Assembly: GCF_026210795.1 (NCBI RefSeq)
Contig: NC_089429.1
Coordinates: 1-64,000 of the forward strand
Length of the DNA stretch: 64,000 nucleotides
DNA from: Rhizophagus irregularis
Taxonomy: Eukaryota > Glomeromycota > Glomeromycetes > Glomerales > Glomeraceae
Reading direction: 5' to 3'
Under the pieces are notes generated by a model. The model saw only the letters and a list, made by a program, of their open reading frames with translations, made no database searches and had not been told where the DNA came from. A program made the translations under genes and the position numbers. Shown here piece after piece: positions 1 to 64,000 of this stretch (the first letter of the stretch is position 1; the number at the start of each line of letters is the position of its first letter).

Positions 1-49
1 TAATACATAAATAAAAAACATAAATTTATATATCTCATTCATTACATAC

Positions 50-2476
50 TACCGTATAGCGCCGCATATAAGACGTACTATTCAAAAATGCCAGCCTAGA
101 TTAAATAAGTATCCCGTATTATTAGAGGAGAGGATACTATAAAAAGGGGGCACATTGTAGAAGTACTAATCATGTGATAATATTATTAACAGTTAAGTAA
201 TCAAAAGAACTCTAACAATTTTCAACCGCAAAATTTAAAATAAAATAAAAAACTTCAGATGTAAAATGTAAAAATTTTGTAAATTCAGAAATTATTGTAA
301 TGATGATCGTAATTCAGATCAGAATAAATCATGAAATTCAATCACGTTTTTCGCGTTTTTATTCTGCAACTTTTATTTCATATAAAATGGGTCCCCGTGC
401 AAACAAAAGAATTAACCGCTCAACAATGACAGAAAAAAAGCGAAGACAATGGAACGCACGTGAAAAAATTGCAATTATTATGTATCATGAGAACGGCCAT
501 AGTAAAAGAAAGACAGCAGACAAGTTCAACATTCAAGCAAAGCAACTTCGTGACTGGATATCTAAAAAACCACAGTTATTAAAAGTACAGGTGGGTGTAA
601 AACGTTTAAATATAGGAGTAAAACCAAAATATCCAGCTTTAGAAACTGCTCTAGTTACCTGGGTTAAAGAAAAAAGAAAAAATCAAAATGCTGTCATACG
701 AAGTATGATTCAAATAAAAGCCCAGACCCTTGCACAACAACGTCAATGGCAAGTTATGTGTTCTGGTATCAGGTCTTTTAGGTTTAGTAATAAGTGGTTA
801 GATGGTTTCGTGAGCTGAAATAAATTGAGTAATCGTCGTCGCACTACAATTGCACAACGTTTACCTGAAGATTTAATCGAAAAACAGCAATCATTTTTGG
901 CATTCGTCATGTACCGCCGCATACAACATGATTATCCCTTAGCATATATAGGAAACATGGATGAAACGCCAGTATCATTTGATCTGCCCACCAATACAAC
1001 TGTTGATGAACTGGGTGCACGATCAGTTAGCATCCGCACTACAGGTCATGAAAGAACAAATTTTACAGTTGTATTAACCTGTATGGCAGATGGAACAAAA
1101 CTTCCCCACTCATAATTTTCAAACTCAAAAATATTCCACGAGGAAATTTTCCCCCAGGAGTTATTATTCGAACAAACCAAAAAGGATGGATGAATGAGAA
1201 TGAGATGCTCTTTTGGATTGAAAATGTATGGGTTAAACGTGAAAGGCTTTCCAATCCACAATCATTATTAGTTTTAGATTCATTTTCTGCTCGCATCGTG
1301 GATTCTGTTAAAAGGCGTTTTATCGAAAAAAAAACTGATATTGCAGTTATTCCTGGAGGGTTGACATCTCGCCTACAACCTTTGGATGTTTAGTGAATAA
1401 ATCATTTAAATCAAAGGTAATAATTATTAATTTTCTCTCCATTTTCTAGGGCGACTCTATTTTTTTTAAAAAACATTTTATTTTTATTTTCACCTTATAG
1501 ATGCGAAGAAAATACAATGAGTGGATAGCGGAAACTATAAAAGATTTAACACCAACTGGCATCATCAAAAGACCCACTTATGAAACTGTAGCACATTGGG
1601 TCAAAGATTCGTGGGAAGCTGTTGATGTTAATTTGATTCGGTGATCCTTTAAATGCTGTGGCATTTCTAACAATCGTGATGGAACTGAAGATGGCTGGAT
1701 TTTTAATTATGATCGTCTTGAACAACAAGCAAGCAAACCTAATGATGAAGTAGCACCACAATCAGATAAAGAGGACGAAAATACAAGTGATGAGGGATAC
1801 GAAACTGATACAAGTGAAGAGAACGGAACCGACGGAAGTGATGAAGAATTTGGAAATAATGAAAGTGATGAGGAATCTGAAAATGATGAAAGTGATGAGG
1901 AACATGGAAATGAAGAGGATAAATCTGATGAGAGTGAATATGAGGAGGTGGAGGATGATGGCTATTCGGGTTATTATGATGAACAAAGGAACAAATTACG
2001 TTAATGTATGGGATGAGTAAAATGGGTGGCTTTGATTGTGTAACCATTGCTAATTGATGGTTTGTTAATAAAATTTCATTTTACGGCAATTGTTTTTTTA
2101 TTACAATTAATTATATGAAAGTGTACGATATACTGTATACATTGAACTATACAGTATATTTATAAATTCAAGGTTAAAACACATGGAATAAAAATTTGCT
2201 TGTAAACATTTTTTATTAGTCCGAAGTGTAACGAAGGACTATATACTATTCGTATCGGTTTCACAAATGTTTGTTGTACATCTGGCACGTGATGATGTGC
2301 GATCGGTTTCCTTTTCCTAGTTAGTATGAAGAATTTTTATTAGTAATTATATACCGGTATTTGATTAGTACCGGGGTACTATTCAGAAATACCCGAATGT
2401 AAACTTGAATAATACACGGGTACTATTTAGGGGGGGTACTATTTGAGGGGGGTACTGTATGCAGCGCTATACGGTA
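50..2476 (+). mobile_element. pogo-like Tc1/mariner DNA transposon, decayed
   Basis: The ends match as inverted repeats of about 19 bases: 50-68 (taccgtatagcgccgcata) and the reverse complement of 2458-2476, with one mismatch. The outermost bases on both sides are TA, the target duplication expected of this superfamily. The interior holds a broken pogo/Tigger-type transposase (387-2004). GGTACTATT-like motifs are repeated just inside the right end (about 2370-2455). Termini and protein agree, so the boundaries are well supported. The element cannot be autonomous in its present state. Confidence 0.82.
387..2004 (+). pseudogene. pogo/Tigger-like transposase (CENP-B HTH + DDE), broken
   Basis: The first block (387-818) has a basic helix-turn-helix of the CENP-B/pogo kind. 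The next (819-1115) is in the same frame after a TGA at 816-818 and contains the first catalytic aspartate in NMDETP. A frame change near 1100 leads to a block through 1393 with the second aspartate (VLDSF) and the family's last motif, PGGLTSRLQPLDV. A GT-AG interval of about 1414-1500 separates it from a C-terminal exon (1501-2004) with another in-frame TGA at 1642-1644. The protein ends in a Glu/Asp/Ser-rich tail (about 1740-2003). Known for the family: this enzyme cuts and pastes the element at TA sites. Two nonsense codons, a stop at 1391-1393 and a frameshift make it a pseudogene. Confidence 0.8.
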
Positions 2477-2542
2477 ATTTCTTTTAATTTACTTTCTTTG
2501 TCGATTGAATCCATTTTTGTTTCTTTGTCAATTGAATCCATT

Positions 2543-2700
2543 TTTGAGATTTTTGAGGAAAAAATTGAAGGAAGAAGAAAAAATTGAAGGAAGTTTGAGG
2601 AAAAAATTGAAGGAAGAAGAAAAAATTGAAGGAAGTTTGAGGAAAAAATTGAAGGAAAAATGAAGGAAGTTTGAGGAAAAAATTGAAGGAAGAAAATTAG
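2543..2700 (+). repeat. Purine-rich minisatellite (gaggaaaaaattgaaggaag units)
   Basis: Imperfect tandem copies of gaggaaaaaattgaaggaag, some with an extra aagaaaaaattgaaggaag, lie directly after the pogo element. A separate 24-base direct duplication (tttgtcgattgaatccattttt) lies at about 2498-2545. Confidence 0.8.
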
Positions 2701-3110
2701 TGTTAAAGATGTTAAATCGATAAAAAATTAAAGAAAAAATTAATTATAAGGGTGATTTTTGAGGAAAAAAATTGAAGGAAGAAAATTAATGTTAAAGATG
2801 TTAAATCGATAAAAATCAGAAAAAATTAATTATAAGGGTGTTGAATCGATTTAAAAATCCAGAGAAAAAATTAATTGTAATGGGTGTCTATTTAATAAAC
2901 TCGAATTGATCTAAAAAATCAAGGGGTGTTTTATTTATTAAAATAAATTTAATTACAATCTAATTATGGTCAATAAGGGTGTTGAATCGATCTAAAAATT
3001 TAGAGAAAAAAATTAATTGTCTCGAATTGATCTAAAAAATCAAAGGGGTGTTTTATTTATTAAAATAAATTTAAATTACCAATTTAATTATCTAATTATG
3101 GTCAATAATA
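2700..3110 (+). repeat. Diverged direct duplications around gttaaatcgat
   Basis: Two to four diverged copies each of a gttaaagatgttaaatcgat block, an aattaattataagggtg block and a ggggtgttttatttattaaaat block alternate here. There is no open reading frame. It looks like a decayed tandem array. Confidence 0.6.
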
Positions 3111-3639
3111 CTCTCATATATGTAATATTTATTTTGTGAATATCACAGCGTAAACTGACGGTTTTGCCTTTTAATATACTCATATTGATAGTCTTTTTTA
3201 CTCATCTTTTTAATTAAATGGCAGAGGAAAAATTTTTTTTTTCCTCTTATTAAAACTTGAATCAAACTTGGATGCAGTGATCCCACTACCCGTGAGAATA
3301 TCAAGAAAATTCCCCTTATATACAAATTTTATTTCATATGATTTCACGATCACCTTTTATAAGTATAGAGTTATCTTTAAACGTAATTAGTTGGTAACGA
3401 TTCAAACAACAAACAATATCCTTAGTTTCACAAATAAAAATTACATCATCTCCATATGATCTAGCAGGTCGAGCGCGGTTTCTATTCATGCGCGATGCCG
3501 ATCCCTACTGTAAACTGTATAGATAATTTCACGTGATCATATAAAAAATCCATCAGAAGTCTGATTTATAACGAAAATTCGCAAGAAATTTCCTTCATAC
3601 TTGCTTAATTTTAAAGTTCAAAAGTCTGATTTATAAATT

Positions 3640-4200
3640 AAAAATCACGATCATCAAGAAAAATTCGCGAGAAATTCTTTGATAGAACCTTAATACTAAA
3701 TTAGCTGAATTAGAATTAAGCAGTATCAAGGAAAATTCTCGCGAATTTTTCTTAAAAACGTGATTTCAATTTTATTAATCGGGGAATTAAGCACGGTATC
3801 ACAAAAATTAAGCAGTATTAAGAAAAATTCTTGCGAATTTTTCTTAAGAACGTGACTTTAATTTATTAATCAAAATTAAAATAAGCGGTATCACATAATT
3901 AAACTTTAAAAATTAAGCAGTATTAAGAAAATTCTTGCGAATTTTTCTTAAGAACGTGACTTTAATTTATTAATCGAAATTAAAATAAGCGGTATCACAT
4001 TTTTAAACTTTAAAAATTAAGCAGCATTAAGAAAAATTCTTGCGAATTTTTCTTAATAACGTGTAATTTATTAATCGAAATTAAATAAGCGGTATCACAT
4101 TTAAACTTTAAAAATTAAGCGGTATCACAAAAATTAAGCAGTATCAAGAAAAATTCTTGCGAATTTTTCTTTAACAATCATGATTTAGATCTATTAATCT
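3640..4200 (+). repeat. Palindrome array (aagaaaaattctTGCGaatttttctt), orphan copy
   Basis: At least five copies of a 25-26-base near-perfect palindrome are spaced about 95-115 bases apart (near 3730, 3820, 3925, 4030, 4145), with a partial copy near 3655. The spacers share motifs such as aagcagtatcaag, aacgtgactttaatttattaatc and aagcggtatcac. The same family recurs at 19.97-20.38 kb and 25.5-26.65 kb around a Plavaka-type transposase gene. No transposase is found beside this copy. Confidence 0.85.
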
Positions 4201-4559
4201 CGCAAATATTTTGCTATCATTTATTTTCTTTTTTCTTTAATATAAATATGGAATTTACAAGTATGGTAGTAAATTTACCGAACTACAGTATTTCATTGGT
4301 ATGCAAAAAACTTTTATCAATGTTTTCTGGTTGATTATTTAACGTAAATTAAGACACTAAGTCCATTTTATATGAAATCATAGTACTTTAATTATACCTA
4401 TAATATATACATGATTGCATATTTAAGTATTACTAAGATGTTTGATAAAAATCCACATTAATAAATTAAGATTGCAATTATTAAAAATTTTTATGAAAAA
4501 TTTATTTAATTTTTTTATTATTTATTAGAAGAAAAGTTTATCATACCCTTGGCAACCTT

Positions 4560-4850
4560 AAAACTTTTCAAAAATTCTAAAGTTTTACTTTTAGTTATGC
4601 TCACGCATAAGCAAGCCTCTTAGGTAAAACTTCAGTTATATGAAAAAAAACCAAAAAATAAAACTTCAAAAATTCTAAAGTTTTACCTAGTTATGCTACC
4701 TAGCTTAACCTACTAGGTAAAACTTCAGTTACATGAAAAAAAAAACAAAAAAATAAAACTTCAACAATTCTAAAGTTTTACCTAGTTATGCTACCTAGCA
4801 AACCTACTAGGTAAAACTTCAGTTATATGAAAAAAACAAAAAAATTATAA
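4560..4850 (+). repeat. Three tandem copies of a ~95-base unit
   Basis: Each unit reads roughly ttctaaagttttacctagttatg, then cctactaggtaaaacttcagtta, then an A-rich run. Within a unit, ttttaccta and taggtaaaa can pair, so every copy encodes a hairpin. No coding capacity is seen. Confidence 0.75.
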
Positions 4851-4969
4851 AATCTTTAACCATGTATGTTAAAAAAAAAAATTTTCATTACGACCTTTAA
4901 TTTAAATAAAAAGAAAAGTTAATAAAAATATTAATAATAAAAAATATCAGCAATTTAATTATTATTTAT

Positions 4970-5253
4970 TAATAAAAAAATATATTAATATATTATTAAA
5001 ATCAAAAAGTATAAATCTAAAAATCTTACCTAAAAAAAAAATTTTGAATTAATTGTGTTGGTTGTATATAACCTTCTTTAAACAGAGGTGTGACCCGATC
5101 ATTAGTACAATTTCCCGATGTTCCATGGATTGGTCCCCAACACTTTATACAAATATTCTGAAGTTCTTGTACTGTAAAAATTATACTTGGACAATTTATA
5201 AAGCCATGTTCATAATATAGGTGAATATGGCAGGGGTCTTTATAATATTCCAC
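4970..5253 (-). pseudogene. Duplicated 3' exon of the CCHC zinc-knuckle gene
   Basis: This is a tandem copy of the zinc-knuckle end of the neighbouring gene (5388-6011) plus flanking AT-rich sequence. On the minus strand the copy starts just after a TTATTACCAG acceptor-like site. It is preceded by an AG|GTAAGAT donor-like site at about 5315-5325, so the duplicated unit looks like intron plus exon. The first knuckle has lost its second cysteine (CHIHLYYEHG instead of CHICLYYGHG), while the second cysteine cluster is kept. It could be an alternative last exon or just duplicated debris. Confidence 0.55.
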
Positions 5254-5387
5254 TGGTAATAAAAAAAAATATATTAATATATTATTAAAATCAAAAAGTA
5301 TAAATCTAAAAATCTTACCTAAAAAAAAATTTTTGAATTAATTGTGTTGGTTGTATATAAAAAAAATTTTTGAATTAATTGTGTTGG

Positions 5388-6011
5388 TTATATATAATCT
5401 TCTTTAAACGGAGGTGTGATCCGATCATTAGTACAATTTGTCGATGTTCCATGGATTGGTCCCCAACACTTTATACAAATATTCTGAAGTTCTTGTGCTG
5501 TAAAAATTATATTCGGACAATTTCTGAATCCATGTCCGTAATATAGGCAAATATGGCAGGGGTCTCTATAAAATTTCACTGGTAAAATCCAGTTGGTTGT
5601 CGGACAAATTTTTATATCTTTCGCCGAATAAAGTTGTACTGGTGGTGGGGATGATGATGGCGGAGGCGGAGATGATGATGACGATGACGGAGATGAAGAT
5701 GGTGGAGATGATGATGGGGGCAACGATGATAATGATGATGATAATATTGAAGGTGGTGGTGACGATGATGTAAATGATGTCGGTGGTGATGATGATGATA
5801 TTGACGTTTTTACCATGCATAATAACTCATGTATTGTTTTATCCTGATTACGAGTTAATTCATTTATCGTGTCATTTTGAGCGCGTGTTAATTCAACTAA
5901 AAAATTTGATAGATTAGTGATGACTCCAAAGCTTTTATCGATATTATTGAGTATATCTTTTGTAGTAACGTTATTTTCTATGACTGAAAAACTTTCGTTA
6001 TCTTCAGTCAT
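5388..6011 (-). CDS. CCHC zinc-knuckle protein with Ser/Pro-rich linker
   Basis: This is a 207-residue open frame. Residues about 1-70 are polar and predicted helical, with repeated hydrophobic spacing (ILNNIDKSFGVITNLSNFL). Residues about 72-128 are almost only Ser and Pro, a low-complexity linker coded by ggtgatgatgat-type repeats on the plus strand. The C-terminus has a canonical knuckle, CHICLYYGHGFRNC (CX2CX4HX4C), then a second, looser cluster CIKCWGPIHGTSTNC (CX2CX4HX5C). Known for the family: such knuckles bind single-stranded nucleic acid and occur in Gag-like and RNA-handling proteins. No protease or polymerase lies beside it, so a Gag fossil and a host gene are both possible. The 3' part is tandemly duplicated downstream. 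Confidence 0.6.
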   Translation of the reverse strand: MTEDNESFSVIENNVTTKDILNNIDKSFGVITNLSNFLVELTRAQNDTINELTRNQDKTIHELLCMVKTSISSSSPPTSFTSSSPPPSILSSSLSSLPPSSSPPSSSPSSSSSSPPPPSSSPPPVQLYSAKDIKICPTTNWILPVKFYRDPCHICLYYGHGFRNCPNIIFTAQELQNICIKCWGPIHGTSTNCTNDRITPPFKEDYI

Positions 6012-6044
6012 TTTTGTAAAAAAGCTTGGTGAATAAAGAGTACT

Positions 6045-6180
6045 TAGTGTGAGTAAAAAAAAATTTGCGTGAAAAAAAGTATTTAAAAAAAAAAATTTTG
6101 CGCGAAAAAAACTGAGTATTTAAAAAAAAATTTTGCGCGAAAAAAAGTATTTAAAAAAAAAAATTTGCGTATTTAAATAA
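6045..6180 (+). repeat. A-rich tract with repeated tttgcgYgaaaaaa
   Basis: Four short copies of aaaatttgcgygaaaaaaagtatttaaa occur just upstream of the zinc-knuckle gene. They may form part of its promoter region; no clearer signal is seen. Confidence 0.6.
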
Positions 6181-6204
6181 TGTGTGAAAATTTACTTGGT
6201 TCTA

Positions 6205-6352
6205 ATACTTAAATAGAAGTTGATCTGCTTATCTTAAGGCTTTTTACTCATTCTGGTATTTAAGCTTTTTGGTAGTAGTTTTTTTAATACTTAATTAGAA
6301 ATCCGACCAGCTTATCTTGAGGCTTTTTACTTGTTCTGGTATTTAGATGTTT
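6205..6352 (+). repeat. Direct duplication, ~65-base unit
   Basis: Two copies of aatacttaaWtagaa, then cttatcttRaggctttttac, then ttctggtattta start near 6207 and 6290. They lie in an otherwise featureless AT-rich stretch. Confidence 0.7.
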
Positions 6353-6654
6353 ATTTTTGACTGTAAAACTACCATTCTAATAGGAAAAATTTTTTTACTG
6401 CATTTCTTACGTTAAATGCTAAATATTTAATAATCTTCATTGCTTAAAAATGGTTTGTAATACCAAAATTACCCAATAAATTGATATTTAAGTTATTTAA
6501 GTCTACATTTGTTTTACTTTATTAATTTCTCATTCACATAGTAATTTTTAATATTAAATAAGGTAAAACAAAAGTTAATTTACTGGATACCATGTTAAAA
6601 TCGTCATACGATTTGCATAATATCGACCATAAACAGTCTGAAATTTAAAAATCA

Positions 6655-6800
6655 CAAGCCATAAATCAAATAAATTGCGTAAAATTGCGTAATATAGCAT
6701 AGCCTATCTAAGAAATCAGTAGCACATAAATCAAATAAAGTCATATAGGAAAATTAATTGCGTAATATAGCATAGGCTATCTAAGAAATCAGTAACACAA
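6655..6800 (+). repeat. Direct duplication, ~75-base unit
   Basis: The block ataaatcaaataaa, then aattgcgtaatatagcata, then ctatctaagaaatcagta appears twice (about 6661-6725 and 6726-6798). The rest of 6800-7390 is AT-rich and shows no gene. Confidence 0.75.
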
Positions 6801-7390
6801 TATTTATGATCAAATGTTAGTATTTACGGATATTATTAATTTTTATGTAGTCATTCTCTTCAAAATGAATTAGAAGAAATTATGATTGAACTAGAATTAA
6901 TTATTTGATGGTATGTACTGTAAATAGTTTGATAAAAATGTATGTATTTTTGGCTTATGCATATATCTAATTATCCATTAGTTAAAGAAGATAATATAAG
7001 ACTTTTGTCATTTTTGGGAAATGAATCTCATGAGTTTATTGATGTATGTGCTATTGACCATTGTGTAGGATTTATTAAAATTAATTAAACTTACTATATA
7101 ATAGATAAAGAAGAACTAAATAATGATTTAGATGAATGGAAAAATTTTTTTTTTTTAAAATACATAATATATGAAATAATGATCTAACAATCACCGCGCA
7201 TGTAATATGCAAATCATTTTCATATTAAAAAAAATTCGTGTAACCATATTTGAGTCACTTCATTTTATGATAAACCGTCAATTTTAATATGTAACTCCCA
7301 TACAAATTAAGTAATTTGATAGAACATCATGTGCTTTACTAGTCTCTGAAGTTAATTTTCCATTTTTGAAATTTTTTTTTTTCTCTTCGC

Positions 7391-8489
7391 TGTAAACGGT
7401 CAAATATCAAGCACGAAAAGATGATAAAATCCAATCACCAAATGTAATTGCCAAATATTAAGAACGAACAAATTGATTATGAATTGGCGTAGATGGATAA
7501 ATAATTAGCCGAAAAGGATAAACATTTAGGAAGAGTAATGATCTACATGATGTAATATTTATCAAATGATTGACAAAGAACCAATAGGATAAATAGAGTC
7601 GATCAATTGCGGCTTAGCGATCTTTAACAATAAGAACGATAAGAAAGAATAATTATAAGCCACAAAAGATAGATTATAAGCAAAACACATAAAGCGAATT
7701 AAAAGAACATATAAAATAATATCAGAAAGATTAAAGAACACAAAATAATGTAAAAGATAATATAAAAAGATAGTATAAAGATGGAACGTAAAAGATAATA
7801 TATTAAAAAGAACATATATAAAAAGATAGCATATTAAAAGATAGCATATTAAAAGATAGCGTATTTAAAATATAGATAGTATATTAGAAAGATAATTCAA
7901 AGATAATATGTAAAAAGAACATAAAAGATAGTATATAGATAGAATAGAAAGTAGCATAAAAATTGTATATATAGAGAGCGGAATTCAAGGTGATTCCATA
8001 GTTCTCATCCACAGAACTCAATAAAAATATAAGTTTTATTTTTTTAATTATTTGTTAGTAAAGTTTAATGTTAATTAAAGGTAATAGGTTCGCCCTAAAC
8101 TTTAATTAATGTTGGCTTAATTAATTTTAATTGAGTAAATGGAAATTTTAAGGTGAATTAAATATACACTTTTGGAAAGTAATAATTCGTAGCGAGAGCT
8201 ATCGAAGTTTGAAATTAAAGGTAAAAGTGGATATAATTTGGGGAAAATTTAGAGAAGTTAAATTTTATTTTATTTCGTTTGACGTTTTATATTACTAACG
8301 TTATCTATGTCGTGAACCAAGAATGTTGTATGTTGTTTGTTGATTATGTTGTTTGTTAATTATGTCGTTGATTATTTGCTTGTTCGTTTAATTGTTCGTT
8401 CGTTCGTTTATTCGTTCGTTCGACCATGGGAATGCCCGTTCGATGTGGCAACTCTGTAAATTGATGACAGAGGGAATTGGGGGATCTCA
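7391..8489 (+). repeat. 5' LTR
   Basis: The LTR begins tgtaaacggtc and ends ggatctca (1099 bases). The centre is rich in degenerate aaaagatagtatat units. The 3' part has cgttcgttcgtttattcgttcg tetranucleotide repeats (about 8385-8425) ending in ccatgggaatgcccgttcg. It is a near-identical mate of 17197-18294. Confidence 0.95.
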
Positions 8490-8491
8490 TA

Positions 8492-8509
8492 TGGTGCATG
8501 CTCGCAAGA
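8492..8509 (+). other. Candidate tRNA primer-binding site
   Basis: Two bases after the 5' LTR the sequence reads tggtgcatgctcgcaaga. The leading TGG is what a tRNA 3' CCA end would pair with. I could not assign the tRNA from memory. Confidence 0.5.
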
Positions 8510-10072
8510 AAGGAAATGATCATCATCACATGATTATTATTATAATGAATATGAAAATTTAATTTCGTTAGTAAGTCACTGATAGGTATTATTAATCAAT
8601 ATTTTATTTTAGAATTTATTTTTAGATTTCAGGTTTTGACGAGTTCAAAAGGAACCAATAAATCAATAAGGATTTAATTGAGTTAAAAAACTTGAAAAGG
8701 TGAAAGATTGGAGTTTGGAGTTGTGCAAGTAATCACTTAATCGATAGAAAGCACAAGAATATTTCTTTCGGGAATAAAGTACCTGAGAAATTTCATAAGG
8801 AGATGTGGAAGTGAAAGATGAATTTTGGAATAAAGATTAATAATGGGAGAACACCAATGTATTATCTGGGGTTCATCTGTGTGGTATGGGTTACCTCTGA
8901 GTTTGAATTTTGGATAAATGCTCGAGATTGGAAAATTTTTATTCTTCGACATTAAAGATTATAACGTATGGGTTACGTCAAATCTGGATACCCAGCTCAA
9001 TAACGCGCGAATTGCTTTGGGGACGGGGAATGAAAATTGTAAAGACACCTACTATCAAGAAACATTGAATGGATAAAATGGGACAAACCTGTAAACTATC
9101 GTGCTTTTACCCAATGGGAAAAAGATAGAGATAAGCCCAGTATAGGTCCACCAATTTGAGGAAAGATAAGTTGGTTTAGATGAGTTTTATGGATAGCTGA
9201 TGACTTTTGAAACTGGATTTTGGAAGGTTAGATTCACCCGTTAAGAGACAAGTCGGCCAACGAAGGAGGAAAAAATGGATACATTGTATTGTTACAGGTC
9301 CTAGGCTACATTTCAGATGAAGGTTCCTGGTGTAGTGTCCTAGTTCACGCTCTCATTACAATGTTCCATTAAAAGAAGATAAAATAGAAGGATATTTACA
9401 CATTAACGAGCCGTATAATGAATATTACGTGCAGTATTTAATAATAGAGTAAAATCCGAAAAGAAGGACGTTGATTTAAAAGAAGGACATTTATTTAAAA
9501 GAAGAACATTTATTTGAAAAAGAATATTTATCTGAAAAAGAACATTTATTTGAAAAGAAGGACATTTATCTGAAAAGAACGACATTTTGCGTAATATAGA
9601 TTAATTTACATAACATAGAATATTTAGTAAGAAGGATTTATGTGGATGATAAGAAAGATTGAAGATTCGCAAACTTTAAAAGTTATGAAAATTTTGGAGT
9701 TTGTGATATGTGAAATTATGAATCACAGTGATAGGAGATAAATTTTAGAATGTGATATGTGAGATTATGGATCTTGGTGACAAAAGATAAACCTTGTGGC
9801 GCAGTAAAAACCTCCGCAGTCTGAGGAGATCGTGGACTTAGAAAAATTTTTGAAATTTTGAGGCGCAGCAAAAATTAATAATAGAATATGGAGTAGTAAA
9901 TATATAAAACTGAAAGATGGAATTTAAAGATTGAAAGGAGCAATCTATTTAAAGATAAAAGAATGTTTAGAAGATTGAAAATAGAAACATAGAAGATTGA
10001 AAATAGAAACGATGAGAGTGAAATATATATATATATAAAAGGAGGTGAAATTTTAGTTAAGATTCTGGATGA
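8510..10072 (+). other. Untranslated leader of the gypsy element
   Basis: About 1.5 kb lie between the primer site and the first open frame, with no long plus-strand ORF. It contains five to six tandem units of gaaaagaaggacatttattt (about 9460-9585). Packaging or dimerisation signals would be expected in such a leader, but none can be named from sequence alone. Confidence 0.6.
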
Positions 10073-10753
10073 ATGATTACAACGATGGAATGGTATGAAA
10101 CTTGGAGGGTCGATTATGAGAACCACAAATTAAGACATGACGAAAATATTGGAAATGTGGATATAGGTGAATTAAGAGGAGAAAATATAACATGTGAAAT
10201 ATGTTATTCAGTAAAAGATACGCCAGAAGTTTTTAAGAAATTTTGGAGAATATTACAAAAATTTGAATATACAATAAGGGATTATAATGCAGAAACTATA
10301 AGGGCGTTAATAAATTTATTAAGTATAGATAGTGAAGAAAGAAATAATTATACAAAAGGAAAAACTAGAGATGCATTAGATATAATAGTTGAATCGATAA
10401 GATACTTGAAACAACCAATATTGAGAGAGAAAGGATTAAAGATAATAATAATAGTGATTGTGAGAGACTGTATGGAAAATGACAAAGAAGATGAAACAAT
10501 GGACAGATTAATAGGGAATGAAGAATTGATAAGATACGGCTATATTTTGGAAGATTGGGATGTAAATATAAGATTTAGGGAATTTTATGAATGGCATAAA
10601 GTGGCTATATCAGATTTTATAGAATGGAAAGATAGTGTTATTAGAAAATACAAAAATATATTGTATGAGGAAGCAGAATTAAAAGAAGATGAGTCAATAG
10701 AAAAAATAGAAGCGTTTAAACAAAAGATTAGATCAATGTTGAACACAATGTAG
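10073..10753 (+). CDS. Unrecognised ORF upstream of gag in the gypsy element
   Basis: The ORF encodes 226 residues, acidic and Ile/Glu-rich, mostly predicted helix, with no motif I recognise. Its stop (10751-10753) overlaps a frame one base back (-1) that is open from 10732 and runs straight into gag. The ORF may therefore be an N-terminal Gag extension reached by -1 frameshifting, or a separate protein. No in-phase X XXY YYZ slippery heptamer lies in the 10732-10753 overlap. A purine-rich aaaaggaggtgaaatttt stands about 30 bases ahead of the start. Its preservation in a young element suggests that it is used. Confidence 0.6.
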   Translation: MITTMEWYETWRVDYENHKLRHDENIGNVDIGELRGENITCEICYSVKDTPEVFKKFWRILQKFEYTIRDYNAETIRALINLLSIDSEERNNYTKGKTRDALDIIVESIRYLKQPILREKGLKIIIIVIVRDCMENDKEDETMDRLIGNEELIRYGYILEDWDVNIRFREFYEWHKVAISDFIEWKDSVIRKYKNILYEEAELKEDESIEKIEAFKQKIRSMLNTM

Positions 10754-10926
10754 GTCGTGGTGGAGGAATTAAAAAAGAGATAGTTGAAAAAGTTTATGAT
10801 AAGATTAGAGGGTTTGAACAATTAAATATAGATGAAACAGATAGTGATGATACACCAAGAAGCTATACTATAACAGAAACAGACGATGAGAAAGAAGGAA
10901 ATTTACCAATTAGTAAAAATGAAGAA

Positions 10927-13206
10927 ATGTCAGATGAGGAATCTGATGAATCTATTGAATCTAATAATGTTGAAGAAACAGAAACAACAAAGATATTCGA
11001 AGAAATAATTAGAATGGATTTGAAAAGAATGGGATATGATGTAGAAATAACGGAAATTGAAAGAATAAGAAAATTTGGAGTAACCGCAAAGATAATAACA
11101 ACATATGAATTTATGAAGAAATATTTAACAATATGGAATCTTGAAGATGAAAAATTAGATGAACAAATATTACAATGGAGAGTTGAAAACACAAAAGAAT
11201 GCGGAAGATGTGAAATTGAAAGATTAAAGAAAGAATTTGAAATTGGAAAAGAAACCTGCATAGAATGTGAAAAAGATATTGAAAAAGAAAATCCAACAGA
11301 TGATGAAGATGAAATGGAAGAGGATATAAAAGGACCCGAAATTGGCTCAAGTAAAAAACCAAAAAGTAAAGAGAAAAATAAAAAATCAAAGGAAGTACCT
11401 ATAATACCAATAACACCAGTACCACCAATAAAACCAAAGATAACAATGGCAGCATCAAGAGATGAACTCAGAGCAGATCTAAGAGCATTAATGAATACTA
11501 TGTATAATCATGATATTGGGGCAGATTGGAACAATTTAGTATTACCACCAGTAACATTGACAGGATTACAAGGAGAAGTTCAAGCGAATACTAATGCGAT
11601 AGGAAATTTAAACGCAAATAGAGGAGCTATTGTAGAAATACCAGCATTTTATGGTACCAGTGGAGAAGATCCAGAAGAATGGGCAGATAAATTTGAGGAG
11701 ACATTTACAGCGAATGGTTTAGGGAATGATGACGCACAGAGATTTAGATTAGCAAAAGCGAAATTAATGGGAGGAGCAGCAGATTGGTTAAAGACTGAAG
11801 GAGTAAATATTGTCGATTGGAATGTTAATGGAGATCATAATTTAAGATTAAGAGTAAGAATAATTGGAAAGTATGCAAGTGATGAAATTAAAGATAGATG
11901 GCTAGAACAATTAGAAAAGATTAGACAGGGAGACGAGAATGTAACTCAATACCTTACGAGATTTAAATATATGTTAAAGAGAGCGGGAGGTGATGCAGCA
12001 GTAGCAGCAAATCAGCAAAAGAGAATTTTTATTAGAGGATTAAAACCGGACTTTACTAAAGACGTAGTAATGGGAAATCCAGCAGATCTAAATGCAACAT
12101 TTCAGATAGCAAAAAACGTAGAAAGAGGTTTAGAAGCATTAACAGATAAAGTACAACCAAAAGGAATTAATGATGAACAAAGAAGACAAGAACCTATTGT
12201 TCAAGGGAATGTAAGGAATAATAAAGGGGTAAGTGTAGATGAATTAGCAGACAGTTTTGCGAAGTTACAAATTAAGATGTTAGAAGATGAGAATGAAAGA
12301 TTAAGAAATTTAGCGAGTCAGAGCTATAGGCGATTGCCACAAAGAAACCAACCAATGCAAAGAAACCAACCAATGCAAAGAAATCAACCAATTCAAAGAA
12401 ATCAGTCATTCCAAAAAAGAGTACCGACATGCTATACATGTGGTAGAGCTGGTCATTATTCAAGAGAGTGTCCAGAGAAAAGAAGGAATGTAGGAGTGAA
12501 TATGATAGACGAATACGATGACCAAGAAGAATATGATTATGATGGATATGAATATGGGGAACCACAATACGGTGAAATGTATTATACACAAGGTTATTAC
12601 GATGATTATGAAGATAGGGAATTAAATTACCATAATGAATTATACGCAAAAGATAACGCAGTAAAAACAAGAAGACAAACAAGAAGGTCGAATCCAATAA
12701 TGGGATATAAAAATAATGGTGAAGAAGGAAATTTACAAGAAGAATTAAGAGAAGCGGGAAATAGAATGGATGATAGAGAAATACCAAGTGGAACAACAAC
12801 ACCAAGATATACGCCCGAAAGGATAGAACAAAATAATGTATACAAAGATAGTCAAAATTGGGATAATCCAATAGGACCAGAAGATTATAATTATGGTCGG
12901 CGACCCATGACAAAAGATGGAAGATTTTATAAACCAATGTTCACAAAAGAAGGCAAAGCATTTTACCCTGGAATGCGGCAAGATGAATTTGGAAATTGGG
13001 TTAGAACAAAGCCATCAGGGACAGGAAAGCCCAGAGAATATGGACCGAGATTAACTGATGGAATACCACCTTACGATATTGTGGAAGACGTGAAAAATTG
13101 TAGAGCGAATATAACAATTGGACAAATGATAAATGAGAATACTAAGTATCATAAACAATTGAGAGAAGGAACATATAGACCAAGAAGCATAAACGAGAAA
13201 AATTGA
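10927..13206 (+). CDS. gag: Gag polyprotein (capsid + CCHC nucleocapsid)
   Basis: The ORF encodes 759 residues. The first ~170 are acidic then Lys-rich. A Retrotrans_gag capsid fold lies at about 235-390 (starts near IPAFYGTSGEDPEEW; includes the GGAADWL and YLTRFKYML segments). Then come tandem QPMQRN/QPIQRN repeats (about 475-495). A canonical zinc knuckle, CYTCGRAGHYSREC, has C502, C505, H510 and C515. The Tyr/Asp-rich tail contains a GRFYKP/GKAFYP near-repeat. The product forms the virus-like particle and binds the genomic RNA. The frame is open upstream to 10732, so the true N-terminus may be earlier than this ATG. The stop is TGA followed by CTA, and the same frame continues into the protease. 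Confidence 0.92.
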   Translation: MSDEESDESIESNNVEETETTKIFEEIIRMDLKRMGYDVEITEIERIRKFGVTAKIITTYEFMKKYLTIWNLEDEKLDEQILQWRVENTKECGRCEIERLKKEFEIGKETCIECEKDIEKENPTDDEDEMEEDIKGPEIGSSKKPKSKEKNKKSKEVPIIPITPVPPIKPKITMAASRDELRADLRALMNTMYNHDIGADWNNLVLPPVTLTGLQGEVQANTNAIGNLNANRGAIVEIPAFYGTSGEDPEEWADKFEETFTANGLGNDDAQRFRLAKAKLMGGAADWLKTEGVNIVDWNVNGDHNLRLRVRIIGKYASDEIKDRWLEQLEKIRQGDENVTQYLTRFKYMLKRAGGDAAVAANQQKRIFIRGLKPDFTKDVVMGNPADLNATFQIAKNVERGLEALTDKVQPKGINDEQRRQEPIVQGNVRNNKGVSVDELADSFAKLQIKMLEDENERLRNLASQSYRRLPQRNQPMQRNQPMQRNQPIQRNQSFQKRVPTCYTCGRAGHYSRECPEKRRNVGVNMIDEYDDQEEYDYDGYEYGEPQYGEMYYTQGYYDDYEDRELNYHNELYAKDNAVKTRRQTRRSNPIMGYKNNGEEGNLQEELREAGNRMDDREIPSGTTTPRYTPERIEQNNVYKDSQNWDNPIGPEDYNYGRRPMTKDGRFYKPMFTKEGKAFYPGMRQDEFGNWVRTKPSGTGKPREYGPRLTDGIPPYDIVEDVKNCRANITIGQMINENTKYHKQLREGTYRPRSINEKN

Positions 13207-13212
13207 CTACAC
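13204..13212 (+). promoter_or_regulatory. Candidate stop-codon readthrough site, UGA-CUA-C
   Basis: Gag ends in TGA immediately followed by CTA CAC, and the protease lies in the same frame with no further stop. UGA-CUA is a known leaky context in several RNA viruses and in some cellular genes. Only 18 bases lie between the stop and the first protease ATG (13225), leaving little room for an independent initiation site. Readthrough is inference. Confidence 0.5.
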
Positions 13213-13215
13213 TCG

Positions 13216-13719
13216 GTGGGAACTATGAAAAATGAAGAGAAAAGAACTACAGCAATGAGAACAGAATTAGAAGTTGAAGATCAATTAGTGAATGTAATAA
13301 TAGATACTGGAGCAGCAGTAAGTGTGATAACAGACAAATTAAGGAGGAGATTGAATATACCTATATTTGGAAAAAGTAAATTTAGATGTACAATAGCAAA
13401 TGGGCAAAAGATAGCAGCGTTAGGAAAGGCAAATATAACTTTGAGATACAAAGATGAATTGGAAATACTAAAAGAAGTTGAGGTAATCGATTCAGAAGAA
13501 GAGGATCTAATTTTGGGAAATGATATATGGAAGCTGTATAATGCAAAAATAAATTTTGAAGATCATACCTTAAGAATAGAAGAACAAGGAGAAATAATAA
13601 CGATTCCAGTAGGATATGAAAGAGAAGCAATATGTGAAAGTGAGGAGAGCGAGGATGACGAAGAATATGAAAGCAACGATGAAGGAGAGGTATTCAAAAT
13701 GCACCAGAATTTTAAATAG
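13216..13719 (+). CDS. Retropepsin-type aspartic protease
   Basis: The open stretch encodes 167 residues in the gag frame. The displayed first codon is GTG and the first ATG is 13225, so translation probably enters by readthrough from gag. The active site is IIDTGAAVSVI (aspartate at 13303-13305). The flap/ALGKA segment and the LILGNDIW motif follow, as in Ty3-type proteases, which act as dimers to mature Gag-Pol. The last ~45 residues are acidic. The pol frame begins just after the stop, one base back: it is open from 13716, and the protease stop is 13717-13719. No canonical slippery heptamer is in phase, although TTTAAAT occurs there out of phase. Confidence 0.88.
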   Translation: MGTMKNEEKRTTAMRTELEVEDQLVNVIIDTGAAVSVITDKLRRRLNIPIFGKSKFRCTIANGQKIAALGKANITLRYKDELEILKEVEVIDSEEEDLILGNDIWKLYNAKINFEDHTLRIEEQGEIITIPVGYEREAICESEESEDDEEYESNDEGEVFKMHQNFK

Positions 13720-13751
13720 AAAGTCTTGGCTCTGAGAGAGAGACGGAAAAG

Positions 13752-15833
13752 ATGCTCGAACCAAGTGGAAAATTTATGCAAAAACTAAGTATAGGGAAAG
13801 TAGAAGAACCAATTTGGGAAAATATGGTAAAATTACTATTAGAATACCAAGATATTTTGGAATATGACGAAGAGATAGAAGGAAGAACGAAAGCGGCGCA
13901 ACATGAGATAAAAATAAAAGAGGGGGTAGAACCAATAAAGCAAAGAAGATACAAAGAAACAGATGAAAAGGCAAAATTTATAAGCGAAGAAGTGGATAAA
14001 TTGTTAAAACAAGAAAGGATAAGGAAATCAAAAAGTCCATGGAGTTCACCGGTTACGTTAGCAGGAAAGAAAACGGGAAAATATAGATTCTGTATTGATT
14101 ACAGAAAGTTAAACAAGATAACTATAATAGATAGTTTTCCTTTACCAAGAATAGATGAATTGTTAGACAAATACAGAAAAGCAAAATGGTTTTCAAGTAT
14201 AGATTTAGCGGCGGGATTTAATCAAGTAGAAATGAAAGAAGAAGACAAAGAAAAAACAGCATTTGTATGTTCAAAGGGATTATTTGAGTATAATGTAATG
14301 CCATTCGGTTTAACTAATGCACCAGCAACATTTCAAAGATTAATGGATGAAATATTAGAAGAATACATAAACGATTTTGTAGTAGTATATATTGACGATA
14401 TTATGATATATTCAGAAAATTTAAAAGACCATATGGAACATGTGGAAAAAGTATTAAAGAAGTTACAGGAGAATAATTTAATAATAAAACTAAAGAAATG
14501 TAGATTTTTGGAAAGAAATATAGAATTTTTAGGACATATAGTAGGAAATGATGGATTAAGGCCAGACGATAAAAAGATAGAAAAGATAAAAGAAATGAAG
14601 GCACCAACAACAGTGAAAGAAGTAAGATCATTTTTGGGACTTTGTTCATATTACAGAAAATTTGTGAAGAATTTTTCAAAGATAGCAAGACCAATAAGTG
14701 ATTTGAGAAAGAAGGGAATACCTTTCATTTGGGGAAGAGAACAACAAGAAGCGTTTGAAAAATTGAAAGAAAAGTTAATACAATATCCAATATTGCGACA
14801 TCCAGATTGGAAGAAAGAATTTTTATTAATAACAGATGCATCAGGAAAAGGATTAGGTGCAGTATTAAGTCAAAAAGATGAAAAAGGAAAAGAAGTAGTA
14901 ATAGCATATGCAAGTAGAAGTTTATTACCAGCAGAAGAAAATTATCCGATAACAGAATTGGAATGTTTAGGAATAGTTTGGGGAATTCAACATTTTCATA
15001 AATATTTAATCGATAGAAAATTTAAAGTAATAACAGATCACAGTGCATTAAAAGGATTAATGAATGCAAAGATACCAAAAGGAAAAAGAGCAAGATGGGT
15101 GATGGAATTACAGCAATATAATTTTGAAGTAATACATAGGTCGGGAAAAGAAAATACGAACGCCGACGCATTAAGTAGGTTATTAAAGATAGTAGAGGAT
15201 CAACCAGAAATAGTAATAATCGACGGAGTAGACGGATTAGGAAAGACAAGTATAGTACAAAATTTAATTGAAGAATGGGAAAAGCAAGGATTAAAAGTAA
15301 GATTCAACACTTATAAGAGAAGAAGAAAAGATAAAGATGAATTTTATGAATCAAAGATGGAGACAGAATGGAAATTCAGAAAAGAAGTAGTGGAACAAAT
15401 AAACAGAAGAATGCTAGAATATGACGAAGATACAGATATAATAATTTTAGACAAATCACCATATTGTGAATATTATTATCAAAAGACGAAAAGTTTTGAC
15501 AGAGGGTTAATTACTCCACATGGAAATCATGAGATGGAAAAAGAAATATTCAGACTGAAAGAAACAATAGACAAATCAATAGTGATATTTTTAGAAAAGG
15601 ATAGTGATGTATGTTGGAAAAATTACATTGGAAGAGAAACAAAGAAAACGGAAAAATCGTCATATCCAACATTAAAGAAGGATGAATATTTGGACATGGT
15701 TAGAATGTTTGAAGAAAATCAGGGCGTGTACAAAGATACTAAAAGATACAGTCGAGTAAAAGTCAAAAATGACAATAGTAGTTGGAGAAAAGTATTTAAA
15801 GAGGTGGAGAAATGGAGAAGAGCACAGAACTAA
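13752..15833 (+). CDS. pol: Pol: reverse transcriptase - RNase H - nucleotide kinase fusion
   Basis: The ORF encodes 693 residues. Reverse transcriptase occupies about 90-270, with FSSIDLAAGFNQ, MPFGLTNAPATFQ and catalytic Y213-I-D-D216. The thumb and connection include FLGLCSYYRKF. RNase H spans about 355-475 (LLITDASGKGLGAVLSQ, TELECLGIVWG, ITDHSALKGL, NADALSRL). Residues about 483-693 are a P-loop kinase: a strand, then Walker A GVDGLGKTS (G492-S500, K498), a hydrophobic strand ending in IIILDKSPYCEYYYQ (D567, placed like the DR(Y/S) motif of thymidylate kinases), then IVIFLEKDSD and a basic lid-like NYIGRETKK. The fusion is seamless, with no stop and no composition change. Integrase follows as a separate frame after two in-frame TAA codons. 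RT and RNase H copy the RNA. The kinase would be expected to phosphorylate a (deoxy)nucleoside monophosphate, which is inference. Confidence 0.9.
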   Translation: MLEPSGKFMQKLSIGKVEEPIWENMVKLLLEYQDILEYDEEIEGRTKAAQHEIKIKEGVEPIKQRRYKETDEKAKFISEEVDKLLKQERIRKSKSPWSSPVTLAGKKTGKYRFCIDYRKLNKITIIDSFPLPRIDELLDKYRKAKWFSSIDLAAGFNQVEMKEEDKEKTAFVCSKGLFEYNVMPFGLTNAPATFQRLMDEILEEYINDFVVVYIDDIMIYSENLKDHMEHVEKVLKKLQENNLIIKLKKCRFLERNIEFLGHIVGNDGLRPDDKKIEKIKEMKAPTTVKEVRSFLGLCSYYRKFVKNFSKIARPISDLRKKGIPFIWGREQQEAFEKLKEKLIQYPILRHPDWKKEFLLITDASGKGLGAVLSQKDEKGKEVVIAYASRSLLPAEENYPITELECLGIVWGIQHFHKYLIDRKFKVITDHSALKGLMNAKIPKGKRARWVMELQQYNFEVIHRSGKENTNADALSRLLKIVEDQPEIVIIDGVDGLGKTSIVQNLIEEWEKQGLKVRFNTYKRRRKDKDEFYESKMETEWKFRKEVVEQINRRMLEYDEDTDIIILDKSPYCEYYYQKTKSFDRGLITPHGNHEMEKEIFRLKETIDKSIVIFLEKDSDVCWKNYIGRETKKTEKSSYPTLKKDEYLDMVRMFEENQGVYKDTKRYSRVKVKNDNSSWRKVFKEVEKWRRAQN
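15193..15833 (+). other. Thymidylate-kinase-like domain inside Pol
   Basis: This sub-feature of Pol marks the non-retroviral domain. It starts right after the RNase H end signature (NADALSRLL) with IVIIDGVDGLGKTSIV, the usual first strand and P-loop of dTMP kinases and related dNMP/deoxynucleoside kinases. It then has an arm of about 60 residues containing basic clusters (KRRRKDKD), the LDKSPY motif, and a C-terminal helix. Its length of about 205 residues equals a typical thymidylate kinase. Whether the substrate is dTMP, another dNMP or a nucleoside cannot be decided from the sequence. Confidence 0.75.
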
Positions 15834-15893
15834 AAATACAGAACACATAACGAAAATAACAAATTTAGAAGTGAAATCAATTAAAGAGGTATT

Positions 15894-17120
15894 ATGGAAG
15901 AAAATAATTACAAGAGAATAATTGACAATATCGAAAAAGAGAATAAATATGAATTGAAAGAAGGAGTTCTATATAGAGTAAAAGGACAAAACAAATTTAA
16001 AGTAATCAGGGATTATGAATACGAAGGATTGATGTACATGATGCATGATAACGAATTATCAGGACATTTTGGAGTAGAAGCGACATTAGATAGAATAAAA
16101 GAAAATTATTGGTGGAAAAATATGAAAGAAGATGTAGAAGAATATGTAAAAACGTGTTGGAATTGTCAAATGAGAGGAAAACCAAGAGGAAAGAACGAAT
16201 TAATGCCGATAAAGATAAATGAACCATTCGAGATGATTGGAATAGATATAGTTAGACCATTAAAAGAGACAGAAAAGGGAAATAAGTATATTGTAGTAGC
16301 AATGGATTATTTTACAAAATGGCCCGAGGCCGCACCACTAAAAGAAGCTACGGCGAAAGAGGTAGTAGAATTTATTTGGAGGGATATAATTTGTAGACAT
16401 GGGTGTCCAAAGAAAATAATTAGTGATAGAGGGACTCACTTTAACAATAGAATGATGGAAGAATTGGTAGGAAGGTGTGGAATAAATCATAGATTAAGTA
16501 CACCATATAGGCCACAAACAAATGGTTTGGTCGAAAGATTCAATAAAACTTTATGCGAAGGATTAGCCAAATTAGGAGAAGAAAATTGGGATAAACATAT
16601 ACCATCCGTATTATTTGCATATAGGACGAAGAAGCAATCATCAACAAGAATTAAACCTTTTTATGCAATATACGGAAGGAGAGCGAAACTACCATTAGAT
16701 AAAGACGAAAATAAAATAACATTAGCTGACAGAGTAAAGATATTAATTGAGGAGCTACCAGTAATAAGAAGAAAAATAAAAGAAAATGTGGAAGAAGCTC
16801 AAGAGAAACAAAAACAACAACACGACAAAAGGGGAATTAGAAAACCTAAATTTGAAATAGGAGAAAAAGTATTATTATATGAAGCATGGAGAGAGAAACA
16901 ATGGTCGGGAAAATTGCAGAACAAATGGAAAGGACCATATTTAATTCACGAAGAATTTGGAAATGGAGCGTATAAACTCAAAGAATTAGACAGAAGAATA
17001 CTAAAAACACCACAAAATGGAGAATGGTTAAAGAAATTTTATGATCGAAGGGGATTTACACCAAAAATAGTAATTAAAGGAAAAGAGGTATTCGATAAGA
17101 CCCGAGTTCGATTCGATTAA
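15894..17120 (+). CDS. int: Integrase
   Basis: The ORF encodes 408 residues. The N-terminal HHCC zinc finger uses H51, H58, C88 and C91. The catalytic DD35E core is intact: D118 (IGIDIV), D178 (ISDRGTHF) and E214 (NGLVERFNK). A C-terminal GPY/F module (KWKGPYLIHEEFGNGAYKL, about 345-365) supports target binding. It is in the same frame as Pol but separated by TAA at 15831-15833 and 15882-15884, with its own ATG at 15894. It is therefore either re-initiated, expressed from a spliced RNA, or reached by readthrough of two stops. The stop falls just upstream of a 37-base direct duplication (17094-17160). Confidence 0.93.
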   Translation: MEENNYKRIIDNIEKENKYELKEGVLYRVKGQNKFKVIRDYEYEGLMYMMHDNELSGHFGVEATLDRIKENYWWKNMKEDVEEYVKTCWNCQMRGKPRGKNELMPIKINEPFEMIGIDIVRPLKETEKGNKYIVVAMDYFTKWPEAAPLKEATAKEVVEFIWRDIICRHGCPKKIISDRGTHFNNRMMEELVGRCGINHRLSTPYRPQTNGLVERFNKTLCEGLAKLGEENWDKHIPSVLFAYRTKKQSSTRIKPFYAIYGRRAKLPLDKDENKITLADRVKILIEELPVIRRKIKENVEEAQEKQKQQHDKRGIRKPKFEIGEKVLLYEAWREKQWSGKLQNKWKGPYLIHEEFGNGAYKLKELDRRILKTPQNGEWLKKFYDRRGFTPKIVIKGKEVFDKTRVRFD

Positions 17121-17160
17121 AATTATTATGGATAAGACACGAGTTCGATTCTATTAAAGT
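17094..17160 (+). repeat. Tandem duplication at the integrase stop
   Basis: gataagacMcgagttcgattcKattaaaRtt occurs twice, at 17094 and 17131. The first copy codes the last integrase residues and the stop, and the second is untranslated. Confidence 0.8.
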
Positions 17161-17179
17161 TATTTGTGAGGTCACAAAT

Positions 17180-17196
17180 AGCGAAGAGGGGGATAA
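17180..17196 (+). other. Polypurine tract of the gypsy element
   Basis: agcgaagagggggataa lies directly before the 3' LTR TG. It is purine-rich apart from one C and one T. This is where plus-strand DNA synthesis would be primed. Confidence 0.7.
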
Positions 17197-18294
17197 TGTA
17201 AACGGTCGAATATCAAGCACGAAAAGATGATAAAATCCAATCACCAAATGTAATTGCCAAATATTAAGAACGAACAAATTGATTATGAATTGGCGTAGAT
17301 GGATAAATAATTAGCCGAAAAGGATAAACATTTAGGAAGAGTAATGATCTACATGATGTAATATTTATCAAATGATTGACAAAGAACCAATAGGATAAAT
17401 AGAGTCGATCAATTGCGGCTTAGCGATCTTTAACAATAAGAACGATAAGAAAGAATAATTATAAGCCACAAAAGATAGATTATAAGCAAAACACATAAAG
17501 CGAATTAAAAGAACATATAAATAATGTCAGAAAGATTAAAGAACACAAAATAATGTAAAAGATAATATAAAAAGATAGTATAAAGATGGAACGTAAAAGA
17601 TAATATATTAAAAAGAACATATATAAAAAGATAGCATATTAAAAGATAGCATATTAAAAGATAGCGTATTTAAAATATAGATAGTATATTAGAAAGATAA
17701 TTCAAAGATAATATGTAAAAAGAACATAAAAGATAGTATATAGATAGAATAGAAAGTAGCATAAAAATTGTATATATAGAGAGCGGAATTCAAGGTGATT
17801 CCATAGTTCTCATCCACAGAACTCAATAAAAATATAAGTTTTATTTTTTTAATTATTTGTTAGTAAAGTTTAATGTTAATTAAAGGTAATAGGTTCGCCC
17901 TAAACTTTAATTAATGTTGGCTTAATTAATTTTAATTGAGTAAATGGAAATTTTAAGGTGAATTAAATATACACTTTTGGAAAGTAATAATTCGTAGCGA
18001 GAGCTATCGAAGTTTGAAATTAAAGGTAAAAGTGGATATAATTTGGGGAAAATTTAGAGAAGTTAAATTTTATTTTATTTCGTTTGACGTTTTATATTAC
18101 TAACGTTATCTATGTCGTGAACCAAGAATGTTGTATGTTGTTTGTTGATTATGTTGTTTGTTAATTATGTCATTGATTATTTGCTTGTTCGTTTAATTGT
18201 TCGTTCGTTCGTTTATTCGTTCGTTCGACCATGGGAATGCCCGTTCGATGTGGCAACTCTGTAAATTGATGACAGAGGGAATTGGGGGATCTCA
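17197..18294 (+). repeat. 3' LTR
   Basis: The LTR is 1098 bases, tgtaaacggtcg...ggatctca. Compared with the 5' LTR I see A/G and G/A changes near positions 12, 145 and 780 of the LTR and one missing A. The right flank is TCGC, the target duplication. Confidence 0.95.
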
Positions 18295-19800
18295 TCGCAT
18301 ATACAAGAAGTTTACGTTAAAAAATGAACTTTTTTTGAGATCCTTTTAAAAGTTTGGACAAATATATAGTTTTAATAGTAAAAATATATGTAATTTTGCA
18401 AGAGAAAAAAGATTTTCTAAGGGTTTAATGGTAGTTATTCGGGTAGTTTTTGTATAAACACAAAAAAATTGATTTTTTAATAAAAAAAAGAATTTTTACT
18501 TCAATAAATTTTAATGAGAATCCTTTAACTAATAATAAATATTTTATTTTTAGGTGTAACTTTTCAAAAGAAACAGCTTTATTAAGTTAATAAGGTCGGT
18601 CACCCAATAAGAATTTTGTTTATTATTGAATTTATCAAATTTTCTCTATTTTTTTAATATGAAATAATGATAAAATTTTATTTATTATAGGAAAAAAAGA
18701 AGGGAAGAGTATTATTAGATTTATTTTTGAATAATATATTTGTTTTAAATTAAAAAAAAACTACAAAATTTTCATTATTTTTAGTAAATCCACTTTTGTC
18801 CAATCATGTTTTAATATTAGATTCCTATTTATTTCATCACGAAATTTTTTTATTTTAATATTCAAATTGTTTTTTAAATTAGAAAATAGTTTGTTTTGTA
18901 ATTAAAACCATTGAAATAATAAAGAATTTATAATACTATTATACAAATATAATGAAAAAAAGGGAAATTTTTCTTTATAGATTCTGGGTTTATTTGAAAA
19001 TTTATTTGAGTTAATATATTTTTTAGCTTTTTTTTGTTATAAAATTATATAAAATACTTTCTGTCTTAATTTGGAGTTTAAATTATTTACTATATTTGAC
19101 AAATTTCAAGTTTTTCTCATTATTCCTTATTTTTAGCAAATAAAATGTACCAACTTTTAGTTAAGATCCACCTTAAAAAACAAAAAGTATTTGAAGAAAT
19201 TTTTCAACACACTCTTAGATGTTATCAAGAAGTATTATTTTCTATATTTAGTTTGAAAGTTATTTTATATAAATGTGATGTTACATTTGAACTGCATTTT
19301 TCAATTTTTATAAAATTTAGGCCGGCATTATAAAATTGGCCGGAATTAAGCAAAATTTGGCCAGAATTATGGATTCGAAAATCATCAATTTTAACCAATA
19401 AAATTTATTTTAGCCGATTTTGATCTACATACATAAGTCTATATAATTAATAACTATACGGCACCATAATTTTTAATATGGCTATCATAATAAGAAAAAT
19501 TTGCCCTTAAATTTTATTACATGCGCAGTGATTGCTAATATAAAATAAAAATTAAATAGAATTCAATACTAAATGATTGCTTGAATTAAAAAAAAGAGCG
19601 AAAAAAAATATTTATTTATAATATGATCTGACTCTATATCACTATTTTCAAAATAGTGTGAGACTAAAATCGGGTGAAAAACTGGATGAAAACTGGTATT
19701 TAAATATACAGATGATCAAGTATTTTTTTTTAATATGTCAGAGTGGCACAAAACCAACCAATTCGTATAATTACTAGAAAAAACGGGAAACTGATTAAGC
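18295..19800. other. AT-rich intergenic stretch, no gene seen
   Basis: There are long T and A runs and no ORF with recognisable content. Near 19320-19370 three GGCC[A/G]GAATTA-type motifs lie close together (gccggcattataaaattgg, ggccggaatta, ggccagaattat). They resemble the hairpin near 54.2 kb and may be the end of a dispersed repeat. Confidence 0.6.
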
Positions 19801-19806
19801 CCATCA

Positions 19807-21615
19807 TAAAAAAATTTTTATCTGAATATTTCCATTATTCCTCCGTAATTCCATAAAAATTCTGTGATAACATGAAACGATAAAACACGGATCAACATTT
19901 TTTTTTACATGGGGCTTCTTTAATGAGATTAGATAGATTGGTTTATATAAATTTATATAATTCTGTGATACTGCTTTAGCTAATTTAGTATTAATTAAGG
20001 TTTTAATTTAAAAATTAAGCAGTATCAAGGAAAATTCTCGCGAATTTTTCTTGATACTGCTTATTTTTAAAGTTTAAAGACCGATTAGTAACGAATTTAA
20101 GAAAAATTCTTGCGAATTTTTCTTGATACCGCTTATTTTTAAAGTTTAAATAAATTGAAATCACGATTTTTTAAGAAAAATTCTCGCGAATTTTTCTTGA
20201 TGCTGCTTATTTTAAAGTTTAAAGACCGATTAGCAAACCGAAATCACGATTTCAAGAAAAATTCTCGCGAATTTTTCTTGATACCGCTTATTTTTTAAAT
20301 AAATTGAAATTACGATTTTTTAAGAAAAATTCTCACGAATTTTTCTTGATACCGCTTATTTTTAAAGTTTAAAGACCGTAAAAAACTAAATATAGTGCAT
20401 GTGATATTTAACCTCATTCCTTTTTTACATCAGCTCATGATTTAAACTTATTATAAATAGCAAAGCGTGATACTGTTAAGAATTTGGTCGATTTATTATT
20501 ATACGATTGAGGTTGTGAACGGGATCTCAGCCATCTTTTATGAATCAATTAAATTCAAATCTTTTGACGCCACCAGTTCATTTGATTAGATTTTATAAAA
20601 AATTTGTTTATTATTATTTATTGTATATTTTATGCTGTACATATCCGGATGTAAACTAAAAATATTTGTTTTAATATTTTAAAATAATAACGGATTAATT
20701 AATTAACAATAATAAAAAATTTAATCAAATTATTTAATTTAATGATCAAGGCTTTTAATAATCAAGGCTTTTTAATGATCAAGGCTTTTTAACGGTCAAA
20801 GCTTTTAATAAACACGGCTTAATTTTAATTAAACATCCTTATTAGATTACAGATTTCTTCTTTTCGATGATACATATGGTACCTTCAGATATTGTTTTTC
20901 GAATGTTAAAGCTAAGAAATCCAGATCTCAGCCCATCATCTATCTATCTATCTAATTAAAAAAATTTTATCATATTTAGATTACCCGGTATAAATAATTT
21001 GAATTGTGTAACATTGAAAAGTGTGATATTCTTGCGTTCAAACTATTTCGTAATTATCATATCATAATTAACTAACTACGATAGCCAATCTTTAAACTAA
21101 TACATTTATAGTTAATTAAAATTTTAACTGGATTTTAATACTAACAAAAAAAAAGTATAATTTCTCTTATGCGGTCATTTCCACTCTTTTAGTTACCACG
21201 AACCATTTCTATAATAATAATTTTTACTAAAAAACCGAAACTACCTTTTTAGTCTTTTTTTTATTAATTTTTTATCCCTCTTTTTATCATTATTGTTTCT
21301 TTTGGTTAACTTAACCAAAATTTTTTTATTCTTATTGGATTTTTTTTTAGGGGTTTTTTTTTAATCGGAATTTATCAAAATTTTGGATTTTTTTTTTAAC
21401 CCAAAAAATATACCCTGTAAAAAATCTGATCCGTGTTTTATCTTTCCATATTTTTTTCCGTGAATGCATCATTTTAATGGAATTTATAGCCTTAAATTAT
21501 GGAAATTTTCATCTCGCTAACACGGATATCCGTGAATGTATCATTTTCACAGAATTTTTATGGAAGACACGGAGAAATAATGGAAATATTCGGATAAAAA
21601 TTTTTTATAGGGATA
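19807..21615. repeat. Long inverted repeat pair bracketing 1.5 kb
   Basis: 19807-19893 is, in reverse complement, closely matched by 21427-21445 plus 21549-21615. Shared words are gatccgtgttttatc, tcacagaatttttatgga and aataatggaaatattc. The right arm carries about 100 extra bases between the two matching pieces. The bracketed interior includes the left palindrome array. It may be the ends of a non-autonomous transposon; no clear target duplication was found. Confidence 0.5.
19970..20380 (-). repeat. Palindrome array, left of the Plavaka transposase
   Basis: Five copies of aagaaaaattcTcGCGAatttttcttg lie about 75 bases apart (near 20026, 20100, 20173, 20256, 20322). The spacers read gataccgcttatttttaaagttt, aaagaccgattag and aaatcacgatttt. 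Read on the minus strand this is the same unit as the array at 25.5-26.1 kb, so the two arrays face each other across the transposase gene. Confidence 0.85.
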
Positions 21616-22100
21616 GTTTATTCTTTTTTTTGGTTTGGGTTAAGACTATAGAACTATGTCCTACGGCTTTTTGTGAGATTTTTTTTAGTCAATGATATTG
21701 TTCTGACTAATAAATTCGTGTGAAAATTTTTTTTTTAGTGAAAATTTTTGATTTAGTGAGAACTTTTTCTGTTTATTGAGATTTTTTTTTCGATTTAATG
21801 AGAATTTTTTTTATGAGATTGATTTTTTCAATATTATTTCCGACTAATAAATTTGTGAAAAATTTTTTTGATATTAACGAATTTTTTTGTGAGATTGTTT
21901 ATAATTATATAGATATTTTATATTAAATCAATAATAAATTTTTTGATAAATCTATATAACTAAAAAAACTATATAACTAAAAAAATTTGTCTGACGTTTG
22001 GACTAGTTTTATTTGATTATATATAGATTGAAATTCGAAGAAAATAGTACCAACAAAACTTTTTTATTAAAAGACCAAAATACATATATATTTTATTAAT
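20381..22100. other. AT-rich stretch before the transposase gene
   Basis: It contains repeated tttaatgatcaaggctt (four copies, about 20740-20810) and a (tcta)n run at 20940-20955. Long poly-T runs follow. No supported gene. The last 100 bases should hold the promoter of the gene at 22105. Confidence 0.5.
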
Positions 22101-22104
22101 TAGT

Positions 22105-25100
22105 ATGCCTTTGTGTACGTGTACTCACTGTAAAGCTTTAACAAATGGTATTGGAAAAGAAATTCATAGAACAACAGTAATTCGTCATATGAAAAAAGAA
22201 CAAGAGGAGCAAGAACTAGAAAATGCATACCAAAGTCTTCATTCTGAAGAAAATTATTTTGAAGAAAATGAAGAAAATGAAGAAGAAAACTCATATGAAG
22301 AACGCTCATCTCCTATGGAAATATTGGAAATATCTGACAATGAAGAAATTCTTATAGAGGAAGAAAATCTTACTACCTTACATAATGATGAGGCTTCTAT
22401 GGAAATTCTCTCCAGTTTTCAAGATGAGGATGAGGAAATTGATGATTACTATCATAAAAGCGATGACCTAAACCATTATGATTCTCAAAGTGAATTAGAG
22501 TTTGATACCTCTGATGATAAAGAAGGTGAATTTCGAAATAATTATAATAATATTTTAAATTAGTAATTTACCAACTTTTTTTAGATAATACGACTTTTTC
22601 TAATGAATTGTTCGAAGGATTAAGGCTTTTATATGTGAAATCGAATTTTAATTTTTCTGAAGCAGCATTTAATAATATATATAAAGCCTTCAATAGAAAT
22701 AAAATAAGTTTTAATAAAGTAAAAAGAAAGCTTGGTTCAATAGTAGGAATTGAACCAAAAATATATAATATGTGCGTTAATTCATGTTGTGCATTCGTAG
22801 GAGTTTTAGAAAATGAAACAAAATGTAAATTTTGTAAGGAGGATCGATATTATAGTAATGGTAAAGCGAGAAAAAATCTACCTTTTATTTCTATAATTGA
22901 GCGTTTAAAGCTTCAATTTAAAAACCCTGAAAGATCTAAAGAACTATTATATAGGCACAATTATACTTGTAATAAAGGAGAATTTGCTCATAATAACATA
23001 GGTGACATCTTTGATGGACAGATTTATCAAGAATTATTAAATGACGAATATTTTCCTGATCCTAGAGACATCGCATTTACTGCTTCTTGCGACGGCTACC
23101 AAATATTTCGTCAAAAGACCGATGATTGTTGGGTGTTCCTGTTTCTAAATAATAATTTACCTCAAGAATTAAGAGTAAAGAAAGAAAATTTAATGGTAAC
23201 TTTAATAATCCCGGGGCCAAAACAACCTCAAGATTTTAATTCATTTCTCTATCCATTAATTCAAGAAATGAAATCCTTACAAGGTATATTTTAAATAAAT
23301 GGTACGTAATAAATGTAATATTTATTAATAATATTTTTAATATTTACAGATGGAATCTCTTGTTACGATGGTAACAAAGAGGAACAGTTTACTCTACGTG
23401 CTCACATTCTGGCTTGGACTGGCGATATCCCTGCTTTTTCAAAGGTTCTATGTTTAACAGGACATAATTCATACTCAGGTTGCAGATTTTGTAATCTTCG
23501 AGGGACTTTAAATGAAACGAATAGACATGTGTATTATCCATTGCAACAAAATATTGATCCTAAACGATTACCAATTCGAACACATGATGAAATACTGAAT
23601 AGCACAAATCAAATAGAACGTCTGGAGGGAGATCGTAGAGAAACTTATATACGTGACTGCGGTTGGTCCAATATTTTAAAATAAAAATAATTTCTTAGTA
23701 ATTAATATTAATATATTTTCTCAATTTTAAAAATTTTTTGTTTAATAAAAAAAATTAGGAATTAAAGGAAAGAGTATTTTATTTGAGTTATCTTCTATAA
23801 ATTTTCCACGTTCATTTCCAGTAGATATAATGCACCTTTTTTTCGAAAATGTTGCACCCCATATGTTTCGACATTGGATAGGAAAATTCTATCCAAAAAA
23901 TAATGAATGGAACTCAAATGAATATACAATAAGTTCTAAAACATGGGTTGAAATTGGTGAAATCATGGAACGAAGTAGATCTCATATGCCACCTGATATT
24001 GGATGTCCTCCACGCAATATCGTTAAACATTCAGCTGGGTTTAAAGCTGTAGAGTGGGCTAATTGGATCATTTTATTCTCTTTACCATTACTAAAAGGGC
24101 GATTGTCGCAAAGGTAATAAAAAAAATCAAATTGTTGGCAGATAAAATAATAAAAAGTCTGCTGATAACATTATTTAACTTAAAATAATAGTAACCTCTT
24201 AGGATGGTCAAGATTTGTTGAAGCTGTCAAGTTATGCATTCAACCTCTAATAGAATTTGAAGAGCTAGATTTAATTCGAAATTTATTAATAGAATTTTAC
24301 AATCATTATGCAAAGTAATTTTCTTATGAAATTTATATATGCCTTTTTCTTTAAACGATATTTTAATTGATCGCGTGAATTTTTTTGTGCAATAGTTCAT
24401 ATGGCGTTGGAGGAGAAAGATTACCGGCATTTTTAATTTCTTTTCATTATTTATTACATGTAATAGATTCGATTGAAGACTTTGGCCCTTGTCGTGGATT
24501 TTGGCAGTTTCCGATGGAGAGGTTTTGTGGAATGTTAATTCCACTTGTTAGCTCTCGAAAACTACCATATGTGAATTTGTTTAATAATGTGTTGATGCAA
24601 GAAAGATTTAAGTATCTGCAACTTTTACCAATATATAATGAAAAAGTTTTTTCCAATTTTAAAGAAAAAGAAAAAAAAACATGGCCGGTGCATAGAGTAT
24701 ATTCTAATGAATTATATGTTCACGAATACGAATTTTATTCACCATTTGTTAATTGTGTATTAACAAAAAATGAAGTCATAAAGTTAAAGCAATGTTATGC
24801 AGCTATATTTCAAAAGAATACTAGCGAAATTACGGTGATTTTATATTATAACTCACATAATAATATGTATAAGAATATTCTTTTTTAAAAAAAATAATAT
24901 ATAATTTTTTTTTATATAGGACATTAAAGAAAACTATGCTAAGTATGGAAAACTTCGTACAAAGGATGGTAACATTATATCATCTAAGTGGTGGAAAAAA
25001 GAAAATGATAGTAGTCGAAATGATTTTTGCATCGCTGTAAGAAATAAATATATTAATTATTATTATTGTTTCATTATATATTCAAAATTCAAAATATTAA

Positions 25101-25406
25101 TAAGATAATTTTATTATATAGATTAATTTAACTGTTGACTTACAAGAAAGAAATTACCGTGCTCCTCTAAATTTGAGAGAAGAAGAAATTTTTGGACAAA
25201 TTGAATATTTTATGGTTCATGAATTTCAAAATCAAGAGCGAATGTTTGCATATATTCGAAAAATCAAAAAATTAGAGAAAAATAGTAGTGTGAATTTAAA
25301 ATTTTTTGATAGTTTTGGTCCTTTACAATATGTGGAAGTAATTGGTATTGATAGAAATGTCAGATTTTTTGAAGTACTCCTTGAAAAAAAAAATATTATT
25401 ATATAA
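22105..25406 (+). CDS. Plavaka-type (CACTA/CMC, Transposase_21-like) transposase, 8 exons
   Basis: Exons by GT-AG sites and reading phase: 22105-22525, 22585-23283, 23350-23661, 23759-24113, 24192-24314, 24396-24834, 24920-25036, 25122-25406. The phases fit throughout and give 916 residues without a stop. The N-terminus has Cys/His pairs (CTCTHCKAL...RH) and a Glu/Asp-rich stretch. Family hallmarks follow in order: MCVNSCCAFVG...CKFC, a DG segment (SCDGYQIFRQKTDDCW), LIIPGPKQPQDFNSFLYP, a CRFC zinc motif, FPVDIMHLFFENVAPHM, GPCRGFWQFPMERFCG, and a C-terminal YGKLRT block. Introns are 59-97 bases. Known for the family: it moves CACTA-like elements by binding terminal and subterminal repeats. 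The frame is intact, and inverted palindrome arrays flank it. Element ends were not found. Confidence 0.85.
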
Positions 25407-25509
25407 TAGATAAATATGAAAATTGGTAATAAAAACCTTTACCTTGAAAATTCATATTATTAATTCTCTAATAAATAAGAAATATTTGCTTAAATTTTTT
25501 TTCTTTGAA

Positions 25510-26140
25510 TTTACATAAATAAGAAATTCTCGCGAATTTTTCTTAGTGATCGCGATTAGTAAATTCACGAATTTTTCTTAGTGATCGCGATTTAAATTTA
25601 CTAATCGGTCTTTAAACTTTAAAATAAGAAGTATCAAGAAAAATTCGCAAGAATTTTTCTTAAAAAATCGTGATTTCAATTTATTTAAACTTTAAAAATA
25701 AGCAGTATCAAGAAAAATTCGCAAGAATTTTTCTTAAAAAATCATGATTTCAATTTATTTAAACTTTAAAAATAAGCAGTATCAAGAAAAATTTGCAAGA
25801 ATTTTTCTTAAAAAATCGTGATTTCAATTTATTTAAACTTTAAAATAAGCGGTATCAAGAAAAATTCGCAAGAATTTTTCTTAAAATCGTAATTTTAGTT
25901 TACTAATCAGTCTTTAAACTTTAAAAATAAGCGTATCAAGAAAAATTCGCAAGAATTTTTCTTGAAATCGTGATTTCAATTTATTTAAACTTTAAAATAA
26001 GCGGTATCAAGAAAAATTCGCAAGAATTTTTCTTAAAATCGTGATTTTAGTTTACTAATCGGTCTTTAAACTTTAAAAATAAGCAGTATCAAGAAAAATT
26101 TGCAAGAATTTTTCTTGAAATCATGATTTTTAGTTTACCG
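25510..26140 (+). repeat. Palindrome array, right of the Plavaka transposase
   Basis: About eight units of roughly 72 bases, each with the palindrome aagaaaaattcgcaagaatttttctt and the spacer aaatcgtgatttcaatttatttaaactttaaaaataagcRgtatc. The orientation is opposite to that at 19.97-20.38 kb. Confidence 0.88.
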
Positions 26141-26265
26141 TATATGGAATTTATTTTTATTTTTATTTTTTTACCGTATACGGAATTTAATACGGAATTT
26201 ATTTATTTTTTTTTTTAATACGGAATTTATAAAAACGTATATCAAATATATATAAAACGTATCAT
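26141..26265 (+). repeat. tacggaattta repeats
   Basis: Four to five copies of accgtatAYggaatttat/aatacggaatttat are separated by T runs, between two parts of the palindrome array. Confidence 0.7.
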
Positions 26266-26299
26266 TTCCATATACAGATTTCTTATAGTTTGAACTTAA

Positions 26300-26650
26300 A
26301 ATAAAAATTCAACGATATTAAGGAAAATACTCGCGAATTTTTCTTAAATTAAGCAGTAGATCGGTTGAACCTTAAAAAATAAGCGGTATTAAGGAAAATT
26401 CTCGCGAATTTTTCTTAAATTAAGCAGTAGATGTAGATCGGACTTTGAACATTAAAATTAAGCAGTATTTTGCGCTTTAAAGATTAAATACTATTAAGAA
26501 AATTTCGCGTGAATTTTTATTGATGATCGTAATTTAAATTGGACGTTAAAAATAAGCAGTAATAAGAAAATTTTACTGATCAGGGTTTGTACTTTAAAAA
26601 AAATTTATTAAGGAAATTGTCCCGAATTTTTATTAATGAATGCGATGTGG
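26300..26650 (+). repeat. Diverged palindrome units
   Basis: Further, more degenerate copies of the same family (near 26322, 26393, 26500 and 26620), with aagcagtagatcgg spacers. They become less regular towards 26650. Confidence 0.65.
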
Positions 26651-26853
26651 TATATGACGAAAGATCATATTCATGCCTTCCGAGCGTGTTTTTTCTTTAA
26701 AATATTTTTCGGTGACGTATTGTATCTGTTTAAATATTATGGAATTGAATTTTTTACCATTTTTATATTGGCGTCCATGTAACAAGAAGGGTTTAAGTTG
26801 ATTCGAAAAATCTTCCTGATTTAAAATACTATGCGATAGTCTATTCTATCGTT

Positions 26854-27150
26854 TCACTTGATTTGGCGTTCGTTTGATATCAAATCGCAATTTGGAATAT
26901 TCTTTATAATATACCCGTTTTGGTGTATCACTGAGTGATCGTAAGCAATATTAGCAGGATTTTCCATAACCTTCATTTTTTCTGTATGGTATTTTCGTAG
27001 TGTGACTTTATAACTGACATCTAACCTACTGGAGTGTATTCTTTTAAGTTGGGCATGGGGTCTACCGTATGTAGGGTTGACAACGCCGTATCTAGTATAA
27101 AGTTGTAAAGTTAATAAAAACAATAAAAACAAATACAATATCCAGTACAA
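26854..27150 (-). CDS. Possible small secreted or membrane-anchored protein
   Basis: The ORF encodes 98 residues. Residues 2-18 are strongly hydrophobic (YWILYLFLLFLLTLQLY) and fit a signal peptide or anchor. The remainder is basic, has only one cysteine, and matches nothing I recognise. It lies between a palindrome array and a cagtatac-rich region next to the LINE. It may be chance. Confidence 0.25.
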   Translation of the reverse strand: MYWILYLFLLFLLTLQLYTRYGVVNPTYGRPHAQLKRIHSSRLDVSYKVTLRKYHTEKMKVMENPANIAYDHSVIHQNGYIIKNIPNCDLISNERQIK

Positions 27151-27480
27151 CTATAGAAAATATGTTATAAACGTATGAATTTAATATAGTATACACAGTC
27201 TTTAGAATAATACATTATATACGTATGGATTAAATATACCGTATCCTTCATTTATAATATTTTTTGTGAACAGTATACAAAATACTGATATACAGTAGAA
27301 ATAGTATACGTTTCAAACGTATGAATTTAGATATCATATCACACAGTATGTTTACCGTATACTTTATTGTATTTTTTGCTAAACACATTTTGCGAACAGT
27401 ATACATTATACTGTTATACAGTATATAAAAATACGAACCGTATCAAAGATACATGTATACAGTGTAAAAACTGTATGCAT
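27150..27480. repeat. cagtatac/acgtatg repeat region
   Basis: Short self-complementary words (cagtatac, gtatactg, acgtatg, accgtat) recur a dozen times, including tgtgaacagtataca and gcgaacagtataca as a diverged direct duplication. There is no ORF. Confidence 0.6.
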
Positions 27481-27489
27481 ATTTTTTAT

Positions 27490-30400
27490 AGGGCTGGGAC
27501 ACATTTTCTAATGAAGTAAATTCACGTCTCGAGTTGTATTTGGCCACACACCATCCCTCCGTATCTTCACTTTTAGCTCTTTTTTTAGACAAACTTTGGC
27601 ATGCTCTTAAACGCTCTATTCTTGGAGGTGCCATTGATTCTCTTCCATTTCAACATGTATCCAATACTCATCACCATAAATATTCTCCGGAACTTACAAT
27701 GCTTATTGCTATCAACAAATTCTTGGATAGATTATTGTTTAAATTGACCACATCTCGGACTAGTCGTCCTGCTCAAATCTCACAAATGATTAATTCTCTA
27801 CCTACACAATTGATTCTATTGAAATCCCTTTTAACGGATTATACTATACCTATTTATAGTACATCACCACTTCCTGCTTTTGTAAAATTTTTGCGTTCAC
27901 AAAAAGCTTTGGTCTCTGCTTATCTTTCCACGCAATTTCATCAACATCGTGTGGATTCCATTGAATATTATACTGCTCTTAGAGACGAACATTTCTCTAT
28001 ATCGCCAGGCTCCTTTATTTCTTCAGCCCTGTCAGTGGAACATCGCTCTATCGTTCTTGATAGAGTCTTGGTTGTAATTGACTCCAAACCCACATTACTT
28101 ACCGAGCCTTCTGATATCAAACAAGCTGCCATCAAACATTTCCAATCGGTTGTTACTCCTCCTTTGATCCAATATTCCTTTATTGACGAATTTCCTCCGC
28201 GTTGGCAAAGAGCATATACTCCTATTTCTGATATCGACTCATCTCTATATAACTCGGTTATGTCTCCTATTCTGGATGAAGAATGGATGATTATTCTTCA
28301 GTCTATGCCCAATAACAAAGCCTCTGGCCCCTCTAAAATTTCTTATGAAATGCTCAAACATTTAACTGGAGAAGCTTTCAATTTGTCTTTTGTTTTAGCC
28401 AATGCCTGCCTTATTCATGGTGATATTCCTGCAGATTGGCGTGAAGCGCTTGTTTATCCCATTCCGAAGCCTCATGAATTTGATGCTCAATTAAAGAATA
28501 CACGACCTATCACTTTATTAGAAACTGTTCGGAAATGTGTGGTCAAGGTCATTACAACTCGTCTTTCAAAAATCCTAGCTGATAACCAAATACTTCAGGG
28601 TGGTAATTTTGCTGGATTACCAGGTGGATCCACTGACATTCCTTCAAAATGCTTGACGCGATTATTCATCAACGCCGCTTTGATAAAACTGATGACCAAG
28701 AGTTATGGATTATTTCCCAAGACATTTCTAAGGCCTTTGACTCGATTGATTTAAATATGCTCAAGTTGGCTTTAATCCGTTTACATATCCTGCCTTTGTT
28801 GATAAAATTTATTATCAATCTTTTCACAAGACGCAATAACAAAATTATTACTCATTATGGTAATACTTCCGGTTATAGAGTTAGAATCGATATTGATCAG
28901 GGTGAAATTATTTCCCCGTTATTATGGGTGATTTATTTGGATCCTTTACTTACAACGCTTAATCGAGAAGCTTGTGATCCTTTTATTTTGAAATCCTCTG
29001 CTATATTGGATTATTCCCCGATTGAATATAAACAACATAACCTTCCTATTTCACATATCACATTTATGGATGACTCTACTTTGATTGCTTCATCTAAACA
29101 AGGAATTGAAGATCGCCTTTCCATTACAGCCAAATTTTATACTTTAAATAATACTCAAGCTAATTCAGCTAAATATATCCTTCTTTCTTCTGAACAATTT
29201 TCTCAAACTGTAGTGTTTGATCTTTTCCCATCTCCTTTAATCCCGACTTGTACCCTTACTTTAAAAGCTTTAGCTTTATCCAAGTCTTTTCATTTTTTAG
29301 GTGTCTGGTTTTGCCTCTCAGCTTCCTCTCGCTTTGTTCATGATCAAAGTACTTCCATGGTCAAAGACATGGCTGCTCTACTCAGTCCTAAAAAACTTTT
29401 GGCACAACATGTGGCATATCTTTATAACGTTGTCTTACTTCCAAGGCTAGAATTTCGCCTACAAACCACATTATTTGCTGAATCTACCATTAATCGCATG
29501 GTTTCTCCAATGCTTTCTCTTATTCGACAAAAGGCTGGTTTGGCCTCAGTCACTCCTCTTTCCGCGCTTTTCACATTGTTGCTGTTCTCTATTCAACAAG
29601 CATTTGGTCGATTTCTATCTTCTCATGTGGCTTCATGGCAAAAAATTTTTTCTCACCCTTTGCATAAAACCTTTGCCAATTATATGATTACTTATCTCCA
29701 AAGCTTCCTAGATTGTGATGCCTGTCCTTCTACTATTGACTTGGAACCATGGTCCCATACATTTTCCTTGCGAACACATTCTTTGTTTAATTCTTTATTA
29801 TTCTTTTCTCGATTTAATATCACGTGGTCTTTATTGTTCCGACCTCTGAGAAAAGATCTACGTCTGGCAATTCCACTCTGGTCGATTTTACCGAAAGACT
29901 TATTCACTTCCATGAAAAATGTTCAGAAAAATTTTTGTACTCGTTTCCTTGCCCAATTGGTTACTCCGTGTGGCTCTCGGCTTCTTCCATGGAAAGATTT
30001 ACGCTTTCTTAAACGAGTTTCAAACAAAGGATCTGTGCCTGCTTGGTTTACTTATTTATTTAATTTAGTTGTTATTTCTAATTCTTCTTCCTTTTTTCTT
30101 TTACCGCAATTTAGAATACCTAATTTCTATACTGTCACTTCTATCTGTTCTATAGATATTAGTCAAAATTATTTGTTTAATCCACAATGGGCTATTTCTT
30201 TTAATCGTGATACTAACTCTTTCCTTGTTGGCCGTGTGATCATTACCTATCCTGCTCCGCAAAATGAAGCTCTTATTTCACATTAAATTGCGTCATCTGT
30301 CGATGACTTATTATCAGAATTCATTGCATGCCAAGGTTGTGCCTCTGCTATTCCGCGATCCTCTACTTCTAAAACATTGCTTAAACGATGTCCCTCTGAA

Positions 30401-32280
30401 AAATGCTTCTCTTATGTGCCTTTATCAAGTCTTATCCATTACCCTACGAAGCCTCGTACTTATATACATGCGGATACTCATTCGGTCTCACTTTCCGCTT
30501 CGTTAGGCTATGCCAAATCTCTTTTACTATTTCATCTTTTTGCTCTAGTTCAGCTACCTCCTATGCTTAACCAAGTGTCTAGGATTTCTGATATCCAACT
30601 TCCTTCTTCGGTGTCTACACTGTATATTGATGGATCTTTCTTTCCTCCTTCTAGTCATCTGACACCTTCGATGGCTTATGCATGGACTGCTATCGATTCT
30701 GATAGTTTCATTTTTGAATCTCATTATAATACCATTCCTTCCCTCTTTCCCTCTGCATTGCGTTCCGAAATTTTTGCTTTATTGCATGGATTGGACTCCC
30801 TCCTTAAGTATTCCAAGATTACTGTCGCTACTGATTGTGCTCAATTAATTTCCTTATGGTCTACGTATGTGGATGCTCTGTTCATTTCTAAAATGCTTAA
30901 AGAATTCAACCACCTTCTATGGTCTTCGGCACGAGCTATTATCTCACAAAAGAATCTGGAAGTTACTTTAATCAAGGTTCCTGCTCACGCTGACGATTCT
31001 TTGAATAACCATGTTGATGACTTAGCGAAAGCTGCTCATACAGACTCACGTCTTTCTTCTATTTCGCCTGCATTTTTGGCTCCTTGCATTTTACAATTTA
31101 ATTCTTTACCTGTGGACATGAATATCCGGAAATTCATTGGAGATATTTTTGACGCCAAGAGTCTTTTGACTCTTGCTTTATTACCAAGATTCAACCTTAA
31201 TTCCTCTATTCCAGATATTGATTGGGCTTGTACCAAATTTTGATTTAATAATAAACAATTACAATCCTCCCATCGAAATGGCCGGTCTGAATTTTGTGCT
31301 TTCTGTATCAAGATTTTATTGGATATGCTTCCGACACTCACAACTCTTCGAAGATGAAAGCCTCATATTTATGATCCAAGTTGGCTCTATCCTCAGTGCA
31401 ACTCCTCTGCTGAGACTTTAGACCACTTATGGACTTGTCCTTATATTTTACCTGAATTTAGTCCTTTTAATACTTTTAAAACACTTCTGCTGGACCTTAG
31501 AACCGTTTGTCTTGGAAAATTTCTCTCCGTGACTCCTTTGAAATCTTTACCGGACTCCTTTGCTGTGGTATTTATGGCTATGGATTGTTGGGAATGTGAC
31601 CCTCCTTTAAATTCTTGTCTGCGACTTGCACGTGGACTTATACCGATGTCTCTTACTAGTTTTCTTGAAACATATTTTTCATCATCCACTATTTGTTCTA
31701 TTTTTGATACACCTTTACATGATTTTCATTTTGATCTTTACGTACAAATCTGGCTGTGCCGTTCTGTTTTCTTTCATTATTGGGAATCAGCTCAAGGCAT
31801 TACCAATAAAATGAAATCGTCCGCTATTGGACCTTCTTCTACTTCTCATCCTTTCTCGCAAATTTCTCCTGTAATTTCGACACCTTCCTTGGCGACAGCT
31901 TCCTTGGATTCCTGGGTTTCTTGGGTTTCCTCTTACATAATCCATGGGGGATCTTGGATTTCGCATTTGGATTTTTGGCGCCGCTTAATAGTTCAGCCTC
32001 TACTTAGGATTTCTTTTTGGTAACGGATTGGATCTTCGGATATGCTGGATAGTTGACTCACACTGGCCTTCGGGTAAAGTTGGGGTATGCGTTTCTGTAA
32101 TAGTTTAGTTTTTCTTTACTTAATTTATTTTGTTTAGATTTCTTTACTTGTATGAATCGTGAAGCTAGTTTTTTTTATTTTTTATGTTTAATTTTCTATA
32201 TTTTATTTGTAATATTGTTCGATTTGAGTTTTGTACTTTTCGTTTAAAAATTTATAATAAAAGATAAAGTCATAAGACTG
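27490..32280 (+). mobile_element. LINE-type non-LTR retrotransposon, 5'-truncated and broken
   Basis: It has reverse transcriptase, RNase H and a C-terminal Cys/His segment in LINE order and no LTRs. No endonuclease is found upstream, so the 5' end is probably truncated, as is usual for LINEs. The 3' end lies near 32.27 kb (aataataaaagataaag). Codon and base composition (TCT/CTT-rich) is less AT-extreme than the surroundings. Exact ends and target duplication were not resolved. Confidence 0.8.
27534..32023 (+). pseudogene. LINE ORF2-like reverse transcriptase/RNase H, inactivated
   Basis: The first block (27534 to about 28650) has the N-terminal RT motifs (NNKASGPSKISYEMLKH; TRPITLL) and then shifts frame near 28650. 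From there a single frame runs to 32023, broken by TAA 30284-30286, TGA 31241-31243 and TGA 31355-31357. It carries SQDISKAFDSID, DIDQGEIISPLLW and FMDDS (catalytic pair at 29069-29074). A CQGC...CPSEKC cluster lies just after 30286. RNase H is at about 30610-31050 (LYIDGSF, LRSEIFALLHGLDSL, VATDCAQLI). A final HLWTCP zinc-type segment lies near 31420-31440. It would have copied its RNA at a nicked target. One frameshift and three stops make it non-functional. Confidence 0.82.
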
Positions 32281-32412
32281 TTTGCTCATAATCACCAGAT
32301 ATGGACTGTCCCAAATGTGTGACTATAAAAAGAGTTGACTGTATTTGAGCTGTGTAAAATTTAGCATTTTTATTAATAAAATTTTGCCTTTCAACCCTTC
32401 GTCTACTAAAAC

Positions 32413-32604
32413 CTAAGGTCCAGTACTTGTTTTAACTTCAACTTGTATATTGTAGTGAGAATATTTTTCAGAAGTTAATGAATCGAATAAATTTGAAAAT
32501 AAATCATTCTCATCTACTTCTTTGGCTAAAGGTCCAGTTAAAATTTTAACGTCTTCATTAACTTGAACAACTATAAAAATCATTTTTATATTCTTTTTAA
32601 GCAA
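32413..32604 (-). pseudogene. Unrecognised ORF fragment beside the LINE 3' end
   Basis: The ORF encodes 63 residues with a hydrophobic start (MIFIVVQV), an acidic centre and ILTGP/STGP near its two ends. It stops just beyond the LINE's 3' end, so it might be the stump of a gene cut by that insertion. No family assignment. Confidence 0.2.
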
Positions 32605-33246
32605 TGTCGTGTCATGTAAAACAAAGCTGCAAGTACATACCTTGATAAACGTGACTTGAATTTTTATATCAATATAAAAATTAAAGTTTGAGTATTATTA
32701 CAATTTAGAAGTAATGTGAAAATTGAAATCATATGTTATATTACCGCATTTTTATTGGTCAGTTATTTTATCACATGATTTTATTTTTTTCTGATTTTTC
32801 CAAAAAATTGGGGAGGAAGGTGATGTAAAACAGATAATTAAATTGGTTCAGCCTTATTGCCAATAAATCAAAGTATAATTTTTATTTTTATACTTTAGTT
32901 TTAAATGATAAATTTTTCTTTTCTTCATTTGGATTTATATTGTCTTATTGATCTAATAATATGTGGTTATCCTGGTTGTTCCTTAAGAAATATTGAATGT
33001 AATTTAGTAAAATCAAATTTAATGTAGGAGTTTTATTGAGGCAATTAATAAAAGTATCAAAAATTTTACATCTACGTCCATCTATTGAAATTTAAGCGAA
33101 TGCTATCATTATGTAAACAAGAATATATTTCGAAGTGAGTAGGATTTTTTAAATGTATTATTAGCGTTAACGTTAGTAAAATTTTTTTTCTGATGACTTT
33201 TATAAATTTGCGTTACTTTTTTTTGAAATTAATGCATCACAACATT
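32605..33246. other. AT-rich stretch, no gene seen
   Basis: No supported ORF, repeat or RNA gene was seen in this stretch. Confidence 0.5.
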
Positions 33247-33381
33247 TTATCCTTTTTTCTTGCAATTATTTTTGGGACATATATCTTTTTGAAATTTAAG
33301 TTGCCAGTCCTTGTTGCATAACTTGCATTTATTTTTAAATTTAATTTCTTCAGATGCTAAATATTTGTGACCAATTTGCAT
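33247..33381 (-). CDS. Tiny zinc-ribbon-like ORF (44 residues)
   Basis: This short minus-strand ORF begins with ATG and has four cysteines as CKLC...CPKNNC (CX2C-X12-CX4C) in a Lys-rich chain with a central KDWQLKF. The spacing is that of a zinc ribbon. There is no signal peptide. It could be a real microprotein or the surviving exon of a larger decayed gene. Confidence 0.3.
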   Translation of the reverse strand: MQIGHKYLASEEIKFKNKCKLCNKDWQLKFQKDICPKNNCKKKG

Positions 33382-34922
33382 AGTTTTTCCTCAATTTGAA
33401 AATTGCTTAATATTTGATTATTTATAAAAGATTATTAATAATACAATGATACAAATAATGCAATAAACTTAATTTGTAACATTTCGTAAATTACAATATT
33501 ATGTATTATTTAAAATGTATTTATAAAATCATGTTTTATATTATATTATTAAATTATTTTTAATAATACATTATGCAAGCGCTGATCACATTTCGGAAAT
33601 TTACTCGCCCGGCAATTTTTTTATCTGCAAAAATGAGCGCTATAGCATTTATAATGACATTCTAAAACCTACTGAAGAGTGTAGTGAAAATATTTAAGAA
33701 TCTAATGCTATGCTCTGCGAAAGTTCCAAGATGAATTGATTTTGAAAAGATCAAGCTTGCAATTAATTTCTATGATTCTTTGATTATTGATCGAAAATCT
33801 ATTAACCAATCTAATATGTGATCAAAAATTAAGTACTTTAATCAATTTATTGAACAATTAACCTTAGTCACCTTATTTTTCTTTTTTAAAAATGTCAAAT
33901 AGTAAACCTTTTAAGGGCGCATATTAAAACTTTACTAAGCACCAGGCATGTTGTAATTTAGTAATAAACTAATAATAGGACCCCGAACAATATATATAAA
34001 GGTAGGTTTTGAGTTTGCTTAACCAACATATAAAAATTTTTCCTATGTGAGATTTATTATTGCTTATTTGATAACATAATTTTTAAATAGTCAGATATAA
34101 TTATGCGTAGCAGAGTATTAAATTATTAATAGTCAGATATATATTTGCGTAGCAGAATAGATTTTTTTAATATATATATATAATAATATAATATATATTT
34201 ACATTTTTCACATTAAAAAAATTTAATAAAATATGTAAACAAAGTTATAAACATGTTTGTGTAAAAAAAATTTACTATTTTTAATACAAAAAATAAGTTA
34301 ATTGTATACATAATACAGGAATCATTTTTAGACGTGATTGTGTAATGTGTTTTTGATAAAACAAATACGCATCTGTGTAACATTAAAATTATAAATCATA
34401 TATGTGTCTATAACTCTATGTAACAGTAAAAAAATATATATTGAAAATGAGAGCAAGAAAAATAAGTGTTTTTCTGTTTTTTTATAATTTTACACTATAA
34501 TTTTTGTAATAATCAATAAGTTATTTCATTTTTACTTAGAAAATTTTTTAAAAATATTTTTTTTGACAAATTTTACAGTAAATTTTAAAAATAAAAATTC
34601 CGCGTATTGGTAGTATTACAAAAAACATGAATAAATCCATAAATATCTATTCAATCATGATAAATATTTATATATAAGTAGATTCGAACCTGCTTAACAA
34701 CTTTACTTAAGAAGATTTTAGATGTTTCCTTTGACTAAAGTACCTAAATTACGCTCTGAAGTTACAGAACAGATATACGAAATATTAATAAGAAACATTT
34801 ATAAGTTGTAATATTACAAAAAAATAATAATAGCTTTATCCATACATTATTTCAAAAATTTTTGTTTTTTTAGTTTTTTTTATATACATATTTTATAAAA
34901 AAAATTATATATAAATATATAT

Positions 34923-36499
34923 CACTGGTCAAAAACTAGGATAAACATAGCATGAGCTTGAATTTTATTAATTAATGCCGAAGTAACTTTAGAGAAACAC
35001 AGAGTGATCTATAAAGTACCGCAACAAGTGCAGAACTAATAGAAAAACAAAGAACAAATAATCTTCCGAAATTACAAATATGTAAGAAAAGCTAAGATTA
35101 AAAACCCCACCCTCTCTATATAAATAACTACGGCTACTCCCCCCAAATATATTTCAAAATGAGTAAAGTCGACTATGCTATACGTAACCCATCCAGCGCC
35201 GTACCCACTCCTAGAATCGGTAAAGAACCTCCGAGCTACCATTAGCACTATCAGAAATACCTAAAATTCAATTTCCCCTATTTGACTACATACTATGGAT
35301 AACAAACCTATTTCACAAAGACTCAGAACTTTTTAGGCCGTCAGGAAATACCCAGCCCGATGGGGAACTTTTTAGTGTCGTGCAATCCCCTAAGGGACAC
35401 CCACCTCATTACGAACGATCCCAAACGGAGGACACCCACCTCATTGCGAACGATCCTTCGACCTAAGATCTACCTAGATAAGTCAATCCAATGATAGTCC
35501 AACATGTGACCACCATGATCGGCATATCACAAAAACTGCGGTACCCAACCTGTCACCCCCCTTATCACCCGAATGATGATCGATTTTGAAAATTAGTAAC
35601 ACCAAGCCACCATGACGATCAAATTTTCCAGTATCCCCCACCCCCCAAAGAAAATAAGGTTACACCGAAAAAAGCGACCAAGAAAAACAAAAAGCAAAAA
35701 ATAAAAACATAAACCTCAGGAAAACTCGAAGTGCAATGAGAAAAACCTGAGTAAAAAACACCAAGCATACACCTCATCTCCGTCTCCTTATTTTAGAAAA
35801 CTAACTCCCCAGTTAACAACATCAACTAGCAAGAAATACGTTGGTCAAGAGCTCCTTCCAAAAAATACCAGTCCGGCCTGCGAACCACTTGGCCAGTTAG
35901 ACTTTAAAGGCGTAGGAACCAAGACGCACTACTTTTCAACCTTTCAGAAAGCCCAGGGGAACGTTCGTATGGAACTGCCATCTTACAGTATTATTGGTAA
36001 CTCCAAGACTCATGATAACGGTCCTAACTCAATATAAGTCATAAGAAGTCCGGGCGAAACTAAAGACCTCGGTAATAACTTCATATAACGTCGAAAAGTC
36101 CTTTTACTATCACTCAAGGCAAAAAATCCTCATATTTTTCATCCATAACTTCATGGGAAAAAATGGGCAGAGCCCAACGGGGGAGAAAGTACGATCATCA
36201 CTACTACTGGTCAAAAACTAATATATCGGGTAGCAGATATATATCAGATATGTACCTGATATATGTAGTATTAATGCTGAAAATCGGGTACCCGATATGT
36301 GTAAAATATGTGTAAATATATATATCGTCTACATATCATTTACATATCATATACATATCAGTACCCGATATGTATACGATATATATATTTACACATATCT
36401 TACACATATCAGGTACCCGATTTTCAGCATTAATACTACACATATCAGGTACATATCTGATATATATCTGCTACCTAATATATTAGTTTTTGACCAGTG
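34923..36499. mobile_element. Nested element with CACTGGTCAAAAACTA ends
   Basis: cactggtcaaaaacta at 34923-34938 and its exact reverse complement at 36484-36499 bracket about 1.58 kb. The interior (about 35000-36200) is less AT-rich than anything nearby and has many C runs, short open stretches and numerous stops. A second internal copy of the end sits at 36206. It may be one element or a MITE inserted beside a relative. Confidence 0.55.
36206..36499. mobile_element. Hairpin MITE (near-perfect ~295-base palindrome)
   Basis: The left half (actggtcaaaaactaatata, then cgggtagcagatatatatc, ...) is mirrored almost base for base by the right half ending in tagtttttgaccagtg. The axis lies near 36340-36360. 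The entire length is two arms, as in foldback-type MITEs. Confidence 0.8.
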
Positions 36500-36888
36500 T
36501 ATATGTCATAAAATAAATTGCTTAGCAGTGTAAAAAATTTATGGGTTAGATAAAAGTTTGCTTAGCAGACATGAAAAATATTTGCTTATTGACCTTAGTA
36601 AATTTTGAATTTTTTATCTGATTTATATATATATTGTTCGGGATCCTCTAATAATGCATACAGTAGAATCACACAGATAAATACATTACTGCGCCAATCA
36701 GGTGAACATTCACTAATAAAGTATTTTATTTGGATCATTTATTCATTTTTATACCATTTATCATATTATGTCGACTAAAGATAAGCACTAAAATAAATAC
36801 GATTTTGCAGGTCAAAGTTAAAAGCGAAAGTGAACCGAAAAAGTCAATAAGAATTAGATGTTAAATGAAATATCTACATTTAATCTAG

Positions 36889-37310
36889 TTATTGAGTAAA
36901 AAATGGTTCTCTTTTAAATAATATATTAATCATAAATGGAGTCAAATCCCAGCTCATTTGATTAAGTTCAGATACTATATTATTAGCAAAGTAACGCCTG
37001 ATTGCAGCGATATTTTTCTTCCAAATAAGTACTTTAATCAAATTTTCACTTTTATGATTTTTATTAACAAAATAAATAAATCTATTTAGAGTTTCCTTTA
37101 AATAAAAATAGAACTTATCGAGAATACGTGCAGCTTGCTTTAATTCTTCTGTATTAAATTTCAAAAATGGGCAAATTTCTTGTTGTTCAACAACTGATTC
37201 GATGCAAATTAATTTTCTAAATCATCGGTAGTTAGATCTTCATGAAACAATTCATTAAAGTCAGGAATTTCTTTATTACAAAAATTTTTTGCCAATTTGG
37301 CTAAATTTGT
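36889..37310 (-). pseudogene. Degraded coding fragment, family unknown
   Basis: An open stretch of 91 codons (36889-37164) continues upstream in frame to about 37210 (includes VVEQQEICPFLKF). After a one-base frame change it goes on to about 37300 (includes IPDFNELFHEDL). The combined text is helical and acidic/aromatic, with no recognised motif. Confidence 0.35.
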
Positions 37311-37633
37311 TTTAAGTTATTCATAATTTCTGTAAAGCACTAATTAAAAATTTTTTTCTATACCGACTAAATTTTTTTTAACTATTTTTTAATCATGAAT
37401 TTTTTGAATTGATCTTTATAAATAATTTTTTTAAATTGTTACATGATTAATTTGGTAATGTTACTTTTAATTATGGTATTATGTTATTTTAAAAACAATT
37501 CTATTAATTTCGATTGAAAACATTTTTTTCTGAGTCAATTAGATAATGAGAAAATTTCAAAATTTGAATGTTCTAGTTTCATATTTCAAGCAAACTTAAA
37601 TTTTATTTCTAAACTTGAATTATTTGATCGCAT

Positions 37634-37849
37634 TCAAATTTTATTTGTTTCACTAATGCAAGTAGTATTGCATAAAGTATGCTTGTGACAATATTTAAAT
37701 TTGCAGTTTAATAAAAAACAAAAGCCATAAAATTCAATTTCATTTTCCTTTATTTCATGATTTTCCAAAATACAGTCACAAGCACTACACCTTTTGAGTT
37801 TATTTTCACTTAGTATTCTCCTATAATTGTGATGTTTTGCTTCTTTCAT
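37634..37849 (-). CDS. Small Cys/His-rich ORF
   Basis: The ORF encodes 71 residues with eight cysteines in the pattern CSACDC...GFC...NC...YCHKHTLC...C, which could hold zinc. There is no signal peptide. It sits between a degraded fragment and the tandem-repeat zone. It may be an exon of something larger. Confidence 0.3.
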   Translation of the reverse strand: MKEAKHHNYRRILSENKLKRCSACDCILENHEIKENEIEFYGFCFLLNCKFKYCHKHTLCNTTCISETNKI

Positions 37850-37889
37850 ATTTCATATGTTTCTTTATACTTTTTTTTTCCTTAAATAA

Positions 37890-38880
37890 TTTATCATGCA
37901 TTGTGTATTAGTATTACTAATTACGAGTGATGAGAAATTTATTTCTTTAAAAACTTTTATTTTATGTCACTAAATATAATGAGTTGTATAATCAAATAAT
38001 ACAAATATAAATATTATTACTAATACTTTCATTGAAATCTTTGAATTTCAACTCAATGTATTATTTTTTTAACATGTATTATTATAATTATTATAGCATT
38101 ATCTTAAATAAACATAAAATTATGATCAGTCAAAATTTTATCATGCATTGTGTATCAATATTACTAACTACGAGTGATAAGAAATCTATTTCTTTAAAAA
38201 CTTTTGAGAGATTTATTTTATGTCACTGAATATAATGAGTTATATAATCATAAATAATACGAATATAAAATATTATTACTAATAATACTTTCATTAAAAT
38301 CTTTGAATTTCAACTCAATGTATTATTTTTTTAACATGTATTATTATAGTTATTTTAGCATTATCTTAAATGAACATAAAATTATGATCAGTCAAAATTT
38401 TTATTAGTATTTTCATTAAATTCATTGAATTTTTTAAAAATTATAATATGTATTATGCAATGGAATTATAATTAACTCACTAATTATTTAGTCGCTAAAG
38501 CAATAACATGAATTATTGTAATTATTTTAGCATTGTCATTAAAAGGAATTAACAATAAAACTGTAGATTTATGATCAATCAAAATATTTTATTAGTATTT
38601 TCATTAAATTCATTGAATTTTAAATAATTATAATGTGTATTATGTAATAAAATTATAATTAATTCACTAATTATTTAGTCGCTAAAGCAACATCATGTAT
38701 TATTGTAATTATTTTGGCATTATCAATAAAAAATTAAATTTGATTCCAATAAAAAACGTAAATTTATGGTCAATCAAAATATTTTATTAGTATTTTCATT
38801 AAATTCATTGAATTTTCTAAAAAACTATAAAGTGTATTATTTAATAAAATTATAAATAACTCACTAATTCTTTGGTTGCT
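37890..38880 (+). repeat. Tandem duplications upstream of the HMG-box gene
   Basis: A ~250-base unit (atcatgcattgtgtat...tatgatcagtcaaaatt) occurs twice (37890-38138, 38139-38400). A related ~190-base unit (ttattagtattttcattaaattcattgaatttt...atttatgatcaatcaaaatat) follows about two and a half times. The last partial copy ends at the start of the HMG-box gene, so the repeats form its promoter region. Confidence 0.85.
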
Positions 38881-38893
38881 AGATCAATATAAA

Positions 38894-39334
38894 ATGCAAA
38901 ATAATTCGATTTATCTAATACCAAACGGGTACATTCCAATTTTGATTGAAAAATCTTTATTAAAAAATCACGAAAAAGCAGTAAAATCGGTCGATAAATT
39001 TATGATGCCTTTATATGTATGGGATAGATTTAAAGTAAATAGTATAAAGAAAACACCAAATGCGTTTATTTTATTTAGAAATGAAAAATTTAAAACTGTG
39101 AGGATGAGTAATTCAAATTGTTCATCACGCGAAATTTCAAAAATAATTGGAAATATGTGGAAACAAATGTCAGAAGAAAATAAATTACCATATCAACGAA
39201 AAGCAAATGAAATAAAACACAACCATGCATCAATTTGTAAATATAATAAATTTTTTAATAATTTAAAACGACGTGATTACAAAAATTATAAAGAAAATAT
39301 CTCATCGATAAAAAAATTGCTTTATTTAATTTAA
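38894..39334 (+). CDS. HMG-box protein (MATA-HMG-like)
   Basis: The protein has 146 residues if started at the ATG at 38894; the frame is also open some codons upstream without an ATG. An HMG box covers about residues 53-118: KKTPNAFILFRNEKF, then a loop, then EISKIIGNMWKQMSEENKLPYQRKANEIK. The order of Pro, Phe, the central Trp and the Lys/Tyr helix is typical. The tail is basic. Known for the family: such boxes bend DNA. Sequence-specific ones of this length in glomeromycete fungi belong to the expanded MATA-HMG group, named after mating-type factors. A mating role here is not shown. Its upstream region is the tandem-repeat block. Confidence 0.75.
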   Translation: MQNNSIYLIPNGYIPILIEKSLLKNHEKAVKSVDKFMMPLYVWDRFKVNSIKKTPNAFILFRNEKFKTVRMSNSNCSSREISKIIGNMWKQMSEENKLPYQRKANEIKHNHASICKYNKFFNNLKRRDYKNYKENISSIKKLLYLI

Positions 39335-39576
39335 AAGTCATTTCACTATTGTTTCAATAATGCAATTGATATATAATTGATGACTGGAACACATAATCTT
39401 TAGTAATTATCACTTAAGAATCATTATTCTTGTGTATAAAATTTGTATAAATACATAATTTGTGTTTCATTCTAAGAAAGTTCTTTAACAATTCATATAA
39501 TACATTAATACGACATTGCATCAAAATCTATAAATATTTAAATAAATCATAAATTGTCGAAACTAAATTTAAAAAG

Positions 39577-41696
39577 ATGACTTTAACACCGCCTCCCGAA
39601 AAATTTTTTGCAACAATTAATGATATTCCTGATGAAACGACAGCAACAATTAATGAGCTTCTTAATGATATTGATGCACGTCAATTCTTTAATACTGTAG
39701 TTACTACATTAAATAAATATAGTATAGGTTCGAATAATTATCGTATTGTACCTTCGGTATCAGCGTCTTCTTATTATGCATTGCAAAATCATGGTTACAT
39801 ACTTCCTAAAAGCTCTTTAGATATCAAAATTAAGTTTGGAGGTAAAATGAAAAAGTACAAAATAATGTTTGATGACAAGAAAAAAAATGAAAAAATAACT
39901 CAAGATAAGGAAGATGATCCGATTGCAAAAACTATTATGTACCGATGTACGATATTGAAGGTCTACCTGTACTTGCAGAACTATTAGCTAATGCCGTCAT
40001 GCTAACTGATGATACAGTCAAGCAACGATTAACTTGGTTAGAATCAAATGAAACTACATTTAAAACTAACAAAAGAAATGAACAACAAACAACAATTGAA
40101 GGTCAAATAAAATGCTTGATTGAAGATCTGACAGATTATTGGAAAAATGATCAAACAATTGGATGGCAAAAATTAATACGAAATTTTATACTTGGATTTG
40201 AAATGCACTCGTATTACGAAAATATAGTATCCAAAAAAAGCAATAAAAAAAATAAAAGAAAAAATGCATCTGACACTAATGAATCTAATTCTGTTAAACC
40301 AAAGGAATGGGATTTTGTCAAAAAAAACGTTGAAATTTACTCCAAATGCATAAACACAATAATGAAAAGTAATCAAATAATTGACGTAATCAATAAGACC
40401 GCAAAGGATTTGAATCCTGATACAGAGGATTATAATTTTCAAAATGCTGTCAGGGAAATAACATCAAAAATTAAAGATAGCATGAAATTTTCGTATTTAT
40501 TGTATTATTTTGTATTGATGTTCAGTTACGTTGCATTAATTTCTCCACCAACAACAGATCAAGCCAAACTACTTAAATATCTAAAATTAAAAGATTTTAA
40601 TGAAATAATCGAAAAATTTAATCATTTAAAAAGCAAACCTTTAGGAAAAGATATTATTCAAGTTAATAATGTTCATGGAAAAAATATATTGAACGTTATT
40701 TTAAATTGTGCCAAAAGACTTAATATAAATAATGAAAAATTAAAGAATGGTTTGATTATGATTAATAATAATTATTTGTTCAGAGTCTATAGTGATCCTA
40801 TAAAAAATAGCAATGACAAAAGTGCTAAAAAAGCAAGATTAGCCTTTAATGCATTCGGGACAGATACTGAATCAGCGACATCCAGTTCGACAAATAATAG
40901 TAGAAATGATCGATGGAGGAGAAATGGAAATCAACGTCAGAACGAATTAGAACATTATAAAAGTCAATTCGAGGCACTCCAAAGCGAGTTGAATAATATA
41001 AAAGCTGATAAGAACTAATCGCGGAAGAATTGCAAAACCGGAGAGGAAAGCAAATAAGTATTTGAATCGTGTAAATCATGACGAAGATGAATTATTGCAT
41101 TATCCGCTTGAAGAGTATAACTCAGAATACGATAGCAGAAATATAATAGGTCGACACGAGGCGCAGCATGCTGTATCAAATATTTATGGTGTGCAATTAG
41201 AGGATTATTCATTTGGTGGAGAATTCAATCCAGATCAAAAGAGTGATATGCATAATAAAATAGTAACGAACTAACGATTATTAATGGTTTAAATCAGGAA
41301 ACAATCGAAGAAATAAATAATGCAGCAAATCATATGATACAAAATGAAATGGCACAGTTAAGCATTCCACACGAAGACAAATCAATTATTTCCAATTATC
41401 AAGTTTTATTTAAATTTGTAAAAGATAATAATTTTGAAATAGTTAGTAATAAATATAAAGAAAATTATAGCTCAGCAATCACAGATTTCCGTGAAAATAT
41501 AACTGATCAGCAAAAGAAGATTTACGATGATACGGTAGAACTTTTGAAGAGTAAATCAGATGAAAATCCTTATTTAAGATTCCGTAGTGAATCAGATATA
41601 GATCTTATATTAGGCAATGAAACTATAGAATTGTGTACAAATCAGAGGCATTTTACAAAGATTCAAAATCAGATGACATGAGTGAATCGGATTAGG
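39577..41696 (+). pseudogene. Large unrecognised gene with several frame breaks
   Basis: Five successive frames read as one protein. 39577-about 39945 encodes the N-terminus (MTLTPPPEKFFATINDIPDE). 39945-41018 encodes 357 residues with a Lys/Asn-rich linker, a hydrophobic segment (YLLYYFVLMFSYVALI) and an Arg/Asn-rich stretch followed by a coiled coil. 41020-41274 encodes an acidic region. 41280-41660 encodes a helical acidic region. A short tail ends in FYKDSKSDDMSESD at about 41695. The breaks are an eight-base imperfect duplication near 39938-39953 and single-base shifts near 41012, 41265 and 41650. I do not recognise the family. A TATA-like tgtataaaatttgtataaa lies about 140 bases upstream. 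It is either a young pseudogene or an error-rich stretch. Confidence 0.5.
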
Positions 41697-41870
41697 CATG
41701 ATCTGCAAAGTACAATTCAACAATACTTCTGAAAAAACAATACGTTTAAATTTATAAATAGAATATTTTTTCACTTCCTTTTTTACAAATTTTTTTCTGA
41801 ATTTTATACAAATATTATATTTATTTATTTCAGTATATTGAATAAATTTATTTAAATAAAAAAAATAACT

Positions 41871-42374
41871 ATGGATACTGAAATTTTTAATTTGTTAAAT
41901 GATTTCAACGATCTAACTATAAGTAATGACGATGATGAAGACTTTGGAGATGTAGAATTAAATGAAATTTATGATGAGACCCTGAGTAATCTGCCGGATA
42001 AGTACAATGACTTAGTAGAGGCAGTTTTCGAAATTATCAATAAAGTTCCCACATTTACTGCAGAAATAGTCGATAACGTTATTATTCTTGATAATATTTT
42101 ATTTGGATTAAATCCACAATTAGACGATGACAATGTATCAATTAAGGCAATACTCCGATTATCCGAATTTCACAAAAGAAAAATCCCACAAAGAAGTGAT
42201 CCAAGTTGGTGGGAAGAGAAATGTTCCAAATTCGAAGATTTAATGATCCATTTGTGCTCTACAAGCAATGACTTCAAAAATTATGATAAAAATGATGAAA
42301 GTTTAATTAGGAACGAAATTGTTGATTTTGCGAGTAAAATAGTACAGAAAGAATACGAATTTAAGGGTAAATAA
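41871..42374 (+). CDS. Acidic protein of unknown function
   Basis: The ORF encodes 167 residues, intact, opening with an acidic leader (MDTEIFNLLNDFNDL then DDDEDFGDVE). A helical body contains IPQRSDPSWWEEKCSKFEDLM. There are two cysteines and no signal peptide. It lies between the broken gene at 39.6 kb and a coiled-coil gene that starts 38 bases downstream, all on the plus strand. Such tight spacing suggests a 5' exon of the next gene or co-regulated neighbours. Family not recognised. Confidence 0.55.
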   Translation: MDTEIFNLLNDFNDLTISNDDDEDFGDVELNEIYDETLSNLPDKYNDLVEAVFEIINKVPTFTAEIVDNVIILDNILFGLNPQLDDDNVSIKAILRLSEFHKRKIPQRSDPSWWEEKCSKFEDLMIHLCSTSNDFKNYDKNDESLIRNEIVDFASKIVQKEYEFKGK

Positions 42375-42411
42375 ATATCTCATTATTACTTTTTCTTGTT
42401 ATTTTATAATC

Positions 42412-43387
42412 ATGGATATTCTCGCGAATTCAGAAATTAGTTATGAGGATTATGATAAACTAAGATCCAAATTATTTGAGTTCGCAAAGTATAACAACTA
42501 TCATGTTGAAAGAAAAGATGAGGAAATGTAGGGATTAACTTTTTTATATTATTTTAAATTACTTACTTAATTCTTTTATAGTGAACATTTATGTAAGGAA
42601 ATTGAAAATTTGCAAGAAGATATCATTGATTATGACAATAAAATGAAATCGGTTAGCAAGTTAGCAAGTTTTCATGTTTTTTTTATTGAATAAATTTGCA
42701 ATTACTAATTGTTTTTATAGGCTTTAAATGATGTCAAAACAACAAGTACTATGTACAATAATCTTTTATTGCAATATAACGATCTCGAGAATTCCTATCT
42801 TACTCTAGATAAGGTACAGTATACAAAGCAAATCATCTAAAAGCATTTTTTTCATTATTTATATTTAGGAAGCGATTGAAAGGCAAGCGAAAATAATGCA
42901 AGATTTAAAAGATAAAAAAGATAAAATTTCAGGCTTAGAGAAAAAATTAAATGATAGTTTGAAAGAAAAAAAAGTAATTCAAAGTGAATGTAATCGGCTT
43001 AAAATTTTGAATTGTAATTCCAAACTAATAAGTGAAAAAAATGCTCGAATTCAACAACAACAATATGAAGACATAGTTAAAATTTATCAATCTGAAATAA
43101 AGAATCTTGAAAATATTCTAGGTAAGAAGAGTAATGATTATGAAGATATATTGTCTCGATATAACATACTTATTGATGACTACGAGCAGTTGAAAATGCA
43201 TAAAGTAATCAGTTAATCACTTGAGTATAGCTTTTTTAACAAAAAATTTTAGGAAAGTTATAGTTATATTGGAATAAATACCAAATCCTTGCATGGCGAA
43301 TTGCAAAACAATTACTTCACGTAAGTTTAATAAAAATTACGATTATTAAAATAACAAATTTATTGATTTATTTTTTATTAAAGTTGA
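42412..43387 (+). CDS. Spliced coiled-coil protein
   Basis: Exons by GT-AG and phase: 42412-42527, 42582-42651, 42721-42813, 42869-43204, 43253-43320, 43384-43387, giving 228 residues. Introns are 48-69 bases. Exon 4 is a clear coiled coil (KDKKDKISGLEKKLNDSLKE; EIKNLENILGKKSNDYEDIL). The predicted stop comes at once in the sixth exon. However, the next frame there (VENQKLIKKINLLQTKNNEMK, then after a GT-AG interval to about 43603, RLNKIEILISNIYKDLNNKK) is also coiled-coil-like. A one-base shift at 43320/43384 may therefore have cut off the real tail. No enzymatic motif; structural role inferred. Confidence 0.6.
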
Positions 43388-43619
43388 AAACCAAAAGTTG
43401 ATTAAAAAAATCAACTTGTTACAAACGAAAAATAATGAAATGAAAAGTAAGTTATTTTATCAGAATTTCATTTAAATTTAGCATTCTAATTTTATGGATT
43501 GAAACCTATTTTTAGATACAATTGAAAGAAATACTAGCCGTTTAAATAAAATTGAAATTTTAATTTCAAACATTTATAAAGATTTGAATAATAAAAAATA
43601 AGTAACTATTTGGGAGGGT

Positions 43620-44004
43620 TAAATATGCTTAATTGACCTCAATCAGCATGTTGTAATTACTAAAAAATGCAGTAAAAGTGAAGATAATAAAATGCATTGC
43701 AGTATAATAATAATAGAAATCAAGACATACGTTACCGTTAACGTTAAGGAACAAATCCCATAACTTTCAATATTTCCATCACCTGGTTACCATAGGCAAC
43801 GGCTTACTTATCGATGAAGACGGTTAACTTTACCACTTGAAAAAATCTATTAACCTACTGACATGTCTATGAATCATATTTTTTGCTTACTAGGCTATGA
43901 TTATAATGAATATTTTTGACTAAATATATTTCACAGCACAATACAATCAATACAGTAGATTCGCAAACAATACTGAGATCAATAATACCGCCGACATAAT
44001 CGGT
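43620..44004. other. Intergenic, no gene seen
   Basis: It contains the short palindrome gttaccgttaacgttaagg and no ORF. Confidence 0.4.
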
Positions 44005-44016
44005 TATATAAAAATA
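44005..44016 (+). promoter_or_regulatory. TATA box of the 44.05-kb gene
   Basis: tatataaaaata lies about 30-40 bases before the ATG at 44047. Confidence 0.5.
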
Positions 44017-44046
44017 TTTGCTAGTTACGTATAGCACTCAAATAAA

Positions 44047-44259
44047 ATGAATAATTTATCAATCATACTGCTTCCTTTTTCTTTTTTACCCTTCAGTGAG
44101 GCATTAACACACTATAGCAAAGTAAAGATAAACTGCGGAAATTACTGTTATTTAGTAATAATCGCAATATTGGTTGTATCAGCAATATTATTATATGCCT
44201 GTTGTTATGCTTGCCTAAGACAATTTTTTATAAAACATAAAGTAATCATCAATCAGTGA
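44047..44259 (+). CDS. Tiny secreted/membrane protein (70 residues)
   Basis: An N-terminal hydrophobic segment (about 4-19, ending FSEA) looks like a signal peptide. It is followed by a short external stretch with two cysteines (CGNYC) and one transmembrane helix (LVIIAILVVSAILLYACCYAC). The basic tail QFFIKHKVIINQ would be cytosolic. A well-placed TATA box supports a real gene. The cysteines at the membrane edge could be palmitoylated. Family not recognised. Confidence 0.5.
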   Translation: MNNLSIILLPFSFLPFSEALTHYSKVKINCGNYCYLVIIAILVVSAILLYACCYACLRQFFIKHKVIINQ

Positions 44260-44279
44260 TCATAATAGAAATTTATGCA

Positions 44280-44930
44280 TGGCTCGATGAACTAAACACA
44301 TTACACATTTGATCATCATCAAAAAGTATCGATTTAGTTTCAGGAAACTTTAAAAAGAGTTATTTTATCAATTGATGTATTAAACCCAAAGTGTGGATTT
44401 AATCATTGTCTTACAATACTTTAATTAAAAAAGTAAATTTTGTTTTTCATATTTTATTTATTTTTAAAATGTAATGGTTGTTTCAAATTGACCCAAAGCG
44501 TGGATTTCCATGGATTGTTAATCATTCTATTTTTAGTCTAAAATTTTAAAAGCGTGGAAATGTTGATCATTTTGAATTTATAAATCACGTAATATAATGC
44601 TATAAAGGTACTACCATTAAAAGCCTTCACTGTCTGTGAAGTCTAGATTGGAGTAGACACATACACGCGCATCATTACCACTTTGACAACAAGAACACGG
44701 TTCAGTTAATGAACTTAAGTCTATTGTACTGAAAACATATGTGAATAAAATGTCTATATAACAATTCGGTGACAATTGTTATTATTCCAAAACAAAACAG
44801 TATGTTTCTATTTTAAACTTTACTTTGAACCCAATATTTAATTTGACTCAGATGGGATGCAACATCTAGCAAAAACAGAGTATTAGAATCAAAAATCAAT
44901 AATTTTAAGTTTCGAAATTATAACTTCAAA
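44280..44930. other. AT-rich stretch, no gene seen
   Basis: aaagcgtggattt and cccaaagtgtggatttaat recur (44388, 44490, 44545) as short dispersed copies. No ORF. Confidence 0.4.
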
Positions 44931-44939
44931 CCGCTTTTT

Positions 44940-45810
44940 TTTTAAAAAAAAAGAAACGTTAACGTTTCACTTCTTTTGAGAAATGATTATCATATCCTTG
45001 ACTTGAATCGCATCTTCATTATGAAAATACTAAAATATATACAGAATGGATTACGTTAAGGGTGGCGCAAATGTTAGGCCGTGTTTTCTTGAAGGGTTCA
45101 GCATTAGATTTTTGAAACTGTGTACTTTGGATATTTTGATGCACTATAAAGGAGTGCTATTTTTATTCTTTGTTATTGTTTAATCGAAACGTTTTCTTTA
45201 ATCTTTTTATTATTCTCTTTTTTAGATGATCAGCTCTCTATACGCGTAGAATTTCAACGGGAACCGGTCTCTCTTAATTTTTATGGGAATCTCGTAGGAG
45301 TTTTTACTTAAAATTTATTCGTTTAAAATTAACTTTATAATATAAGAATATTTCTTTGAAGAAACGTTTATTAATTTATTAACGCTTCTATTTTAATCCT
45401 TTTTTTAGATGGACCTATGATATCGATGGAGAGAGAGTAAAAGTATCTTACTAAAATGGAATCGGATGATGTTATCGTAAGACCGTTAAACAGAAGAAGA
45501 TAATCGACCAGGGAAGCGACCGGACAATTCAAGGTGGATATCGATTTTTATATTATTTTTTTTTTAACGACGAAACAATCGTTATTTTTCTTTTCTTTTT
45601 AGGCGATCTATACATCGGATCTCTGGAGGTGGATATTTTTTTTTAAAAAAATAAAGATTTCTTTTTAACGAATCGATTATTAACGTTTCGTTACTTTTCT
45701 TTTTTTAGGTGGTCGGTAGAAGTGTGTTAACGAACTATTTCTTTTATTGAAACGTCGTTTCATTTTCTTTTATTTTAGTAGTAGTTCGGACTTTTGATAG
45801 ATTTAATATA
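44940..45810 (+). ncRNA. Candidate multi-intron transcript with intron-like repeat units
   Basis: Five short, less AT-rich blocks (about 45226-45295, 45411-45539, 45603-45628, 45709-45735, 45778-45800) are each preceded by a pyrimidine-rich ctttttttAG. Several are followed by GT (gtaggag, gtggatatcg, gtggatattt). The intervals share a gaaacgtt/aacgtttc motif. Joining the blocks gives no long ORF. It is either a spliced non-coding RNA or the remains of a many-exon gene. Confidence 0.35.
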
Positions 45811-48800
45811 GATTTTTCAAATGTATTTTATTAATTATTATTGATGTAATAAAACCACATTTAATAATAAGTAATCTAACTTTATATAATTATCATTTTT
45901 TAACAATACCGATGATGATTGTTAATTTATCCATCGATACTACTCGACGAGTCCGATTATTATCGATATATATTATGTAACCCTCCCGATATTGGCTAAG
46001 CACCTTACGACATTTTTAGCCTTTCTTATTATTATTACCAAAAGAATCATTGTAACTGTTGTATCATGACCATAATTCATTTGAATGCACAAAATTATAA
46101 ACCGGTTTTTAAAAATATGTAAAAAAAAAAAAAAAAAAAATTTTATTGAATATTTTTTATTGGGTTAGTTTAAATATTTAATATGTAAAATTAAAACATT
46201 TTAAAAAAATTTGGAAAGTTTGGCCAATCAAATTTCAAATTTTAATCATGTGGTGGTGGTCAAGAACGAAAAAATGCAAATTATTTTTAAACTTAAAAGT
46301 AGGAATAGGGAATGACAAAGAACCAAGAAATCATAAGAATTTTTGTTTTTATGTTTAAAAAAAGTATTCATTGATGTCATTTAAAAATATAAAAATAGTT
46401 AGATCCTGTCCTGTAACACTAATAATAAATCATGCCTATCATGTCATGATTGTTGATCAATGATATGTCAAAAATTTTTAATTCATTTAAAAGAAATAAA
46501 AGAAATAACACTATTTACTCTTTGTCGGACTTAATGAGATATTTAGTCCGAGAACTTAAACCAATTTTATCTACTGTAATAAGTTTACACCTTTTCATAT
46601 TATGCAAGAATATAAATAAATATTAAATTATATATTACATAAGGTAGGATCTTATCGATATCATTTTTACATTATCCATTCGGTAATCAAGAAAGAATTT
46701 TAGAATTCTCATTTGGCTTTGTTGCATAACTAGCAATAAGACTGCCAAGAATTCTTGTTTAACCAACAAAAAAAAATCATATCTTTTTTTTTATAAGATT
46801 TTTGTAATTTATTGGTTCAAATTAATTGATTATAAAGTTCAATACATTATGAATCTTTTTTTGGTTGCTATTGTTTTTTTCTTTTTTTGCTCTCTATAAA
46901 TATTAAGTGTTGCTAATTTTGTTACTAAATTTTATTTCTGTCTTTTCAGATTATGGTTCCGGTGATATTTTTATTATCATTAAAGAATTGTTATTAATGT
47001 TACACGTGCATCTGACACAATACATTAACAAGAGGGCCTTAAGTAATCCTTGTTTCTATACTTAAATCGCAAAAAATATATATTTAAAGGATTTAGTTAT
47101 CATTGTTCGACATATGAAGATCACATGACAATATGCGCGTTGCGTCATTGAAATTTTTGCAAATAACAAGATAAAGATAAAAAAAGGGAAATTTTTTTTT
47201 TCTTTTCGCTCCGGATTCCATTTCCTAGTTATTTAGACTATATATGTTTATGAATATAGGGTTTCCGGTTATTGTCATGGCTATACAAAAAAAACTTTTT
47301 TCGATGAAATAGTTTTTCATTGATTGATTAAGAGAACCTACATTGATTAAAAATCTTTCAAATTTCAAAATGATTGTCTAAAAAAGTTCTTTTACTTTAA
47401 TAATTTCACCTGTATATGCATTAAAACATTTTATCCACTCTATTTTTTTTCATTAGGCTTTGTTGCATATCTAACATTGAAAATTGTGTTTACAATGATA
47501 CCAAAAACGTTATGCAAAATGACAAAATGACGAAATTAGAAATGATGTAGATCGGAATGAAATACAGTATATATCCGTATCACATATGGCAGCAATGGCA
47601 CAGTCGCGTTTTTAGGAATAACTCGAAGAAAAAAAAATATATATATCAATAAAAGTGATTTAAAAATTCTAAAAGAGTTATCATATTTAGTTCTTTACAT
47701 ATAAAAAAGTAATGATATAGAAAAAAAAAAATTTTTTATTTATATTTTAAAAATAAAACAATTAAGTTTAATGTCATTATTTATTTTTAAGTTTTTGAAC
47801 AAATAATAAAAAGAAAAAACGATTGAAACTTCTAAAAAAGTTAAAAATCCTTTCATTTCGGAGTTCACGTTAAAAGAACTCCACAACATTGTTACAAAAA
47901 TAGAATTAAAAGGTGTTATTTTTTTTTCTTTTCTATTCGAATGTCCAAAAAAATCTTGATTAAATAAATTCGGAATATACCCTAAAAAAAATGTGATATA
48001 AGATTGTTTTCATTCCCCTATTTTTTAAAATTCTAACACAATAAAATAAACCAGTGACACATGAAATCTTGTGAAATTGAACTAATAAACGGGAATTCCG
48101 TCAAGAATGCAACCTTGGAAAAAAGAATTTTTTTTTTATCGTCTCATTCTTTATGTATAGATAAAACATAAAATAATTTTATTAGTGGATACGAATTTTA
48201 TATAATGAATTAATGGTACAGCATATTTGTAATACGATCAACATCATTTACGGTAAATGACGTTTTTGGTATCATTAACTATAAACATAAATAATTTCTA
48301 TTGTTTCATTCCTTCGGTGTTATTGATGCAGCATTATTATTAGTTGTGCAAATGAAATTTCTAAATTCAAATTTTTCCTTGATTACTAAAATATTGATAT
48401 TTATAATATTATTAAAATGAGATTGTAAATATACAAAAATGTTTAAATTTACGGCCCAAATATCCGAAAGAACATAATCTTATTAATGTATCACATCAAA
48501 TTACGTACATAAATGGGATTTAACAAAAATCAATGAGTTTACTTTTTCAAAAGAAAAAAAATGCATGTATTTTAATTTTCAATTTTATTTTTTATTTTTG
48601 AATCTTCAATGTAATTTTGTAATAAATAAAATTAGACAATTATGTTTTTCAAATTATAAAATTCAAATTTTAATTGTAACGGTTTCTCTTAATTATGAAT
48701 GTTTTAAATAATTTTACTTGTTTAAATTGACCTGACACAATTTTAAAATTAACATGTGGTTAACAGGGACATAATTTTATTTTATTTCATTATAAATTCC

Positions 48801-48980
48801 ATTAAGTACGAGACTTTTTTAATATAAATTCTGCTACAGTACACATTACAAGTAGAAAAATTTTCATAATGTAGAAGATAGAATTAAAAATTCGTGGTAA
48901 TAAAAGATCCGTCCTCGATAATAAAATTAAAATGTATTTTTGTTATTGCATTATATTCTCGAATTTGTTAGGGGGATATT
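45811..48980. other. Gene-poor AT-rich stretch
   Basis: No supported gene. Features noted: a short stem at 46518-46551 (gtcggacttaa / ttagtccga), an A20 run at about 46120-46140, and two copies of ggctttgttgcata (46710, 47455). Confidence 0.5.
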
Positions 48981-49051
48981 AAGGCATGCTCTATGTAACA
49001 AATAAATCATCTATACCCCAACAAACAAACCAACGTTGTACAATAGTATAT

Positions 49052-49489
49052 TTAAAAGTTTGCCGCACCATTTTCACCGTTACCCTGAACCATTGTATAT
49101 GGGTCAAGAACAGGATGGCTGCCACAAGTAAGTTGAAGATCGCTAAATGTATGATTGAAAGGACGAGTAGAACCATCCTTATTAATTTGTACATTTAATC
49201 CCTTTGTGAGATCAAAGATGACTTTATTGTTTTTAACAATCGTAAAATTGTAATGACAACCATGTCGGAAACCTTTAGAGAAAGCGCCAAAAACGGTAGT
49301 TCTGCCGTCTTCGTGTTGAAAATACGTAACGGTACCTCTGAAAGGACCTGAGAGGTGAGTACTGTTAAAATTCGCAAACGCCGTTGTGCACTCACACCAC
49401 CTTTTATTAAGGGTGGGTGAGGCGGAAGAGATGGTAACAGTGAATAAGAAAATATAGGCTAAAAAAGTCAAATACAAAAGTTTGTTCAT
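49052..49489 (-). CDS. Small secreted protein (145 residues), Kex2 site, beta-rich
   Basis: A signal peptide (LLYLTFLAYIFLFTVTISSA, about 3-22) is followed by SPTLNKR, a dibasic Kex2-type processing site. The mature chain (~115 residues) begins WCECTTAFANFNSTHL and contains GPFRGTVTYFQ and TTVFGAFSKGFRHGCHYNFTI. These are alternating strand patterns reminiscent of Cu/Zn-SOD-like or CHRD-type folds, but metal-ligand histidines are not evident. It has four mature cysteines and several N-glycosylation sequons (NST, NFT, NHT). It is probably exported and possibly works at the symbiotic interface. A TATA box lies ~90 bases upstream. The frame is intact with no intron needed. Confidence 0.75.
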   Translation of the reverse strand: MNKLLYLTFLAYIFLFTVTISSASPTLNKRWCECTTAFANFNSTHLSGPFRGTVTYFQHEDGRTTVFGAFSKGFRHGCHYNFTIVKNNKVIFDLTKGLNVQINKDGSTRPFNHTFSDLQLTCGSHPVLDPYTMVQGNGENGAANF

Positions 49490-49571
49490 TATGAAATGAT
49501 TTTTTTGAAGAAGAAATTTTATTCTTTAAAATAAATATTTTGTTCGATGAGGATATGAAGATGAAAATTTT

Positions 49572-49586
49572 CACCCTTTTTATATC
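49572..49586 (-). promoter_or_regulatory. TATA box of the 49-kb secreted-protein gene
   Basis: On the minus strand this reads gatataaaaagggtga, about 85-95 bases before the ATG at 49489. Confidence 0.5.
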
Positions 49587-50132
49587 TTCAAACAATCCGT
49601 GAGATCATTAATGATAATGCATAATATGCGTCTTGCGTCCTTAATTCTTTTATTGAATCTTTTACTTTTAGCAATTGGTCTAGAAATTTGGGGTCCATAA
49701 ATATATTTAATAATAATAGGGAAGGAAATTCTAAAAATAACGATTGTAGGTTCCACTTTTGCTTTACCCGCATAAAATGTGATTATATCGAACTGGTTTG
49801 AGCAACACATGTCGATCCTACTATCACATACATGATTTGCATTTCCAGATATGTTTGTAAGGTAAAAATTGTCAAAAACCGGTTTAAACCCAGTTCCAAA
49901 CTATGCCAAGAAAACTTTTGCCAGAATAAATCTATAATATTAAATCAATGAAAGTCCTTTTTCTTTATTTTAGGGTCTTTTAATGTTTGCATCCCATGGG
50001 AGGACACAATATAACCACTTTTGGAGGAAATTAAACCATATCACGATTAGTAAAAAATTTTTTTATTCATTGCTTTCACGGACGGAATACAGGTAAAATT
50101 ACCGAAATTTCCATTTGATTTGAATTTAAGAT

Positions 50133-50140
50133 TATATAAA
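50133..50140 (+). promoter_or_regulatory. TATA box of the 50.2-kb membrane-protein gene
   Basis: tatataaa lies 51 bases before the ATG at 50191. Confidence 0.55.
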
Positions 50141-50190
50141 TTCATGCATCATCTCAAGCCCTCACTGAGTTGTCAAGGCATTCCTCCAAT

Positions 50191-53100
50191 ATGAAATTAA
50201 ATTTACTTTTATCAATTTTATCAATAATTTTATTTTCAACCTTAGTAACTTCAGATTCTAATATAACATATACGGAAAATGTAAATAACACTCAACTTCT
50301 AGTATATAAGTTAATAAATTATGAAGATAATACGGTAGTTGCTCAAATACTTCGTATAAATAATAAAATTGATACAAGTTATGGGAGACTTGGATACTTA
50401 GATAATTATTTATCACTACGCATTTTTTATCCCAATGGAACTATTAAACCAATCGATCTTTCGATCGATGATTTGAAAATACAGCCTTTGAATTTTCATA
50501 TTTTCTCATATAATAAGGTTGAACCTGGCCTTGGAATTCGATGCCCTATTGAAATTTACGCCGTGAAAAGTAATTTTATATTAGTAACTTATATAGTGGC
50601 TGAGGATGCAAACAATTCTTCAACGTATTATGAATGGGCATTGACACTCGACTTTAATGGAAATATCCGCAGGTTAGGGAAAACTGATATAACCTTTTGG
50701 AAGGAAATGAAGCATATAATGTACTTTCTTTTATTTTTCTTTTTATAGTAATTTTAAACTGGGTCCTAGTTTCCTTGACGCGAAATATGGTAATATATGG
50801 CTACCAAACGTTGCTCAATATATACCAAATGCTGATAATGAGAAGGGATTTCTACGTTCAGCATCTAAGGGTATTAGCGATGTTAACTTGCAGCAATTGA
50901 TAATGTAATTTACCATGTTAATAAGAATAAAATAAAAAATTTTAATGTGTAGTTTTAATTTGTAATTTTTTTTTTCTTTTTTATGAAGAACTGAAGATGG
51001 GATAATTAACCAGCTTGCGGAATTGGATATACCTTTTCCAGCAACGAATAATTTAGTTTCAACAATTGCGACATTGGACGGAAATTACGCGATTATTTAT
51101 TCTAATAATACGAATTCAACAACAGACCCTCAGAATCCTCTTCCGACACAAGGAGGAATTTATGCTCAATTCATAGAAATTAAAGAAAATATAGTAAAAT
51201 ATGAACCGGTTGTCCTTTATCAAACTACAATTCCATTAGTTTTTAATTATCTCATCTGTAGTATCAATTATGCAGGAACTGGTCATGTTTGTGTATCAAC
51301 TTTTACTCTAAACAATCAAGACAATTCAACCATTTATTATTTAACAGTACAATTTCTTTCAAGAGGGTCTGTGTTTATTGCCACTGCTTCTAAAACTGGT
51401 CAAATCCAAGGAATCTTACAATATAACGTTAGATCATTACGTTACGGAGGCTTTTTCTTTTGTGGTATACAACAATTAGTTCAAACTAATATTTATGGTT
51501 ATGTTTTGGAGGACAACGGTAATCAGATTCCTTGGAACCTTATAAATCCCACTGTATCAAATATTCGATTCACTCATGTAATTTTACCAAACAACACACT
51601 TGTGTTTCCTCAACCGGAGGGAGGTCAATCTTGGAATTTGATCTTTACTGATTTACCTAAACTTCAAAAAGGTAAAATAACAACTAAAAAAAATTTTTTT
51701 TAGCTTTTCTAACTTTACAAATACTACAAATATCTAGATGCTGGTTATGAGAATATAGTTATCAATGCCACAATTCCAACAATTGGTCAGCTGATTGATG
51801 CAACCACAACTAACTTCCTTATAATCACGTATAATCAACAAATTGATTTAACAAATGGCACAATCACCATTTTCCAAAGTAATGGTTCTGGTCCTGGGAT
51901 TATACGTCAAATCGTTAATGGCATAGAAAATTCAAAATATGTATCATTTATTGATAGTAATACTGTTAATATTACAGTAATTGATAGTACATTTAATAAT
52001 CTTGGTGCAACATACTATGTTAAGATTACAAACGCTTTTGTATCGAGCCACTTCTATTCTGAGCCTCTTTTTGGCTTAAGTCATGATACTTGGCATTTCA
52101 CAACACGTAAGCAGTTTTTCTTCTATGTAAAATGACAATCGAATTTCATTATACAAAATTAATTAATTTTTAATTAGTCGCAAATGAACAAGAAGAAGAA
52201 AGTAAAATAAGTAAAATTAAAGGAAAAATTCAATGGTATATGGATGACATTAGTGGACAAGTCAGACTGAGCCAAGACGGAACCGCTTTTTTTGACGGAC
52301 TTAATCGTAACCAACGAATAGAATTTTTTAATAATTTAACACAAGAAATAGCCAATGCACTTGCTATTACACCGGGACGAATAACTACCTCTTGGAAATT
52401 TCAAATTGACACCTCACTTCCTAACGATCAAAAAAAATATCTTTTATCCATTAATATTAAAAAAGGTAGCCATCCGACGGATAGACGAGTTGATCTCGTC
52501 GTTAAGGATTTAGACACTATGATTAAGAATATGGAGATCACTACTTTAATGTCTGGATATTCTTCAAAATACTTGGATCCAAATTTTGGATATGAAGGCT
52601 TTCGTAAATATTCACTTTTTTTTTTGAAAAAGATTTCTGACGATAATTGATCAAATTAAACATTTTTTTTTTATTAACTTGTAAACAGCTAGATGGATTG
52701 ACGAAAATAGAAATAAAATCATCATAACATTTGCGGGCTTTGTGTTTTTGACTCTGCTTGTCTTTTTGTCTATAATTTATGATAAAAAAAGAGGTCAAAG
52801 TTTTTGTAGTATATTTAGTATATTTCTTTCTGATTTAAAAGATTTAAGAAATGATAAGAATGATCATAAGGTAAAATAAAGTCACTACATTTTAATCGAG
52901 AAAATGAAATGCTAACATGTAACTTAATCTAGGCAAACCATTTAAAAATTTATAAGTATGGACACATTATTGCATCATTTGTGACGGACCTTCTTTTCGC
53001 TACAGTCGACTCTAAAAGTATCCAAAATATTTTTTATGTGAGGTAATTAATTTTTGAACAAAATTAATTCTTATTTTTTAAAAAAATAGAGTTCAAAATA

Positions 53101-53818
53101 CTTACGATAATAAATTTTTTTCCAAGTGTTTTCTTTATAACATTTCCATATATTGTAAGGTTAATATTTTGTATTAGATTTATACTTGAGGAGACAGTCT
53201 CAGAAGTAGTAGTTCCGGTCGATTCAGAAAGAGGAGTACCGACCAATTCAGGAAATGAAGATTCGACCAGTTCAGAAAAAGATTGCATTCAGAAAAATTC
53301 AGGAAATGAAGTTTTGATCAGTTCAGAAATAGATCCAAAACAGAAAAATTCAGGAAATGAAGTAGTTCCGATTAGAATTTGGTTAAAAAATGAAAATGAT
53401 GATAGGTCGAAATATAGAGTTAGAAAAATCATATTAACAGCAATAATAATAATAGCAGGAGTTGATTTTGCAGCTTTAGATATACTTGAATCAAAACATG
53501 AATGGTTTGGATTTAAATTTAATGCGAAGAAATCTGAAAAATCTCAACGTATAATCGATAAGGGAGATTCATTTGTTAACTTTATTGAAGAAATTCCTAA
53601 ACTCGTTATTAAGGTATGTATTTTTTTTTTTGCATAACTTTTTTTTTAAAATCAAAATTCAAATAAATTTATTACTTTTTTTTTATTAATAGGCTTACCT
53701 TTTGAGTCAGGTGGTTAAATTTAGTTACATAACAGTACTTAGTTTAACATTTTCTACTTTTTCTATTATAAAACTCTTTAGAGAATTTCTTATAAAAATA
53801 TTTTATAAGACAGTGTAG
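50191..53818 (+). CDS. Large membrane protein with secreted N-terminal domain, 9 exons, 1016 residues
   Basis: Exons: 50191-50672, 50749-50904, 50989-51671, 51738-52106, 52178-52603, 52689-52870, 52933-53037, 53092-53613, 53693-53818. All junctions are GT-AG, phases match, and no stop intervenes. A signal peptide (about 3-20, LNLLLSILSIILFSTLVTS) leads a ~690-residue Asn/Thr/Ser-rich, beta-like ectodomain with many N-glycosylation sequons. A transmembrane helix follows in exon 6 (FAGFVFLTLLVFLSIIY, ~715-733), then hydrophobic segments at ~804-830 and ~913-933 and in the last exon (~986-1003). An acidic Glu/Ser repeat linker (NSGNE x3) lies in exon 8. It is probably a surface receptor- or channel-like protein of a lineage-specific family. 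Function unknown; no enzyme motif. Confidence 0.75.
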
Positions 53819-53829
53819 GAATTTTGAAA

Positions 53830-55400
53830 TGAGAGAAATAAAAAAATAATGCAAGTTAATAAAAGAGTTTTTACGTTTTTTATTTAACGCCATCCAATTA
53901 CATTTTCTAAATGTTTTCACAAATAAAAATTCTGGGATTGTTGTTATATTTGCCTTTTAAATATTATCATAAAACTACATTAGTGTTTCAAGAATCTTTC
54001 GTAATCATTTAATGAATCACATCTAATATGAAAATTTGAAAACTTTATTTCAAATATGAAAGTGTCACTGAAAATTCGCTGCGTCACACTGCACCGTCAA
54101 CCTGAGACATGAATTTGAATGTTATGTGTGCTACTGGATATAACGAATCGTCTGTTCTAGAGGATTTAGTTCGGTATATAGTGAATTCGTTATCTAAAAT
54201 ACCGAACCTGTCCTAGATAATTCTGGCCGACTTTATAAGTACCGGCCAGAATTATAATTTCGTATAACATAAAACCAATCATAAATGATAATTCTGGAAA
54301 GCACTATAAATTTGGCCCAAATTAATTTAATATCACATGACCGTTCGGTATAAATAATATCTAGGGTTAGATAAATAAACGGGGGGTCCAACTCAAATGT
54401 TACACAGACTGATCAGTGATCGCCATTCGCCAGAACTGAAGCCATATGTAAATTACTATGTGTTACTATTAAAATTAAATATTACCCCATGTTTAAATTG
54501 AAAGATCTGCCGATAATCAATATAATCTATGAAAAAAAATGATAAATCGGTAATGACGAAATGTGAAACTACACGAAAATATATTTTTTTTTTTGAAATA
54601 TTCTGTCTATATTTTTTAAAATTTTGGATCGGCTGTTTGAAATACCTCAAAAACATATAAAAGTTTATTACACACTTGAAAATAATACATAATAAAAGAA
54701 GAAAAAGCTATTTTAAAATGTTTTACGTAAAAATATTTAGTATATACTTGTTGAAATCTCGAAAAAAAAGGATATAATTTTAACTTTCTATCATAAAAGA
54801 GCAAAAAACATATAAAATTAAGAACAAAGCAACCAGTGATCTAATTTTAATGAAAAAACTTCGCCTATATAGAGCTAGCATATACAATCTTGGCTTCTGG
54901 GATCGGCTGCTTTTCTATGTGTACGTGTTGAAAAAATAAAAAAAAAGTGAAATTTTAATATGAAAATTCGTTTGTGTAACCAATTTATGAGAGTGACAGT
55001 TCTGGTGGTCAATGATTTCAATCAGGAACCTTAATAGATATTCTGATTTACAAATGACAAATGTATAAAATAAAACTTAGATGTTGAATAATATCTTCGA
55101 TTCTTGATTGAGTACTTTAATATTTCCATTTTTTAGTTTCTATTTTACCTTCTTTTGCCACGTCACCTATTTTTGCAATAAAAATAAAAATTAAATAAAC
55201 GTTTAAACAAAAAATTCTTTTTATTTTTAAGTGTCTTTTCTTCTATGATATTATCACTTCAGTTTAACATTCAAATAACTTCATTTCCTGAAAACATTTA
55301 TTCAGTAAAAAATGATTATTATAAGCAACAAGACAACTTTACTAATAAAAATTAGCTAATTTAAAAAATAAAAACAATAAATAAACAAATGTAATAAATA
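53830..55400. other. AT-rich intergenic stretch with nested hairpins near 54.2 kb
   Basis: No gene. Between 54138 and 54255 several inverted pairs overlap: ataacgaat/attcgttat, gttcggtat/ataccgaac and attctggcc/ggccagaat. The last pair resembles motifs at 19.32-19.37 kb. Confidence 0.5.
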
Positions 55401-55403
55401 ATA

Positions 55404-55976
55404 TTTCGGCAAATGTTCATATGACGAAATGGCTTCGGTGAAATGTCCATTCGGCGAAATGCCCTGATACCGCTGAAAGGTAAAAGTTTCAGCCTAAACT
55501 AACCTCCCTTACCTAACCCAAGATACTCCAACGTCTACGTTATCTTTAAGGATAAGTATTTCTGCCTAAACCAACTTCCCTTACCCTAACCCTAATATAC
55601 TCTAACGTCAATGTTATCTTCAAAGATAAGTATTTCAGCCTAAATTAACTTTCCTTACCCTAAGATACCCTACTCCAAAGATGATTGCTTGAGAATATAA
55701 GGAATTTATAGATGTTAATTCAAATTAATAAATCCTGTGCGTGATCATCATTAGATATGTAGATTTTATATGAAAAGTCTAAATGAAAAATTTTAAGGAA
55801 GTAAATTAGTACATATTTAAAATAAAACTAATAAAACTAAAAATTTACACAAATCTATATAAAATTATTTTACACATAAAATTAGATTCACATGAAATCC
55901 ATATTGGATCTTTAAAACTATATCCAATATAGATTTTTACGGTTACGGTACATTTCGCCGAAGCCATTTCGCCGAT
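55404..55976. mobile_element. Non-autonomous element with cgaaatggcttcggYgaaatg inverted ends
   Basis: Left 55424-55445 and right 55951-55973 are inverted copies (cgaaatggcttcggtgaaatgt and, in reverse complement, cggcgaaatggcttcggcgaaatg). Inside the left end are three tandem ~67-base units (cctaaaYYaaYYtcccttaccYtaac...aaRgataagtatttc, about 55490-55680), including a telomere-like ttaccctaaccctaa. No protein is encoded. Confidence 0.7.
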
Positions 55977-56399
55977 AGGCATTGATAGTAAAGTACTATT
56001 AGTTCCGAAGCAAGAGAAATAACGAAAGAATTGGAAACTGACAATACTGTATGTCGTGTCAAATTAGGAATCACTAGGATTCATATTCGCTTTCAGCTTT
56101 TCCTATCTGGTCGAGAGTTTACAATTGTAATTTTTTTACTTTTATTTTATTAATATATAAAAATTTAAATAAGATCACCATTTTCATTTCGGCGATGCAT
56201 TACTTTTGACTATCATTGTATACACGAGTCAAGAAAGTAAATCGTATAAGGTCAAGAATGCAATATTTGCATGATAGAAATATTTATTAATTAAAAAAAA
56301 TTATAGATGTAATTTCTTTACAGCGAAAAAATAAAATAACTAATACATTCACTAATAAATAATTTAACTCAAAAATTCAAAGTGACCAAACTTCATTAG

Positions 56400-56691
56400 T
56401 CAATAGCATGAGTCAGTAAGGGCACTACAATAAAGACCATACGCGCAATCAAAATCAGTTTCACATACTTCATCATAACCACAATCTCTATTGAAGCCAC
56501 CAGGTGTACAACGTTTCATGAGAAGACTAGATCTAACTACAAATGAAAATGTTAAATGCATGAGAAAATAGAAAGATAAAAAAACTATAAATAAAAATAA
56601 TTAATCTCTTACCCTCATGGAGAGGCAATGCATGAACTGTCAGACCATGGATGGTACAAATAAGAATGATAAACAAGAAAATATATTTCAT
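56400..56691 (-). CDS. Cysteine-rich secreted peptide precursor (71 residues, 2 exons)
   Basis: Exon 1 is 56613-56691 and exon 2 is 56400-56536, with a 76-base GT-AG intron. The ORF is too short and split to stand out. A signal peptide (MKYIFLFIILICTIHG, cleavage near LTVHA) is followed by a pro-segment ending in LLMKR, a Kex2-type site. A mature 37-residue chain with six cysteines follows: CTPGGFNRDCGYDEVC, then ETDFDCAYGLYCSA, then LTDSCY. Six cysteines in ~37 residues suggest a disulfide-knotted peptide. Likely export and an extracellular or effector-like role are inference from this architecture. A TATA box lies at 56823-56832. A sister signal-peptide exon lies 500 bases upstream. Confidence 0.75.
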
Positions 56692-56699
56692 TGCAAAAT

Positions 56700-56800
56700 A
56701 TTGAGAATTTTTGTTCTGTAATATTTTTTTTTGTTCGGTAATATTTTGTTCGGTAATATTTTGTTCGGTAATATTTTGTTCGGTAATTTTTTTTTGTTCT
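56700..56800 (-). repeat. 15-base tandem repeat (ttgttcggtaatatt)
   Basis: About five copies of ttcKgtaatattttg lie between the secreted-peptide start and its TATA box, in the presumed 5' untranslated region. Confidence 0.85.
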
Positions 56801-56822
56801 GTGTTTTTTTTAATCAGTCCCT

Positions 56823-56832
56823 GTATATATAA
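56823..56832 (-). promoter_or_regulatory. TATA box of the cysteine-rich peptide gene
   Basis: Minus-strand cttatatataca lies about 130 bases before the ATG; the repeat array fills the gap. Confidence 0.4.
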
Positions 56833-57148
56833 GAAAAAGCAGAATATGAAGACTATATCATTTACAGAAATAAAATGAAATTTTTTATGAGAAAGCCAAT
56901 TTAAAAATTATTATGAACAAAGATCAACTAATTTTTCTACATTTTACAAATGACCAATTTAATACCTAGATAAGTAATTATTTAATTATTATGAACTAAT
57001 TTTTCTCCATTTTACAAATGATCAATTACATGTGATATTTTACAACGTGTTTCGGATTTCAAAAATTATTACGGATCCGTAGATAAGGAAAAAAAAGTAA
57101 TTATTAATTTATTTTCCTTAAAACATGTTCAATATTTCAAGATTTTAC

Positions 57149-57218
57149 CTTCCATGGCCGGTATAAGAACCGTAGCAAAAAAAATGATAGTGAGCGTTAA
57201 AAAGATAGGAAATTTCAT
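57149..57218 (-). pseudogene. Orphan signal-peptide exon
   Basis: ATG at 57218 opens 23 codons (MKFPIFLTLTIIFFATVLIP, then AME) that end at a G|GTAAAAT donor. This is the same exon length class and phase as exon 1 of the secreted peptide at 56.4-56.7 kb. A TATA-like run (57294-57306) stands upstream. No cysteine-rich second exon was found between 57148 and 56692, so it is probably a decayed paralogue or a gene whose 3' exon was lost. Confidence 0.45.
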
Positions 57219-57429
57219 TATGCGTGAAATATTTCGATTAAAAGTTTAAAATTGTATTTAATCATTTACTAATATTACAATCTTTTTAAATGGGATATAT
57301 ATATACATATTTTTGGGGATCACTTAAAAATCCTGACACCCATAATATCAACAGTCTATAATCTCGTCACCCAAAATCCCAATAAATGCAAATCCCGATT
57401 GAATCAAAATCCTGACCCTGTCTGAGATT

Positions 57430-58590
57430 CGATCAGATGAATTTGAGATTATTAGCAACAATAATAATGGTATTTATAGTGATGTTAATGAACAAGCATT
57501 GGATTTAACAGAGACCGGCAAGTATAACCTTTATGGTAATCGGGATGGACCAGTTAATCCAAACTATTGATATATTCACATGGTACACATATGTATAAGA
57601 TGTATGAGAAATGGTGCTTTGATATACGTTAATATGTACAATCTCGTAAATCCATTGGATTCCTATTTTTATACTTCATCAATCACCTATGGTACAATTT
57701 CGCAAATCCCTGTTTAAACGGATAGATTGAGAGTTGACGTGTCTTATGAGCCAATTCCAAAAAATGAAAATCTAACAAGTGCATCCGGGAACTTAAATAC
57801 CTAGAAAGGTAATATGACATCCATTTATATCAAATGTTAAAATGAAATTATATGTTTATTAACTTGTATACTCCACGTAAACTTTAGATACAAAAAATAA
57901 ACTTATCTAGGTAAAGGAGTTATTCGTAATTGTCTTTCTTATTTTGGAGAATATATTGCGTCCAAGAAATTTCTAAATATGTTAACACTACGTCATTACT
58001 TTTATACTACCATCTTATTTGCCGGATACTTAGTCATACCGAAATTATTGTACAATAAGTTTGAGCATTCAACTTACGATCATTGATTTGTAATTACAAA
58101 TTCTCAACTACGAGACCATGACCTGAAGGTCACGATTGCTCTATTTCATTGTTTTCGACGATATAGTGAACACATATATACAGATGGATTATATTATCAA
58201 TAATACTACTATTACTAGTGTCTTATTTCCTGCACTTAAACGAATCACTTTGGAATCCCATCTAAAACTGGATTCATTCCTAAAGAATTTTGTAACATAT
58301 GATATTTTTTGGAAATACATAATTCATGTTTACAAAAAAAAATGTGTACGATTTTCTGGATATCACACCCCCTCGAAGAGGTGAACGAAGAAAAATAGGG
58401 GTTTCTATCAAAGAGGCGGTTTACTTTTCATTTCAATAATAGTAAGTATTTATTGATTCGATAGTTAGTTGGGTATGTGTCCAAGAAATTTTCAAATGCG
58501 CTAACATTATGTCTATTATTCTACGCCAAAAGCAAGAAGCGAAAAAATAATTAACATACTTTTATTGCAAAACAGAAATAACCAAAGGAG
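57430..58590 (+). pseudogene. Degraded membrane-protein gene fragments
   Basis: Short open stretches on the plus strand read protein-like but are separated by stops: 57430-57568 (includes EQALDLTETGKYNLYGNRDG), 57716-57802 (RLRVDVSYEPIPKNENLTSA), and 57925-58086 (SKKFLNMLTLRHYFYTTILF, a membrane segment). A diverged copy of the last lies at 58484-58540 (SKKFSNALTLC). A 58136-58384 stretch contains LDSFLKNFVTYDIFWKYI. Probably one or two dead copies of a surface-protein gene. Confidence 0.4.
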
Positions 58591-58678
58591 GACCACCAGC
58601 TAATGACCATTAAACACAGAAAGAAGATAATATATTGGGAGAAGTGGGTTTATATTGATGTGGGAAGGAAACGTAGTA

Positions 58679-58875
58679 CAGTGACACCTCTCTAAGTGCA
58701 CCCCCCTTGGGACCATAGTAAAAAAATAGTAGAATGTGCACTTAGAGAGGGTGTGCATTTATAGAGAGTAAAATATTAAGAGCTCTTATAAGTTGGGACC
58801 AGGTCCACCGTGCACTTAAAGAGAATTTATATAGTGCGTGCACTTATAGAGGGTGCACTTATAGAGGTGTCACTG
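58679..58875. mobile_element. pogo/Tigger-type MITE, 197 bases, TA target duplication
   Basis: The ends cagtgacacctctctaagtgcacc and, in reverse complement, cagtgacacctctataagtgcacc match with one difference. TA stands on both sides (58677-58678, 58876-58877). Further gtgcacttatagag copies lie inside both arms. Confidence 0.88.
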
Positions 58876-59213
58876 TAGTATTGACAAATCTGTTTGTTAT
58901 ATTTGATGATGGGAAGAAAATAATTGTAAATGCCCATGTGCCAAATAAAACTTATATCTCAGTTCAAGTTATGCAAGTGAACAAAAAAAAACCCGATAAT
59001 TATAAGCGCAACCATAATTTAATGCAAACGTACATAACATTTTATACTTTACACATAAATTAAAATTAATACTTGTATTATAGCAATAAAACTAATCATT
59101 CTTACATTAAAAGATTTTTTTTTTTGTTCTACTTTAAAACATTGATATAAAGCCTAAAGCAAACATAACACACCTACAAGAAGACTAAAGCTTGATTCTT
59201 TCAGAGCATATCC

Positions 59214-62003
59214 CTAATTTTCGATTAAATGATCGGGTGCATATATTTCAGTGCCTTGTACATCAAATGGGAAAAAGTCTAATTTTTGCCTTTTATCCGC
59301 CCCTGGGTTCACATTATGAAAATGATCCTCACTAATATATGGCCGTTTTGCAATAACAGTATCCATAGAAACATCACCAATACCCTTAATAGTATTTTTT
59401 AACCTATTTATATCCCAAAAATTGGGATTGATATCCCTAGTAAGAGAAAATGTGGCTCGTGCTGAAAAAACGGGGCCAAAGTAGCTCTTAAAATTGTCTT
59501 TTGAGACGATCAGAATTTCTGGTAAATTTTCACTCCCCTCGTATGGTTGTGTAGTAAATATGATCGTTATGTCTCTATACTCTTGAAGCTCAGAATGTTC
59601 GACGCTATTAAAATTCTTCTCGTCTTCATCACTAACATTTTTCTCAGTCATCTTCTTTGAGCCATAATCCCATTGGTTTTGACCCATTATGAGATAAAAA
59701 ACTCCAGATACATCTTCCATAACATAAAATATGTCTGAAGATTCAGCAGAAGTACCATTAACAACAACACAATGCCCATTATTCCAGGGGATCTCTGAAC
59801 CATGCGTCAAATTTAAATTTAATGGAAATTGCTCTCTCGACTTATATATACCGAGCTCTTTCAATTTCATAACAATATCCAAGTTTTCTTTCGTTCCATA
59901 AGCACCAGGATGTAGATTTCGAAGGGATAGCTCATTTTTCCCCATTTTAATGGCCAGATTGACGTAAAAGGAAATGTGATGTGCTACAAATAATTCCCAT
60001 TCTTGCCAATACATATTATTATTTACATCAACAATCTTTAAGATATCATTATAAATGCAAACAAAAAAAAATGGCATTTCAATAAGGAACAAATTTTGAC
60101 CGCCATATGGAGAGAGAGAAAAATGCCCGTCGGTTTGCAGATCTCTGACTGTTGTCCCTTTATTATCTAAGCACTTATTTTTTTTAACAGGGATCCCCTC
60201 AACGCAATGATACAAAAGATTCATGAAAAGTTCCTTTTCACCGTAAACCTTTCTATTAATGGCGTACATTTCTTGAAGATCACTCTTAACGATTGAGAAA
60301 ATTTCATCACAATCATAATTTAGTTTCTCAAAGAATTCTTTTCCATTATCACATAATGTTTTAAAACATACGTCAAGGAGTCGTTCAAGTGCACGAGGCA
60401 AACCTCCAGTATCTATCAGAAGTTGTAAAAGTGGAGCCACTTAAATACGTGTTTTGTTATTGGTGGTGCTACGCCTTTTGTTTTGGGTGCTGCGTCTTTT
60501 TTAATTGGTGCTTCAAAGTTTAATAATGTTGTTGGTGCTTTAAATTTTGTCGCAAAATGGTCCATAATTAGAATCATCGATTTAATGTCCAATAATGGAC
60601 AATCAACAAACTGAAATGAGATACCCGTAACTTCTCTTTGTTTAGCAATAGCTCGTGGTGCTGTTCCTGAGAGGAATGGTTGTATAAAAGTAGAATATTC
60701 TTCAGTCGTGAATTTTGTAATGCAACGGATCATATTCCCAAAGAATTGGTTTGTTTTATTTTGTGCACCCCATTTATCAATCATTTGAAATTCATCAATA
60801 TGAAGATACAAGAATAATTTTTGATTGTTGGAGAACTTCAAAGATTCATAGTAATAATAAATGACGGAATCAAAAATGAAAATATCTTTGCCGTACTGAA
60901 GAGCTCTAGAGCGGAACACTTGGAATGTGGTGTCGTATTTTTTTTCAATGAAGAATGCATAAGCAATCCACAATCCAAGAATTACCTCTAATTTAAGTTC
61001 GCTGTCATATCCACTAAGGTAAAAACCATTCCCGAAATTCATATAGAGATATTCAAAATGTACATCGCCCCATTCTTCTGGAGGTTTTTGATGTAATCAA
61101 AAAGTTCTATTCCAAATCGAGTTTTTCCTATTCAAGGAATTTCAGATACAGATGGCAATCTATATAAATCATTTAGAAAAGACATAAGAAACTAAGAAAC
61201 TTACCTATCCCGGGGGCTCCTGCGCTGACGATACACCAATAATTCGAATTGCTTCTCTTTCTCCTAACATTAGCTACTGCGGTTTCTTTAATTTTAACCG
61301 TCGCCTCTCTAAAGTCACGTTGTTGCAGTGGCATGTCATTTGATTCGTAAGATGATTTAGGCTTACGCTCTTTCAAATCCTTCGTAATTTCTTTAATAAT
61401 TTCTCCAACTAAAGAGAGGCGGTAAATTTACATTAAAATCGGTATTAGAATAGTTCAAGCAATAAAGATTGTGCGCGCTTACTGGTTTTCCCGGTTTTCA
61501 AAGAACCTAATTGTTTGAAAAAAAAAAATCATGATTGGGAATGTGATGTAAACAATAAAATCGATTTTTGTTTGAGAGGTAAAACGTTGAGAAGCACTTA
61601 CCAGTGATGATGGAGGTGATGGCGATGATGTGAATGTTAGACGGTTTAAAATTTTTATGATCTAATTCATCTTGAAAATATTCTTCAAACAGTTCTTGGA
61701 GTCCCATTTCTTTTCCACCAAGTTTTTGTACAATGTCTTCTTCGGTAGAAACATTTTTATCTTTGATCTCTCTTTTCATGACATTAACTTTCCAAAGTTT
61801 CCCTTACTACAAATATCATTTTTGAGAAGTACACCTGTAAGTTCGCTTAAGTAGACTTTTTGTTGATGATCACCTTGTTGAAGAAAGGTGCACTTTTCAG
61901 TATTATCATTGAAAAAGGAAACCGGAATTAGAATATCAGAGTTTAGAAGTAAACAATTGAACGACTGTGCCATTTCGATGATATTGCTAATAAGAGTGAA
62001 CAA
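59214..62003 (-). pseudogene. CRN (Crinkler-type) effector gene with P-loop NTPase, frameshifted
   Basis: Exons: 61602-62003, 61483-61506, 61205-61408, 59214-61127. The second is a 24-base microexon. The first exon gives a short header and the linker typical of fungal CRNs (KLGGKEMG...NIHIIAI). Walker A is split by an intron (APGIG | KT). Exon 4 has LYLHIDEFQMIDKWG (Walker B-like), FLSGTAPRA, IDTGGLPRALERLLDVCF, an inserted domain, and the ending HFHNVNPGADKRQKLDFFPF. Known for the family: CRNs combine a P-loop NTPase with a nuclease-like C-terminus and act in host nuclei. Single-base frame changes lie near 61800, 61100 and 60430, each next to a short homopolymer, so it is a pseudogene or carries sequencing indels. 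First ATG 62003; an in-frame ATG at 61973 is the alternative start. Confidence 0.8.
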
Positions 62004-62065
62004 ATGTAAGTCAAAAAGAAGTAAGTTGAAGTAAGTTAAAAAAAGTTGAAAGAGTTTTTTGGAGG

Positions 62066-62073
62066 TATATATA
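62066..62073 (-). promoter_or_regulatory. TATA box of the CRN gene
   Basis: Minus-strand gtatatatacc, about 65-70 bases before the ATG at 62003. Confidence 0.5.
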
Positions 62074-62304
62074 CTTGTAAAAACTTCATTTTGACTAGAC
62101 GCGGTGGCTTGTTATAAGTTTATCAGGCGAAAGAAATGAATCGCATCTCATGAGTAATTATCACGAGTATTTATTAATTACTATTACGCAATTTTTCGGT
62201 TGTACAGTTGACTATATTTGACTAATGTGGCTTTTTGTATAAAAAAAATAAAACGCAGTAACTCTCTTACTCCGACGCAAAAGTATCGGACTTGTCCTCG
62301 TGGT

Positions 62305-62400
62305 ATTTTCTTGACCTGATCAAAAATGCAGATCTATGCATAACAATAAATGTATTTTTCTTGACCCGATCCAAATAATGGAATTTTCTTGACCCATAAA
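62305..62400 (+). repeat. ttcttgacccgatc repeats
   Basis: Three copies of attttcttgacYYgatcMaaa (62306, 62355, 62389; the last truncated) in an AT-rich stretch with no gene. Confidence 0.6.
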
Positions 62401-62639
62401 TATAATCAAGTATTTTCCCGAAAAAAAAATCCGAATTTTTCGGAATTCTATGTACACTTCCGAAGATAAAAAAATTTGCCACTGAGAATTACCCTTTTAG
62501 GCTGATCTGTGGCTTGTGCTTAAACCATAATCATGTGTTTTTCAGAAAGAATATTCCGAAAGTTTATATTAACTATATCTGGTATATTATCATAGTTTAC
62601 TCCTGAACGCTAAAAAAAAAAATATTTTCGATTTTAATT

Positions 62640-63190
62640 TCATATAAACGAGCAATTATAATGTGTGTACTTGGTCTTTGATATTTTTCGTGGACTTGTA
62701 ACTTGTGTATGACCTTTTATTTTAATTTATTTGATCTTAATACATGGGCAATAATATGGTCTTTCGCGTCTAATGAGCAATTTAATTCATGTATAGCGGC
62801 CTCTTATTTTAATTTTTAATGGGTAATGTTAATTCATATTCTTATTTGATTTTAATACTTTTTCATGGACAATTTTAATTTATGTCTTTCCATTTGATCT
62901 CTAATATTTTTCGTAGGAATTTTTATTTATGGTGATGGTCTGATTTCTAATGAGCAATTATAATTCATATATAGTGGTCTTTCTATTTGATCTTTAATAT
63001 TTTTATGAGTAATTTTAATTTATATATGGCGGCTTTCATATTTTGATCTTTAATACCTACCCTTTCGTGAATTTAATTTATGTATGATGGTCTTATTATT
63101 ATTTGATCTTTAATATTTTTTTTGTGAGCGTGCGATAGTCTTTTCATTTAATTATTCACAGATTTTTAATTTATATGTAATAAATGCAAT
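62640..63190 (+). repeat. Degenerate minisatellite, ~60-base units
   Basis: About eight diverged copies of ttgatctttaatatttttcRtgRgcaattttaatttatgtatRgtggtcttt run in the same orientation. There is no ORF. Confidence 0.75.
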
Positions 63191-63325
63191 TTTTTTTTTG
63201 GAAAATATCATTTATTATATAAAAATATGCACAATTTAATATTTTACGTAGTTGAAAATAAAATGTTTATTTTGTATCACTAATATCAAAATATACAATT
63301 CACCAACCTGATACATATATTATTT

Positions 63326-63695
63326 CTAGTCTAGATTTTCATGTTTGTCCTTTCTTTCCAATTCTTTATTAATCCAATTTTTAATCACTGTTAATGTTGT
63401 ATCACATTTAGGTATATCAATATTATTGTACATACGAGATACCATTGATTGATTAAAACCAATATCATTAAGAGAAATATCCCTTATTTCTCGAGCTATT
63501 CTATATTGACTTGGAACATCAAGGGTTTTCCTATAATCTAAAATTATTTTAAATTCTTTAAGTATCTTTGATTCTTTGCTTGTAAAAACTCGTGTTCTTT
63601 TAGGTTTCCATTGTTCATTTAATTTATCTTGATCTTGGGATTTGTGATTAGAACTAGAATTATAAAATGTATTAGTATTATCGGCAATATGCTAT
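63326..63695 (-). CDS. 3' exon of an unrecognised gene, HTH-like
   Basis: An ATG-less open stretch on the minus strand of ~120 codons ends at TAG 63326-63328. It reads KPKRTRVFTSKESKILKEF then a helical body RIAREIRDISLNDIGFNQ, SMVSRMYNNI and VIKNWINKELERK. Three-helix spacing with a basic start suggests a DNA-binding helix-turn-helix, loosely homeodomain-like, but this is uncertain. A second coding block on the same strand (about 63745-63890, includes NLPIDEYIGIRTQTLKSTQ) ends at a stop. The sequence gtag...aatag between them may be an intron, though the phases I tried do not join cleanly. The gene runs off the window. Confidence 0.45.
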
Positions 63696-63744
63696 TATTG
63701 TTAATTTAATAATAATAATTAATATAAATAAATAATTATCTCCT

Positions 63745-63890
63745 ACGCATTAACTTTTCAGCAATTAAATTTTGTGTTGATTTTAAGGTTTGAGTACGAA
63801 TTCCAATATATTCATCAATAGGCAAATTCTTTTTACCAATATCCAAATTTTTGACAATATTATTTTCTACTTCTACTGTCGCCTGGTTCT
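63745..63890 (-). CDS. Probable upstream exon of the same gene, partial
   Basis: The open stretch VEVENNIVKNLDIGKKNLPI, then DEYIGIRTQTLKSTQ and LIAEKLMRRR, is followed by TAA. It is protein-like and co-oriented with 63326-63695. The donor is not resolved (CGTAGG at the end is the only candidate). Confidence 0.3.
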
Positions 63891-64000
63891 ATTCTTAATA
63901 GCCGGTACCAAATTACTCCATAAAACAATCGTCTTCCACCAAACTTTTTCTAAGTAGTTTTTTAAATTGACACTATAAAAAGGATTTATAATTGATTTTC

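What the first reader, a model, noticed from the sequence alone, without database searches (positions are those of the whole stretch)
15193..15833. A thymidylate-kinase-like enzyme fused into a Ty3/gypsy Pol between RNase H and integrase
Seen: after the RNase H end motif the same frame continues into GVDGLGKTS (Walker A), a strand with LDKSPYCEYYYQ and a lid-like basic segment, ~205 residues, ending just before integrase. Known: gypsy Pol normally passes from RNase H to integrase. Some non-primate lentiviruses carry dUTPase at exactly this position, and dTMP kinase uses this P-loop. Inference: the element brings its own nucleotide-monophosphate kinase to raise dNTP supply for reverse transcription, perhaps dTTP in an AT-rich genome. 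I know of no described gypsy lineage with this fusion.
Basis: partly seen in the sequence, partly recalled or inferred. Interest (0 to 1): 0.92.

Follow-up and report, generated by a model that had tools for sequence, protein, structure and literature searches.

The report
Retrotransposons carrying their own nucleotide kinase
In a symbiotic soil fungus, one branch of virus-like jumping genes carries, next to its DNA-copying enzyme, a conserved enzyme domain of the kind that helps make DNA building blocks, probably to feed its own replication.

The parts
7391..8489 (+). 5' LTR (TG..CA, 1099 bp); target-site duplication TCGC just outside
10073..10753 (+). 226-aa leader ORF upstream of gag, no family over its cut-off
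10927..13206 (+). Gag ORF (Retrotrans_gag, CCHC knuckle), ending TGA followed by CTAC
13216..13719 (+). aspartic protease ORF, same frame as Gag
13752..15194 (+). reverse transcriptase and RNase H (RVT_1, RT_RNaseH)
15201..15830 (+). TMK/dNK-type nucleotide kinase domain, C-terminal part of the RT-RH ORF; P-loop GVDGLGKT at 15225-15248
15831..15893 (+). kinase stop TAA and 60-nt gap without any ATG before the integrase start
15894..17120 (+). integrase ORF (H2C2, rve)
17197..18294 (+). 3' LTR (1098 bp; 3 substitutions and 1 indel against the 5' LTR)

Best explanation
A clade of Ty3/gypsy elements in Glomeraceae has acquired, most simply once, a P-loop kinase of the dTMP-kinase/deoxynucleoside-kinase branch, lying between RNase H and integrase, most likely a deoxynucleoside-monophosphate kinase acting on dTMP or a similar dNMP. 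Made as part of the RT-RNase H protein (in another subfamily with integrase), it would be carried into the virus-like particle and turn dNMP into dNDP beside the reverse transcriptase, raising local dNTP, above all the dTTP needed to copy an RNA that is ~44% A. Shown: the domain, its place, conservation, fold, selection, clade distribution, A-richness. Inferred: enzyme activity, substrate, packaging, benefit to reverse transcription.
Against: The window copy is under Pfam's curated cut-off, and other P-loop families follow close behind (AAA_14 and NPHP3_N 31 of 34 members, KTI12 26 of 34). The profile's best PDB sequence matches are FtsY/SRP GTPases (E 3e-6 and up, P-loop region), with yeast TMK only at 0.06. 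The TMK signature Arg is Lys and the [YFH] is Ser (DKS), and DKSPYCEYFY looks as much like the DRTPLSSYFF of the fungus's own dNK. Fold scores do not separate TMK from dNK. hhalign against the host TMK is weak (probability 69, 103 columns), and MAFFT does not align the middle basic motif as I do by eye. Most dS values are above 1. The A-rich/kinase link is one phylogenetic contrast. Integrase is broken or not opened in 18 of the 30 best-scoring copies. No expression or biochemical data.
Confidence: 0.6

Rival explanations
1. It is a deoxynucleoside kinase (salvage type, thymidine/deoxyadenosine kinase-like) that phosphorylates nucleosides, not monophosphates.
Against: No acidic residue after strand 2 where dNKs have the catalytic Glu (recalled; own dNK reads HETIEEW, element FNxFKRRR); P-loop GVDG is TMK-like; genome search with the dNK model gave 3 matches, none at an element kinase, while 97 of 106 matches of the TMK model are at element kinases.
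Confidence: 0.2
2. It is a P-loop kinase of another substrate, such as RNA/DNA 5'-OH ends (polynucleotide kinase) or the tRNA primer, serving primer or end repair.
For: Weak KTI12 matches; relative P0133 weakly matches a phage polynucleotide kinase family (2.6e-4); the basic cluster KRRR could bind nucleic acid.
Confidence: 0.08
3. It is an inactive, structural P-loop domain, kept for particle assembly, RT-IN spacing or nuclear import.
For: The ORF partner varies (RT-RH or IN), which would suit a scaffold; no activity is shown.
Against: Walker A lysine, Asp13, D86/K87 and R147/E148 are kept in all or nearly all of 34 chosen relatives and in 30 of 30 best-scoring copies.
Confidence: 0.12
4. Host gene or assembly artefact: a cellular kinase fragment joined to an element by chance.
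For: None beyond the prior (no call speaks for it).
Against: 144 distinct loci on 30 of 32 contigs, three fungal species plus metagenomes, and the same RH-kinase-IN order under different ORF boundaries.
Confidence: 0

Closest known systems
dUTPase-bearing retroviruses and LTR retrotransposons (bdelloid Juno/Vesta/TelKA; basidiomycete elements; PMC5408684, passages read)
   Same: a nucleotide-metabolism enzyme captured inside pol of a reverse-transcribing element, presumably serving the dNTP pool
   Different: enzyme is a P-loop kinase, not a dUTPase; lies between RNase H and integrase, while the paper places dUTPase between PR and RT in those retrotransposons (in retroviruses variably, also between RT and IN)
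dTMP kinase family (Pfam PF02223; S. aureus TMK 4qg7)
   Different: 11% identity, DKS instead of DR[YFH], below the Pfam cut-off in the window copy; part of a retrotransposon pol
Phage thymidylate kinases, PHROG 761
   Same: best sequence-profile match (E 2.6e-14, residues 6-207)
   Different: no direct match in 50,697 phage records by tblastn; encoded by a retrotransposon
Deoxynucleoside kinases (dCK/dGK, PF01712)
   Different: catalytic Glu after strand 2 absent
Kinase-less Ty3/gypsy elements of the same genome (L053-L059, L073-L082)
   Same: RT-RNase H, and integrase where it was held (L053-L059)
   Different: no kinase match in L053-L059 and none listed near any of the 61 top RNase H places; a separate RT-RH clade; less A-rich

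Membership tests
Ty3/gypsy LTR retrotransposon | two LTRs with TG..CA ends and target-site duplication | tested here: met
   7391-8489 and 17197-18294, TSD TCGC
Ty3/gypsy LTR retrotransposon | order Gag-PR-RT-RNase H-IN with gypsy-type domains | tested here: met
   Pfam gag, CCHC, asp protease, RVT_1, RT_RNaseH, H2C2, rve, with the kinase between RH and IN
dTMP kinase (PF02223) | score over the family's curated cut-off | tested here: inconclusive
   window copy 19.4-20.8 bits against 27; L031 copy 28.4 bits
dTMP kinase (PF02223) | TMK fold | tested here: met
dTMP kinase (PF02223) | DR[YFH] signature motif (recalled) | tested here: not met
   D-K in 34 of 34 and S in 33 of 34
dTMP kinase (PF02223) | phosphorylates dTMP | not testable with these tools
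   needs an enzyme assay
Deoxynucleoside kinase (PF01712) | acidic catalytic residue after strand 2 (recalled) | tested here: not met
   FNxFKRRR, N38 34 of 34; own-genome dNK has HETIEEW
Deoxynucleoside kinase (PF01712) | match to the dNK profile | tested here: not met
   no dNK row for the window kinase at E<=0.1; 3 genome matches, none at an element kinase; relative P0133 18.6 bits, under cut-off
PHROG 761 phage thymidylate kinase | significant full-domain profile match | tested here: met
   E 2.6e-14, 33 of 34 members
dUTPase-bearing LTR elements | dUTPase domain | tested here: not met
   no dUTPase match at E<=1 in the Gag, PR, RT-RH-kinase or IN ORFs

The most novel reading that the evidence does not exclude
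A whole retrotransposon clade replicates with a dedicated dNMP (dTMP) kinase fused to its own reverse transcriptase, a cassette exchanged between element lineages; the enzyme feeds the dTTP demand of, and may have helped to shape, their A-rich genomes. It would be a retroelement that alters its own nucleotide pool by synthesis rather than by dUTP removal.
Probability: 0.35. Interest if true: 0.9.

Novelty: new variant of a known kind. Interest (0 to 1): 0.78.

Why it matters
Reverse transcription can be limited by dNTP supply, and retroviruses are known to guard that supply with dUTPase (recalled; dUTPase placement in PMC5408684). A retrotransposon clade with its own conserved nucleotide kinase fused to RT would be a second, different solution, and would make a link between an element's enzyme content and its skewed base composition testable. 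It also shows a swap of an accessory enzyme between elements, and may explain public fungal and metagenome proteins named only 'thymidylate kinase' or 'hypothetical protein'.

Tried and rejected
PDB sequence search of the kinase: single sequence gave only weak P-loop matches; profiles gave FtsY/SRP GTPases first, read as P-loop plus preceding strand, since yeast TMK 1tmk follows (E 0.24 and 0.06) and the fold search points elsewhere. tblastn of the kinase and of NUDIX-kinase P0133 against 50,697 phage records: no match. Viral contigs with A1 and P0133: nothing; with A3 and A4: 1 and 4 loci (one contig in both), distant phage TMKs found through the P-loop. Genome contigs with A1: nothing; the donor is unknown. 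Recent capture of the host TMK: rejected, its sequence is canonical and far. NUDIX-kinase P0033: in the fungus's own genome only its kinase part and a stretch just before it matched, so no NUDIX-fused host donor was seen. Single stop read-through to integrase: unlikely in the window, two in-frame stops lie between. Papers: three searches on the very subject returned zero; two returned 6 and 3 papers, none on it by title and abstract start; one listed 20 of 123, with 'nucleotide kinase' absent from all 20; four were for context. Second structure job not used. Foldseek against PDB and BFVD could not be run, so no viral structure comparison.

Full report
WHAT IS THERE. The window is the first 64 kb of a contig of a 146.7-Mb, 32-contig genome; a protein 100% identical over the segment is recorded from Rhizophagus irregularis DAOM 197198. 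The element runs from 7391 to 18294: LTRs of 1099 and 1098 bp with 3 substitutions and 1 indel, TG..CA ends, 4-bp duplication TCGC. ORFs on the + strand: a 226-aa leader ORF, Gag, protease, RT-RNase H-kinase (13752-15833) and integrase (15894-17120). Pfam finds no dUTPase in the four gag/pol ORFs.

THE KINASE. From ~15201 the RT-RNase H frame continues into a P-loop domain that ends at TAA 15831. Integrase has its own ORF; between lie 60 nt, a further in-frame stop and no ATG. In the 30 best-scoring copies (so biased to intact ones; 151 matches in all) 30 of 30 keep the whole kinase and the same stop codon; distinct codon variants against the window copy are 65 synonymous, 36 nonsynonymous, 0 stops, and 30 of 30 keep eleven key residues. 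Their other parts fare worse: the RT-RNase H frame upstream is broken in 6 of 30; the first ATG after the kinase opens a full 408-codon integrase in 12 of 30, a shorter one in 13, and none in 5. Lower-scoring kinase matches include fragments and copies with stops.

ORF ARRANGEMENTS. Clade A (window): RT-RH-K | IN. Clade B (L032, L033, ~60%): RT-RH-linker-K (777-779 aa) | IN. Clade C (L035, 54%; L036): RT-RH (493 aa) | K-IN (600 aa). Public protein records of R. irregularis and R. clarus also join kinase to integrase (P0027, P0029, P0032; gene models, splicing not checked). About 20 of the 95 hits are environmental proteins of 250-267 aa with the kinase alone, but I did not see their contigs. 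The order RH-K-IN is constant while the ORF boundary moves from one side of the kinase to the other.

COPY NUMBER AND DISTRIBUTION. Of 150 listed kinase matches (151 reported, a lower bound), 144 loci lie more than 3 kb apart, on 30 of 32 contigs. Of 150 RNase H places (264 candidates, 150 scored), the first 61 have no listed kinase within 1.5 kb downstream, and 87 of the other 89 have one; one exception (C18:667214, L078) falls in the kinase-less clade, the other (C13:673482) has a kinase match about 15 kb downstream. Three protein searches gave 37, 95 and 32 hits; those with an organism name are from R. irregularis, R. clarus and Glomus cerebriforme, the rest have none. RH and kinase are joined also in R. 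clarus P0034 and in G. cerebriforme P0095 and P0098.

SUBSTRATE CLASS. Residues tip it to a monophosphate kinase. Invariant in 34 of 34 (rows that I chose from the hits): N38, K41, R42, R44, F61, R62, V66, N70, R72, D86, K87, Y90, Y93, Y95, R147, E148. The fungus's own dNK (C28, 112 bits) carries Glu after strand 2 (HETIEEW), the place where dNKs hold their catalytic base (recalled); the element family has FN.FKRRR. Host TMK reads FPDR (over a splice joint made by eye), SANRWE and DRYAYSGVSY at places that I read as collinear; MAFFT does not align the middle motif this way, and hhalign supports only 103 columns at probability 69. Against: DKS in place of DR[YFH], and likeness of DKSPYCEYFY to the dNK motif DRTPLSSYFF.

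SELECTION AND EXCHANGE. Six copies (window plus five of the ten loci first fetched) were compared in pairs by NG86: kinase dN/dS 0.07-0.19 in 13 of 15 pairs, dS saturated in 2; RT 0.10-0.23 in 13 of 15, RNase H 0.06-0.32, IN 0.08-0.29; most dS values exceed 1 and are rough. L038 and L039 differ by dS 0.08 in RT and 0.05 in RNase H but 1.61 in the kinase and 0.44 in integrase. Identity per 100 nt of L038 is 95-100% from 1500 to 3000, where the kinase begins, 62-78% through it, lost in the gap that follows (3600-4000), and 80-99% again in integrase; the L038 kinase is 87% identical to the window's over 3022-3618, with lower identity on either side. The trees agree: RT-RH joins L038 with L039 (99/98), the kinase tree joins L038 with the window (95/89). 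The kinase has moved as a cassette at least once.

ONE CLADE. In a tree of 18 RT-RH rows, 11 kinase-bearing rows (8 own-genome, 3 from the protein search) are one side of a 100/100 branch from 7 kinase-less ones; with 25 rows (8 and 17) the same. The 17 are about seven lineages, the 8 about four, as some rows are near-copies. L034, L036, L037 and L040 were left out (near-duplicates or broken), as were L001-L030. One gain is the simplest reading; rooting is by midpoint, and all kinase-less rows are from this genome. For L073-L082 only RT-RH was fetched; their lack of a kinase rests.

BASE COMPOSITION. The element's + strand is 43.7% A and 9.8% C. In RT-RH coding DNA, 8 of 8 kinase-bearing rows have 41-46% A and 8-11% C, 17 of 17 kinase-less rows 28-39% A and 15-22% C. 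Minus-strand cDNA of such an RNA takes up ~44% T. This is what a dTTP-supplying enzyme would serve, but it is one clade against the rest, so a single contrast.

PRIOR WORK. Searches of the open-licence PMC library showed no retrotransposon with a nucleotide kinase (listings only, with 16, 22, 29, 54 for context). PMC5408684 (passages): dUTPase in bdelloid elements, earlier reported among retrotransposons only in basidiomycetes, between PR and RT; in retroviruses variably placed. PMC11075540 (passages), a curated R. irregularis transposon study: 'kinase' occurs once, for expanded protein-kinase genes. Lentiviral dUTPase and A-richness are recalled.

VERDICT. Real, conserved, found in one element clade of Glomeraceae, and to my searches undescribed. 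Identity as a TMK/dNK-branch kinase ~0.9; as an active dNMP kinase serving reverse transcription ~0.6; as a dTTP-supply device tied to A-richness ~0.35.

Noticed in passing
window 13204-13212; L032, L035, L038: Gag and protease share a frame across a TGA followed by CTAC in 4 of 4 lineages looked at, the known leaky UGA-CUA context (recalled), suggesting read-through.
   Followed up: partly
window 13711-13752; L035, L038: RT open frame starts at the protease stop in the -1 frame in 3 of 4 lineages (not L032), with GTCTTGG just after; possible recoding or restart.
   Followed up: partly
L032, L038 (kinase-IN gap); L035 (RH-kinase gap): Small ORFs fill the gaps; in L032 and L035 the next domain's ATG overlaps the small ORF's end by about a dozen nt, as in stop-restart translation.
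   Followed up: no
L038 vs L039: Swap of the kinase cassette between two otherwise closely similar elements, with a sharp left edge at the kinase start.
   Followed up: yes
L054, L055: A kinase-less gypsy lineage has ~300 aa of Cys-rich unknown sequence after RNase H, about 1.1 kb between RH and IN.
   Followed up: no
P0033 and P0133 (metagenome proteins): NUDIX hydrolase fused to a kinase of this family, without RT: a nucleotide-metabolism partner.
   Followed up: partly
L041 (C24:3288271): Host TMK paralogue, apparently with introns, and a degenerate P-loop (EGCEDTNTT).
   Followed up: no
L065 (C28:1224011-1224604): dNK-type open frame (336 aa, 112 bits) in the fungal genome.
   Followed up: no
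window 28649-31243 and 22608-23294: Other mobile-element remains: RT plus RNase H ORFs, and a Transposase_21 ORF.
   Followed up: no
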